DNA of 64,000 nt from Leuctra nigra (taxonomy: Eukaryota > Arthropoda > Insecta > Plecoptera > Leuctridae). The stretch covers positions 4,960,001 to 5,024,000 of the forward strand of contig OW203762.1 in the NCBI GenBank assembly GCA_934045905.1. The letters are read 5' to 3'. Every line of letters begins with the position of its first letter. Positions within the stretch are counted from its first letter, which is position 1. A model generated the notes under the pieces. It saw only the letters and a program-made list of their open reading frames with translations, did not search any database and was not told where the DNA came from. A program made the translations under genes and the position numbers. Below, in pieces: positions 1 to 64,000 of the stretch.

Positions 1-192
1 CACAGCACTTGTACAGAGTTTAGGGTTTTGTGTTTGTTTCATGCTTTAAGAATCAGTTCAGTTCAAAGTTTTCATCCGAGTAGATCGAAAGCATCCATAA
101 AAATGGAGTGTGCTGTTGAAATATATTTAGATTAAATCTGCAAAAATAGTGCATATCAGTGCTACAGGTTCTCTTTACTCTGGTGCAGAAGA

Positions 193-520
193 TTGTGTGA
201 AGGAGTGGGTGAGTTTCAAGCAGTGGCTTTCACAGATCGCTGCAGACTCAACAACGTCAAGGAAACATACACAGATATCATTCAAACATTAATTGACAAA
301 CTCACCAATCTTAAACAGCATCATTTTATATCCTGTATACAGTCAGCTGCTTTTAGAGACAGAGAAGGGAAACTCTACAGCGAAAAGAGTGCATCATTTC
401 GGGTGATTTTTCTGAAAACTTTACATTCGTGGTCCAGGATGAGAGACAAAGTTACCACTGGGTAAACGAGCAAGTTATACTATTCACTTATTTGTTCTTT
501 ACTTGAGAGACGATGATCTC
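193..520 (+). pseudogene. Broken fragment of a repeated transposon-type protein (DFSENF motif)
   Basis: One frame (193-465) contains FTDRCRLNN and LKQHHFI. The reading then moves to another frame near 380, giving SGDFSENFTFVVQDE and a YHW motif. From memory of the family, the order TDRC.L, HHFI, GDFSENF.FV.QDE, HW matches large uncharacterised proteins that are multicopy in many invertebrate genomes and are probably encoded by a DNA transposon. The acidic DFSEN motif could be a catalytic segment, but that is inference. The frame change and missing termini make it a pseudogene. A second fragment of what may be the same protein lies at 39416-39640 inside the 37537 element. Confidence 0.5.
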
Positions 521-1128
521 CAGGAGCGTCTGTGTAATTAGTAACACCCTTCAACACAGTACAACAACAGCCGTCTACACTTTTCAAAAAGTTGTCTTGG
601 AAAATTTAAAATATTATAAATGTCTAGCTTGAGAAATGTAACTTGGCCACGCACTACCTTTACATGTCTTTTCTTATACCCGATAATAACTATAGGTTGG
701 GACGCATAAAATATTTAAATTTGATTATCAAGGTTCCCTTTAATTTTAACATCAAGATGACCATGTACAGAAATCGGTTGATGGTAATGAAAAATTATGT
801 AAAAATTAAGAAAATCATGCCCCGCCGGGCGTTTATTTTAATTTTAACGTTATAGAGACTAATTTGGCACGCAGACATGGCTGCATAATTGGTAAAAAGG
901 TGATTAAAATATTATTAATTGAATACAAAATAGAGAAATATTCTAGTATAAAAAGTTACTTATTAAGAGCTGCTCCGTGAACAACCCAAAACTATTTCAC
1001 CCAATTCAATACCCATAAAATAATTTTTCATTCACAATTGAATGAAAAATAAGATCAATTATATCTTCAAGACTGAAGAAGCTCTGAAGTAGACCAAGAG
1101 ATCACAGTTGTGAATATTTTAGTCCCGT

Positions 1129-1252
1129 GTGACACGCGTGTCACGATTCACGCGTGACCAGTAACTTTGCACACTCACGCACGACTTTTAGCAGTCGTGT
1201 GCACACTCACGCACACTCACGCTAAAAGTCGTAAGTCACGTCACGCGCTCAC
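1129..1252. repeat. CACGCGTG-rich palindromic zone
   Basis: It contains a perfect 16-bp palindrome GTGACACGCGTGTCAC at 1129-1144, followed by alternating CACTCACGC/GCGTGA motifs and an inverted ACTTTTAGC/GCTAAAAGT pair. It ends in CACCTCTAG, which resembles a hAT terminus in reverse. It is probably an internal or terminal part of a MITE; the partner end was not found. Confidence 0.45.
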
Positions 1253-2184
1253 CTCTAGTACGTAATATACCTAATTACATTATTTTACGCCACGGCATTG
1301 ATGGAAATTTCATTCGCTATAGTAGTACGTTTGAAAATGCATATTTCCGTAACTAACCCGAAACACAACATGAAACTTGCGGGAATTTGTAGACAAAGGA
1401 TAACTTTAAATAATTATATTTTTTGGATGACTGTAATGTTGACCCTTCTCTGTCAAAATGGGGTCAAATATGCCAAATTTTGACATTTTAAGAGTTTTGA
1501 GACAACATTTCTGTTTGAAGGGGTAAAAAACACAAACACTTAAGGGGTAAACTTTGTTGATACAGATGTGTAGTAATCACACAAATATTTTGGATTTTTA
1601 AATTAAGCCCTTCATGGAAAAATATCGTCATAAATAAACTGCAAAATGCAAAATTTTTGTGGTTTTTGACCCCAAATTTTTACCACTTGTATGGAAATTT
1701 TATGACTACCATTTAACATACAATGATAGTTTCATATCTAAGGAAAAGATTGCCGCTGGTTTCAAGTTGATATCTATAATAGTGTTGGAATGAACATAGA
1801 AAATATGAGAGCGTCTTTTCGTCGATTTTTCGCCACATTCAAACTTTGGCGCCATGTAACTCGATATCGGCGCATCACAAAAATAAAAGCGAGATGTGGC
1901 TAAGCTAAGCATATGATAGGTAACAACTGTGCAAAATTTGAAAAGAATCAAAAATCAGGCCGCGGCCACTTTTTTTCAAAACTGGTCGATGGGCCGTGGA
2001 ACGACCCTTAGGCATGTTTGTTTCACACATTCATTCATTCCTTCAATCGTCACAACACAATGATGTTGTTTGTTGTTACTACTGATTGGCAAAGGTCACG
2101 TAATTGCTCGACAGGTATAGATGTTTGATGCGATAAGGCAGACGACTCACTCCACCCTACCCCTATTATTCCGCAGCCTGGGGC

Positions 2185-2500
2185 TAAATCTCCTCTTTTT
2201 CATGTTTAAAAGTCATGTTCATATTTCGCGGTCGAAAACGGATGTACTGCCATCTACTGAGCCAGAACGTTACTACTAGACCTGTCATAATATCCTTAAA
2301 CATCGTATCCGTCTCCGTCGTCCGTCCGCGTCGTCCGTCTTTAGTTTGTGTGCAAAATTTCAGATTGATTGGTTGTGCGGTTTGACCTGGGCACTGCAGG
2401 CAAAAAAAACACACGTGTATGTGTGATTTTTTATTTGTGTTCTTTCTCTTATATACCTACAGAGAAAGTGCCATAAGAGTACCATGGTGACGCTCGCTTA
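2185..2500 (-). mobile_element. Helentron-like non-autonomous element, 3' truncated copy
   Basis: On the minus strand it begins AAGCGAGCGTCACC, then GGTACTCTTATGGCAC, then GCCCAGGTCAAACCGC and CTGAAATTTTGCACAC. This is the same order as the 5' third of the copies at 5948, 7102, 30148 and 54958. The usual 3' hairpin end was not found before 2030, so this copy is broken. It lies head to tail with the next copy (2537-3691), 36 bp away. Confidence 0.6.
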
Positions 2501-2536
2501 ATTAAACTAGACTATAGGTGGTACCCATAAATATAA

Positions 2537-3691
2537 CTAGGAAAACGCGCTGTGTAACGCGTTGATGAGCGAGCACCGATACGTGCAACAACTCAAACCA
2601 AACTTAATCACCTCAATCAACTGTTTTCCAATGTCTAGACTCAGGACGAATTGCAGATCCATGTGGCGTGGTTTTGTAACTTAAATAGTAATTGACCAAT
2701 GAAGGTGGGCGTTGCCTTATGAAATACAAAAGTATTACCATGGTAACTCCAGGGTTCTTAGAAAAATAACAATTTTTCATTCAGACAAATGAAATTCAAA
2801 AAGATCAAAGAAATAGCTCACACGTGTTTAATTAATAGTTTAATTTACCACTTGAAATAGTACAATCAATATATTGAAACTCATATAAATCATGTTTGAT
2901 GATATGCTGGACAATTATTACAGAGGTACAACGAAAACGAAACAAATTATATTTGGCCAGGTATGTTGCCAAAGCGTTTTACTTTATAGTTTCGTCAACT
3001 TAGAAAGGCCCTACCTCTCTTATGATAAGTTAATTGAGACTGAACAAGATTCAAGTAGATAGTTTAACGCATTACTATTATTTATGGCAATTTGAAGAAT
3101 GTAAAGCTGTTAAATTCCGTAAGAAACAGCTAATTAGCTGTAAACTGACAGCTGTTTGGTCACTGACAGCTGTCAGTAACCAAACATTGACTTTTGTTTT
3201 ATGACGTAGTGGTGGGAAGAGATCTACATTGGTCAATTATTCTGTAAATACTTTACTATAATTGGGCTGAGATTTTTTTTTAAATATGAGATAATGTGCG
3301 TCTTGAACCCCATGCAAAATTTGAATATCATCGGTTCATTTTGATTTTCGACCAATCGGAATATTTTTAAAAAAAAATTAATAGGAAGATTTGGCTGAAA
3401 CTTTGTAAGATTTGAGACAATATTAGTATTAACGACCCTGCAAAATTTCAAAATGATCGGATGAACCAATCACATGTTTTTTTTTATTTAAATTTGAACC
3501 AATCAACGCATTTCAAAAAAAAATTAGGGCCAGAAAACCCCAGTTTTGGTCTTTACATGTGAGCAAAATTTCAGCTTGATCGGAGAAATGGTGTGACCTG
3601 TTGAGCGTCCTGGACAGAAACAGAGAGAAACTGGAACTGGAGAAAAACAGAGGTTTGTGCCAATTGAAGCCAAAAGGAGTCGCTCGCTCAA
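2537..3691 (-). mobile_element. Helentron-like non-autonomous element, full-length diverged copy
   Basis: The 5' end on the minus strand is TGAGCGAGCG at 3690-3681. The 3' end is GCTCGCTCATCAACGCG, then GCGTTTTCCTAG ending at 2537. The 3' stem in this copy, AACGCG/CGCGTT, is one base pair longer than in other copies. Both flanks are T. The repeated phrase about an aliphatic AAATTT-rich segment seen in other copies is present but degenerate. The open frames here are short and not supported as genes. Confidence 0.7.
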
Positions 3692-3776
3692 TTAGTAGCC
3701 CCGCAGACAAACTATAGCCCATTGGTTTTGCAGAAAACATGCCATGCCACAATAGCATGTAATTTGTATTTCTGAC

Positions 3777-3787
3777 TAATAAATAAA

Positions 3788-3818
<31 letters not shown>
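3777..3818. repeat. (AAAT)n / (AAT)n microsatellite
   Basis: Simple run of AAAT units turning into AAT units. The preceding GTATTTCTGACTAATAAAT looks like the tail of a plus-strand LINE, but no coding part was recognised. Confidence 0.85.
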
Positions 3819-3859
3819 GTAATATCACAAATCGGTGTCTCGCCTGATGGACATTTCCT

Positions 3860-3986
3860 GGGGCCCTATTCTATATCTTTTTTTGATCTCGTCTCGCCCG
3901 CCTTTGTTTCACTGCCATTAAGATAGCATTACGCCGAGACGAAGGCGGCCGCGACGAGATCAAAAAAAGATATAGAATAGGGCCCC
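3860..3986. mobile_element. Short palindromic MITE, GGGGCCCTATTCTATATC ends
   Basis: Inverted arms of about 34 bp: GGGGCCCTATTCTATATC at the left and GATATAGAATAGGGCCCC at the right, flanked by CCT/AGG. The short non-palindromic centre covers about 3900-3945. The GGG start resembles PIF/Harbinger-type ends, but no clean target duplication can be read because a second element abuts. Confidence 0.8.
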
Positions 3987-3987
3987 A

Positions 3988-4078
3988 GGGGCCCTATTCT
4001 AGAACTTATTAACCTTGTGGCCGAGACCAGATTCCATTAGAATGGAACTGGGAAACGTTCTATAGAATAGACCTCCTG
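3988..4078. mobile_element. Second MITE of the same end type, abutting
   Basis: It starts GGGGCCCTATTCTAGAAC and closes with GTTCTATAGAATAGACCTCC, an imperfect inverted partner. It lies directly next to the previous MITE, suggesting insertion into, or tandem placement of, related elements. Confidence 0.5.
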
Positions 4079-4087
4079 GTGGCGTTC

Positions 4088-4136
4088 TATTTCAGCTCCG
4101 TAATCGATTTTTCGAGACCAAATTCGAACAGCTGTA
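4088..4136. mobile_element. Fragment of the CCGGGTGGC palindromic MITE family
   Basis: The segment AGCTCCGTAATCGATTTTTC, followed by GACCAAATTCGAACAGCTGT, matches the inner arm of the 822-bp elements at 13268 and 17238. The termini are absent. Confidence 0.45.
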
Positions 4137-4142
4137 ACTTTA

Positions 4143-4947
4143 TTTATTATTATTATTATGTGTCTTTATTTGCATTGAAATTATAGGTACAATACAATAC
4201 AAACAGGCGATATTCAGACATTGAGCCTGATCTTCCATATAACCTTTACTTTACCTATACCTAATAATAATATCTATGAATACATAACAATTTGTAGCAC
4301 TCAGTAATTGACTTAGATTAAATAAAATAAAATTAAAATTAAATAAATACTAAACATAAGAAAATTTGAGATACTGGAATCAAGTAATATATTATCCTAA
4401 TATGGATAATAATAGTAGGTAAAAATAAAAAAATAAAAATATCTTAAATATTTGTAGGCAATACATGTACATTGTTATAATGTGAACAGTCAGTCGATAA
4501 TTCAATACAATGCCATGAATAACAAGAATAGCAAGTAAAAATAAATTGACATATATAAGACAGGCCAGAGAGGTCTTTTATATTTTGGCAACTCTTTTAG
4601 GACTATTTTTTCTCTTGTTCTCTCAGCAATAAAGCTTTATATTCAGATTTAAAAATTAATACGGACGAGGTATCTTTTAAGGTTGATGGTAAATTATTCC
4701 ATATCCTCGGACCATTGATAGAAAAAGAAGAGGAGGATACAGAGTTGTGATGATTGAAAACCAGGTTATTATTTTGTCGTGTATAGTGATTATGTAAATC
4801 TCTAGAGAGTTGAATTTTATCATAAAGATAGGCTGGTGACTTGGTATTTATCAATTTATGCATAAAAGTTGCAAGATGTAGTATTCTGCGGTTTTCCATG
4901 TTTAAGGTGCTGCAAGCGCGAGCGATTTTGCTGCTTTTTGTAGACAC
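4143..4947 (-). pseudogene. LINE 3' end: C-terminus of a non-LTR reverse transcriptase ORF plus 3' UTR
   Basis: The minus-strand ORF 4947-4603 (114 codons) has the order expected at the very C-terminus of jockey/CR1-type polymerases: LATFMHKLINTKSPAYL, then NHYTRQNNN, then SINGPRIWNNLPSTLK, then F.SEYKALLL. Below 4603 lies an AT-rich 3' UTR ending in a (TAATAA)n-like tail at about 4143-4160. No reverse transcriptase core or endonuclease precedes it. The ORF start coincides with the foldback repeat at 4948, so the copy is 5' truncated or interrupted. It is a dead fragment. Confidence 0.65.
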
Positions 4948-5300
4948 TTTTTGCGATACGATTGGAGAAGAAATGGGTAGACCAAATTACTTGAAATTTT
5001 AATCGTGATTAGATAAAAGACAAACTTAGGGTTATCCCTTGGTACATTTTTATTTTTTTGCTTCGTTAATTAGTAATAATTAGTGGATTTTGGGTGAAAA
5101 ATTAGATATTTTCTTGTCTCCCTGGGCGCCGTAAAAAATTAAATTTCAAAAATGTGCCAAGGGATAACCCTAAGTTTGTCTTTCATCTAATCATGATTAA
5201 AATTTGAGATCAATTGGTTTACGGGTTTGGTCTCCAATCGTACCGCAAATTTCATCGTTTTGCGCGGTTTTGTTGAATAACCGGCGCCTAATTAACGATG
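4948..5300. mobile_element. Foldback MITE (also present in SDR intron 1)
   Basis: Inverted arms: GACAAACTTAGGGTTATCCC near 5020 and GGGATAACCCTAAGTTTGTC near 5162. Outer arms GCGATACGATTGGAGA and GGTCTCCAATCGTACCGC are also inverted. A diverged copy is at 59079-59480. It sits at the break of the LINE ORF ending at 4947. Confidence 0.6.
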
Positions 5301-5947
5301 CAATAAGCAAAAATTAAAAAGGGCTACTAATATACAATCAGACTGATCATGTGAACATCCTGTAAAAGTTACACTCACTTATGAAACAATTTGTCTCTCT
5401 CAATTTTCTAAAACGGCCGAGCGCTTGTATCACCTTAACCAGCCAAGTTTTATAAGATGAGGAGAGATCTGTTCCCTGAAGGGTGTATTTAATATGAAAC
5501 GTACACATGAATTCTGTATTTTTTGTATGCGCTGGGACGTGGATTTGTTTATTCCCATGTACTGCATCACAAAAGTCAAAAATCGATAGAACTAGAGATT
5601 CAGCAAGAAGTTTCTTAGTATTTATAGGTAAGTATTTCTTAAATATCCATTAGCATGTTTTTTTAAATAAAATATGTTATTTTCATAATATCTGTTGCAG
5701 TAGTTTTATTTATCACAGCATTTATCACAGCCTACGGAACTTATTTTTTGGCTACCCGGTATATATTTATGTAGGCTAGGGAATGATACAAAATACAAGT
5801 AAATTTTTGGAGAAAGTGAGATATTTGGTTGATTGATTGATTGATTGATTGCTTTATTTCCATGAATATTACATTTTACATGTTATATTTTCTTATCCTC
5901 TTGAAAAACACTTTTTCATATTATGAGGATGGAGTGTTACAGCTTTT
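5301..5947. other. AT-rich stretch without a gene
   Basis: No supported ORF or RNA. It holds a (TTGA)n run at about 5831-5856. The rest is unique-looking AT-rich DNA. Confidence 0.5.
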
Positions 5948-6875
5948 TGAGCGAGCGTAGCGAGCGTCACCACGGTACTCTTATGGCACTTTCTCTGTGT
6001 GTTTTTTTTTTTGTTTGTTTGTTTGTTTGTTTTTTTCTTTTTTTTTTTTGCCTGCACTGCCCAGGTCAAACCGCACAACCAATCGATCTGAAATTTTGTA
6101 CACATACTAACGTAATCTATGCGATCCCTGGGATCTTTTCTGAACGGGATCCTGTGATTGGTTCAAATTTTATAAAAATTATCTTTCGATTGGTTGGTTC
6201 GATCAATTTGAAATTTAGGAAAGTCATTGCAACCAACATTGTACCCAATCAAAAAAAATTTCAGCCAAATCCTCCAATTGGTTCAAATTTGAAACCATTT
6301 TTCATGTGATTTTTTAAATTTAAACTGGAACCGATTGACCGACAAACTAAAAACTTCGCATGGTCATTGGTACCAACATTTAAAGTATTTTTGCCAATTT
6401 TCACTCTAATCTGTCGTTATTTTCAAAAGTTTTTGTCATTTTAGGGACATTTTGCGTGTTGGCTGTCAAATTCAAGGCGACTTCGAATCTACAGTTCAAG
6501 GCAAGGTAGTTAGAGCAGAAAGTTTTAAACGATATGAAACTAATAATGACCGTTCAACAGATTGATCTGATATTGTGTACACACACTACATATCATATCA
6601 TATGGGTGGTCCCAGGTATATTTTTTGAACGAGATCCTGTGATTTTTGAAAATTAACAAGGAACCGTTCAATCATAAAAGGTTTAATCGATCAACTTAAA
6701 ACTTAGCAAGGATTGGCATCAATATTTTTGGAGATTTTGGAGATTTTTATACAAGTATGTGACGAAACTAAAGAATTATTGGCTTTTAATGACATTCGAT
6801 AGACATAATTTCGGTTCGAGGTGTTGCGTGTATCCGTGCTCGCTCATCAACGCGTTACACAGAGCGTTTTCCTAG
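5948..6875 (+). mobile_element. Helentron-like non-autonomous element, copy A (928 bp)
   Basis: It starts TGAGCGAGCGTAGCGAGCG. A T/TTTG-rich microsatellite follows near 6001-6045, then GCCCAGGTCAAACCGCACAA. It ends GCTCGCTCATCAACGCG...GCGTTTTCCTAG. The 5' GAGCGAGC is complementary to the subterminal GCTCGCTC, and a short AACGC/GCGTT stem lies just before the CTAG end; T flanks both ends. Asymmetric inverted repeats plus a 3' stem-loop and T/T insertion are the known signature of helentrons and their non-autonomous relatives. No Rep/helicase is encoded. The first ~730 bp are nearly identical to copy C at 30148. Confidence 0.75.
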
Positions 6876-7101
6876 TGTATATGCCGAAGTGGTTTCTAAG
6901 AGCTGTGAAAATATCCACAGGGTTTGATAAAAAAAAAAGTGATATCTACAACTCCTCAAAAAGTTAAATTTACATGCATGAGAACATATAATATATTGAA
7001 AAATCGTTAACTTCAAATTAGGAGATAATGGGAGAAGAAGTACCTACACACATTTCCTATACATTTTATAAAAGCCAATATTTTTTTAGAGATCAGATTA
7101 T

Positions 7102-7146
7102 TGAGCGAGCGTAGCGAGCGTCACCACGGTACTCTTATGGCACTTT

Positions 7147-7183
<37 letters not shown>

Positions 7184-8090
7184 TTTTGCCTGCACTGCCC
7201 AGGTTAAACCGCTTAAGCAATCGATCTGAAATTTTGCACACATACTAACGTAATCTATGCGGTCTCTGGGATCGTTTTTGAACGGGATCCTGTGATTGGT
7301 TCAAATTTTAGAAAAATTATCTTTCGATTGGTTGGTTTAATCAATTTGAAATTTAGCATAGTCATTTCAACAAATATTGTACCCAATCAAAAAAAGTTTC
7401 AGCCAAATCCTCCCATTGGTTCAAATTTGAAACCATTTGTCCGGTGATTTTTTAAATTTAAACTAGAACCGATTGACCGATCAACTTAAAACTTCGCATG
7501 GTCATTGGGACCAACATTTAAGGTATTTTTGCCAATTTTCAGTCTAATCTGTCATTATTTTCAAAAGTTTTTGTCATTTTAGTGACATTTTTTATTCCAT
7601 AATCTAGAAATATTTGTAAAACGTATACTACATTTTCATCCCTGCCTTCTTTAAGCTTCTGCTCCACCAAGGCCTGTAGAGCAGCCAAGCAGTCCACAAT
7701 TTACAATAAAACTAGCGCTTATAAAATCGGATGCAGTTCAGAGGCCACATACTCCAATTGGTTTAAGTTTAAATAATATATTCTGATTGGTCGACAATGA
7801 AAATGTTTTGCATGGTGATCAAGACCAACATAATCTAAAATTTTACACTTTGTAAGCCCAATTAGTAAATTATTAACTGTCATTTTATGAGTTTAGTATA
7901 GGTTGTCTAAAGCTGGAAAAAGTATGTAGGTAAGTCACGACACAATGGATCTGATATTCCTCCAAAGTATTTATATGGAGATTGGAAAGTTGCAGAGAAA
8001 ATCGTCTTGTGCTGTATCGTGTATCTTGTCGTGGGGATATAGCATGTTCTGTGCTCGCTCATCAACGCGTTACACAGAGCGTTTTCCTAG
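7102..8090 (+). mobile_element. Helentron-like non-autonomous element, copy B (989 bp)
   Basis: Same termini as copy A, with a (GT)n microsatellite at about 7153-7180 where copy A has T/TTTG. The second half carries CTTCTTTAAGCTTCTGCTCC and a following segment shared with copy D (54958) but not with copies A and C, so at least two subfamilies exist. It ends GTTTTCCTAG at 8090, followed by T. Confidence 0.75.
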
Positions 8091-8943
8091 TATGGTGAAC
8101 GCGAAATTTTCGAAGTGTTGTAAAGACACATATTTCTTAATAGTAAATATAAATGCGTTTCACGGTTTCCATATGTTTCTGACTCAAAAACACTGGAATC
8201 TTATCGCGACAAAATGCGAAATTTACCCTTAACACCGCTAAACACCGCTAAACACCGCTAAACACCACGAAACTTACTAAATCGCGAAATATACCGCGAA
8301 ATATTACCAAATTGAAGATATTTCCTGTTATTTTGTAAATTTCGCAGTTGCTTTTCTAATTTTTTTCAGGATCACCTTTGGGATCACAAAGGTAAGCCCC
8401 AATATTCAACCTTTGTTATCTCTAACATCAGTCAGTGCCCTCCCCTATTCGTGTAGAAAACGTCTTGGGTGGGGTGGCTTAGTGGGTTAGGTGGGATTGA
8501 CAGACTGACAGTGACCTCGCATTATCTTGTGAAAATAAAGTTGACTTATGACAAACACCATGAAACAGCTTATAATAATTTTAATTTTTGATTTTGCACT
8601 ATGAAAAACCAAGGTGGACAGTCACATGCACTCACATGCATGCTTTACATTTTTGAGTGATATAATATTGACCCTCTTCATAATTTTAGATCGTGAGAAA
8701 AATGTATAGTTACAAGTTACCTAACAACATTGCTCTGGCATTTGAATGGAAGCTAGTAAATGGTGACAATAGGTATATGAAAATCCCACTGTTTCATTTT
8801 TATTATTCTTCAATGGAAATTCTAATACTCTAAAACATAAAACGCAAAATTGACATTTCTTAAAACCACAAAACGCAAAATTTCCAATTCCAATTCCAAA
8901 AACGAAATTTTGAAGTTTTAAACACCAATCTGTAATGTGAAGT
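8091..8943. other. Repeat-like AT-rich DNA, no gene
   Basis: It contains three tandem ACACCGCTAA units near 8232-8265 and many CGCGAAAT/ACGAAAT-type words that also occur in the hAT MITEs at 50729 and 55725. This suggests a decayed relative. No termini were resolved. Confidence 0.4.
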
Positions 8944-9821
8944 GGGGCCGTGAAAGATGACATTTGGTTTTACACTAATATTATAGGTACTTAGGACACT
9001 GCAATTAGATTTTTATGATGTTTTTAGTTAGAATATGCTATTCAACATTATAGTTATTATTACACCTTCCATCGCCTTCAATATTCACAAATACATCACT
9101 TTTAAGCGTTTTAAACATTGACTACATGTCCCATAGAAATTGAACTCATGACAGTCATTAAATGAGTTTTAATGAGTTTCAATGACCAATTTAAGTATTA
9201 ATATCCTTTGGTTGTCTGTTGTACTCTCAAATACGGGAGCGCACAAAGTGATCCCCGACAAACTGTACCCCAAAGTACAAAAACTGCTATTCGACAAACT
9301 GTACCCCGAAACACAAAAACTGATCCTCAACAAACTTTACCCCTCAATGTGAAAAGTGATCCCCGACAAACTGTACCCCAAAACACAAAATCTGCTTTTC
9401 GACAAACTGTACCCCAAAACACAAAAACTGATCCTCAACAAACTGTACCCCACAATGTGAAAAGTGATCCCCGACAAACTGTTCCCCAAAACACAAAAAC
9501 TGATATTCGACAAACTGTACCCCAAAACACGAAAACTGATCCCCGACAAACTGTACCCCTAAATGTGAAAAGTGATCCCCGACAAATTGTACCTCAAAAC
9601 ACAAAAACTGCTATTCGACAAACTGTACCCCAAAACACGCAAACTGATCCCTGACAAACTGTACCCCAAACTAACAAATATTATGTCCCCACTATCTGTC
9701 CGGGTGGGTTGGCGTATACTTCCCCTACTCGCCGCGAAGTCTGAGTGGTAAGCAACTGCCTGAGAGGTAGGCAACTCATCGTGCATAGATGTATTTTGGA
9801 ATGCAGCACTGCAGGATTAAG
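8944..9821. repeat. Left copy of a duplicated repeat carrying a 36-bp minisatellite
   Basis: It runs from GGCCGTGAAAGATGACATTT to GCAGTGCTGCATTCC in reverse, ending near GCAGGATTAA. The same order in reverse complement occupies 29363-30030. The shared part includes the minisatellite and the flank with GTCCGGGTGGGTTGGCGTAT. It is probably a transposable element family, because its boundaries are sharp, but TIRs or target duplications could not be read. Confidence 0.6.
9240..9668 (+). repeat. 36-bp minisatellite, about 12 units
   Basis: The unit is GATCCCCGACAAACTGTACC followed by CCAAAACACAAAAACT, with alternating variants (GCTATTCGACAAACTG; CTCAATGTGAAAAGT). The period is a multiple of 3, so long open frames with PQNTKTDPRQTV-like repeats exist on both strands. 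These are by-products of the repeat and not evidence of a protein. Confidence 0.85.
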
Positions 9822-11028
9822 AGGGTGTGGTAGTGATATTTTCCAGCGCTGCTAGCAAAACTAATATATATATGTATATGGATATATATGTTTCATAGGC
9901 GGGCTCGAACTGCCTCGCTAGAGTCGTCTAGGAGTCGTCAACATGTCAAAGCGTGAGATTTATGCCTATTATGATGTCACCCTCTTTATCGCTCTCCGCA
10001 TTCCAGACCGCCTCTCGACCAGGCTCGCGTAGCTGCCGTGGCGAGAAAAAAACACTGTGATCAACATCATCACCTTTCAACCTGATTATTCAGCTATTTA
10101 ATTACACTTTTGTATAATGTACCTACTAGTTAGATAGAGGAAGTGAATCTTTGTATTTTCACGCTTATTTTTTCATAGAATTGTGAATGATAATAGCATA
10201 GAATAAATCAAAACTAAATCATCAGTGAAAATGTTCTTATGACCGAGAGTCGCGCGGACAATTCCCCGGTCATTGAGGCCCCATCTCCCGGGAAAATTAT
10301 GGTCCAACAACCGGCGAAAGTTTGCATTTAAAATAATTAGAAAAGTTAGTCCACTTCAAAATATTCACTTCCGTCCACTCCAACTCGAACCGAGAATCGA
10401 AGTTTGTAACATTTATGAAATAAGTTCATTAAATCATTGATTAAATGTACTGATAAAAAAAAAACATTCTAGATATTTAAAATGTAACGATGAATAGGAA
10501 TCGTCATAACATCGTCGACGGTCTGCGAAGTGTTTGCCTGCTACAAAGTGTTGATAATTGGGTAAAGTAAAGAAAATAGATGACCACAACATAACGCATT
10601 GTATGCATTTATTTAGCACTAAGAGAAATACATTAAATCAAGGCGATACTTATACTTATTAGAAATGAAATCGAACCATCTCTACTTTTTACAGCCACAG
10701 CTGAACCGGTGTTTTTATTAAACTATTACAACACAATCAAGTATGGTTCTTGGGCAAAAACAAAATATGTGCAAAAAATATTGTCAGTCTCGCAAAAAAT
10801 AATGAAAGGACCTACCAAAAATACATACTTTATGAGAGTTGCAAATTTTTTAAGATTGTACAATCATATTTTTGAAAACATACTTCAAGACCTACTGCTA
10901 CATATTTTACATATTTTACTACATATAGATCATCACAATATATTATGTAAATATTTAGTTGCGCTCAATTAGTCAAAATGGAACAGTGAATCTTATCTAT
11001 ATAGATAAAAATCATTAGATACTGATAA
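9822..11028. other. No gene recognised
   Basis: It includes a TATATATG run near 9862-9890 and a moderately GC-rich patch at 9898-10050 of unknown origin. The rest is AT-rich. No splice-bounded coding frame was found. Confidence 0.4.
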
Positions 11029-11070
11029 CTAGGAAAACGCTCCATGTAACGCGTTGATAATCAAGCCTCG
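11029..11070 (-). mobile_element. Solo 3' end of helentron-like element
   Basis: On the minus strand it reads ATCAACGCGTTACATGGAGC, then GTTTTCCTAG ending at 11029 and followed by TT. It keeps the AACGC stem and the CTAG terminus. The rest of the element was not recognised. Confidence 0.6.
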
Positions 11071-11620
11071 GAAATAGCTCAAATAAAATGAGCGCCAAAA
11101 GAGCATGGACATTGTCTTTGAAATTTCTTTTAAAAATTGACAAATATTTGCAAACGATTGTTTTGCAGAAAAAATAGTGAAGTATGAATTACTCGTGAAA
11201 TGCATAACATATTTGTCTAAAAATTCTCAAAAATAACTAAAATGTTGGACCCAATGACCATGCATCACTGAAAAAATAGTTTTTTTTGGCAGAAACAATA
11301 TATTGTCATCCCAACAAAATAATTAAGTTACCTAGTGGCGACACAATCATAAGTTTCCATGACAAAATGATTTTGTTAGCATTTTAACTATAGATTTTGT
11401 TAAGTCGAACAGCGATTTTGTGGTGGGAACAAATATCCCTATACATTTTGTAACGGAAACAAAATATTTTGTTAAAATATAATATACTTATTGCTCTAGG
11501 ATTAAATAATTTTGGGAACTATTTATTGCAGCAAGTGGAATTTTTATTCAGTAAGAAATAAAGGTACGTTTATTTGGTAAACAAAAACATTTATTTATTC
11601 TCGTGATATGAAAATTACAA
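11071..11620. other. AT-rich DNA, no gene
   Basis: Repeated ATTTTGTTA/AACAAAAT words at 11330-11480 suggest a decayed repeat. Nothing else is supported. Confidence 0.35.
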
Positions 11621-11806
11621 TTAATTCGCCAGATTGAATTTTAATACGGCATCAATTCGCATCAAATGTGCACTAATTCCGAATGTCTTGACTCCAAATG
11701 GCATGGAAGAAGTTGCATGCATGAGTTGCTGAAGTGACTTCACCCTGGTAGCTGATGACTGGCAGCTAATTAACTGCCGCTGGCATGGGACATCTGATGA
11801 CCGCAA
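11621..11806 (-). CDS. Possible terminal exon, unknown protein, perhaps of the FLYWCH/MULE-like gene
   Basis: The minus strand has a strong acceptor (a run of eight T, then CAG) directly before 11806. A 61-codon open frame then begins LRSSDVPCQRQL and ends with a stop at 11621. The exon starts in phase 0, the phase in which the upstream exon 13170-12843 ends, so the two could be joined. The residues do not visibly match the expected continuation of a MULE transposase domain after D-A-T-F-K. It may be an unrelated exon, a degenerate 3' end, or chance. No further catalytic residues can be pointed out. Confidence 0.3.
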   Translation of the reverse strand: MRSSDVPCQRQLISCQSSATRVKSLQQLMHATSSMPFGVKTFGISAHLMRIDAVLKFNLAN

Positions 11807-12842
11807 CTGAAAAAAAATTGCAATTTATTCAATGCTACCAATTTGTCACAAAGATAACATTTGATATCTAAATGTTGTTTTTTCAAGTAGTTTTTAAATG
11901 GGTACGCAGTGGTCGAATTGGAAGTCAGTCCATGGGGGGATGGTGTCTGCCCGGGGTGGCAAGTGAAGGAACAAAATTTGTCCCGCGCTAAGGGGGGGGG
12001 GGGGGTGTGGGTGGCGAGCCCACCACGTTGCCCCGCAGGGCGTTTGTTGGTTTTTGATATTTTAAAATCAATTTTGAGACGTTCTGAGGTGTATATTTTG
12101 ATTTTGAAATTTTTCACCGTTTTCACTCCAATAAGATGTGGGGGGCATGCCCCAAAAACCTAGCCCCGCAGGGCGTTTTTTAGTTTTATTGGCACTTTAA
12201 AATCAATTTTAAAACGATTTGAGATCATTTTGTTTACAAAATGCACAGTTTACTAAATCACAGTCAAACTTTTATTTTTTTCTGACATCTAGGGGGGCAA
12301 GCCCTTCCCCTATCACCATCCCCCCTAATGTACAAATATTACACAATTGTATTGTTACAAAAATAAACATTTGCATGAGGTCAATGGGGGACGGCCCATG
12401 CTAGTCCGGAGCGCACAGTTACGAAAAAATTTTAATTTCAGAAATTGATTTGGTGCGTTTCTACGCGATTTTGACGTTATTTTAAGCCTATTTTCATCTC
12501 GACAAATTTGGCGTCTACAAGGCTAAATAGACAAATTCTCAGAAAATTGTATTATTTTGAAGTAAACTACATTACTTAAGCCCGTCTTCCATCATTGCGA
12601 TGTTTTCGCCGCGACGTAGCTTTGCGGCACGATTTTTCAGTCACCGTCTACATGGTTGCGATGATTTCGCCGTCGCGTCATATATTTCCGACTCCCCCAT
12701 TTGTCCCCATTTGTCCAGAGCTGTCTCATCACTGGATGTTGAGGAGTGACCTGTGAATGAATGTAAGTTTCAATAAGCAAAGATACTACCTAAATGACAT
12801 AAACATTTATAAAGATTATCAACCACTCAAAATGAAACGCAC
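11807..12842. other. hAT-like remnant DNA with G-runs and GCCCCGCAGGGCG hairpins
   Basis: It begins near 11908 with CAGTGGTCGAATTGG, a hAT-like start, and contains a G-run at 11992-12006. The short hairpin GCCCCGCAGGGCG followed by T-rich DNA occurs twice (about 12037 and 12162). Near 12590-12690 there is a CGCGACG-rich patch with a partial internal repeat (GCGATGTTTTCGCCG / GCGATGATTTCGCCG). No coding exon was found. Confidence 0.4.
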
Positions 12843-13170
12843 CTTGAACGTTGCATCTGCATGGATCTCTGTTGCCCGTTGCAGATAAGGCAAAACGGCT
12901 GGAGAAGCGAACAGTACCGAAGTCCCTTCTTCAACGGCACCCACCAACACACTCCTAAAGAATGGTTGGCGTGGGGGTACAGGGCCAGGTCCGACAGGAT
13001 TCCCTACTACTTGTTCGGCCATGCCGTACTTGGCCATTATTTGAGGCGTGGCGAATAGCTCCCCATATTCCCTCAACGTTGCAGGGATTCCGGGTAGTGA
13101 CTTCTTTCGTGCCTCTCTCATCATAGGCATGTGCTTCCTAAAATTCAACGGCGGAGTCATTTGCGGGAAT
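12843..13170 (-). CDS. FLYWCH/MULE-transposase-like gene, exon 2
   Basis: The acceptor is CTGTTTTAG before 13170 and the donor is AAG|GTGCGT at 12843/12842. The exon opens by completing the arginine codon left by the exon at 19363-19646 (phases match: 2+1), then reads FPQMTPPLNFRKHMPMM. It ends with VLFASPAVLPYL, then ATEIHADATFK. In MULE-type transposases of insects the first catalytic Asp lies in a D-G/A-T-F-K motif preceded by such a leucine-rich segment. The exon therefore carries the linker and the start of the catalytic domain. The rest of the domain (second Asp, Glu) is not recognised in the window. Residues about 95-204 of the predicted product. It could be a domesticated gene or a multicopy transposon gene. 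Confidence 0.6.
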
Positions 13171-13267
13171 CTAAAACAGATTGAACAAACGTGTTGTCAT
13201 GCATAAATGCAAAAATAAATACGTGTTATACATACATTATTTCAAATTTATTGGTTTCATGATTGTA

Positions 13268-14089
13268 CCGGGTGGCGCAAAAATATCCCCCTGATTGAGA
13301 GGTCACTATATCGAAACTATTATAGAGAGGATTCTGAAATTTGTACACATATTAGAAAACATACCAAAATGTAATATGTGCAAGTTTCAAAATCATTACT
13401 ATTGAAGGAAAAAAGTTACAGCTGTTCAAATTTGGTTGTCAAAAAATTGATTATACCGAGCTCAAATAGCGCGCGTCGAGAAAACTTCCAATGGCCGGGA
13501 CGCTGTTTCTTCAAAACTTCGTACGATACCAAGCTGAAAATTTCAAATTATATTGAAAATAGATTAAGATCGGTTATGTAAAAATGTCAATCAATTTGAA
13601 TGAATGGAACTAAATTTATGGAATCTTGAAGTTGAGCTTGAAAACAGAATAGTGGGAAAAGAATCACTTTTATAACGTGTGTAATAAAAGTTTAGAAATA
13701 ATACATTATTTTGATTTTACGCTCAAATTCAAGATTCCATAATTTTCGTTCCATTCATTCAAATTGATTGAAATTTTTACACAATCGATCTTAATCTATT
13801 TTTAATAATTTGAAATTTTCAGCTTGATATCGTCATTAGTTTTGAAGAAACAGCGTCCCGGCCATTATAAGTTTTCTCGACGCGCGCTATTTGAGCTCCG
13901 TATAATCAATTTTTTGACAACCATATTTGAACAGCTATAACTTTTTCCTACAATAGTAATGATTTTGAAACTTGCACATATTACATTTTGGTATGTTTTC
14001 TAATATGTGTACAAATTTCAGAATCCTATCTATAATAGTTTCGATATAGTGACGTCTCAATCAGGGGGATTAATTTTTGCGCCACCCGG
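13268..14089. mobile_element. 822-bp palindromic MITE, CCGGGTGGC ends, TA flanks
   Basis: It starts TACCGGGTGGCGC and ends GCGCCACCCGGTA, with TA at both flanks (13266-67, 14090-91). The two halves are imperfect inverted copies of each other almost to the centre near 13680. For example, GGCCGGGACGCTGTTTCTTC at the left recurs inverted at about 13845-13865. TA target and size suggest a Tc1/mariner-related foldback element. The same length is found at 17238-18059. Confidence 0.85.
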
Positions 14090-15259
14090 TATACATTGTT
14101 TAATATATTATTAAACCATATTATTAAACATTACAAAATTGAAAACTGTAAGCAACAAAATCGCGATATCAAATACATTCGATTTCTCGGCGTATTAGAT
14201 CGTCTGGTGAGGACGTCATTGTCACTTGATTTCGCATACGTGTAAACGTGTATAGTGAAACGTATGGCCTTGGTAATGAGTAATGACATCTCCGATTGGT
14301 CCATTTGCAATTTTGTTGCAATTAAAATTTTATTCCCAACGCTTCTTATGTATTATGTATACAGAGTCAGAATAGCATTTTCAATGAGATTAGAGTAAAT
14401 GCTTACTGCAATTCGTTCAACAATTTAAAATTCTAATTATAGGTACCTTGTTCGAAATATGTTCATATAAAAAAAACGCGTATTGTTAGATTACGAGAAG
14501 AATCCCACTGGGAACTCCTATTACAAACCGAAAGTGATATCGATCAATGCAGTCAGTAATATTTCATATATCAGCAACAATAGAGTTTCGGGCATTGTCA
14601 ATGTCATTGTTGACCTAACATTGTCGAAGGAAACTTTTAATTGTTGCAAGGAATTCGACTTTTTCAAAAAAATAATAGTTCCATCTCTATTTCACAAGAA
14701 TTTAAATGAATGTGGGCTGTAATGAAATATGCCTGAGACGGTACAGACCCTGTGGGAGAAGGGTTGCTTCATGGAAGAGCCTGTTCTCTTGGAGTAACAG
14801 CCACTGGCTTCTAGGAAGCAAGCAGTGGAATAGACCAATTCAGAAAATATCTGGGTGGCTCTGGTTTCTAGATAAATTCACATGCGGTTTGGTTTTCCAT
14901 ATATCTATAGGTGTTTTACAACAATGGGTTACAATAAGAAACACACTTGGAAAATCATACTGCATGTGAAATTCATTAGAATCCAGAGCCATCCAGATAA
15001 TTTCTGAATTGGTCTATTGCTTTTGTTTTGGGAGTTTTCATTGTTGAGTGGTAATTTTGTCATTGTTGTTTTATATCAGCAATGCTAAATTAATGAATTC
15101 TCCACCTGAGGACGGACATTACGTTGGCACGTTGACGGGTCAGATTATAAATGTATTGAGGTAAATCGACGTATTTTTGTAATGTGAGTGATTTCTCTTC
15201 GTACTAAAGATATCTCCGGAGGCATATTAATTTTCAACAGAAAAAGTTGCACAGCTATT
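14090..15259. other. Intronic AT-rich DNA with a small palindrome
   Basis: It lies in the long intron of the FLYWCH/MULE-like gene. At 14833-15028 there is an inverted repeat (GACCAATTCAGAAAATATCT / AGATAATTTCTGAATTGGTC). At 14706-14735 a piece matches the inner part of the foldback at 15260. No coding exon was recognised. Confidence 0.45.
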
Positions 15260-15887
15260 CGACACTAAAAGTACCAAGAGATTGCGCTGATATCAGTAAG
15301 ATGGCCGCTCCCGCGAGTACAGTCCCAGTGCGCGTGCGTACTCTTACATACAAGTCACTTAGATGTCAATCGTAACGAGTTCAGTAAAAAGTTATAAATA
15401 CATCGCGAAATAAAAGAAATTGATGCTTACCTCAGTGTCAACAATCAAATACAATTGGCATATTTCATTACAGCACACATTCATTCAAATTCTTGTGAAA
15501 ACGAGTTGTCTATTCACCAAAAACCACTATTTGACAGATTGCAATTGTTTGAACGAGGCGTCAAGAAAAATTTGTTTTCAGAAGACCGTGAGAAAAACTA
15601 TTGCATCTGTCAAATGGTGATTTTTGGTGTATAGACATCTAGTTTTCACAATAATTTAAATGAATGTGTGCTGTAATGAAATATGCCGATTGTATTTGAT
15701 TGTGACACTGAGGTAAGCATCAATAATTTCTGTTATTTCGCGATGTAATTATAACTTTTACTGAACTCGTTATACGAATGACATATAAGTGACTTGACTG
15801 CTCGCGCCCTGTGCGCATGAGCAGAAGTACTCGCGGTAGAGATGTTAATTTTTTCCGCTAAGTGGCGTCTTGCAACTTTTAGTGTCG
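15260..15887. mobile_element. Foldback MITE, TCGACACTAAAAGT ends
   Basis: Termini are CGACACTAAAAGT at the left and ACTTTTAGTGTCG at the right. The inside is palindromic: TACCTCAGTGTCAACA near 15428 pairs with TGACACTGAGGTAAGCAT near 15705. The inner part is shared with the element at 48306-48926, which has different outer ends. Confidence 0.65.
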
Positions 15888-16566
15888 ATTTCAGTTTTAC
15901 CTAATATTTGAATTGGCGAGTTTATCTCGTCCAAATCCACAGTGGCCATCTTATAAATGGCGAGTTCCTATCGTCCAAATAGGCCAATAAGCTATTACAA
16001 TATCGTCAAAAAAGCAGAGAATGACAGCTATTCTGCGTGCCATTAAGATGGCGACGGCAACAATGAGATGACATCACGTCATGCAACCTATGAATAGGCA
16101 CCATGATATTATTGTTCCTTGGGTACTTGAGTGTCTTAATCGCGTTGGTGCCAAAGGCGCATGGGTGTAGGAGGCTGCAGGGGGGTGGTGGGGTGGCAAA
16201 TCTAGTTATATCAATTGCGGCCAAACGGCTAGTAGTATATACATATATATTTTGTAAGGAAATAAAAGTTGCGTAATAACATAAAGAACGAAAAAGATCT
16301 TTAGAATAATATGTGAAAATGTTCGTATAATGCTTATAAATACACATTTTACAATTTTTGGAAACTTTTTTGAGAAAAAAGTTTCTTTTGACTTCTCTCA
16401 CATTTGCAAATTATACACAACATTTTCCAAATTTGTATGAAATGTGCTCTGGATCGCTCACAAAATGGCTACCTTAGAATTTGGTCATATGTTCATTTAA
16501 CAAATAAAATTGACCTGAACCAATTAGTCTATTGCTCAAAAGTTGCTTAAAACTTCACATTGTTAA
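15888..16566. other. No gene recognised (intronic)
   Basis: AT-rich, with a repeated phrase GGCGAGTT..ATCTCGTCCAAAT / GGCGAGTTCCTATCGTCCAAAT near 15915-15980. The minus-strand open frame 16401-16006 lacks any family signature. Confidence 0.4.
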
Positions 16567-16989
16567 GTGGTATTACACATGCAATTCAATTTGGGCAACT
16601 CAAATCTTCCAGATTCAAATTGTACTAATTCAAATCTTGTTGAATGTGTAAATTTAAAGGTTTGAGGTTAGGTTAGTTTTATGTTTTTATCATAACAATC
16701 GTCCTAAACAGCAATTAGCAATTAGCATTCAATTGTTCCGTTAATATGTGATCTTTATACATAATAATGATTAAATAATACGTAGTTGTGTTCTCTGTTT
16801 TGATATTTGTTTCAATACTAGTGTTTTTTCATCTCAAATTGTCCAACTGCAGTTGGGAAAATAGAACCGGTTCTAAATCAAGAATTGTCAAGATTTGGAT
16901 TTTTCTTGTCTATCACACTAGTCAAATTGGGCAATTCTAATCGGCAGATTTGAATTGCCCAACTCAAATTGCATAGTGTAATACCCACG
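16567..16989. mobile_element. MITE with GTGGTATTACAC ends and TAA flanks
   Basis: The left arm is GTGGTATTACACATGCAATT. The right arm in reverse complement is GTGGGTATTACACTATGCAA. TAA on both sides (16564-66, 16990-92) fits a PIF/Harbinger-type 3-bp target duplication. Non-coding. Confidence 0.6.
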
Positions 16990-17237
16990 TAACAAAAAAT
17001 ACGATAATTAAGCAAATTGTGCAAAATATTCTACAGCTCTAAAACTTTGCAGATGTAAAGAACTAAAGCAACGAAGCAATAAAATACAAACTTAAATTTG
17101 TTGGGATTATGATTTTTGCCACCGAGGGCGCTGACAGTTTCAAATTTGTAATCCGTCTTGCACGTAAACGGTACATCTTAAATTTTAAAAAAATCATGTA
17201 CCTAGTGGCAGTGCCGTATTTATATATGCGCAATATA

Positions 17238-18059
17238 CCGGGTGGCCCAATAAAAATGCACAATTGGCGAGACATCGCTGTGACGAAACTACTGCACAAA
17301 ACGGGCTGAAAATTTCACATAATTTAAACAACATACTAAGGTTTGATGTGTGAAAGTTTGATAAACATTACTTTTGTGGGAAAATCGTTACTACAGCTGT
17401 TAGAATTTGGCTGTCGCAAAATTGATTATACGGCGCTCAAATAGCACGCGTTCAGAAAACGTCAATTGGACGGGACGCTGTTTCTTCAAAACTCAAGCTG
17501 CAAATATTAAATATTATTCAAGTTATATTGTTATCATTTGTGCGAAAATTTCAATACATTTGGGTTGATGGAACGGATGTTACGGTATCTTGAAGTTCAG
17601 CTTAAACGCAGAAACTCGGGGAGATAATTTCACGTTTTAAAATTACTTGTGTAAGAAAACTTGTGAAATTCACCTCTACTTTTTAGCTCAGATTCAAGAA
17701 ACCACATCTTTTGTTTGAATGATCCAAGACCAAATGTATGAAATTTTTAGACAATTGAAAGCAATATATTTTGGTTAATATTTGAAATTGTCAGCTTTAT
17801 ATCTTTAGTGGTTTTGAAGAAACAACGTCCCGGCCAAAGGCCGTTTTCTAACACGCGCTATTTGTGCACGTATAATCGATTTTTCGACAACCAAATTCTA
17901 GCAGCTGTAACTTTTTTCCTACAAAAGTTATGTATTTCAAATTTTCACTAATCAGACCTTACTATGTTGTTTATATTATTTGAAATTTTCAGTCCGATTT
18001 GTGCAGCAGTTTCGTCACAGCGATGTCTCGCCAATTGTGCGTTTTTTTGGGCCACCCGG
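17238..18059. mobile_element. 822-bp palindromic MITE, second copy of CCGGGTGGC family
   Basis: It starts TACCGGGTGGCCCAA and ends TTGGGCCACCCGGTA, flanked by TA. Its length is exactly that of 13268-14089, although the sequence is clearly diverged. It keeps the inverted GGACGCTGTTTCTTC / GAAGAAACAACGTCC pair. A solo end of the same family is at 22824. Confidence 0.85.
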
Positions 18060-18200
18060 TATATAATACCTATAAGATTTGAGCGATGTATGCTTTACTC
18101 TCATTGATCGAAACAGTTTGTTTACATTTTCTCTTGTGGAGACGTTAATTGACGACTTATTTATTGTCTTAAAAGTCTTGAAAGTCAAAAACTTTTGGCT

Positions 18201-18470
18201 AAAAGTCAAAATTATACAATGTTCCAACCAGCATATATTTTGATGCAAACACACGATTTATAATCAGGCTTCAAATCCAGAATCAGCAATAAAAAATCTC
18301 AAAAAAATGTAGGGTGCATTTTTTTGTGTTTTATAGTCACACAAAAAATGCACTACATTTTTTTGAGATTTTTTTATTGCTGATTCTGGATTTGAAGCCT
18401 GATTATAAATCGTGTGTTTGCATCAAAAAATATTATGCTGGTTGGAACATTGTCTAATTTCGACTTTTTG
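18201..18470. repeat. Long near-perfect hairpin (arms about 130 bp)
   Basis: The left arm runs through CACACGATTTATAATCAGGC and ATCCAGAATCAGCAAT; the right arm repeats these inverted, with a hinge near 18330. It could fold into a long double-stranded RNA if transcribed with the surrounding minus-strand intron. Confidence 0.8.
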
Positions 18471-19362
18471 GGCCCCCCTGACCGCACCGACCAGGCGCCA
18501 AAGTGCAGACAAGTGAAATTCAACTACAAATTTAACGAACTGTCGAAAAAGTATTGTCTCCATGCGTCTGCAGGGGGGGGGGGAGCTCCGGCCACCTGGG
18601 CGTGGACTATAAGCAAATATATGACAACAATAGAAAAGCAGACTTCATTGTTGCGTTTATTTGGTATTTTCAACACCATGAGTATAACAATGTTACAACA
18701 ATGTAACTTGTAGGCAACAATGAACAAGAACTGAAAGAGATTTGTAATATAAATCGCTGCTAAAACTGAAAACAACGATTAGGATGTGAATACCATCTGC
18801 AAGACGAAACGATTTTCATATATCTTGGCTATAAATGCAACACCTCATCGAATATTTTTCTTGATAACATGTGACTTCATGTAGAAAAAATGACGTAATT
18901 TTAAGAATTATAAAAAGCAAACTATTCGGCAATTCCAATGTGAATTTTTAACTTGACTTCCACATGGGCGTATTGAGGTTCTGAACAAGACACTGTTTGA
19001 AACAAGAGACATGCAATTTATTCGTGCTTAGATTGTACCTCTGTGCCTGAAATCAGACGTGTGATTTTCTCAATGTGACTAGGTATCTAATGCAAAGACT
19101 GTAACACTTCGCTGCACGTCTATATTAACGGGCCTGACACTTTTCTATCTACGATTTCGATTATTGTGCAACGTCTGTGAAATTTTAAAAGGTTTGTTGC
19201 TACATTTGATTTTAAATACAGCTACGGTCAAAGTAATGGTCATATTAAATTCTTCGATTAAACACTATAATTTTCAGGTAAGTTTTTTCCGTAACCTATT
19301 TAGAACCAATATAATAAGGTCAAAAATTACCAAAGGTAGTAAAAGAGTTTGCTGTCACTTAC
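18471..19362. other. No gene recognised (intronic)
   Basis: It holds a G-run at about 18572-18585 and AT-rich DNA. No splice-bounded frame was found. Confidence 0.4.
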
Positions 19363-19646
19363 CTTCGTGTTTCCTCGTCGAATATCTCCCTGAACGGTCG
19401 GTGAGATTCCTGAGCTTCACGCCGACAAGCCGCGAGGACTTCTCGTCGCTCGCGTGCGAAGAAATCAGGATCATGGACATGCTGCGTTGTTATGACATAT
19501 CCATGACCTGAGTCCTTGCAGCGTCCTGGGCATTTGCGTCGGGAGCACTTTAAAAACCGCTTGTGGCCATCACTCTTATCAATGTACGTGTGGCCCTCTA
19601 CGTACACGACAGAGGTGTTGGCTCTCTGTCCCGGTAAATTGGACAT
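19363..19646 (-). CDS. FLYWCH-type zinc finger exon, N-terminus of FLYWCH/MULE-like gene
   Basis: The frame opens with ATG at 19646 and runs 94 codons plus two bases to a consensus donor AG|GTAAGT at 19363/19362. Residues 15-60 fit a FLYWCH zinc finger: YVEGHTYID, then FLKC at 31-34, C39, and H56-x-H58, giving C-x4-C...H-x-H. The W of the name motif is replaced by L. Downstream, HVHDPDFFARERREVL and the IFDEET segment resemble linkers in insect FLYWCH-MULE proteins. The next exon in matching phase is 13170-12843, giving a 6.2-kb intron filled with MITEs. The promoter side (above 19646) is AT-rich with no clear element. Function is inferred only as DNA binding. Confidence 0.65.
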
Positions 19647-19854
19647 GTTAAAATGGCGCGCGCGATTAAATGTAAATTAATTAATATAAAACAAAAATAG
19701 GAATTTAAACTGAGAGTTATAAATTAAAAAATTAAAGTATAACACAACTGTCAAACTATAATAAGAAAAGGAATATTCAATACTCGTGATCGCCGTGGCT
19801 GACTATAGCGCAAGTACGTCTCTTCACTTAGGAGCTCCGAAGACAACTGTGAAC

Positions 19855-19980
19855 TAGAGATGGGCGGTACGATACGATATATCGAAATATCGATATATTT
19901 GTTTCGATATATAGATATTTTGAATCGATATTTTCCTTTCGATATATCGGTGGATCGATATTTTTTGTCGAATAGCATCA
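19855..19980. repeat. TATCGATA-rich hAT-like end
   Basis: It begins TAGAGATGGGCGGTACGATA, a typical hAT-type terminus, and continues as degenerate ATATCGAT repeats. The opposite terminus was not found. Confidence 0.5.
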
Positions 19981-20378
19981 ATATAAAAATGAGTTTTAGG
20001 ACTGTATTGTGATGCATTACATAGGTAATTAAATTAAATTTTTGTTAACTTTAAACAATCTACGTCAATGAAGAATCAATCTGACAGCTATGCACATATT
20101 TCTCACAAAATTTATATTTATGTGCATTTCCTCATTCCATCTTGTTGCACAAAAAATCATTCCAGTCCATTGAAGGTAATTATAGATGACGCAATACTGA
20201 CTTGTTAACCAAAGAACACTAAATATAATGTTTGGTGTGGATATAAATAGATAAAGGTTAAGTGTCTTGCATCTATTTTCTGGTTTTTAGCATTTGATAA
20301 TTTTCCGGGGAGTCGAATGCTGGTATGGGTACTAGGTATGGGGTGTATATATGTCGATATGGTGCACCCAAGTAAAAC
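19981..20378. other. No gene recognised
   Basis: AT-rich DNA between two hAT-like elements. Nothing further is supported. Confidence 0.4.
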
Positions 20379-20386
20379 CTAGTTAG

Positions 20387-21036
20387 CAGTGCCGTAACTA
20401 GGGATTTCGGCGCCCGGTGCAACTCTAAATTTTGGCGCCCCCCCCCCCCCCCCCCACCCCCCCAACCCCACCACCACAGAAAACGCTATACCCAACCAGT
20501 TTTGACTTCAGACTAGGACAAACCAAAACTTTGGTTGTGCACAATACAAATTGGTAATTATACAAAGCAGTGGTCAAACATTTCCACGGCCCTTGACAAT
20601 GACTGCAATGAGGGGCCTGGCGGGGGGGGGGACCTCCTAACCATATGCGGTTCAGGGTCCTGAATCGAAATTTTTTGTTATTTTTGATAGGGTTTTAAAT
20701 TTTAATGGTTTTTAATAGTTTCTGACATTCAATTTCACTGAATTTTTTTCCAGCAGAATAATTTTTATTTCAAAACACGATTTCAAAATTCTTTAAAGGG
20801 CGCATTAATTTGTGAAAAGGGGGAGGGAGGGAACATGGGAACTAGACCACTTGGGTATGACCAAAATCATTACCGACATCAACCATGCCCCGCAGGGCAT
20901 TTTTGTGTGTTTTAATACGCAAAAATAAATTTTGGGTGCAAAAAAGTCAATACATAAAAATTTAGCTTACTGGCGCCCCCTTGTTGGCGGCGCCCTGTGC
21001 TGCCGCACCGCCCGCACACCCCTTGTTACGGCCCTG
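20387..21036. mobile_element. Non-autonomous hAT element with perfect 8-bp target duplication
   Basis: Ends are CAGTGCCGTAACTAGGG and, inverted, CAGGGCCGTAACAAGGG. CTAGTTAG flanks both sides (20379-20386 and 21037-21044). It contains C- and G-runs and one ATGCCCCGCAGGGC hairpin near 20886. No transposase is present. Confidence 0.9.
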
Positions 21037-21079
21037 CTAGTTAGTGCCCACTGATTTTGCCATGTGGCAAGCTCGAAGT

Positions 21080-21440
21080 TTCGAGTCAGATCGGCCAGCG
21101 AATCCTACTTCCACGTCCGCGGCGTGACTCCCGGGCAATGCATGGCGGTTAATGGGTGGTCGTCATGTAGTAAACGGAAGAGGGTGAATGGCGGCCCTCC
21201 GGCGCCATCTAACCGGAACAACTCGACTAAGGGAGATAACCCCAACAGAAAAATCCTGGTTCTCCAAGTCTGGGGGTTTAGCTATGGGTTAGTAGCTCAT
21301 ACTTGTAAAACCTTATCCGGCGCTAACGCAGGCACGACCCCTGGCGAGGACAGCGGGCTGTTGCGTAAAGGGATCGGAGAGTTTACCTTCTACGCGGACC
21401 CGGGCTATTCTATCGGTCAGGAAAGCTCGAAGGAAACGGA
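21080..21440 (+). pseudogene. Remnant of a non-LTR retrotransposon 5' region
   Basis: The segment contains GTCATGTAGTAAACGGAAGA, AACCCCAACAGAAAAATCCT, GGTTCTCCAAGTC and AAAGGGATCGGAGAG. This order is familiar from the region just before the endonuclease of RTE/CFDP2-like elements in many invertebrates (recognition from memory). The expected WNVRT endonuclease start does not follow intact. It is more GC-rich than its surroundings. Confidence 0.4.
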
Positions 21441-21539
21441 CGAGAACATATTTAGACGGTTCCACTCTATCTTCAGTACTGGATCACGTGATATCTTGTA
21501 TCTGTTATATACTCAGCGTTTCTTGTGGATTAGCATCAG

Positions 21540-21856
21540 GATGTGGGAAGGCAGGTGGACAGCGAGTAGCATCCACGGTTTTCTTCGGGATCGCTGTCGC
21601 TTTCCCTCATTTTAAAATGGCAGTCATCAGATACCGAGGTTCGTATCCAGGCACAGTCTGTCACGTCCACGGAGTCTGACAGCAGACGGTCTATGGTGTG
21701 GCGGTACAGGTCCCAATTGGCTTTCTTGTAATCGGCGATCACGCGGAAAAGAGGGCGTTGGGGCGGGGTGTCGATGGCGTCGGAGTCGACAATTAGCGGG
21801 AGATGATCGGTGCTGATGGAAGGGCCAATGATCATGTCTCCCATGTGACCTGCCAA
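21540..21856 (-). pseudogene. LINE endonuclease C-terminal fragment
   Basis: The minus frame has ISTDHLPLIVDSDAI, then RPLFRVIADYKKANWDLY. S/T-D-H-L-P is the terminal histidine motif of apurinic-type endonucleases of non-LTR elements, and F.KANWDLY is the usual linker toward the reverse transcriptase of jockey-like elements. Both ends are cut off; no polymerase follows. Confidence 0.55.
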
Positions 21857-21959
21857 CCCGTCACTGACAAGTACCGGTTAATGGACGAGCCAAGAGCGCC
21901 GATAAAAGTAGGTGCCATGTTGTAAATACGGTTCAGACTTCTGAGGCACATCGAGTCAC

Positions 21960-22115
21960 GATGCGCCAAGTGTATTTTGGTTTTTCAAATTAAGTTTTGA
22001 CTTGGCCCATTTTTTGATATCACTACTTTTCAGTGCTGAATTTTTAGATTTCTTCTATTTTTTATAGTTGAAGAGACTTGGCTGGTATTTTTACACTGAG
22101 TGTTTTTTATGGGGA
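21960..22115 (-). mobile_element. Solo terminal fragment of long-TIR element family
   Basis: It matches the right arm of the element at 32173-33296 (GATGCGCCAAGT, TTTTTTGATATCACTACTTT, AGAGACTTGGCTGGTATTTT) with several differences. The partner arm was not found. Confidence 0.6.
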
Positions 22116-22823
22116 TAAATTAATACTGATTAGACTTGTTTCAATGAAATAGGTAGCATAGAAGCAATTCCATCTTTTGTTCAACTTATCTAAATATAAA
22201 TGGGATCTAAATTATTGGTATTACTTAGTGATTAAAAGTGATATGAATAATTCGTATCTATGTTGGTTCGTAATTATTGTGATATGGCGATGATAAAGAA
22301 ATAGTAATAGCCAAGCCGAAGGCTATCACAAGTCTGTGGTAAAGGTCTAGGATGTTTAGGACCTATGAAACGTCCAAAAAGGCAGGCAAATAGTACCTTA
22401 AAACTGTTAAAAAACGGACCACGAAATCCCTAAAAAGGACCAATGAAATTTTAATTTATCTAAAATTCATCACCATATTATTATTCGGTTTATCGGTTTA
22501 GGAGTTACAATTGGAATAATATATTAAAAATACACTTAAATTATTGTATGAATGTGTCAATGTGCTAAGTGTCAATTGTTGTTGGCCATCGAAATGGTGG
22601 ATGGAAATTTTATGAATTGTGGTCTAGACCAAAATTCATAAAATTGTTGTAACTTGCAACAAGCATTTCATATTATTTCCCCCCATAAATTAAAAAAAAT
22701 TACAAAAAGACATTAAAAAGCAAGAAAAAGACTGAATTCATTAAAAAAAAATTGAGGAAAAGGCATTTTCAGGCAAAATGAAACACATATTTTTGAAATC
22801 AGGAACGCTTGAAACATATTTAT
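22116..22823. other. No gene recognised
   Basis: AT-rich DNA. No repeat boundary or coding frame is supported. Confidence 0.4.
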
Positions 22824-22870
22824 ACCGGGTGGCCCAAAAAAACGTCCAATGGGCGAGACATCTAATAAAA
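22824..22870 (+). mobile_element. Solo end of CCGGGTGGC MITE family
   Basis: It reads ATACCGGGTGGCCCAAAAAA, then GGGCGAGACATC, matching the terminus of 17238-18059. The inner sequence diverges at once. Confidence 0.6.
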
Positions 22871-22934
22871 GAAAGAAGAAGATAATATATCAGGAACCAA
22901 CATTAGTAAAGTCGATTTTACAAAATTTTACAGA

Positions 22935-23470
22935 ATGCAACATAACGATTTTGAGGAAATAATCCTGATGTACACTTCTAGCCGCCCTTCGTCTTGATGA
23001 TCTCCGATCTGTTGATCTAGTAAAAAAGCGTTTAAATCCCTCAATTTGGTTAAATTACATCGCAAATAGACTGTACCTATCGCAAATGTATATTCATGAT
23101 TAACTATTCTCCTATGGATGCCTGTCAAAATGTCATGTTTCACACGAATTTGTCCGTTTTTCTATGGCTTTTACAGGTGGGAAACTTGTCTAACTTTCAT
23201 TCCTTTCCACTCCAAAAGGCACCCATCGTACTCTGCACATTTGTCTGCGTCTTTCAAGCTACTGATTTTTCTTTTTTTTTAGAATTTTCGAAGTATTTCT
23301 TTTTGTAGGAAAATAAGTTCAATTCAAATTTTCCCCATTTTGTCGCAAACACATGTGAAAACAAAAAAGACAAAATAATCGGCCGTAAAATGGCCGTCCC
23401 GATGCTTTTTTTCCGGGGTCGATACGATGAAAATGGGCACTTTTGCTTTTCTGGAAAACCTTATGCATTG
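22935..23470 (+). repeat. Direct repeat, first copy
   Basis: It begins TGCAACATAACGATTTTGAG and includes AAATAGACTGTACCTATCGC, CAAAAGGCACCCATCGTACT and GTCCCGATGCTTTTTT. The same order recurs at 24092-24605 with substitutions and small gaps. The nature of the repeat is unknown and its open frames show no family signature. Confidence 0.7.
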
Positions 23471-24091
23471 GATCTTATGGACAATAAATTTGGCGGGAAT
23501 CATTTTTACGCTACCACATACAGACGAAAAGAGCTACCGAGCTCTGCTGTACTTTTTTCGATTCCCCATAGTCCCCTCTAACTGATTACATGTTCAAAAT
23601 ATTCATTTCGTCTCGTAGAAGTACCAAAAGCGTCAAATGGAGTGGCATCCAACATTAATCTTGCTTGTTGGGCGATAACCGCAATAAAACGGTTAAATCA
23701 CGGCCTGTGGATGAGACATTTGAATTCCGCTCGGTGCAAATTCTTTGTCTAGGTCTATAGAAACAGAATAAATTGTCTGTGGACGCGGCAACTCAAAGAT
23801 TTGGCCAAATTTTGAGACGGAATAATGTTAATTTTTTTTTTAAAAATCGAGCACTTAAATTTTCTAGTATTTTTTTTATTTTTTTCCACGTAATTTCTCG
23901 ACATATTTGGTACTCTGTTTTATAATTTTTCCTACATTTCTTTCTCAAATAGCCAAAATAAACTTTTGACATCGTTTTTTTCGGTCACCATTTTGAAATT
24001 TTGAATCGCCGTCACCGTTTTCGAAATCTACGAAAAAAACCAAGTCAGATTCTGGAAATTCAGGTCCCTATCCCAAAATTTTGACAGAGTA

Positions 24092-24605
24092 TGCAACATA
24101 ACGATTTTGAGGAAATAATCCTTAGTTACCCCCTTCTAGCCGTGCTCCGTCTTGATCTCCGATCTGTGGATCTAGTAAAAATGCGTTTAAATCTCTCAAT
24201 TTCGTTGAATTACATCGCAAATAGACTGTACCTATCGCAAATGTCTTCAGGATCAAATGTTTTCCTTTGCATACGTGTCGAAATGTCACGTTTTCACACG
24301 AATTTGGCCATTTTTCTAATTTAATTACTTTTCCAGGTGGGAAACTTGTCTCATTTTCATTCCTTTCAATTCCAAAAGGCACCCATCGTACTCTGCACAT
24401 TTTTCCGCGTCTTTCAAGCTACTGGTCGTTTTTTAAATAATGAAGCCTTTATTTTTGGAGGAAAACAGGTTTATTACAAATTTAAAAAAAAAATCGCAAA
24501 CACACATCAAAACAAAAACGACTAAAAATCGGACGTAAAATGGTAGTCCCGATGCTTTTTTCAGGGTCGATCCGATGAAAATTGACACGTTTGCTTTTTG
24601 AAAAT
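24092..24605 (+). repeat. Direct repeat, second copy
   Basis: Second copy of the segment at 22935-23470, about 1157 bp further on. Between them lies AT-rich DNA without a recognised gene. Confidence 0.7.
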
Positions 24606-25762
24606 TCATGTGTTACACCCAGACGGTTTACATTTCGCGCGCCGTGCCGCGGTGGATAATGCGCAGGCGCACGCTACGATTAATAGATACCAACTTACCA
24701 TATTTCACCCCACTTCGAATTGCAATATCTCTTAATACTAAAGAGCTGATCTATTCAATAATGAAACCAGTAAGTACAAAAGAATATTAATTTTATTAAA
24801 CCGCATGTTCTGAATTATTTATCCCAATTACCACTAATGCATAATCTGCCAATGCTAGTTGTATGGATAAGTTTGCAGCAAAATCGGTGCCGTCAAGTCA
24901 ATGCCATCTTCACTCCCCATTACGGCATGAAGTCACGTTAAAACTTTTGAAACTGTTTTGATTCTGCCTGGCAAATTGGAAATTGGAATGAACAAGGACC
25001 AAAATTATGTTGTACATCTTCATTCAAAATATAAGTGAGTAGTCACTTTACAGTAAGAATTAAATCGTGATTAGCAGTTTCCTTGTCTTGGACGAAATAT
25101 GTACCTACCTACCTACCTAGTTATGAGGAAGTTATAACCTAATATAACAGAAATAAGATTTTAAAAATATTACATTTGTCAATTGCATCTGAGAAAATAA
25201 TAAGGTATAGAAAATCCTAACAAAACCGGAAATTCACCTTTATAGCGAAAATTAAAAATTATATAATATTATATTTAAACGCAAATAGCCGGGCTTAGAG
25301 AGTATAAAACATCTGTCAATAGATTATCTCGAATCTCGAAAGTTATACGAATTTCATTTGCTCGTTGAAATTCTCACAACGACAAAGACAGCCGCCGATA
25401 TTTCAGATTATTTATGTATTATCTAATAAATTGATCACACTTCTCAATAATAACCAATTATAAACATCAATATTCATTATAAAACTTGAAAACACGCAAT
25501 ACATCCTGTGATGTCACTAGTAATCAGCTGTCTTTTGAATATTCACATTTAAATATTTCAGTGAAAAATGTAAATAAAATGTATCAATAAAATACATTAT
25601 TATGAAAAATCCCATATCTATAGATATTATATAGAGCTCATGAAAATACGTTCTAATAATATACCTAGTTGTTTATAATACACATTCGTCATAAATTTTA
25701 TTGCAGAGAAACAAAAACGTAACATCTTGCGCTTATAACGAGCTTTGACGAGACGTTCTTCT
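24606..25762. other. No gene recognised
   Basis: AT-rich DNA with a CTACCTACCTACC run near 25106. No coding or RNA signal was found. Confidence 0.4.
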
Positions 25763-25850
25763 ACGTCCCCGCCCAGCCGGTTGGATAGCGCTGCAGCCTG
25801 CTGATTGTCTAACGTGTCGTGTGTTCGATTCCAGCTCCAGTCGTAAATAA
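25763..25850 (+). mobile_element. tRNA-derived SINE head
   Basis: CCAGCCGGTTGGATAGCG resembles an A box region, and GTGTTCGATTCCAGC is a B box 40-50 bp downstream, as in RNA polymerase III promoters of tRNA-derived SINEs. The flanks do not allow the body or the target duplication to be read. Confidence 0.5.
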
Positions 25851-25999
25851 TGGATGTGCGTTTAATTTCAGATTCTAATGACAAATGTGATAATCTATGT
25901 AAATATGTACTCAAAGTGTAAATGCAATTAATACCCATGTAGTACGATTAATTACAGTTTTACTTTTAAATAATTTCATTAAAATACATTTATTTCGGG

Positions 26000-26340
26000 A
26001 TACCTAGAGGATACCTGTCCGATACTATTAGGGCACGTCCAGGCTCGCTACAAAACCAGCTCGATATCAGGCGGGCACTCAGGAGATACCTAATAGACAC
26101 CTTCTGGATACCATCACTTAAGTTATATGGGCACGAACTGGCCTCCTACAGGATACCACCTCGATACCAGACGGGTACATCGAAGTTACGTTACGGACAT
26201 CTAGTGGATACCTACACTTAAGCGAAATGGGCACGAGCTGGCTAGCATGTCAATATCAACACGATACTACAATGTATCCTTCTGGTATTATCACATAGTA
26301 TTATTTTGGCCCATCTGATACTAGCGGGATACCATAAGAT
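26000..26340 (+). repeat. Degenerate ~100-bp tandem repeat rich in GGATACC
   Basis: TCGATATCAGGCGGG at 26061 and TCGATACCAGACGGG at 26161, and GGGCACGAACTGGC / GGGCACGAGCTGGC near 26130 and 26230, show a ~100-bp period. Shorter GATACC words are scattered on both sides. Confidence 0.6.
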
Positions 26341-26939
26341 GATACGTGATGAATACCTCATGGCTACCTTATAGGCAGCGTGTTTAGACAACAGATGGCA
26401 CTGTAAAAAGTACAGACAGAGCCACCTAATCTGTGGGAAGGAAGCTTACCTTTTGGCAAGGCGTCCAAGTCGCTGCAGTTATATGTTATGTTGCTGCACA
26501 TATTACGCATTATCAATTCTTAAAATTTACACATGTTTATCTAATGTTTATTCGCCTACAAAATATTAATAATAAAGTGTTCACAATTTCACTGAATCTG
26601 ATCACAATATTAATTTGCGCGACTTAGTTTGATTCCGAAATATTTTGAGTACATTTGTTGACATCTGATCGGTTGCTAGGTCACGGCCAATGAGAAATAA
26701 AACAGTTGACGATCTTCCCACAAAAGTTGCTAATTTCTCTCACTCGTGGCGAACTCTCGGTGCCTATACGGGCTGTCACTGTTTTACTACAAGGGTGCGA
26801 CATGAACGAAAAATTGTGTTCCAATATTATAACCCTATATGTATACACCTCGCATTACAATGGTGAAAGAACAGTTGTCTACCTCTCAGGGGTGTGGGTC
26901 GGCATTTAAAAGTGGCAACATAGGGAGGCGAAAAGGTTC

Positions 26940-27330
26940 TTGCCCTCTTCTAAGTACCAGTTTTTCCGGACCCACTTTGTGCAATCGGTGAAACCCAGTT
27001 TGTGTAAGAAGCAAGTGGGCGTATCTTTTCTCAGACCGAGTTTTCTAAGACCGAGTTTGTATTTTATGTTGGGATCTACTTTGTACAGGCCCAGTTTGTT
27101 AGGGACGAGTTTGTGTGCATGCCAGAGTCCCAGTTTTCAGAGGACGAGATTTCTAAGACCCACTTTGCACTTGATGCTGGGACCCACTTTTTACAGACCC
27201 AGTTTTTAAACTACCAACTTGGGTACCAGTTTGTTCGGGGTCCGATTTTCTAAAAACCACTTTTTAAGGACCACTTTGTGCAGTTTTGGGTACCACTTTG
27301 TTAGGACCCAGTTTGTTGAGACCCACAATG
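26940..27330 (+). repeat. Degenerate ACCCAGTTTGT repeat
   Basis: Many irregularly spaced words such as GACCCACTTTGT, GACCCAGTTTGT and GGTACCACTTTGT. They resemble the GGGGTACAGTTTGTCG and GGATCACTTTT words of the 36-bp minisatellite read on this strand (29510-29944). It may be an old relative of that repeat. Confidence 0.6.
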
Positions 27331-27355
27331 ACCCTACCCCATAAAAATTGTAAGT

Positions 27356-27604
27356 AGTATAGAAAAGATTATGCTTATTCGAACTGTCACCTCAGAAATG
27401 CATTTATTGTGTCTAAATAATTATAAAATAACTTTCCGTATGAAGCTAATACGGCTTATACTGTAGCCTGATTGGTCTGTTGAACCATTTCCTGTACTCT
27501 GATTGGCTGCTGCATTTCATGTTTGCATGATTATTACGCTGCAATTTAACCTCGGAGAAAAATTCTGAGGTGACAGATCGATAAAGCATAATCTTTTCTA
27601 TACT
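27356..27604. mobile_element. 249-bp MITE with ~40-bp inverted ends
   Basis: The left arm is AGTATAGAAAAGATTATGCT; the right arm is its inverse ending TTTTCTATACT. Further in, GTCACCTCAGAA pairs with TTCTGAGGTGAC. A TA target is possible but the palindrome obscures the exact edge. Confidence 0.8.
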
Positions 27605-27981
27605 CGTTACTTTTTTCAGGGTTCTATGTTTAATAGTGTATGAAGTAGAGGTATCCAAACTCTACAGGTTCCTTATGGAGAAATAAATGTTGAACCCTTT
27701 CCTCTAGTACCACATCTCCACCACTAGAGTGCAGAGCTGATCTTGATTGTGCGAATATGAAGGTAATGCAACAAGCGGTTTATTCATATCTTACGTTCTA
27801 GTCAAGATTGAAGATAAGAGTGTAATTTTAATGCACACAATTGTTTTACATAATTTGCCAATTATCTCTTTGCAAACCATGTATGATCCTTTTGGTACTC
27901 AATGAGCGCCGGGTGACTTTTTGCTGTTTTGGCCAGTGACTGACAGCAAGGTAGAGCGCCGCGACGTCGCGTAACCAGAAT

Positions 27982-28905
27982 CCCAGAAAAAAACACTCCG
28001 TGTAAAAAAGGCAGCCAAGTCTCTTTACTTAAAAAAAAATCAACACCGAAAAGGAGTGATATCAAAAAAGGAGCCAAGTCAATGACATTTCCAAATATTT
28101 AATCGTATCTTTGAAATAAAAGTATAAACACCGAGAAATACTTTACAAAAGGACTTGGCGCATCGTTTTTTTAAAGACATCATTCTATCCTAAAAGTGGA
28201 AAGATTATTAACAAGTAGGTACATATTCCTCTTTTTATTTGAGCCAGGATCTATGAATCAAGCTACTTTTGGTAATGGCTATTTTATAATTTTGTAATGG
28301 CGATAGAAGAAAGATGTCATGCTGTAATAGAAGTAATAATAAGGGAGGTAGAATTAAATAACAAGGAAGTGGGCTCATATATATTCTTATAGCACTGTTA
28401 ATATGGTGATATTAGAAGGATATCTTTTCATAATTTGATCATGACTGAGGGAAATCATGAAAAGTTGTCAAATAATTACTAACTATTTATAGAACACTAT
28501 TATATTATGGAAGTATATTATTATGGTATATATTATACCATTATATGGTATATATTATTATGGTTTTAATAGTTGTTCAATGTGACTTCACTGTGTACTT
28601 TGTGAAATGTATTGTTATAAAATGTGGATTAATAGAAATGTATTTCATTGTGAGAAGGTGTAACGCATGAGACTTAATTATGTTGACCACGAAACAATAA
28701 TATGAAGATAACTATTGTATATTTATTACAAATATAGGCAACAAGTTTCATCGCGTACATATTCAAATAGAAAATATTTTACAGTAGGTATGTAGGTATA
28801 ATATGTAATTGAAAGTTGTGTCCCTATTATTCTAAAAATTCTAAATTACGGTTGTATATAAATGGCATATGCTTATGAATAGAAAAATGTCTTTAAAACC
28901 CCCCG
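27982..28905 (+). mobile_element. Long-TIR element, right end damaged
   Basis: It starts CCCAGAAAAAAACACTCCGT and carries GCCAAGTCTCTT, AGGAGTGATATCAAAAAAGG and GGACTTGGCGCATCG, as in 32173-33296. Internal GACTGAGGGAAAT and CAAATAATTACT are shared with that copy. The right arm stops after GAATAGAAAAATGTCTTTAA near 28898, where C-rich unrelated DNA begins. Confidence 0.7.
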
Positions 28906-29362
28906 TCACCCCCCGACAATTTATGGCAAAATTACGTCAGAATTGTAAAAAACTGCGGGGCAACATTGCCTCGCAAGATTGCTCCCGTTAGGAGCGTGCA
29001 ACAAGTTTTAACCAGCTTACTAAACCCAAAGCTATAATTCCTTGAAGTTTAAAGTAAATTTTCACATAACTTTTTGAAATACACACCAAATATTTATATT
29101 GTGCAAATTTGATGAAATATTTTTAACTAATTAAATGAAGAATAAAAAAACTTCCCTGTAGCATCAGCCATGAACTTTGCAGTCAGTATTACCGACACAT
29201 CATCAGAAAATACACCAGAACAACCGGGAACATTCTAATGTGTAGGTATAAACTTTTCAAGATGACATTTTTTAACAAAACTTGAAAATTTTGGCAAAGT
29301 TACCCGCAAAAGTATCCCCACTACGTCATTTTTCTATACGGGATGTGATAAACGGCGCAGTT
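28906..29362. other. No gene recognised
   Basis: It begins with CCCCCCGTCACCCCCCG and has a GCGGGGCAACATTGCCTCGC hairpin near 28954. The rest is AT-rich. Confidence 0.4.
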
Positions 29363-30030
29363 TTAATCCTGCAGTGCTGCATTCCAAAATACATCTATGC
29401 ACGATGAGTTGCCTACCTCTCAGGCAGTTGCTTACCACTCAGACTTCGCGGCGAGTAGGGGAAGTATACGCCAACCCACCCGGACAGATAGTGGGGACAG
29501 AATATTTGTTAGTTTGGGGTACAGTTTGTCAGGGATCAGTTTGCGTGTTTTGGGGTACAGTTTGTCGAATAGCAGTTTTTATGTTTTGAGGTACAATTTG
29601 TCGGGGATCACTTTTCAAATTTTGGGGTACAGTTTGTTGGGGATCAGTTTTCGTGTTTTGGGGTACAGTTTGTCGAATATCAGTTTTTGTGTTTTGGGGA
29701 ACAGTTTGTCGGGGATCACTTTTCACATTGTGGGGTACAGTTTGTTGAGGATCAGTTTTTGTGTTTTGGGGTACAGTTTGTCGAAAAGCAGATTTTGTGT
29801 TTTGGGGTACAGTTTGTCGGGGATCACTTTTCACATTGTGGGGTAAAGTTTGTTGGGGATCAGTTTTTGTGTTTCGGGGTACAGTTTGTCGAATAGCAGT
29901 TTTTGTACTTTGGGGTACAGTTTGTCGGGGATCACTTTGTCTCTACCCTCAAATACCTTTAAAAATATAAATTACAGTGTCCTAGGTGTATAATATCATT
30001 GAAAAACGAAATGTCATCTTTCTCGGCCTA
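29363..30030. repeat. Right, inverted copy of the minisatellite-bearing repeat
   Basis: Reverse complement of 8944-9821, about 20 kb away. Both unique flanks match (GCAGTGCTGCATTCCAAAAT; AGATGACATTTCG in reverse) as well as the minisatellite. It has fewer bases between the minisatellite and its outer end. Confidence 0.65.
29510..29944 (-). repeat. 36-bp minisatellite, inverted copy
   Basis: About 12 units reading GGGGTACAGTTTGTCGGGGA on the plus strand. The unit order closely follows the left array, including the CACATTGTGGGG-type variants. Open frames are artefacts of the period. Confidence 0.85.
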
Positions 30031-30147
30031 ACACTCACAGAATGTAAATATTTATTTCAATCATCTATGGCCAATGGGAAAGAGGCAATCGTGGCCTACA
30101 TTATCCAAAAAGACTGGTAGTGACTGTGAACATAATTTTAGAATAAT

Positions 30148-31647
30148 TGAGCGAGCGTAGCGAGCGTCACCACGGTACTCTTATGGCACTTTCTCTGTGT
30201 GTTTTTTTTTGTTTTTTTTGCCTGCACTGCCCAGGTCAAACCGCACAACCAATCGATCTGAAATTTTGTACACATACTAACGTAATCTATGCGATCCCTG
30301 GGATCTTTTCTGAACGAGATCCTGTGATTGGTTCAAATTTTATAAAAATTATCTTTCGATTGGTTGGTTCGATCAATTTGAAATTTAGCAAAGTTATTGC
30401 AACCAACATTGTACCCAATCAAAAAATAATTCAGCCAAATCCTCCAATTGGTTCAAATTTGAAACCATTTTTCCTGTGATTTTTGAAATTTAAACTGGAA
30501 CCGATTGACCGACCAACTAAAAACTTCGCATGGTCATTGGTACCAACATTTAAGGTATTTTTGCCAATTTTCACTCTAATCTGTCGTTATTTTCAAAAGT
30601 TTTTGTCATTTTAGGGACATTTTGCGTGTTGGCTGTCAAATTCACGGCGACTTCGAATCTACAAGGCAAGGTTGTTAGAGCAGAAAGTTTTAAACGATAT
30701 GAAACTAATAATGACCGTTCAACAGATTGATCTGATATTGTGTACACACACTACATATCATATCATATGGGTGGTCCCAGATATATTTTTTGAACGAGAT
30801 CCTGTGATTTTTGAAAATTTACAAGGAACCGTTCAATCATAAAGGTTTAATCGATCAACTTAAAACTTAGCAAGGATTGGCAACTTAAAACTTAGCAAGG
30901 ATTGGCACCAATATTTTTCATTTGTATACTTAATTTAAAACGGCCTATAGCCACACCACCATTTGACCTATCAAATGGTCTTCGATTAATCTGATCAATC
31001 AAACTCATATTTTGCATGGTCGTTCAGACCAACATTGTCTCTTATTTTACAAATTTTCAGCCCTACCAGTCAAGAACATAGATGCACTTATTGACAGTTT
31101 TAATAACTGTCAGAAATGACATTTCAAAACAGAAATTCCACTGCATTCTGGGTTGCTCTATGTAGCAAAGCAAAGTTTATAGATGGCTATTCTCAATATC
31201 AAGTAAGACAGATTCTTTTCTTAGTTGATCATATTGCAATACATAATGTAGTCAAAATGTAATGTATGTATTTCATATACATAGGTATAGGTATACCTTA
31301 TCTAAAATAATTTATTTTACGATATGGATTGTGTTTCACAGTTATGAAAACGACGTTTTGACTAGATAACATCATATTTTACACATTTCCAGCCCAATCG
31401 GTCAAGAATTTACAGACTTATTGCTGTTTTAAGTGTTTGAATATCTGTCCAAAGAGATTGATGGAAAAATATCAGTACAATAATCTGTTATTTAATTGAT
31501 CCAGAGTGTTTATGAAAAGTTGCAAGGAAAATTGGTAATAAATAATGTATAGTAAGTTATCTTTGATTGAATGGATCGTGCTATGATTGGCGATGTCGTG
31601 CGTGTCGGTGCTCGCTCATCAACGCGTTACACCGAGCGTTTTCCTTG
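30148..31647 (+). mobile_element. Helentron-like non-autonomous element, copy C (1500 bp)
   Basis: Same 5' start as copy A and near-identical for about 730 bp, with a longer second half. It ends GCTCGCTCATCAACGCG...GCGTTTTCCTTG, one base off the CTAG consensus. Flanking T on each side. Confidence 0.75.
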
Positions 31648-32172
31648 TTAATTAGTCATGCCTCATGTGCGAGGTGAAGTGATATTCAAAATTCAACAAG
31701 TTGGCGCCATTACATTAAATTTCACGGCCTTCACAAAAGTTTAATTTGGTTTGAATTCATTTTCTGTTCTGTTGGCAGTACTGACAGCACTTTGCATTGC
31801 ATCAAGATGTCTGCTGTGCTGTCATATTTTGAATATTATTCATTAATATCATTGCCGAGCAAATGTTGGGAACTATAGCCTTAGACTAAATATTTGTGTA
31901 ATAGGGGAACGGTTTAATTATTCCCACAAGCATCGTCTGCAATGTCCATTACCAGGAGTAGTAAGTGGAAAATACCTACTTCGACTTGACAAGGTAACTA
32001 ACCGTAACTAACCTAATCCTTGTCCCTACTCTCAGACAATAATTATTCTTTGTTAAATTTACAAATAGGTATTGTACGCTGGTATACTTATGTCGTACCA
32101 TGTAAGAATATTTTGCTTCATTCAGTATGTAGTTTGCCACAACAATGCCACAACTTCTACAGTAAAATTGAT
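31648..32172. other. No gene recognised
   Basis: AT-rich DNA between two transposable elements. No coding frame is supported. Confidence 0.4.
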
Positions 32173-33296
32173 CCCAGAAAAAACACTCCGTGTAAAAATA
32201 CCAGCCAAGTCTCTTTAACTATAAAAAAAAATAGAAGAAATCTAAAAATTCAGCACTGAAAAGGAGTGATATCAAAAAAGGAGCCAAGTCAACGAATTTT
32301 CCAAATTTTAATCGTACCATTGAAATAAAAATATCAACCCCCGAGAAATACTTAAAAAAAGGACTTGGCGCATCGTTTTTTTAAAGACACTTTTCTATCC
32401 TAAAAGTATAGGAAGAACTCTACAAGTATATTTTCCTGAGTATATCACATTCATTATCGACGAATCATACTACGTTTTAATATAACTAGTACTCTTACCT
32501 ACTGGCAGTTTTGGTATTTTGTCAATATTCAGAGGAAATAAACGGATAAACGAATAACGAATAAACGGAAGCGGCCTAGTCTATTCGTTATTGCCACTAT
32601 TTCTAGGGTCATATTAATCAATCATACTTCTCAATATCGTGACTGAGGGAAATAGCGAAAGCGCTCATTACAAGAAGGCCGTCAATGAGATTTGTATAAG
32701 TGACTAGTGCACTGAGCCATGCTGCTCAAATAATTACTGACTAGATTTTTATCTAAAGTAATACGTTATGTAATTTATGAATTTTTTTGGTATAAAATGT
32801 TAATTAATAGCAATTAATTACACGGCGAGAAGGTTCAAAGTATAATGCTGTAGTAGGTATGTTGATGTACCCACAAAACTATAGGTACCTACCAATCACA
32901 AACACAACTGTTCTGTATTTATTGCTTGTAAGACAATGCTATGTTTCTTTGCGTACTTATATTTAAATTTAAAATATTTTACAGAATGTTCAATATTTAA
33001 TTTGAAAGTTTTGTCCCAATTTTTCTAGGCATTTCTGAACTACGTAGTATGTGAGTGGCATAAGCTTAAGAATAGAAAAATGTCTTTAAAAAAACGATGC
33101 GCCAAGTCCTTTTTTTAAGTATTTCTCGGGGGTTGATATTTTTATTTCAATGGTACGATTAAAATTTGGAAAATTCGTTGACTTGGCTCCTTTTTTGATA
33201 TCACTCCTTTTCAGTGCTGAATTTTTAGATTTCTTCTATTTTTTTTATAGTTAAAGAGACTTGGCTGGTATTTTTACACGGAGTGTTTTTTCTGGG
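32173..33296. mobile_element. Intact long-TIR element (1124 bp, arms ~230 bp)
   Basis: It starts CCCAGAAAAAACACTCCGTG and ends with the inverse CACGGAGTGTTTTTTCTGGG. The arms stay paired to about 32405 and 33062 (GGACTTGGCGCATCG / CGATGCGCCAAGTCC). No transposase. Other copies are at 27982, 21960 and 61530. The flanks suggest a 2-bp AT target, which is uncertain. Confidence 0.8.
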
Positions 33297-33344
33297 ATAT
33301 CACTTCTTTTGTTAGTTTATTCATACAGCTTGTAGCACATGTCC

Positions 33345-34220
33345 GAGCAGGGACTAATTTCTTTAAAAAAATACGCCTCAACCGATTTGGTTACTATGAA
33401 AAGTTGCGTTTGGTATAAGATGAAAATGATTATCCAAGAAGAATAGCTTAAGTTTCGTTATAATCGATCCAGCCGTTTTCGATACATGACGTCACTTCCG
33501 GTTTTGAAATAGCGGCCGAATTCCGGTATAGGTAATAAGAAAACAATCTAGTTTTATCTAGTTGATACCTTCATGAACGACCATCTGAATTCCTAATCCC
33601 TATATTTCCGTAAAATCGGTCATGCCGTTTGTAATATATGACGTCACTTCCGGTTTCATTTAGTGGTTCCTGCCGCCATTTCCGGTACCAATTATTTATT
33701 TATTCATTTTTCACAATTGATTTTTCAAATAAATAGCAGAATGAATACGCAGGAGCTAGTTCAGTTGCAATCGGTACAGGCGTTTTAGATATATGACGTC
33801 ACTTCCGGTTTCAGGAATGGCGGCCGAGAACACTGCTACCTTGAATATATAAATTGTATTGTCTATGTTACAATGTAAGTTAATTATGTACGTATTTTAA
33901 GTATAATTTGTTGAAATAAGTTAAATATTGCGTATTTATGACGTCACTTCCGGTTTAGAAAATAAGAAAATAATATTTTTTTTATTGATACTTCATATAG
34001 ATGACCATCTAAATCGAATGGCGCTAATTTCGTTCTAATCGGTCCAGACGTTTTTGAGTTATGACGTCACTTCCGGTTTAAAAATGGCGGCACAAAAAAT
34101 CACAAGAGGCAAGGTATCATCAGACGCCAAAAGTGCATATGTGGTAAAAGTTTCAGGTCGATCGGTTCAGCCGTTTAGGCTGTGGCGGTGTTAGCAACGT
34201 TTCCTGATATCTTCAGAATC
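33345..34220 (+). repeat. Degenerate ~150-bp tandem repeat carrying five CRE+ETS-like sites
   Basis: TGACGTCACTTCCGGTTT occurs at 33487, 33649, 33794, 33949 and 34062. Each is preceded by an ATCGGTCCAGACGTTTT-like segment and most are followed by AATGGCGGC or similar. TGACGTCA is the full cAMP-response element and ACTTCCGG is the ETS core in reverse. The block lies 1.0-1.6 kb upstream of the ZAD gene start. Regulatory use is inference. Confidence 0.7.
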
Positions 34221-34684
34221 AGAAAGTGGTGTAATTTCACTGTTTTCTCGGTCCTCTAGCGCGCAAATGGCATAACCTATTGTTCCCAAATTTGGTATAT
34301 GTAGTGGGGTGGGCCATAGCTCGAAATTAAGACATTTCACAACAATATGAGATTTTCCAATTTTAAGATCCAGTAGGCCGAAAATGCCATGTTGTTGCTT
34401 ACAGTAAAAGTGTTTGGTCTGCTCCTCAGTTTATTAGGCATTTACGGTATGTTGAGTGACTGTGAGTGTATAGTACGACTTGGCTGGGTGGAGCGACCGC
34501 TCCACTAGATTGATTGCTTGATATTGTCTATCTACCTACCTACCTAGTACACAAATTCTCATTGGTAAACAGATTCACATCCTTGTAACGGTTGAACAGC
34601 GATTGGCAGATGAGAATGTTATACATATTTATTTTTTCTTAAATAAAGGAGTTAATGTACCCGGAGTGTGATAAAAACTTCTAC

Positions 34685-34873
34685 TGGACATCACCGGTAA
34701 AGTAAAAAGAACATACACAGCCACGACGGACGATATTTCGGCAGCGCTTCGGCTGCCTCGTTCAAGCTAACTGATATTTCTTCAGTTGGCTTGAAGAAGG
34801 CACCCGAAATATTGCTGTCCGTGGTTTTAGTATGCAATTTTTACTGAACTGGCGTTACTGGTGTTGTCCATAG
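34685..34873. mobile_element. Palindromic MITE just upstream of the ZAD gene
   Basis: TGGACATCACCGGTAA at the left pairs with TTACTGGTGTTGTCCA at the right, and CGGACGATATTTCGG pairs with CCGAAATATTGCTGTCCG. The centre carries GGCAGCGCTTCGGCTGCC, a stable hairpin. It ends 186 bp before the ATG of the ZAD gene and may overlap its promoter. Confidence 0.65.
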
Positions 34874-35058
34874 TCTAGAGTATATATCATATTTAATTAA
34901 CAGTTTCATGTCAGGTAGGTTTTTCTAATTGGTGATACCTATTTCATGTTTAGTTATGAAACATATCCTGCTGCCCGTGCTAACTCATATAGAAGAACCA
35001 CCGAGATAAGACGTCATCTCTCTTCATATCTCCGAACTTCAGTCCGCAGTTTCACATT

Positions 35059-35166
35059 ATGATTCCACTGTGCAGATTCTGCCTTGTGCGTAAACAGAAT
35101 CTTACACCAATATTTGACAAGAAAGAAATGATTCTGAAGAAGATTAATGATGTCGTTCAGTTAGAG
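35059..35166 (+). CDS. ZAD zinc-finger gene, exon 1 (first half of ZAD domain)
   Basis: ATG at 35059 opens 36 codons: MIPLCRFCLVRKQNL, then TPIFDKKEMILKKI and NDVVQLE, with donor GAG|GTAAGC at 35166/35167. C-R-F-C at residues 5-8 is the first zinc pair of a ZAD domain. The L.PIFD and hydrophobic I..I..V segments are the usual ZAD helix region. ZAD domains normally begin within a few residues of the N-terminus, so this ATG is the likely start. The second zinc pair is in exon 2 (ICQQC). Upstream DNA holds a MITE and the CRE/ETS repeat block. Confidence 0.8.
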
Positions 35167-35542
35167 GTAAGCTAGTGCCACTCGTAAATTAAGGGGAGAT
35201 TAGTACAGCAAGATTAAGGAGGGATTCCCGAATAGAGTTCTCTGAAATTTTTTTTTATTGTGATTAACAATATTTATTAATATTTCAAGCATTTGAAGTT
35301 TTCAACTAGGTAGGTAGAACCATATTCATAAAATGAGGAAATTGTAACACAGGCCTACGGCTACACATTAATGGCCACATAGGACACATTTTGGCACACA
35401 GGACAAATTAATTTAGATTTTCAATTCAAAATGTGAATAAAGGTGTGTAAATTAGAATTTTGTTAGAATCTCAGTCAGCCAATAGTTTAAAACTAATATT
35501 TAGTAGGAAATTTACTGTGCTTTTTTGAACTCCGCGTGTTAA

Positions 35543-36161
35543 CCCTCTAAGTGCCAACGTCGATTTTTTCGACACTTCGTAAAATTGGGGCCCTAAATTT
35601 TATTTAAGGGCGCACAGTGTATTTTATTGGTGGATTTGTTTATTTGATCAATAGTGGATCTATTGTTGAGCTGGATCAGTCGGTAAAATTACTTTAGAAG
35701 GCCGTGAAACATGATTCATAAAGATGGTGGTGAATTCTCGCCTATTGTTACCATGTGTGCAATTGCGCATGCGCAACTACTAAAATCGACGTATCTTTTA
35801 TTCTATTGCATATAATTGTTTGATTATTTTTTTGGTATTTCTCAGCATTGTAAATTACATTTATTTTGATAAAAACGATCATGGTAATTAGTGATTATTT
35901 TGTGCAAATAATTTGGCAAAATACCTTTTTATTTGTAATTAAATTTTATACGATTAATTATATTTTTAATCAATTGATATTTCGAAAAAAACTAAAATGT
36001 CATGCACTCATATGATTCTTTGGAGTCTTCTGAAACTTTTAAAACCAATCCCAATATTGTTGATCAATTATTTCATCTTCAAATTAATTTTCCCAATTAT
36101 GTCCACATTTCTGCTAAATAGGGCTGGCACTATACACTTTTTAGCCTTGGCACTTGTAGGG
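35543..36161. mobile_element. piggyBac-type MITE in intron 1 (619 bp)
   Basis: TTAA flanks both ends (35539-42, 36162-65). Inverted ends are CCCTCTAAGTGCCAACG and CCCTACAAGTGCCAAGG. Exact TTAA and CCC starts are the piggyBac hallmark. No transposase; the plus frame 35997-36194 has no recognisable domain. Confidence 0.85.
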
Positions 36162-36526
36162 TTAAAGTCAGGGCTAATTCACATAATGAAGTGATCTTGG
36201 AAATTAGTTCCGCTTGCACACATTTTCCTGCTTTTATAGGTCAAAAGGAATTCTATTAAATAAGCATTAGGACCTTTATTCGGGCATCCTCCTATAGCAA
36301 GTTAATGGCTTTTTTTCCACCTAACCGGCAGATTGCCAGTTGAGGTTTATGGTGAAGACAATGTTACTAAGACAGTAACAAGTATTTAGGTCAATTACGT
36401 TAAGTACTGATATAAAATTACTATAGTTCCATCAATAAGTCAATTCCTTAAAGTCCATTCATCCCGCTCCCGCACCATTAAGCCACCATTGCTGAGACGC
36501 TGTTTCTCAACTCAACTCAACTCAAC

Positions 36527-37536
36527 ATGAGACCTCCGCGTTGTAATGTCAATCCTCATCTAGTGTGTATGTCTTTGACATTGACAGATATCGCACGACG
36601 ATGGGCTGCCGGGAAGCATATGTCAGCAATGTGTCTTCCAACTCAACATGAGACCTCCGCGTTGTAATGTCAATCCTCATCTAGTGTGTATGTCTTTGAC
36701 AATGACAGATATCGCACGACGATGGGCTGCCGGGAAGCATATGTCAGCAATGTGTCTTCCAACTCAACATGAGACCTCCGCGTTGTAATGTCAATCCTCA
36801 TCTAGTGTGTATGTCTTTGACAATGACAGATATCGCACGACGATGGGCTGCCGGGAAGCATATGTCAGCAATGTGTCTTCCAACTCAACATGAGACCTCC
36901 GCGTTGTAATGTCAATCCTCATCTAGTGTGTATGTCTTTGACATTGACAGATATCGCACAACGATGGGCTGCCGGGAAGCATATGTCAGCAATGTGTCTT
37001 CCAACTCAACATGAGACCTCCGCGTTGTAATGTCAATCCTCATCTAGTGTGTATGTCTTTGACATTGACAGATATCGCAGACGATGGGCTGCCGGGAAGC
37101 ATATGTCAGCAATGTGTCTTCCAACTCAACATGAGACCTCCGCGTTGTAATGTCAATCCTCATCTAGTGTGTATGTCTTTGACATTGACAGATATCGCAG
37201 ACGATGGGCTGCCGGGAAGCATATGTCAGCAATGTGTCTTCCAACTCAACATGAGACCTCCGCGTTGTAATGTCAATCCTCATCTAGTGTGTATGTCTTT
37301 GACAATGACAGATATCGCATGACGATGGGCTGCCGGGAAGCATATGTCAGCCATGTGTCTTCCAACTCAACATGAGACCTCCGCGTTGTAATGTCAATCC
37401 TCATCTAGTGTGTATGTCTTTGACATTGACAGATATCGCACGACGATGGGCTGCCGGGAAGCATATGTCAGCAATGTGTCTTCCAACTCAACATGAGACC
37501 TCCGCGTTGTAATGTCAATCCTCATCTAGTGTGTAT
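36527..37536 (+). repeat. 121-bp exon-derived satellite, left array (8 full units plus 44 bp)
   Basis: Units start with ATGAGACCTCCGCGTTG at 36527, 36648, 36769, 36890, 37011, 37131, 37251, 37372 and 37493, with period 121 or 120. Each has 61 bp of intron end (through GTCTTTGACATTGACAG) and 60 bp of ZAD exon 2 (ATATCGCACGACGATGGGCT through CTTCCAACTCAAC). The array is preceded in the intron by CTCAACTCAACTCAAC, which supplies the junction homology. The last unit is cut by the transposon at 37537. Long frames such as 37011-37322 are repeat artefacts. Confidence 0.9.
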
Positions 37537-38130
37537 GGGTCGTTCCGCCTCAGGACAACCAAAAAATGACGAAAATTGACCTGACCTCTTGCGATTTTAA
37601 TAAATTTTTTTTTGAATATTGTCTACCTAAAAATAGTCGACACGTGTTTTTTTGTTTGACCTTGAGGGCAACCACTTCCGCAGTGCAAGCTTGCAAAATA
37701 TCATGATTTTGTACTTTTTGAACATTCCGCTTGCACTTTCATAGCTCGTAATTTTTGATCCAAATATCGTACAAAGATTATTTTTTTACCAAAATGAAGC
37801 TCTTTTTATGCTCTATTTTACTATTGTATACACAATATGTTTCTTAAATTACAACATTTAAAAATATGAAAGTGAAAAATTCAAAGTTCCATTACTCAAA
37901 AAGTCATTTTTTTATAATTTTTAAATTTTTACCATATAATTACTCATATGTTATCTACTTACTGTAAAACTTTCAAGTTGGAGTGTCTAGGGATGTGGGA
38001 GTAATGAATTATTTAGGGCATCAAGGTACTTGTGAAACCGCGCGGCAGAGCGCCGCCGCTGCTCTCGTTCTAGCGATCGCGGTAAAAACTCCACTGAACT
38101 CGATCACTATTGTAACTACTCATTTTCTAT

Positions 38131-38427
38131 TCTGTCTACTATAATTCAACAATTACTTTGATACTATTAGTTGTTAGTTGATTTGACAATCATAGCAATG
38201 GTTTAAATATGTATTCTCGTGGAACCACGAAAACCGTTATGTTCTGAAACCTTCGTTACACGACATCACAATAAATTCTCTCTGTCTACTATAATTCAAT
38301 TACTTTTATAATATTTGTTGTGGGTCGTTTTGACAATCAATGCATTGTTTTTATATGAGTTCTCATGGGATCACGAAAACAGTTATGTTCTGAAACTTTA
38401 GGTATACGACATCATAATAAAATCTCT
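38131..38427 (+). repeat. 150-bp tandem duplication within the transposon
   Basis: TCTGTCTACTATAATTCAA starts both copies (38131, 38281), and CACGAAAACCGTTATGTTCT / CACGAAAACAGTTATGTTCT recurs in each. The copies are moderately diverged. Confidence 0.75.
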
Positions 38428-39415
38428 TGTCTTACGTTTTGCTATTCATAGACGGTACTCCGTTCTTCGCCAATTTTTGCCGACCAATCATGTAATAAAT
38501 ATTCCTGTCAATTAATTTCAACCCTTTCAGTTTTTAATCCCTGCTCTGTGTTCGCCGACACGAACTGCCCACCCTGCGTTGGTCTCGGGTGCAGGTGTAT
38601 TTCTATAGGTATTGTTATTGGTTTTTAGGTATGTAATTGATTGAGGAGATTTTCTACACTGTGTAACTTCTAAGAGCAATCATATCTGTTTTGGCTTCCC
38701 AACCACACGGACCTCTGAGCTCTCCAAGTGTTGGGTGTTATAATAGGTATACATTTGTGTGTGGTTTTTTTTCTGATAGACAAGAAATACTGATATACCT
38801 ATTCGTAGTGCATTTCGTAGTGAAATTGGTGTTCAATTTTTTGCGTTTTTTATCTATGGTTTATCGAGTCGATGTAATTATTTAATGAAATCAATTTATA
38901 GAATAAGTTTACATCTATGTAGGCTTTTCCTATAGGTACCTACTTTCTGTAAAATTGAAGAGTTCAATAATTTGAGAGTAAATACTACTTATTACATTAT
39001 TTTCAAATTCAATCAGTGCGTCAAAGGTGTAAATCAGTCGCGACTTTGCTAAAAACTTTTCTTTTGTGCTGCAAGACGAGGCCCAGGGATTTTACTGAAA
39101 CAAATCGTCCACCACTCTCCATCCATTCGTCGCATACTACAAAGAGAATAGTGAAGTGAAACACATCAGTTTTGCAGTAATTTCTGAATGCAGCAGGATA
39201 CAGTTGCCGTCCGTTTATTTATTAAAAAAACTTATTAATTTTCTGAAACAATATTTTCAATCAGCCAACAAAATCATGTAGGTATTTATCAAATGGTTCA
39301 GCTGCCCAGTACAAAAATCGTAAAATATAAACAATATTTGCCGCCACAATGCAGCCGAGTGGCACTTCACAGCCACATCGCACGGAAAGGGGGCCTGTGA
39401 GGGTGTGGGTGGACT

Positions 39416-39640
39416 GTGAAGCGGCTTGCAGTCGAGCCAGTCTGCATGCCTTATGACGGCCAGATCATGGCTCCGCGACAACTCTATGACTGGGTCCAGT
39501 CCAACATCACATCCATCAACTTCGAGTATTGTACGCAAGATGAGCACGACTTGGAGGATCAGATTCTCGCGGCAAGATTTTCACAAGCACGTCTTATCTC
39601 TGGCACCCAGAAACTGCATTCATTTGTTCCTGTATCCATA
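39416..39640 (+). pseudogene. C-terminal remnant of a transposase-like protein, cut by a SINE
   Basis: After a possible acceptor (CTTGCAG at about 39431) the frame reads PVCMPYDGQIMAPRQLYDW, SINFEYCTQDEHDLED, ARFSQARLI, GTQKLHSFVPVS. It then runs into the poly-T of the SINE at 39641. The order PYDGQ, LYDW, RF..AR, GT..LHSFVP matches, from memory, the C-terminus of the same repeated invertebrate protein whose middle part is at 193-520. Only this segment is present, so it is not functional. It supports the view that the host element once encoded that protein. Confidence 0.5.
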
Positions 39641-39931
39641 TTTTTTTTTTTTTTTTTTTTTTTGTCTGGGGCTTAACGTCGCACTGTTCTGCAGCGAGGC
39701 TAATGGCGACAGATGGATGATTATGATGATGATCGGGAGATGATGGTGAAGAGTAGGTAAGGATGGAAGGTGGGAAGGAGGCGGTCGTGGCCTATTAGTA
39801 GGGTACCTTCCCAGCATTTGCCTGAAGACTGAGGGAAAACCACGAAAAAACCCCAGTCAGGAAGGACGGCCGCGGGAATCGAACCCGGGCCTCCGGAATA
39901 CAAGCTGAGAGCGTTAACCACTCACCCAACC
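39641..39931 (-). mobile_element. tRNA-derived SINE, full length
   Basis: On the minus strand: tRNA-like head with GGTTGGGTGAGTGGTTAACG (A box) and CGGGTTCGATTCCCGC (B box), body with AAATGCTGGGAAGGTACCCT, tail GTTAAGCCCCAGAC then a 23-base A-run (T 39641-39663). TGTTCCTGTA before the run and TGTTCCGTAA after the head may be the target duplication. It is inserted in the transposase remnant. A diverged relative is at 54303. Confidence 0.85.
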
Positions 39932-40629
39932 TGTTCCGTAAATTTACATTTATACGTGAGTATAAATGTCTATGCTGTATCAACACACGTCATTCAAACG
40001 AGAGTTTATTCCTACGCTGCAGAAGCAAGAGATGAATTTGTGTCCATCCAAGCAGATGAACTATTGTTTAAACATATCTGCGGCTTTGTCACGTGCAATC
40101 GCTAGAACGACAGCATCGCCCGCGCTCGGCCGCACGGATTCCCAAGTACGTTGACGCGCTAAATAATTTATTACTCGCACATCCCTTGACACTCCACTTT
40201 GAAATTTTTACAGTAAGTAGGTAACACATCGGCAATTATATGGTAAAAATTTTAAAAAAATTAAAAAATGACTTTTTGAGTAATAAAATTTTGAATGTTT
40301 TACATTCATTTCTTTAAATGATGTGGTTTAAGAAACATATTGTGTATAATATATTAAAATAGAGCATAACAAGAGCTTCAATTTGGTAAAAAAGGCATCT
40401 TTGTACGATGTTTGGATCAAAAGTTATGAGCTATGAGAGTGAGAGCGAAATGTTTAAAAAATACAAAATCATGATAATTTGCAAGCTTGCATTTCGGAAG
40501 TGGATGACCTCAAGGTCAAACAAAATTACACGTGTCGACTCTTTTTTAGTATACAATATTCCCACAAAAAATTAATAATATCCCAGGTGGTCAGGTTTTT
40601 TGCTTGGGGATTTGGAGCTGGAATGCCCC

Positions 40630-43282
40630 GTATGTCTTTGACATTGACAGATATCGCACGACGATGGGCTGCCGGGAAGCATATGTCAGCAATGTGTCTT
40701 CCAACTCAACATGAGACCTCCGCGTTGTAATGTCAATCCTCATCTAGTGTGTATGTCTTTGACATTGACAGATATCGCACGACGATGGGCTGCCGGGAAG
40801 CATATGTCAGCAATGTGTCTTCCAACTCAACATGAGACCTCCGCGTTGTAATGTCAATCCTCATCTAGTGTGTATGTCTTTGACATTGACAGATATCGCA
40901 GACGATGGGCTGCCGGGAAGCATATGTCAGCAATGTGTCTTCCAACTCAACATGAGACCTCCGCGTTGTAATGTCAATCCTCATCTAGTGTGTATGTCTT
41001 TGACATTGACAGNNNNNNNNNNNNNNNNNNNNNNNNNNNNNNNNNNNNNNNNNNNNNNNNNNNNNNNNNNNNNNNNNNNNNNNNNNNNNNNNNNNNNNNN
41101 NNNNNNNNNNNNNNNNNNNNNNNNNNNNNNNNNNNNNNNNNNNNNNNNNNNNNNNNNNNNNNNNNNNNNNNNNNNNNNNNNNNNNNNNNNNNNNNNNNNN
41201 NNNNNNNNNNNNGTCTTTGACATTGACAGATATCGCACAACGATGGGCTGCCGGGAAGCATATGCCAGCAATGTGTCTTCCAACTCAACATGAGACCTCC
41301 GCGTTGTAATGTCAATCCTCATCTAGTGTGTATGTCTTTGACATTGACAGATATCGCAGACGATGGGCTGCCGGGAAGCATATGTCAGCCATGTGTCTTC
41401 CAACTCAACATGAGATCTCCGCCTTGTAATGTCAATCCTCATCTAGTGTGTATGTCTTTGACATTGACAGATATCGCATGACGATGGGCTGCCGGGAAGC
41501 ATATGTCAGCAATGTGTCTTCCAACTCAACATGAGACCTCCGCGTTGTAATGTCAATCCTCATCTAGTGTGTATGTCTTTGACATTGACAGATATCGCAC
41601 GACGATGGGCTGCCGGGAAGCATATGTCAGCAATGTGTCTTCCAACTCAACATGAGACCTCTGCGTTGTAATGTCAATCCTCATCTAGTGTGTATGTCTT
41701 TGACATTGACAGATATCGCAGACGATGGGCTGCCGGGAATTATATGTCAGCAATGTGTCTTCCAACTCAACATGAGACCTCCGCGTTGTAATGGCAATCC
41801 TCATCTAGTGTGTATGTCTTTGACAATGACAGATATCGCATGACGATGGGCTGCCGGGAAGCATATGTCAGCCATGTGTCTTCCAACTCAACATGAGATC
41901 TCCGCCTTGTAATGTCAATCCTCATCTAGTGTGTATGTCTTTGACATTGACAGATATCGCACGACGATGGGCTGCCGGGAAGCATATGTCAGCAATGTGT
42001 CTTCCAACTCAACATGAGACCTCCGCGTTGTAATGTCAATCCTTATCTAGTGTGTATGTCTTTGACAATGACAGATATCGCATGACGATGGGCTGCCGGG
42101 AAGCATATGTCAGCCATGTGTCTTCCAACTCAACATGAGATCTCCGCCTTGTAATGTCAATCCTCATCTAGTGTGTATGTCTTTGACAATGACAGATATC
42201 GCATGACGATGGGCTGCCGGGAAGCATATGTCAGCCATGTGTCTTCCAACTCAACATGAGATCTCCGCCTTGTAATGTCAATCCTCATCTAGTGTGTATG
42301 TCTTTGACATTGACAGATATCGCACAACGATGGGCTGCCGGGAAGCATATGTCAGCAATGTGTCTTCCAACTCAACATGAGACCTCCGCGTTGTAATGTC
42401 AATCCTCATCTAGTGTGTATGTCTTTGACATTGATAGATATCGCACGACGATGGGCTGCCGGGAAGCATATGTCAGCAATGTGTCTTCCAACTTAACATG
42501 AGACCTCCGCGTTGTAATGTCAATCCTCATCTAGTGTGTATGTCTTTGACATTGACAGATATCGCACAACGATGGGCTGCCGGGAAGCATATGTCAGCAA
42601 TGTGTCTTCCAACTCAACATGAGACCTCCGCGTTGTAATGTCAATCCTCATCTAGTGTGTATGTCTTTGACATTGACAGATATCGCAGACGATGGGCTGC
42701 CGGGAATTATATGTCAGCAATGTGTCTTCCAACTCAACATGAGACCTCCGCGTTGTAATGTCAATCCTCATCTAGTGTGTATGTCTTTGACATTGACAGA
42801 TATCGCACAACGATGGGCTGCCGGGAAGCATATGTCAGCAATGTGTCTTCCAACTCAACATGAGACCTCCGCGTTGTAATGTCAATCCTCATCTAGTGTG
42901 TATGTCTTTGACATTGACAGATATCGCACGACGATGGGCTGCCGGGAAGCATATGTCAGCAATGTGTCTTCCAACTCAACATGAGACCTCCGCGTTGTAA
43001 TGTCAATCCTCATCTAGTGTGTATGTCTTTGACATTGACAGATATCGCAGACGATGGGCTGCCGGGAATTATATGTCAGCAATGTGTCTTCCAACTCAAC
43101 ATGAGACCTCCGCGTTGTACTGTCAATCCTCATCTAGTGTGTATGTCTTTGACATTGACAGATATCGCACGACGATGGGCTGCCGGGAAGCATATGTCAG
43201 CAATGTGTCTTCCAACTCAACATGAGACCTCCGCGTTGTAATGTCAATCCTCATCTAGTGTGTATGTCTTTGACAATGACAG
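40630..43282 (+). repeat. 121-bp exon-derived satellite, right array (at least 19 full units)
   Basis: The array resumes at GTATGTCTTTG, completing the unit broken at 37536. Full units start at 40711, 40832 and, after the N gap, at 41290 and every 120-121 bp to 43222. Variants at the exon start are GCACGACG, GCACAACG, GCATGACG (121 bp) and GCAGACG (120 bp); GAATTATATG replaces GAAGCATATG in some. The last unit (43222-43342) is not just satellite: from 43283 it is the real exon 2. Each unit carries an intact-looking AG acceptor but, apart from the last, no following donor. Confidence 0.9.
41013..41212. other. Assembly gap (200 N)
   Basis: Exactly 200 N. The visible parts on either side (61 and 77 bp of monomers) do not sum with 200 to a whole number of units, so the true array length here is unknown. 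Confidence 0.99.
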
Positions 43283-43408
43283 ATATCGCACGACGATGGG
43301 CTGCCGGGAAGCATATGTCAGCAATGTGTCTTCCAACTCAACTCCGCTCATTGCTTCAAGCAGAGGTGCATCACGGCGGAAAACAAGCTCAAAGCTTTCG
43401 TCTCACAG
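43283..43408 (+). CDS. ZAD zinc-finger gene, exon 2 (second half of ZAD domain)
   Basis: The acceptor TGACAATGACAG ends at 43282; the donor is CAG|GTATGC at 43408/43409. The 42 codons read ISHDDGLPGSICQQCVFQLN, then SAHCFKQRCI, then TAENKLKAFVSQ. Following exon 1 in phase 0, this completes a ZAD domain: DDGLP is the typical turn and C48-x2-C51 the second zinc pair, with F..RC and a closing helix. The first 60 bp are identical in kind to the exon part of every satellite unit; the array ends where exon-specific sequence (TCCGCTCATTGC) begins at 43343. It is the only unit with a downstream donor. Confidence 0.85.
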
Positions 43409-45456
43409 GTATGCAAATTCACAATGTAGTTGCAATTCATTGTAGGAAAGTGGAAAGTAACGGGATGTACGTACACGGGTCTTTTTAAGTGGATTTTAAG
43501 TTTTGTCTGTCTTTCGAAGAGTATTGTACAATTACAGCTAACTAATCTAAATAACTAGAGGGACCCGTCATGTAAAACATGACCAATGTGCACCAGTGAG
43601 GTATGCGTAAATATAAAACGACAGCAATATTTGTCAGCAGAGTGTGCGTCGTTAATACACTTGACGTCGTTGATGACCCAATATTAACAGAATACGTTAA
43701 CAAATGGGGAACGAAGAAAAGCAATTTGATCATAGGTACCTATTAAGATAAAACAATTTCATATAAGTTTCCAAATTTACACCAGAGTATTCGTACTAAG
43801 TTAAAATAAGAAGAAAAACAATGTATGCGCCGTAAAAAAAAAATATATATACATTACGTTGATACCTTGACCTGATGCCCACGACCTTTCTTCATTTGTG
43901 ATGCTATTACATGGTATCTACGGCTTCATTATACCTATTATACGTTCCTCAGATGTAGGGCGGAAGTAAATTTGTTTGATTTTGCGGTGCACAATTTTGG
44001 ATTGTAATCAAGCTCTATCAAGTACCGTTTCACTGATGTTAACAAATAACGTTATATTGAAGTATTCTCTTACAAAAACTCATGTCACCATTACAAATGA
44101 TTGGTTGATGTCAGAAATACTGTTCTCTGAGCTCACTTCAAGAATATTGAAATGACTTCAGCCCATCTACCTCTAATTAAAGTATAGATATTCAGTTGAC
44201 AATGTAAAACTTAAACATTGGTGCTTCAAACTTTATCAACAGCAACATGAATTCGTTGTCAATACATGACTCAATACAGACCACTCTACGAAATAAGAAA
44301 CGACTGAAAATGATTAATCTAACAACATTATTTAAAAACTTCGTCGGTTACATATTTTGAGGGTTACAGAACCGTGTTGATTAAATATGATTAAATGTAG
44401 GAAGAATATAATACATTTGATCGTTTGCAAATTGCAGCATGAGGCCAATGTTAAAAATCTATCGGCTTTGTTTGGTATTCATGGCCCTCTAAAATACAGA
44501 TCAAATGAAAAATTTAAAAAATTACACTTTGACGTTTCTTGGAGTAAAGAAGTTTTCTATGTAATGTCTCTTTTGAACGGTTATTATGTGTTATAGTAGA
44601 TTTTTTACACACTCAAAGGGATAAGGATTACGTTTTAGCTAAGTTATGGTTATTTCTTTACTTTGTGAAGGCAAAAGACGTATTTTTAGACACGATTGGC
44701 AATGAAAGGCCACCATTTTAAATACAAAATAGTGCCGTTTTCAATGTAATGTAAAGATTTGGACAGTTATTCTGTGTTTAAATACATTTCTTATAAACAC
44801 AAAGGGATAAGGATTGCCATTTAGGTAAGTTTCTGTTATTTATTTATGCACAAAGAGCAGAAGACATGACTTGGGCAATGTAACGTCGACCATTTTAATT
44901 TTAAATACAACATAGAGAGTGTGCGCGCGAAATTGAGAGGATGCGCGCGCAGGCGTTCCTGACACACACACACACACACAGACAGACAGAACTGGGTAAC
45001 TATAAGTAAGATGACACATATTTCAGTAGTACCAACCTCTGATACATCCTCAAAATGTTTTTTTTGTTTTTTTTTTTGTTTGTTTTAGCATTTTATTTAT
45101 TATAAACAGGTCAATACATTATAGTCAGACTAGGCCACATAGCCATAACTGGCTAGCCTGTGGCAATACATAATTCAATAAACCATAATAAATCAAAAAG
45201 AAATACAGCTCAATATTGCAGACATAATTAAATAAATCAATAAAATGATATTAATTGTTAGAAATAATCTTCAATTGATTGATGTGAATGTGAAGAAAGA
45301 CAAACCTCAGAATGCCTGTTGTGTCTCCGTTACTTTCCCGAGGCTGCTAAAAGCATACTACATTCTGATTGAGAGTACAGATCAGTTTTAATTAAGAGAA
45401 GTCAGTGTTAGATTGGTGCTTAAAGAATAATCCACATTCTTCTTTCTTGAACGTAG
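43409..45456. other. Intron 2 of the ZAD gene
   Basis: AT-rich intron (2048 bp). It contains a LINE tail at 45057, a (CA)n/(GACA)n run at 44966-44988 and two diverged direct repeats around ACACAAAGGGATAAGGATT (44613, 44799). It ends with a pyrimidine-rich tract and CGTAG at 45456. Confidence 0.6.
45057..45260 (-). mobile_element. LINE 3' tail in intron 2
   Basis: On the minus strand it carries CACAGGCTAGCCAGTTATGG, TGACTATAATGTATTGACC and ATAATAAATAAAATGC, then an A-rich tail. This resembles the 3' UTR of insect jockey-type LINEs. No coding part. Confidence 0.45.
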
Positions 45457-45777
45457 ATGTCTGGATCGTCGGTGGAAAGTGCTCTGGATCTGTTTCCGAG
45501 CGACCCTGGCCTCCACGACAGCGACAGCGAAGCGGAGTTCGACTTGCCCCCGTGCGAGGTCGTTTACACGGAACCCAACCAGACCCTCATGGAAACCAAG
45601 GAGCGACTCGACACGTTCGACGCGTTTCCCATAAAACAGGAGAAGGCGGTGAAAGTGGAGGAGAAGAGCGACGAGGAGTTGGAATCAGACTTGGACAATA
45701 CGGAGTTGGGCGGACAGGAAGCGGAGGCCGACGAGATGCCGGTGACGAAGAAGCTCACTCCAGCGCAGTTGCTTGCG
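45457..45777 (+). CDS. ZAD zinc-finger gene, exon 3 (acidic linker)
   Basis: The acceptor TTCTTGAACGTAG ends at 45456 and the donor is GCG|GTGAGA at 45777/45778. The 107 codons begin MSGSSVESALDLFPSDPG and are rich in D and E (DSDSEAEFDL, EEKSDEELESDLDN). Two psi-K-x-E sumoylation-type motifs, IKQE and VKVE, sit close together. Without exons 1-2 the first Met could be taken as the start, but the acceptor directly before it and phase agreement favour an internal exon. GC content is clearly above the surrounding introns, as expected for coding DNA. Confidence 0.85.
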
Positions 45778-46371
45778 GTGAGAGTTTTATAATAATCCTG
45801 TCCGGTTAGTGGGTTTCTAGGACGGATTGGGCCTGGCTTCGCTTGGCGAGTCCTTCCTCTTCTCTATCTTCCTACCACCTCTCTTCCATAACTTCTCCAG
45901 TCTCTCTCGCACATCCTCTGCTACCAACTCCCTCCACTTCTTCCTCAGGCTTCCCACTCTTCTTCTATCACTACTTGCAGCTTCGAACTCCCGACCCGAC
46001 AAGGTATTTTCTTCCTGCATCATCTTCATGTGGCCAAATCCCCCATAACTTTCATGAATGTCAATCTCTCCACTTTCAAATTCGTTCTAATTTTACAGTC
46101 CTGATCCTGTCTATAGTTATTTCTTGTTTAAAAAAAAGTTAAAGCTGTTCACAATTTAAAATCCTTCAAATTTTAATAATAAATAATGTGTCATAACTCA
46201 TAATAATTATAAAATAATATTAGGTATATAAAATAATAATAAATAATTTAACAATTCAAATTGATGCTCAAACGAAACTCTATATGTACATGTAGTTTTA
46301 CATCGATGTCGGGTGGAATAATGTCCAGTCGCAATTAGTACTAACTAATACATTAATTTCTCCATCTCTAG

Positions 46372-46953
46372 AAAAAAGTGGCTGCTCAGAAAAAGAAAGA
46401 CGACAAGAATCTGCCGGTGATCTGCGAGATCTGCGGCAAACTGTTCAAGAAGAACCACTTGTACTACCACCGCAAGCTTCACTCCACCGAGCGTAAGTAC
46501 GAGTGCACGGAGTGCAACAAGAGTTTCAAGATGGTCAGTCATCTCAAACGTCACGTTCGTCTCCACGTAGGCGAGAAGTCGTACCTCTGTTCCTTCTGCG
46601 GGAAGTCGTTCATTGACAGCAGCAACCTGCGCAACCACACACGCAACCACCGCCAGGAGCGGAACCACAAGTGCGTGACATGCGGCAAGGCGTTTTCACG
46701 CGCCGAGACCCTCATCAAGCACCTGCGCTCGCACACCGGCGAGAAGCCATACACCTGCGAGATCTGCACGCGACTCTTCCCGCGGAAGGACTCGCTGATA
46801 CGACACATGAAGAGCCACCGGGGCGAGCGGCCGCACAAGTGCGACATCTGCGAGAGGAGCTTCACGCAGTCGTACGATCTTAAGTTGCACATCAAGAAGC
46901 ATCTTGCCAGGGCGATACCGTATTCACACGAATCCAAGTCTCCTTCCAATTAG
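46372..46953 (+). CDS. ZAD zinc-finger gene, exon 4 (six C2H2 fingers)
   Basis: The acceptor CATCTCTAG ends at 46371; the stop TAG ends at 46953. After a lysine-rich start (KKVAAQKKKDDK) come six fingers: CEICGKLF, CTECNKSF, CSFCGKSF, CVTCGKAF, CEICTRLF and CDICERSF, each followed by H-x3-H. Finger 1 has 11 residues between the Cys and His pairs; the others have the standard 12. Linkers include the canonical HTGEKPY between fingers 4 and 5 and HRGERPH between 5 and 6. The fingers should bind DNA in the nucleus; target unknown. The protein ends HESKSPSN. No polyadenylation signal close to the stop was found; the first AATAAA is near 47670. Confidence 0.92.
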   Translation, partial: KKVAAQKKKDDKNLPVICEICGKLFKKNHLYYHRKLHSTERKYECTECNKSFKMVSHLKRHVRLHVGEKSYLCSFCGKSFIDSSNLRNHTRNHRQERNHKCVTCGKAFSRAETLIKHLRSHTGEKPYTCEICTRLFPRKDSLIRHMKSHRGERPHKCDICERSFTQSYDLKLHIKKHLARAIPYSHESKSPSN

Positions 46954-47867
46954 GTCTGATCGATGCCTGGAAAGTCCGTTTAATGAGCAGTTTTTCTTGC
47001 TGATTTGTTTGGCAAAGGATGCACATTTGGGTTGGTGGGGATGGCAAAATGAGGACACCTCCGAAATGTTTTTTTCTGGTTTCCGAGTAGATATGTTTAG
47101 TAGCGGGCAGAGAATGAGGGCTTTGTTCGGATGGTAACAATGAAATAATAGTCGGATGTTGATTTTCCATGCTCCATTTGATATTTTTTTTTTTTTTTTT
47201 TATATTGATTAACTGGCATTAATTTTTTGACTTTGTGCGTGCAAGGTAGATTTCAGTTCAATACTTATGTTCGTTCACGTTTAGAATATCAAGACGTAAT
47301 GGCGGCCGTGTACTACTGTAGTCTAGCGAACAATTGTATATCTACTCAGGCTTAGCCCCGCAGGGCGTATGTTTAGAATGTTACAATTTAAAACTGATTC
47401 TGGGGCTCTAAAATGCACGAACTGAAGCAAACTACCCTCCAATTGTTGCCCCGCAGGGCGTTTTTTTAGAATTTATGCAAATTTAAAAATGATCTTCCTA
47501 CGTGCCTAGTTCATTCAGTGTCTTTTGTTTATTATGAAACGAATCAAACAATATTGCACACGCCAAACCAAACACTTTAAGGCGGCTGGGTCGATCGACC
47601 ATTTTTGCATATAGTGTTCAATTTTGCTGTACTCACTCATTGGTATCCCCTAAACAACACTTCAAAAAATAAAATACTTCCCGTGTCTAGTTTTCGAGAT
47701 AGGCGAATAAGAAATAAGTATTTTCCCCATGTTATCTTATGGCAGGTTTGAAAAATTTGCTACAAAATGAAGATTTTATTTAATTGGCCCGATAGATTTT
47801 CAAAAAACCTATATAAGGAAGAATCTTTGATCTGATGTCGTGGACGTTTTCGGAACCATCTTGTAAT
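46954..47867. other. 3' flank of the ZAD gene, no further gene
   Basis: It probably includes the 3' UTR. Two GCCCCGCAGGGCGT hairpins occur near 47352 and 47450, the second followed by a T-run. The rest is AT-rich. Confidence 0.45.
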
Positions 47868-48023
47868 GACATGGCAGTGGTGACGGTTTGTTCCGTTGGA
47901 GGTGCTGGTGGCCCTGATAAGGGCCCAGAAGATGAAGGAAGTACATCATTCGAAAAGTCGCGAACGGCCCTTATCAGGGCCACCAGCACCTCCAACGGAA
48001 CAAACCGTCACCACTGCCATGTC
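47868..48023. repeat. Near-perfect hairpin, arms about 65 bp
   Basis: The left arm is GACATGGCAGTGGTGACGG through GGTGCTGGTGGCCCTGATAA; the right arm is its inverse ending CACTGCCATGTC. It is GC-rich relative to its flanks. AATCTTTGATCT lies on both sides (47822 and 48024), the left one 35 bp away from the arm. Confidence 0.85.
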
Positions 48024-48031
48024 AATCTTTG

Positions 48032-49055
48032 ATCTATTTACTTTCATTAAAAAAATATAAACCAATATCATCGTGTGCTAAATAAAAAGTTGTAGGCGAT
48101 TCAATTCGAATTGCGAATCAAGTCAAAATACTTTTGGCAACACGGGAGTGCTCAAGGTAGTTAGAAGGCACTAAATGCCTACTAAAGATACCTTGACTTT
48201 TCATGAAAGTAAACTCTAGGTGTAAGCTATTTACTTTCATTAAAAAAATATAAACCAATATCATCGTGTGCTAAATAAAAAGTTGTAGGCGATTCAATTC
48301 GAATAGACCAAAACATAAACTAGTGGCGCCCTCAAAGCGAACTAAAAAAGGGAGTGTCACTATGTGTGACCATCTCTTAGTGCGCATGTTCCAAGTCACT
48401 TAAATGTCAATCTTAATGAGTTAGTGAAAGTTATAATTACATCGCGAAATAACAGAAATGCTTACCTCAGTGTCAACATTCAAATACAACAGGCATATTT
48501 CATTTCAGCACATATTCATACACATTCTTGTGAAAACTAGATATCTATTCACCAAAATCACCATTTGACAAACGCATTTGTTTTTATCACGGTCTTCTGA
48601 ACCTTTTCTGAATTAGCTCATTCAGAAAAGATTCAGAATGCCGTGATAAAAAAATGCGATATGTCAAATGGTGATTTTGGTGAATAGACATCTAGTTTTC
48701 ACAAGAATGTGTATGAATATGTGCTGAAATGAAATATGCCTGTTGTATTTGAATGTTGACACTGAGCTCATGGTAAGCATCAATTTCTGTTATTTCGCGA
48801 TGTAATTATAACTTTTACTGAACTATCGTTATACGATTGACATAAAAGTGCCTTGCCTGAATGTCACACATAGCTGGAAGAGAAAATGGCGGATTGGGCA
48901 TGCGCGTTTAGTTTATGTTTTGGTCTATTGCGAATCAAGTCAAAATACTTTTGGCAACACGGGAGTGCTCAAGGTACCTAGTTAGAAGGCACTAAATGCC
49001 TACTAAAGATACCTTGACTTTTCAATTTTCATGAAAGTAAACTCTAGGTGTAAGC
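48032..49055 (+). repeat. ~193-bp tandem duplication, second copy split by a foldback
   Basis: The block from CTATTTACTTTCATTAAAAA through TCTAGGTGTAAGCT (48032-48228) is followed by its first part again (48229-48305). Then comes a foldback insert (48306-48926), then its second part (48927-49055). Confidence 0.85.
48306..48926. mobile_element. Foldback MITE splitting the duplication
   Basis: Ends are AGACCAAAACATAAAC and GTTTATGTTTTGGTCT. The interior is a long palindrome (CACCAAAATCACCATTTGAC / GTCAAATGGTGATTTTGGTG) homologous to the inner part of 15260-15887. The insertion point can be compared with the uninterrupted copy at 48111; a 2-bp AT duplication is suggested. Confidence 0.8.
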
Positions 49056-50721
49056 TCAGCAAGCTCAGCCATCATGATTCCGCACAAATACAAATTTCGA
49101 AAGTACGATGTTGCCATATTGTACCGTAGGTATTGTTAAAATTATTGAAAAATCTTCAATATCCGATTCAAAACTAACTTCTTTGGGGCAGTAATACTGC
49201 TCTAAATAATAAGATAACGTATAAATACCATTTAAATGTTGTCTATTTCAACTACCCAGTATATAATGAAAGTAAATTATGTGCTAAAAGAATTAATAAA
49301 CGTGTAATATTTACACTTAATAAATTAGTAAACCGATCGATCCAGCCACCTTAAAATTTTTGGAATGTTAAATGGCTTCATTTTTGTTGTAACAAGTATG
49401 AAGTTTTATTTAAGTATAGGTAGCTTTCCTTGTATTTTCAGCCTGATGCGTTGATCCCAACATCAAAACTGTCCAAATATGTATTAAAAAAAAATATATA
49501 TTTATAATTACTTTTTCATTGGACCCATTTTGTGAATAAATAGGTACCTATTTGAAACATCAACTGAGGGGCCACAAAAATTAGTCCCACGAGCCGCAGG
49601 TTGAGTACCACTGACCTAGTTGGTTCCAGGATTTGTAGATGGGGGGGATGAAACTAAGTATCATCTTCAGGTTTTAACTTTTAGGTACTCATTGCTTACC
49701 TATCAACCTAATGGGCAAGTGTTACCAGGGCTGTTTATGGAAAGTTACAAGATTTTAATCCAGCAAATTCCAAATAGGAATAATAAATAATAATGTATTA
49801 TATTTCTGTAACTCAGAAGTAGAAGACCGGAAAGTCAATTTTCTTGATATTGCATTGCACTCTACTTATTGTAATGGTGTATTCAAGCTCTATCAATTGC
49901 CATTTGACTGATGTCAACAAATACAGTTATATATTGATTGAAGTATTCTCTTACACAATGTAAATCTTTTGTCACCATAGATGAACCCAGAAAAACTGGT
50001 TTTTGAGATCCCATAATAATCATTGAATTGGACTTCTGGCCTTCTACCTCTAAGGTACATATCTATGCATTCAATCACACAAATCATCAAGGATGCACAC
50101 TAGGTTTTAACAAATCATTGTTGCTGTAAATCAGCGCTCTTGCCAGGCAGCGCTAGTGTCCTTTAACAGAATAGATGGTTATTTGCTTGTCCCTGCCTTG
50201 TTGACTTCAGTGTTGCGTCTCCAGAGAAGATGCTTTAGTTACGCTAAGAGAGAAGGGGTGGCCAATGTCAGCGCATGACAACAAATTACTAGAGAATTAC
50301 CTGCCGTAGGTAGTGTAGGTTTTGTGATATTAATTTAGGTTTAAAAACAAAAAGCATTGAAAAATCTGTATGTTACTAATATTGCTACTATAATTTCGTA
50401 ACAAGATTACAAAAAAACTTGTGGAATTTTGGTAATTATGAATGCACCTCAATGATTCATCGAGAATAATTTAGGTCTCTTGATAATATTGATCGGTAAC
50501 AAATGAAACTTAAAGGTGGGCTGTCATGGTCAACAAGTCTAAAATATTGTGTATATTGTAACCAGAAGTAGAATGCCGAAAACGCGAACACGATGTGATG
50601 TTTGGTTCAGGCGCTAGAACCTTGCGGAGTTTGAAAAACCTGGTTGTTGTGACGTAGGTCCCACCCAACCTGTACAGGCTTTTGCGCCCGAGTTGGGTGT
50701 GAATGACGCGTTTCTCACCCC
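49056..50721. other. Intergenic DNA, no gene
   Basis: A hAT end lies at 49563-49612, reading TTGAGTACCACTG, the inverse of the common animal hAT start CAGTGGTACTCAACCTGC. Its partner was not found. The rest is AT-rich. Confidence 0.45.
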
Positions 50722-50728
50722 CTATCCG

Positions 50729-51487
50729 TAGAGCCAAGATTATATGGTGATTGAAAATAAAACGAAATTTTAAATAAACAGGTTTTAGTGTGAAATGTGC
50801 ATGGTTCATGAAATTTAAACCCCAAAACTGTCATTTTCCAATCGCGAAATAAAACGAAATACACCCTAATTCGCGAAATTGACCTAAATCGCGAAATTAC
50901 CACAAAATCAGTGATTTTTACTAAAAAAAAAACATTTTTTTTATTTTACTTTTAGGTAATATAAAATTTGCATTTAATCCAGCACTTGACGAGTCTAAGA
51001 ATGGTGAGAATCCATCCTTTGATTAGCTGGAAAACAAGGTTGCAAACATACCGGCTAAATTTTACCCCCCCCCCCCCCCCCCCCCTCAATCACAAAACCA
51101 CCCGAACATAACCAGTCTGTGACTGCTTTAAGACGATGCTTCTGGCTGATGGTGGAAACATGGCAACCTTGTACTTTGGCCAACTACCTTCCCCTTTTTA
51201 CCCACCCCTCCTTTGCATGCCCATGAAGGGCCCACCCACACCACACACCCAGTTAGTTCAGTTGACTTTTCTATTGATGGCTCACGCCAATTTACTTGCC
51301 TGTTTCTTATGATGCAACTTTATTTTATCATTTTAAATTGATTATTTACATTATTCATTAGTGTGAAATTCATTTTCGTTTTAAAGTTCAATTTTGTGTG
51401 TTTAATGGCCCCACAAATCGCGAAATCCTCAATTCATAAAACCACAAAAAACGAAATCACTGCAAAAATAAAACCATATAATCTTGG
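50729..51487. mobile_element. hAT-like MITE (759 bp)
   Basis: Inverted ends share CAAGATTATATGG. CTATCCG is repeated on both flanks (50722-28, 51488-94), seven of an expected eight bases. It contains a C-run at 51063-51084 and many CGCGAAAT words. Confidence 0.65.
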
Positions 51488-51494
51488 CTATCCG

Positions 51495-53213
51495 TCTTCG
51501 CTGCGCTGTAACTTCGTTTAGGAATAACCTACAGAGCTCTAGTTTTCGCCGCTGTGATTGCATGCCTAATGTCATCATGTTTTTTGAATAATAAAAAAAT
51601 GGGGCTCAACCGTGATAGCCCACCTTTAATGTTGCATGGATGTAATAAGTAATTTTTTAATAATTTTTTATCTAATTATAATTCACAATATGTTCAGAAT
51701 TTCATCTGATAAAATTATTTTAGAGAGCCTGTAACCTAGGTACACGCAGTTCATAATTGAACTGGTTTTAAGAAAAATAATTTTGCAAACTATTTTGTAA
51801 TTTACATATTTATTTATTTATTACTTTTATATTCACAGATGAAGTGATAAGAGGTTACTTTACGGTAGGTAATAATAATGCTCTTGCTGGATGAACTATT
51901 TCCAGGCATCTTTTGTGACTCAACAAGTATAATATCCTGTCAATACTTGGTTCGATCCTTGATTTTTCTTGGACTTCCATTTTGACATCACTTCTTCCGA
52001 GGCTAAGATTCGTGTGAATATGGGTCATCCTATGATGTACATAAACAGGTGAAATAGTTCGTGCATCTATTTGCCACATCGTTGATGAACTTAACATTGT
52101 GCGATATCCAGTGTAGACTTATTAATTAATAATTAAATTAAAGTATTTTTGACATTTCAAAAGACATACAATACTCCAAGTCATTGGAATCGTGCTCATT
52201 GTTTTAAATGTTGGGATATTACAGAATTGCTCGAGGATTCTGTGTAGTTGTGTGCTGCATACATGAAAATGAGTTAATTCCTTGGTCGCGTGAACATTTG
52301 TATGAAATGAGGTTGCCATGATCCTAAGATAGAATTATTTTATTGGTATTAGACATCGAGTTCAATACATCATACAATGTACAGTGCTTTTTGCTCCAAT
52401 TATAAGATTGTAGTACTTTTTAAAGATTCTGTGAGCGTTATTTCACTTTGAGTATTTTCACACCTACCTACGTTAATTTGGTATTGATATTTTACATTGA
52501 TAAATGTAAATTGAATAGAAGCTATTGAGATTCAATACATATATAAATGTTCAATTATTGTTAAAGCTGATTCACCCGTAGTTTGGTTGTAACGAAGATC
52601 TACGAAACGAGGATAGGTTTTCCTCTTTCTGTGAGAAAATAAAAGAGGAATGGATTCTTCTTTGAGAATTATACTTATGGAAAGGGGATTTAAGCAAGTA
52701 ATGGGAACCAATGAGGACTTTCTGCCATTTCAGTGGTTGTGGCCTCGTTGAATATAGACTATATAAGTTGAAGTGACAGTTGTAGAAAATTAAATAAAAC
52801 ATTGATTGCTCTTGCCATAGTTGACAAATCTTTAAAATTTTTATATAAAAGTAATGTGTGGGGGTTTCCTAATTTTAAAATCAATTAAATGCAAAATCTT
52901 AAATACAAACCAATACCAACCTATTGTTTTCTGTGTGCAATTATTTTGGAAAGTAAAGTTTTGTATTTCGAAAATTTTAAACCTGATGTTCACTTATTAT
53001 TACATAACATACCGGAGATGTCTGGAAATTTCATCATTCCACCTTCTCGTAACTTTTAGTAAATCAAAACCAAGAAGATAAAGGTGTCATTTTATTACCT
53101 ACAACTTGTTGCTTCAATATAAAGTCTGTCTTCAACGAGACGATCACAATCACGTAAATGGCGAAGTAGATCGTAATCCTTCCTCTTACACAACTGCTAT
53201 TCCACTTGACACA
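51495..53213. other. Intergenic DNA, no gene recognised
   Basis: AT-rich. No frame with splice sites and family signature was found. The last ~120 bp form the 3' UTR of the SDR gene on the minus strand. Confidence 0.45.
53091..53096 (-). promoter_or_regulatory. Polyadenylation signal AATAAA of the SDR gene
   Basis: TTTATT on the plus strand, about 118 bp past the SDR stop codon at 53214. Position and sequence fit a cleavage signal. Confidence 0.5.
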
Positions 53214-53575
53214 CTACTCCGGTGACGGTTCGTAAGCCGGCATCTGCACAAAACGCTGTACAAAGTAATCTCTAAGCCATGTGGTCGGCGACATTTTAAA
53301 CAGGCAATGATAGATGGTGTATCGCATGGGCTCGTTCAAGTACGTCGCTCTCGGCTTGATTGCGAGCACGGACTCACTGAACAAGTCATGCCACGTGGCT
53401 TCATCCGGCATGTACGTCGGTACGCGATCGGGATCGCAGATGGCGTTCAGATAGCTGTGGTACTTGTCGAAGTACGAGCCGAAGAAGCTGCGATCTTCAG
53501 CGCTCATCGCTCGCTCCATCTCGCGGGCATTCTCAGAGTGGCGAGACATTATGTTGCTTTTCATCACGAAACTTC
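53214..53575 (-). CDS. SDR gene, exon 4 (C-terminal substrate-binding part)
   Basis: The acceptor ATTTCAG ends at 53576; the exon begins by completing G217 and reads SFVMKSNIMSRHSEN, ending EPSPE and TAG. It supplies the variable region after the P-G motif that lines the substrate pocket in SDRs (RSFFGSYFDKYHSYL) and the C-terminal helices (PMRYTIYHCLFKMSPTTWL). No in-frame break. Polyadenylation signal at 53091. Confidence 0.88.
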
Positions 53576-54302
53576 CTGAAATCATAATTACAATTCACTG
53601 AACATAATGTGCTTTCCGTGTTTCTTATTATAGTTTCATTCTGCACCAAAGAGTCCTCAGTACGGTTCTTTCAGTGTGTTTCTTAACTTTTTCTTTATGT
53701 AATAGAATAATGAAAAAGCAACAAGACACCTAAATTTCAAGCTCACACTGAGCTTAATAATCCCACAAACTGGAATACATTACGAACTCTGGTAGGTAAG
53801 CCGTCAAAGTGATACAAAATTATTCATAAGATTCATATTTATTTTATTATTTAACATTTTGAGGACAAACTAGGGGTCGTAATGTACTCCAGTGTTTGGC
53901 ATTATTTTGTTTAGTGAGTTTGAAATGTGCATTACCCATTGATCTTGTTAAATTCTGTTTGTGTGAAGAGAAAACTGAAAAACAGAAAAATATAATTTGA
54001 AAAGAATAGCTCGGGTCCCGGTACTTAACGGAGCTCTTAAGTCGGTCATTCAAGTTAATTTCATCTGCTATTATTGGACCGTTTTTAATAGGACTGTTGC
54101 AGGCTGACGACTGACAGGAGCACTCCAATTATTGTTTATCTTCACACAATGTGTGAGTGGATTGATATTTGTGCTTTTGTTTGGCAAAACATATTACTGA
54201 ACCTGGATTCTGTGGCATAATCACAATTTGTTTGTACAAAACATGCAAAATCTCGCATTGAGCGGATTTGCTTCCACTCTGTAGCTACAGAATCAGACTC
54301 CT

Positions 54303-54465
54303 GGGAAGGAAGGAGGCAGTCACGGACTACTAATGGGAAACCTTCCCAGCATTTCTTTGCTTAAAGGTATTGGCTTTCCGTGGAGAAGAACCACGAAAAA
54401 ACGTGTGTCGAACGAAGGTGAGCCATGGGAATCGAACCCAGGCCTGTAGAGTAAATGGCAAGTGT
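54303..54465 (-). mobile_element. Diverged tRNA-derived SINE in SDR intron 3
   Basis: It shares CAGCATTTCTTTGCTTAAAG/GGGAAACCTTCCC and the B box CCTGGGTTCGATTCCCATGG (minus strand) with the SINE at 39641. No poly-A tail is preserved. Confidence 0.65.
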
Positions 54466-54957
54466 GTTCTTCCAGAATAACTTGCATTCCAGAAATAATG
54501 GACTTTCTCTGACAATAGGGCATGTGCAAAGCGAAACAACCAGAAGATAGCAGCACAATGCATTTTGTGGGAAAAAGCAAGTTAGTAAGATTAGCGGGCT
54601 GTTGTCAGTCAACTATAGGCAGCGGTGACTTTCATTTTAAAAATGGCGGCTTCAGTCTAATAACCACACCATTTCTGGTTAATAATAGTTTTCTACTCAC
54701 ACTGATGATTTCCAATGACTTTAGGGTAACAATGGAACTTTTAATGATTATTTACTAGGCGTGGAATTACTTTTGAACGACTATTTTTAACTGTGAAGCT
54801 GTCAACAAAATCAGCTGAGTGAAATCCAAAGATACTGAAACCAAAGAATTTCAGTATAAAGATGAAACACTTTCCCACAAAACGCTCATGACGCTTACGG
54901 CGGACAACTTATCGTCCTATCTTTGACATGCCCTATAGGACTAATGAATATAATAAT

Positions 54958-56580
54958 TGAGCGAGCTTAGCGAGCGTCACCACGGTACTCTAATGGCACT
55001 TTCTCTGTGTGTTTGTTTTTTGTTTTTTTGTTTGTTTATTTTTTTGTGGTCACAGCCCAGGTCAAACCGCTCAAGCAATCGATCTGAAATTTTGTACACA
55101 TACTAACGTAATCTATGAGGTCCCTAGGATCGTTTTTGAACGGGATCCCGTGATTGGTTCAAAATTTTAAAAAATTATCTTTTGGTTGGTTGTTCCGATC
55201 AATTTGAAATTTTGACAAGTCATTTCAACCAACATTGTACCCAATCATAAAAAGTTTCAGCCAAATCCTCCTATTGGTTCAATTTCCCATGGAAATTTAA
55301 ACTAGAACCGATTGACCGATCAACTTAAAACTTTGCATGGTCAATGGTACCAGCATTTAAGGTATTTTTGCCTATTTTTAGTCTGATCTGTCGTTAATGT
55401 CAAAAGTATTTGTCATTTTAGGGACATTTTATTCGATAATCTAGAAATATTTGTAAAACGTATACTACGTATACTTTCATCCCTGCCTTCTTTAAGCTTC
55501 TGCTCCAAGGCCTGTAGAGCAGCCAAGCAGTCCACAATTTACAGTAAAACTAGCGCTTATAAAATCGGATGCAGTTCGAAGGCCACATACTCCATTTGGT
55601 TTAAGTTTAAATAATATCTTCTGATTGGTCGACAATCAAAATATTCCGATTAGGTTCAAATTTTGCATGGCGATCATAAGACCAACATATAATCTAACAT
55701 TTCACACATTGTAAGCCCAATCAGCAGAGCCAGTTGTTTGTGGTGATAAAAAAAGCCAAAATTCGTTTTCAATATTCTGAAAGTGGTGAATTGGTGGTGA
55801 TAATTATGTACATTTTCGCGATTGGTGGTGAAATGGAAAAAAAAAATATTTTTGTAAAAATAAGTGTAAAAAATGACGCGCGAGCGAGCCGCAATACTAC
55901 CAACCCCCCTCTCACTAGCGAGACTCGTCATTCCATGCTCAGCAGCCAACCAGCTGGCACCCCCATACACTCTTTGGCTGGCATTGACAGCTAGCTTACG
56001 AAGAAAACAGTGTGATTCTTTCTATTTCGTGGTACTTTTGACACAGATCGAGGAAATTTTCGTAAAATATATACTCGGAATCGAGAAAAATGTTGAAAAC
56101 ACATTTGTTGAAACACAAAATGTTGAAAATCTTGTTGTTTTGTCCCAAAACATGTAGGTTTGGGACAAAATCGCGTGAATTCGCGAGAATTCGTCAATAT
56201 CGCGTCAAAACACAAATTTTGCGAAAATTCGCGAGAAAAAGATACATATATTTGGAATCAGGAGTGTATGAAACGTAAAGATATGACAGAAAATTCATGT
56301 TTCTAAACATTTCGCGTTTATCGTGGAAACCATAAACAACTGGCCCTGCCAATCAGTCAATTATTAATTGTCATTTTACAAGTTTAGTATGGGTTGTCTA
56401 AATCTGGAAAAAGTATGTAGGAAAGTCACGACACAATGGATCTGATATTCATCCAAAGTATTTATATGGAGATTGGAAAGTTGCAGGGAAAATCGTCTTG
56501 TGCCGTGTCGTGTATCGTTACTGGGGATGTTGCATGTTCTGTGCTCGCTCATCAACGCGTTACACTGAGCGTTTTCCTAG
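54958..56580 (+). mobile_element. Helentron-like element, copy D, in SDR intron 3
   Basis: It starts TGAGCGAGCTTAGCGAGCG and ends ACGCGTTACACTGAGCG then TTTTCCTAG, with T flanks. Its second half matches copy B. A hAT MITE is inserted at 55725-56348; without it the element would be about 990 bp, like copy B. Confidence 0.75.
55725..56348. mobile_element. hAT MITE inside helentron copy D (624 bp)
   Basis: Ends are CAGAGCCAGTTGTTTGTGG and, inverted, CAGGGCCAGTTGTTTATGG. The 8-bp duplication CCAATCAG is perfect (55717-24, 56349-56). Copy B (7102) shows the empty site near 7857. The interior is rich in CGCGAATTC-type words. The open frames have no family signature. Confidence 0.92.
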
Positions 56581-56599
56581 TTATCTAATTAATAACTAC

Positions 56600-57691
56600 T
56601 AGAGGTCGGATTCGGGTTATGTTTTGTACCTGGGTACCCGCTTTAATTACCCGGTTAATTACTCAGATAATTAATAACTTTAAAAAAAAATGTTTTTTTA
56701 GGAAAAATGTTTTGACATATTTGGCATTGAGCCTGCTGCCTTATCTGTGTCCTAGGAGAGAGATACACAACGTCCATACAATGGAAGGTTGAAAACAAGG
56801 TACCTCGCCTGCATCCCCTCCATCAATAATCCATCCCTCAACTCACCAGCATCAGTGTTGAATCCAGACATTTTTCTCGGGAGGGGCACTTGAATAGTTG
56901 GGGGTGGCATATTTTTTTGGTACTTTTTGGATATTGGTGTTGGGGGGGGGGGGGAGAGTTAATTTATGAATATGCTTGTAGTTGTACAAAGCACAAAGCA
57001 ATTATTATACGTAATATATTTTGATAGGTCACAGTGAAAAACAGGGGGTTCGGGGGCTTAGCCCCCGAGAAAATTTTTGATCAAGGTCATTTGTTTAGGT
57101 ACAATTTTGAATCACAGTGTATAGCTATTTTGGGGAATTAAAATTGCAAAATATCCAAAAAATGGTCCAAGAGATTTAAGAATAGGTAAATTTATTAAAC
57201 TTATTAGAATATACATGTCCGGGGCGCACAGCCCCGGAAAATTTTTGGAATTTTAATTCAATTCTAACCGTTTTGGAAGGTTTTAGACATGATCCGTCTA
57301 TTTTTACGTGTTTTTTTCACATAATTTTTTGAAAGTATTTTGAATAGGTATTTGTGCCGGGGAGGGCACATGCATACCTCGGGGGGGGGCAGTGCCCCCC
57401 CCGAGGTATGCCTGGATTCAACACTGACCAGCATTCTGATGAAATTACTAACAATGAATTTGCAAGCCAATTATTGGTTGGGATTGTTGAGATTTGTGAA
57501 ATATGAATAAATATTAAATTCAGTTTACATAACTATAAACGACGCAGCTGGTGATTAAGTGGCAGCTGATGCAAAAATATGCAAATAAACCTAACAAATC
57601 GGTATCTTAAATTTTTTATTTTTTTTTGATACCCGAGTACCCGCCATTGTACCCGGGTAATGGCATACCCGGGTACCCTAACTGACCTCTA
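56600..57691. mobile_element. hAT element at the SDR exon 3 splice donor
   Basis: Ends are TAGAGGTCGGATT and, inverted, TAGAGGTCAGTTAGGG. Both sides carry ATAACTAC (56592-56599, 57692-57699). On the minus strand the right copy is GTAGTTAT, the first eight bases of intron 3. The element contains repeated TACCCGGGTA words near both ends and a second, nested hAT element. Confidence 0.9.
56853..57426. mobile_element. Nested hAT element (574 bp)
   Basis: Ends are CAGTGTTGAATCCAG and CTGGATTCAACACTG, with the 8-bp duplication ACCAGCAT at 56845-52 and 57427-34. It contains G- and C-runs and short GGGGGCTTAGCCCCC and CGGGGCGCACAGCCCCG hairpins. Confidence 0.92.
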
Positions 57692-57699
57692 ATAACTAC

Positions 57700-57852
57700 C
57701 TGGAATCAAGGAGACGACCGAGACACCGTACTTTGCCTCTTCCACTCGCAAACTGTCAGCAAAGTTCCGAAGTCCTCCTTTAGTGGCGCCGTAGACGGCC
57801 AATCCGTGCAGGGAAGCGAGTGCGCAATGACTACTCACGATTACTATTCGTC
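57700..57852 (-). CDS. SDR gene, exon 3 (catalytic Ser, Tyr, Lys)
   Basis: The acceptor TGCTCAG ends at 57853; the donor is CCAG|GTAGTT at 57700/57699. The 153-bp exon encodes RIVIVSSHCALASLHGLA, then VYGATKGGL, then FADSLRVEEAKYGVSVVSLIP. S173, Y186 and K190 (Y-x3-K) are the SDR catalytic residues. The donor is non-canonical only in lacking A at +4 (GTAGTT) and lies within the target duplication of the adjoining hAT element. Confidence 0.9.
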
Positions 57853-58516
57853 CTGAGCACAACAATCATTGACAGGGGAAAATCTCTGTTCATTGCGTAG
57901 ATAACAAATACAAACACACAAATATTTGGCAAATATTTAAAGTTTAATAACAATCAGCCTCATGCTCAAAAGATTTTCGCAAGTGCCCAGAGTCTACTAC
58001 TGGATTCCGTCCATAAGATTATTATACCTTGTTCACACTGAGGATTCGATCATGATCCAAAATATCGATTGCAATCGAAAATGTGTGTGAACTGAACTCA
58101 ATCGAACTCGATCATGATCGAACTCAAGGTCAAACAAAAGAAATCATGAATTTTAAAAACGAAAACTTACAAATGCATGCTCTAATTGCATGTAGCAAGC
58201 ATTATAAAGTTTAACTTGAATCTTGCCCCCATTTTGATTTCGATTGTAATTGAACTGGATCATGATCCAATTCACACGGACTTGTGGTGTTGAGGACTGA
58301 CATCCGCAAATATCGATTTGTAGACGCAACTCTTTTGAGCATGAGGCAGAATGTCAATAATCGTTCAGGTCTTTGCTGATTTAGCTGAATATTGATCAAG
58401 TGTGATTATAATGTTGATCGCGAATAAGATTTCAAAATTTCAACGTCATTTTCATTTTTCAACTAGGTTTCTTGTTAAAAAAAACTTTTCAGTGAAGCAA
58501 ACAAATGATGTGTATG

Positions 58517-58610
58517 TACAGTGAGATTCAGAAGAAAGCGGTCGTAGTGCCCCTGTGCCAGGCAGTGTGCACAGGGGCACTACGGCCGCTTTCTTCTGAA
58601 TCTCACTGTA
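58517..58610. mobile_element. 94-bp near-perfect palindromic MITE, TACAGTGAGATTC ends
   Basis: CAGTGAGATTCAGAAGAAAG at the left is inverted at the right, with TA at both outer edges. Arms of about 42 bp surround a short centre (CAGGCAGT). It looks like a Tc1/mariner-type MITE. Confidence 0.85.
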
Positions 58611-58692
58611 CACCCACCTCGAAGTGTTCGTACTGTGTTTCTCATAAGAGCACAATGTATAAAACGGTAGGAACACTTGGAGGTGGGTGTAC
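58608..58692. repeat. Second palindrome abutting the previous MITE
   Basis: TACACCCACCTCGAAGTGTTC pairs with GAACACTTGGAGGTGGGTGT, arms about 21 bp. The two palindromes share a TGTA at their border. Confidence 0.8.
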
Positions 58693-58873
58693 CTATTTAT
58701 CAACATTTCAGTTTCATCAGAGGACATTGAGATAAACGCAGACTCAAGCCCAGTCTCTAAAGGAGATGTAGGCAGCTGAAATCAATAAATGTGACTGGGT
58801 TTGATCTGCAATTACAAATGTATTCATTCAACCAATTTTAGCAATATCCATTTCGTTGGAATGAGTAACTCAC

Positions 58874-59026
58874 CTTTCGAGCGTCTGATAAGTGAACAGA
58901 AGGTTTTGGTGACCCGTAATGTCCCAAGCAGGTTGACTTCCACTTGATGTCTGATTTGTTGTTCCGTCTGCCATTCGAACTCTCCGAACACCATCACGGC
59001 CGCATTATTAACTACCGTCCGCAATA
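58874..59026 (-). CDS. SDR gene, exon 2 (NNA motif, VNLLG)
   Basis: The acceptor GTGTTTCAG ends at 59027; the donor is AAAG|GTGAGT at 58874/58873. The 153-bp exon encodes VLRTVVNNAAVMVFGEF, then EWQTEQQIRHQVEVNLLGTL, then RVTKTFCSLIRRSK. N-N-A-A stands where most relatives have N-N-A-G; N146 in VNLLG is the tetrad Asn. Exon lengths of exactly 153 bp for both exon 2 and exon 3 keep the phase. Confidence 0.9.
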
Positions 59027-59078
59027 CTGAAACACGGTATATCCGTAGCAAGTAAATCCTCAATAATCCTTGCAGCAG

Positions 59079-59480
59079 ACACTTTTTGGGATACAATTAG
59101 AGACAGACAGACTGATGGATGTAATGAATTTAAATATTAATCATGATTTGATCAAAGACAAACTCCAGGTATTTGGTTTGATTTTACATTTTTTCTTCTC
59201 TAAAAATAATTACTAATTTACTAATTAGTAATAATTGGCTGATTTTTTGTGAATATAAATAGTACTTTCTTTTCTGTTTGGGTGCCTCATAAAAATTCAT
59301 TTAAAAATGTGTCGAGAAACAATACTCAGAACATCCAGGATTATAAAATTGTAATTGCAATTGTAATGTTATTGTAAATTGACAATTGTAATTGTAAAAT
59401 TAGACATTAATTAGTTCACGGGTTTGGTCTCCAATCGTTGTACTTTTAAAAAGGCATAAAGTAAAAATTAAAAAGTACTA
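59079..59480. mobile_element. Foldback MITE in SDR intron 1, related to 4948-5300
   Basis: ACACTTTTTGGGATACAATT at the left and GGGTTTGGTCTCCAATCGTT at the right, with AATCATGATTTGATCAAAGA between, follow the order of the copy at 4948. It lies about 55 bp upstream of the exon 2 acceptor. Confidence 0.55.
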
Positions 59481-59728
59481 CTAAACTACAACCAGACTGA
59501 TCAACATCCTTTGAGATTAAATCGAAAATTATCAGCACCATCGACAAGATAGTTTATGTATATGAGATGGTTTAGTTTATGAGAGTTTATACAAGTTTAT
59601 GCATAAACTTGGATAAAATTTCTATATAATATGTCGATCGATTTGGTGCTGGCGATTAATAAAAAAATTTCTAATACGTTAAAACATGGTACAGTGGAGA
59701 GAGCTTGTAGACTTATGATGTGACATAC

Positions 59729-60071
59729 CACAGTCCGGGTTGTCTCTGAGGAAGCCCCTGACCGCCTGGAGTGCTGCGTCGACGCTGCTCTGACTGGTGA
59801 CATCACACTGGACCACACGCAGCCTCTCGCTGGCCTCACAGAGCTGCTCGAGCCTCGGGCCGCTGACCGCCACGTCCAGACACGCGGCCACGACGGTCAG
59901 GCCGAGACGGTGCGCGTGGACGGCCATGGAGAAGCCGAGGCCGGTGTCGCAGCCCGTGATCAGCACCACGTGGCTGCGGGCGGCGGCCATGCGAGCCACC
60001 GGGACCAGGCGGGACCACAGGCGGTGGCCGATGTACAGCAGGGCGCTCGCGATGCACAGCGATGTCAGCAT
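59729..60071 (-). CDS. SDR gene, exon 1 (membrane anchor and cofactor motif)
   Basis: ATG at 60071 in the context CCACGATGC opens 114 codons plus one base; the donor is TGTG|GTATGT at 59729/59728. Residues 1-19 are hydrophobic (MLTSLCIASALLYIGHRLW), followed by basic residues, as in a signal anchor. HVVLITGCDTGLG at 34-46 is the TGxxxGxG nucleotide-binding turn, and D90-V91-T92 the adenine-ring contact usual for SDRs. It is markedly GC-rich, so other frames also stay open here; those are shadows. Confidence 0.9.
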
Positions 60072-61529
60072 CGTGGCAGTCCAGTCGCTTAAACCAAACC
60101 AAATACATGCGGAACAATACTCTTTGTCTCTAGTTGTAGGTTATTTCCAAACAATATTTTATTAGGTACATTTATAATTCCTATGCTACCAAGGTGCTTG
60201 GAAACTCTGAAAATATATTACGATTTTCTTTTTAATTGTTAGAAATAAACAAATAAATTATTGAAAAAATCTGTGACATTCAAACTGCTTGCAGGAGATT
60301 AATTTATAATTGCCAATTTGCTAATTTTCCATTTGTTAGTTAAATAAAAAAATATTTGCGTTTGTAGGTATTGATAAATATATTTTATTCATACAAATCA
60401 TTTTTCTAAAACATAACATAGGTAATATTTGGGTAAAAATAATGTTTTATATCCAAATAAATGTTTCATGAGATTTACGTCTACTATATGCCAATTTGCT
60501 AATTTTCCATTATTTCGGAAAGTTGCTTTAAATAATTTATTATTTTGTAGTGGGGTGGGCTATGAACATCCTGTTGGGTAGAGGGGGGGGGGGCTGATGT
60601 CACCACTGTCTGGGGGGTTATTCTAAAACTTTAAAATTCCGGATTCGGCCCGAATACGATTCGGTGCAATGTTAATCCATATGGCCGTGAATCGTATTCG
60701 GGCCGAATCAGGAATTTTAAAGTTTTAGAATACCCCCCCAGGTCTGGGAGTATAAATTTAGAGATTTCTGGGTATATTTAACCCTAAAGTTCTCAAAATA
60801 AAAACTATATTCCATTTGACATGAGGCAAGTGATTTTATTATAACCACAATAGTTACTTCAATACAATCCATGAACACACTAGGTAAACATTTAGTAAAT
60901 TGTCTAATTAAGTTATTTACCTTCCTTGATCAGAATCTGTTGTTAATCTTCCAGATATGTCAGTCCGTGTGTTGGTTCTTCTCAGCTGATCTTGTTGACT
61001 CGCATCTGTCAATGTCCCCACGTGTTAAAGCCCAAGTGACAGCTGAAGGAGTGACCACCGCGGCAATACACTCTTATCAAATGCAACAGTTCTTGAATGC
61101 TTGCCAGAGCACGGGGTCAACGATCTCGCCCAGAGCAACAAGTTACAGATTGTTGACTGAAGATTAGGACAATAATTCCATTGTCAGCTTCGTTGAACAT
61201 GGCTAATAGTGGCTAGGTCACTTTGCACTTATGCTATTTCCTGCATAATAATAATGAATTATAAATAGATATTATATAGCGCCAACAATTTCTTTTCAAT
61301 TTAGTTGATATTAATAGATTTTAGGAAAAACTTGAATCTGCAATTACAAAAAATATCAAGATTTTCCTTATTCTTCTTAGACATTTACCGATAGGTAGGT
61401 ATACATTTTCTTTTATCAGCTATCTTTATCAGTTCAGCATTACATTTTGCTTCTGTTCATAAATGATTTAATCTTATCTGTCCTCCAAATTTGTTCTAAA
61501 ATTATGAACCGACCATAATCCTTTTCAAG
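60072..61529. other. 5' flank of the SDR gene, no other gene
   Basis: AT-rich. GCTAATTTTCCATT occurs twice (60319, 60499). The plus frame 60871-61167 has no recognised domain. A palindromic MITE at 60611-60740 is listed separately. No TATA box can be assigned with confidence. Confidence 0.45.
60611..60740. mobile_element. 130-bp palindromic MITE
   Basis: TGGGGGGTTATTCTAAAACT at the left and AGTTTTAGAATACCCCCCCA at the right, with CGGCCCGAATACGATTC paired further in. The end type resembles that of 3860-3986. Confidence 0.85.
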
Positions 61530-61728
61530 TCCAAGTCCTTTTTTTAAGTATTTCTCGGGGGTTGATATTTTTATTTCAATGGTACGATTAAAATTTGGAA
61601 AATTCGTTGACTTGGCTCCTTTTTTGATATCACTCCTTTTCAGTGCTGAATTTTTAGATTTCTTCTATTTTTTTTTATAGTTAAAGAGACTTGGCTGGTA
61701 TTTTTACACGGAGTGTTTTTTCTGGGAT
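61530..61728 (-). mobile_element. Single arm of the long-TIR element, abutting a LINE
   Basis: AGTCCTTTTTTTAAGTATTT through GTGTTTTTTCTGGG matches the right arm of 32173-33296 almost exactly. The other arm is absent. The LINE ORF begins right at its edge, so the element inserted in, or recombined with, the LINE. Confidence 0.75.
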
Positions 61729-63167
61729 ATGTATTATATGTATTATATGGAAAAGGAAAATGGTCATAATACAAATGACAAAGAAGAAATAAAGGAATTA
61801 TGGAAAAACTATTTTTCAAAATTACTAAATGCATATGAAGATACTAATAATGTAGAAGATGGGACTGATAAGGAGCAGCGTGATGAAGAAGAAGAGGTAT
61901 GTCAAGATCAAGTGAAAATGGGGGAGCTAGAATTGGCAGTAATGGGGATGAAAAATGGAAGATCGGCTGGTGTTGATGAAGTTACAGTTGAAATGATTAA
62001 AGCTGCAGGGAAATCAGGATTGGAATGGTTTTATCGGGTGGTTTGTGCGGCGTGGCATAAAAAAAGAGTACCTAAAGATTGGACGCGAGGTGTAATTGTG
62101 CCTATTTTTAAGAAAGGAAATAGGAAACATTGCTCAAATTATCGGGGTATTACTTTAATGAGCCAATGTGCTAAGATATATGAAAGGATTTTGGAGAAAC
62201 GGTTAAGATGGGATGTAGAAGAGAGTCTAAGAGAAGAGCAATATGGATTTCGGAAGGATAGATCGTCAATCGAATTGATTTTCGCAATGAGACATATCAT
62301 GGAAAGAAGTTGGGAACAAGGAAAGGAATTGTGGATGGCATTCTTAGATTTGGAAAAAGCATACGACCATTTGCCTCGGTGTAAAGTGTGGGAAGGTTTA
62401 GAAAAGAGGAATGTGGAGCAGGGGTTGATAGAAAGAGTAAAGAGTTTGTATGTGGGATGTGAAAGTTGTGTTGAGAGTGGTTGTGGGAAGACAGAATGGT
62501 TCTCCATAAACTCAGGAGTAAGGCAGGGAAGTGTGCTGCCGCCACTACTGTTTACGGTAGTAATGGATGCCATGATTCGGGAGGTGGTAAATGGGGAAAA
62601 TACCAACACTGGAGTATATGCAGATGATATTGTGGTGTGGAAACACGACGTACAGGCAAAAATAGATAAATGGAATGAAGTAAGCACATGTTTTGGAATG
62701 AAGATTAGTAGAGACAAGAGCGAGTATCTGGTGATGGCAAAGAAGAGAAAAACACAAGAGCAAGGGTTGCAGTTGAGAGGTGAAGAAATGAAGAAGACGG
62801 AAGCATTCCCAAATTTGGGAAGCACTGACAGAGGACGCTAGATGTGGAGAAGAAGTGAAGAGGAGGGTAAAGAAAGCAGATGGATTCTACCAACAAGTAA
62901 GAAAGCTAGTGTGGGACAAAAAGCTTCCACTAAAATTTAAATTGGTACTGTATAAACAATATTTCTTACCAATTTTGAGTTATGGATCAGTTACATGGAA
63001 TATTGGGTGGAAAGAGGCAAGCATGATTCAGGCAGCAGAAATGAAATTTGTTAGGGCTATGGTTGGAGTATCATTGTTGGACAGGATAAGAAGTAATAAG
63101 TTAAGAAAAGAAGTTGCAGTGGAGAGATTGGGATACACTATTGGAAGAGATAGGTTAAGGTGGTTTG
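61729..63167 (+). pseudogene. Non-LTR retrotransposon reverse transcriptase, frameshifted, 5' and 3' truncated
   Basis: The frame 61729-62841 holds the reverse transcriptase core: GVIVPIFKKGNRKHCSNYRG (121-140), the FLDLEKAYD motif A (205-213), GVRQGSVLPPLLF motif B and YADD motif C (297-300). At about 62824 the frame breaks after NLGS; it continues in another frame with LTEDARCGEEVKRRVKKADG, YFLPILSYGSVTW and RDRLRWFG to 63167. There the LINE is fused to the 3' half of a tRNA-like repeat. The N-terminal endonuclease is missing, replaced by the TIR arm at 61530-61728. The clade was not fixed. Not functional as it stands. Confidence 0.85.
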
Positions 63168-63263
63168 GGTTCGATCCCCACAGTAGGCAAATATTTTCAA
63201 TTTGCAGTTGGTATTAATTATCATCACCCTATCTGAGGTCATCAGAAAAAACCATATTAGTCA
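63167..63263 (+). repeat. 97-bp direct repeat, first copy (3' half of tRNA-like repeat)
   Basis: It starts GGGTTCGATCCCCACAGTAG (the B box of the tRNA-like core) and ends AACCATATTAGTCA. The same 97 bp recur at 63472-63568, there with the full tRNA-like head. Confidence 0.9.
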
Positions 63264-63309
63264 CCTATAAGTACTCATCGTATATGAGAAAAATCCATAC
63301 GAGAAGGTG

Positions 63310-63568
63310 AATGTCAGTTGTCAAACGTGGAAAGGATTCCACGGTCTTCTGACCTCTTCATCACGCGTCTCGGACTGTAGAAATACAGTTTATATGGAAC
63401 AAAAACCACTGCAGATTGAATAGCCTGCTTAGCTTAGTGGTTAGAGCACTGGACCGGCAATTCAGAGACGTGGGTTCGATCCCCACAGTAGGCAAATATT
63501 TTCAATTTGCAGTTGGTATTAATTATCATCACCCTATCTGAGGTCATCAGAAAAAACCATATTAGTCA
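63310..63568 (+). mobile_element. tRNA-like-core repeat, plus copy
   Basis: Upstream block GTCAGTTGTCAAACGTGGAA and TTCCACGGTCTTCTGACC, about 75 bp of spacer, tRNA-like core 63423-63494, then TTTTCAATTTGCAGTTGGTA. An inverted relative with the same flanks but a different core is at 63760-63990. Confidence 0.65.
63423..63494 (+). tRNA. tRNA-like sequence (anticodon position GGC), probably pseudo
   Basis: A cloverleaf can be drawn: acceptor GCCTGCT/AGTAGGC with one G-U pair, D stem GCTT/GAGC, anticodon stem CTGGA/TTCAG, T arm GTGGG-TTCGATC-CCCAC. The loop CCGGCAA lacks T33 and would put GGC at 34-36, an anticodon not used by eukaryotic Ala tRNAs. It lies within a repeat, so a tRNA-derived repeat is more likely than a working tRNA. 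Confidence 0.45.
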
Positions 63569-63638
63569 TATATATATATATCCTGAATTTCATCATTTTA
63601 TATGATCTATTGCTGTGTTTTTTAGTTTATTAATTTGT

Positions 63639-63686
63639 AATATACCTGAAGAAGCCAGGCAGGAGCCTGGCGAAACGTTGTATATT
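63639..63686 (+). ncRNA. Hammerhead-like hairpin core (candidate)
   Basis: AATATAC (63639-45) pairs with GTATATT (63680-86) and GCCAGGC (63654-60) with GCCTGGC (63665-71). Between the stems lie CTGAAGA and GAAA, which fit the CUGANGA and GAAA core of hammerhead ribozymes. A proper stem III is not visible (only CGTT remains), so activity as a monomer is doubtful. Confidence 0.35.
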
Positions 63687-63724
63687 TAACTGTGGAATAA
63701 ACGAAGCATTACCGAAAAATATTG

Positions 63725-63726
<2 letters not shown>

Positions 63727-63769
<43 letters not shown>
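63727..63769. repeat. (TA)n microsatellite
   Basis: Uninterrupted TA run, bordered by ATTGATTTA and AATAAATACC. Confidence 0.95.
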
Positions 63770-63777
<8 letters not shown>

Positions 63778-63990
63778 CCAACTGCAATGAGAAAAGATTT
63801 TCCTCGAGTGGGACTCGAACCCACGACCTTCCGATATCCAGTCAGATGCTCTACCATCTGAGCTATCGAGGCAGTTAACATTGCAGCGGCTGTGTTCCAA
63901 TATAAGCTGCGTTAGCAACTTACCGAGATTTGAAGATAGGGTCAGAAGACCGTGGAATATGTTCCACGTTTGACAACTGACTAACTTCAC
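63760..63990 (-). mobile_element. tRNA-like-core repeat, minus copy
   Basis: Read on the minus strand: GTCAGTTGTCAAACGTGGAA, ATTCCACGGTCTTCTGACCC, a spacer of about 80 bp, tRNA-like core 63872-63801, TTTTCTCATTGCAGTTGGTA, then the TA run. Same architecture as 63310-63568 in opposite orientation. Confidence 0.65.
63801..63872 (-). tRNA. tRNA-like sequence (anticodon position GGA), probably pseudo
   Basis: D stem GCTC/GAGC and T arm GTGGG-TTCGAGT-CCCAC are perfect. The acceptor GCCTCGA/TCGAGGA has one mismatch at the first pair. The loop CTGGATA gives GGA (Ser), but real Ser tRNAs have a long variable arm and this one has only five bases. It is best read as a tRNA-derived repeat core. Confidence 0.45.
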
Positions 63991-64000
63991 TCGACTTGGT

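Follow-up and report, generated by a model that had tools for sequence, protein, structure and literature searches.

A mirage-type minisatellite of probable decoy acceptors in intron 1 of an intact-looking ZAD zinc-finger gene

Investigating a 64-kb stretch of DNA (the window), we observed a tandem array inside a ZAD C2H2 zinc-finger gene, the 121-bp unit of which crosses the intron 1/exon 2 boundary of that same gene: the acceptor junction is found in 29 copies at 36518-43342, that is, 28 array copies and, as the last one, the real exon 2. Most probably, the array is a mirage-type intronic minisatellite of decoy acceptors in an intact-looking gene, spliced out together with intron 1. Its copy number is a lower bound (at least 28), since 200 N lie within it. 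The features, all but the gap on the + strand, are these:

35059..35166, +, exon 1 of the ZAD C2H2 gene, with ATG and the first ZAD half including the first CxxC; donor GAG/GTAAGC
35167..43282, +, predicted intron 1, 8116 bp (about 1421 bp if one unit alone were present)
36508..36526, +, left edge of the array, a (CAACT)n run that has CAACTCAAC as its end (36518-36526)
36527..37537, +, array block 1, units 1-7, then the beginning of unit 8
37538..40629, +, inserted transposon, 3.09 kb, splitting unit 8
40630..41012, +, array block 2, the rest of unit 8 and exon parts 9-11
41013..41212, no strand, assembly gap (200 N) interrupting the array
41213..43282, +, array block 3, exon parts 12-28 together with their intron parts, ending at the real exon 2 acceptor
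43283..43408, +, authentic exon 2 (copy 29), second ZAD half with the second CxxC; donor CAG/GTATGC
43334..43342, +, right edge of the array, CAACTCAAC, the same word as at the left edge
45457..45777, +, exon 3, acidic linker, predicted from frame and splice signals alone
46372..46953, +, exon 4, C2H2 zinc fingers and stop, from frame and domain search

Exon 1, copy 29, exon 3 and exon 4 together form one open frame of 378 codons, whose product matches the Pfam zf-AD profile (E 9.2e-15, profile positions 1-73 of 75, residues 4-73) with 55.1 bits against a cut-off of 28 and carries C2H2 fingers downstream of the ZAD (PF00096, five stretches, E 1.8e-29); a zf-AD above the Pfam cut-off followed by a finger array is what marks a ZAD C2H2 zinc-finger gene. 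The two CxxC pairs of the ZAD are divided between exon 1 (C5/C8) and exon 2 (C48/C51), the authentic exon 2 encoding ISHDDGLPGSICQQCVFQLN, then SAHCFKQRCITAENKLKAFVSQ, and the alignment to the solved ZAD structure 7pok crosses the exon 1/exon 2 join and continues beyond the end of the repeated part. The open frame, the zf-AD match and this alignment bear out the earlier note, which had placed the array within a ZAD zinc-finger gene and taken its last copy for the real exon 2; it was also right that this copy only continues into SAHCFKQRC. Both transcript joins, from 35166 to an acceptor and from 43408 to 45457, are predicted from frame and domain. A protein search for orthologs with residues 1-100 returned nine candidates, none of them at E 0.001, and a tblastn search of the window for a second ZAD gene gave weak matches only outside the host gene (best E 0.86, 53781-53960).

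Tandem Repeats Finder (TRF) reports the 121-bp period at 36518-37537, 40630-41012 and 41213-43342 with 96-99% matches. ATATCGCA, the anchor at the start of exon 2, is present at 29 places between 36588 and 43283. With up to 5 edits allowed, probes of 25 nt from the intron half and of 30 nt from the exon half gave 29 matches each, all within the array, and none on the opposite strand. A unit consists of 62 bp of intron and 59 bp of exon 2, the latter coding for part of the ZAD. The repeat is, as had been claimed, built from the last part of intron 1 and the first part of exon 2, and its length of 121 bp stands as well, but not the division into 61 bp of intron and 60 bp of exon, which differs from ours by the C shared at the junction. 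Measured from acceptor to acceptor, 20 of the 28 array units are 121 bp and six are 120 bp long, the other two being unit 8, which the transposon splits, and unit 11, which enters the N gap; the intron part is complete (62 bp) in 27 of 29 copies, in agreement with the 'some 27 full units' noted before. The translation ISHDDGLPGSICQQCVFQLN given earlier for the unit is correct, but does not apply to every unit: in seven of 29 copies the exon part is one base short, so that this peptide is not encoded there in the frame of the gene, and some other copies show further changes (HN for HD, QP for QQ). Likewise, the span of 36527..43408 needs adjusting at both ends, the array starting at 36518 with the shared edge word included, and the stretch 43343-43408 being exon 2 sequence outside the repeat.

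The 26 measurable units are 93-100% alike and comprise 18 distinct sequences, some of them common to units which are not neighbours; units 1, 2 and 28 are identical. A higher-order repeat, as the TRF periods of 362 and 482 might indicate, was rejected: in block 3 (units 12-28), similarity at lags 1-8 never exceeded that of shuffled order, the lowest p being 0.14 at lag 3, the three-unit period hinted at by TRF. Since no copy of the unit lies elsewhere in the 64-kb window, the array is, as far as this window shows, a minisatellite at one locus, which narrows the term 'satellite' used before; classical satellite DNA would form long arrays in heterochromatin or at more than one locus. A 37-nt exon-half pattern had no exact match in viral contigs and a 39-nt intron-half pattern none in bacterial and archaeal genome contigs, as expected for animal sequence.

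The edges of the array point to its origin. On the + strand, CAACTCAAC occurs nowhere else in the window beyond the array region, and a common run of equal length was found in 11 of 200000 random position pairs outside the array (pairs less than 50 bp apart skipped). Its presence at both edges makes a start by homology- or slippage-mediated tandem duplication most likely: from a presumably single-copy ancestor of the locus, the 121-bp stretch between CAACTCAAC near the 3' end of intron 1 and CAACTCAAC within exon 2 would have been duplicated in tandem via this 9-bp homology. Because the duplicated piece carries its own acceptor and tract, the downstream copy would still be a full exon 2, while the upstream copy would have turned into intron. 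Unequal exchange, slippage or conversion, as suggested by the shared variants, would then have multiplied the units to at least 28 and spread the variants among them, and the transposon would have inserted into unit 8. This element, already recognised in the earlier note as splitting one unit, has inverted repeats of about 500 bp (37579-38080 and 40095-40596, 85%) and is flanked by a 5-bp target duplication, GTATG (37533-37537 and 40630-40634). Recruitment of the exon from a pre-existing satellite was considered and rejected, as the exon part codes for the central portion of a conserved ZAD, which continues into unrepeated sequence.

With regard to splicing, we propose that the spliceosome would join exon 1 to the last acceptor, so that the array leaves within intron 1, because the last copy alone has a complete exon and a better donor after it. 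Copy 29 alone leads on to the remainder of exon 2 and to the open frame; according to the frames tested, any of the 28 upstream acceptors would break the protein, and none of them yields it in full. The match to the donor consensus is 5/9 for 27 array donors, 4/9 for the one at the transposon and 7/9 for the real exon 2 donor. The real acceptor is preceded by 10 pyrimidines in 20 nt versus 11 in 20 for unit 1; being no stronger than the array acceptors, it must owe any preference to the downstream context.

AG and the near-identical preceding tract are kept in all 29 copies, which, together with this lack of a stronger real acceptor and the dead end behind each upstream one, also fits a splicing brake: the 28 decoys would compete for exon 1, transcripts spliced into the array would be truncated and lost, and copy number would tune the amount of the zinc-finger protein. 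The globin paper allows cryptic use of mirage splice signals (PMC3087553), but regular splicing is undisturbed by reported mirages, going by the available parts of the sources (PMC3087553, PMC3902484), and the array donors are weak; we therefore regard a brake as unlikely. Rather less probable still is a copy-number-controlled attenuator, in which the length of the allele would determine how frequently exon 1 joins dead acceptors and, through this, how much ZAD zinc-finger protein is made; if true, it would be a rheostat built from the gene's own exon. Intron 1 would have grown from about 1.4 to 8.1 kb on the single-copy model, as might suit a decaying gene with exon 2 splicing already disabled by the array; with all four exons open, GT and AG signals present, zf-AD and C2H2 both above cut-off and copy 29 identical to the modal exon part at all 59 positions, we consider this doubtful to a high degree. 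An assembly artefact or wrongly stacked haplotypes, to which the N gap within the array might point, are very improbable in view of the 18 distinct sequences, the transposon with its target duplication inside one unit and the single left and single right edge; moreover, a collapse would be expected to reduce the copy number, not to increase it. Finally, each unit offers a pseudo-exon of 99 or 100 nt between its acceptor and a downstream GTATG, and some unit runs are open in one frame (for example, 36948-37322), but the use of units as extra exons giving ZAD variants or repeated half-ZADs is strongly disfavoured and, assuming those acceptor-donor pairs alone and no other cryptic sites, ruled out by frame enumeration: 706 of 2^28 ordered subsets are open up to exon 2, of which the empty one alone is in phase with the protein; the remaining 705 enter exon 2 shifted and stop 190 codons on, by length within exon 4.

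Coming back to the mirage reading, this kind of repeat is already described, and what is new is the gene family and the length. The novelty of form supposed in the earlier note does not hold, as boundary repeats are in print for lancelet genes: 'mirages' are reported in Adh3, globin, troponin C and PGBD5, and genes of this anatomy are stated to splice without disturbance, in the accessible text of both papers (PMC3087553, PMC3902484). The lancelet minisatellite-like repeats include '3' end of intron + 5' part of exon 2', and the repeated signals, it is stated, could serve as cryptic sites (PMC3087553). The ZAD array shares with BflGb6 a unit which crosses the host gene's own splice site and combines the 3' intron end with the 5' part of exon 2; splice signals are kept in many repeats, and an authentic copy is distinct from the duplicates, identified by transcripts in lancelets and by sequence alone here (copy 29). 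BflGb6 has units of 150-160 bp, 81-100% alike, and six and three of them in two haplotypes versus at least 28 here. Units at the cluster edge escape homogenisation in the lancelet globin gene (PMC3087553), whereas the edge units of the ZAD array are not set apart; and the mechanism of mirage origin is termed unclear in that paper, whereas the ZAD array shows its 9-bp edge homology. The gene family is different, the phylum probably is too, and, unlike lancelet mirages, the ZAD array has a transposon inside. Work by Turri from 1995 reportedly found in the human 6-16 gene a minisatellite with multiple donor sites, likewise made of a splice site, but on the donor side and with a short unit, whereas ours is on the acceptor side.

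Human segmental duplications contain variable tandem repeats at exon-intron boundaries, and such minisatellites can activate splice sites and create introns, many intron cases having transcripts of both forms; their average of 30-bp units in four copies is unlike the ZAD array (PMC2812944, available part). Intron gain in Drosophila resembles our case in that tandem duplication around splice signals alters exon-intron structure, but involves coding duplications with a proto-splice site and no array, to judge from the portion of the paper at hand (PMC2891723). Among the matches listed for open-licence literature (including the best 20 of 1,409 and the best 20 of 68), there was no boundary array of a ZAD gene or of an insect, nor was one found in the accessible part of a study of the Drosophila simulans complex that deals with partial tandem duplications (PMC7919458).

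The mirage phenomenon, the subject of lancelet work in both papers found to use that name, is hereby extended to a gene of the ZAD family and to a count of at least 28. The array edges retain the 9-bp homology which most likely initiated the array, a point left open by the globin paper (PMC3087553). As the competing acceptors differ almost solely in the sequence that follows them, 28 near-identical ones ahead of a single real one make up a natural test of 3' splice site choice.

The array lies in a ZAD C2H2 zinc-finger gene, a type of gene found mostly in insects, whose predicted exon joins were deduced from frame, splice signals and domain content. All joins have GT-AG signals and are in phase 0:

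35059-35166, exon 1
43283-43408, exon 2
45457-45777, exon 3
46372-46953, exon 4

Joined, the four exons amount to 378 codons and a stop, with Pfam zf-AD at residues 4-73 (E 9.2e-15, 55.1 bits, cut-off 28) and C2H2 fingers downstream of it. An alignment with the solved ZAD chain 7pok_A (residues 4-75) crosses the exon 1/exon 2 join and extends past the end of the repeated part. Both solved chains matched have names typical of Drosophila clones, which together with the mainly insect distribution of ZAD genes makes an arthropod source likely; in lancelet DNA the array would be even less remarkable. The repeat stops in mid-domain; therefore, the second CxxC (C48, C51) falls in the repeated exon part, and the remainder of the domain is found in the real exon 2 only.

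The 121-bp period covers 36518-37537, 40630-41012 and 41213-43342 (TRF, the region also being inspected directly), and between 36588 and 43283 there are 29 occurrences of the exon start ATATCGCA, the last belonging to the authentic exon 2. Two probes, 25 nt from the intron half and 30 nt from the exon half, were searched against both strands of the window with up to 5 edits; each matched 29 times, always within the array. Each unit joins 62 bp of intron (CATGAG...GACAG; complete in 27 of the 29 copies) to 59 bp of exon (ATATCG...CAACTCAA); 20 of the 28 array units measure 121 bp and six 120 bp, and the remaining two contain a transposon and the N gap, respectively. The earlier note had described a satellite made of the gene's own intron-exon boundary: this description is good and the observation real, its coordinates, count and translation being correct to about one base.

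The copies differ little. Pairwise identity of the 26 measurable units averages 97.4% (range 93.4-100%), with 18 distinct sequences among them. Identical sequences recur at distant positions (units 1, 2 and 28; units 3, 9, 10 and 26), which favours exchange among units of the array. In the stretch 3' of the assembly gap (41213-43282, units 12-28), the order of units did not bear out a three-unit period (p 0.14 at lag 3). Variable columns number 8 of 62 in the 27 complete intron parts and 6 of the last 50 exon columns in the 29 copies; judged by eye, neither half is grossly more variable than the other in a way that would point to coding constraint on the array copies. The exon head takes three forms (ATATCGCAC in 17 copies, ATATCGCA in 7, ATATCGCAT in 5), and short heads shift the frame in seven. 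The authentic exon 2 is identical to the modal exon part across 59 positions, which is weak evidence of constraint because the array varies so little.

As to the origin of the array, a (CAACT)n run with CAACTCAAC as its last bases (36518-36526) forms the left edge, and the same word stands at the right edge within exon 2 (43334-43342), the bases flanking it not being alike. Shared runs of at least 9 were met in 11 of 200,000 random pairs of positions outside the array (pairs less than 50 bp apart skipped), and beyond the array region the + strand of the window has no further copy of the word. If a tandem duplication took place between copies of the word lying 121 bp from each other, a unit and edges like these would result, and we infer from the edge sequences that the array may have arisen in this way; intron 1, now 8116 bp, would once have measured about 1421 bp. 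One unit was interrupted afterwards:

37538-40629, unclassified inserted element of 3092 bp, in unit 8

It has inverted repeats of about 500 bp (85% alike), a 5-bp target duplication (GTATG) and, internally, a pair of direct repeats of about 146 bp. Since it lies within a unit, its insertion is later than the presence of the array there.

Other repeats occur in the window. Two oppositely oriented copies of a 36-bp/108-bp tandem repeat block lie 20 kb from each other (9243-9820 and 29363-29940); over 578 bp they are 98.8% alike, suggesting that the block was transposed, or duplicated in inverted form, not long ago. Four foldback-like, long near-palindromic elements of about 450-870 bp are 76-90% self-complementary; 13266-14093 resembles 17233-18064 (69-71%), and 15351-15800 resembles 48392-48859 (79-80%). 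Two neighbouring Rfam tRNA matches on opposite strands, 63423-63494 (+) and 63800-63872 (-), lie in inverted copies (63313-63524 and 63770-63981, 72%). The window also holds a reverse transcriptase ORF at 61681-62841 (+) (RVT_1, E 6e-30; 49-52% identity to its three best relatives) and, at 58824-60140 (-), two exon-like pieces from a short-chain dehydrogenase gene, with adh_short profile positions 2-72 above the Pfam cut-off and 77-130 slightly under it.

Regarding splicing, when exon 1 is joined to each acceptor and all sequence is kept to the end of exon 2, only the last of the 29 acceptors leaves the frame open; read on genomically, the others meet a stop before the end of exon 2, or after a shift, the frame from unit 10 running across the N gap. 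GTATG in the unit makes each a possible pseudo-exon of 99 or 100 nt. Inclusion fails for all 28 singles, 378 pairs, 3276 triples and 20475 quadruples, and among all 2^28 ordered subsets of these acceptor-donor pairs none but the empty subset preserves the reading frame of the protein. Another 705 subsets are open into exon 2 but frame-shifted, with a stop 190 codons on, by length inside exon 4, so that decay need not follow. Scored against the general donor consensus, array donors match at 5 of 9 positions in 27 of 28 units (4 of 9 in unit 8), as against 7 of 9 for exons 1 and 2 and 6 of 9 for exon 3. The acceptor tract before the real exon 2 is weak, like that of unit 1 (10 and 11 pyrimidines of 20, compared with 14 before exon 3 and 15 before exon 4); if the real exon 2 wins, then presumably through what follows the acceptor, a complete exon with a better donor.

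The Adh3 and 6-16 studies are reportedly precedents for boundary repeats. The earlier note had offered novelty as an inference, knowing of no such case described in ZAD genes; novelty of the form as such is not supported in view of two papers on mirages, the intron-exon-boundary minisatellites of lancelet genes (PMC3087553, PMC3902484). According to the globin paper, many repeated splice signals could serve as cryptic sites, Adh3 data and RT-PCR suggest regular splicing without interference, and units at cluster edges escape homogenisation (PMC3087553); the edge units of the present array, in contrast, show no such escape. PGBD5 and troponin C are further mirage genes, which are reported to yield no aberrant mRNAs (PMC3902484), and related papers describe repeats at exon-intron boundaries in human duplicated genes (PMC2812944) and intron gain through tandem duplication in Drosophila (PMC2891723). 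Among the matches listed in the open-licence literature (in two of the listings, the best 20 of 1,409 and the best 20 of 68), no boundary array belongs to a ZAD gene or comes from an insect. The kind of repeat is thus already known, and the present array is a new and unusually long instance of it.
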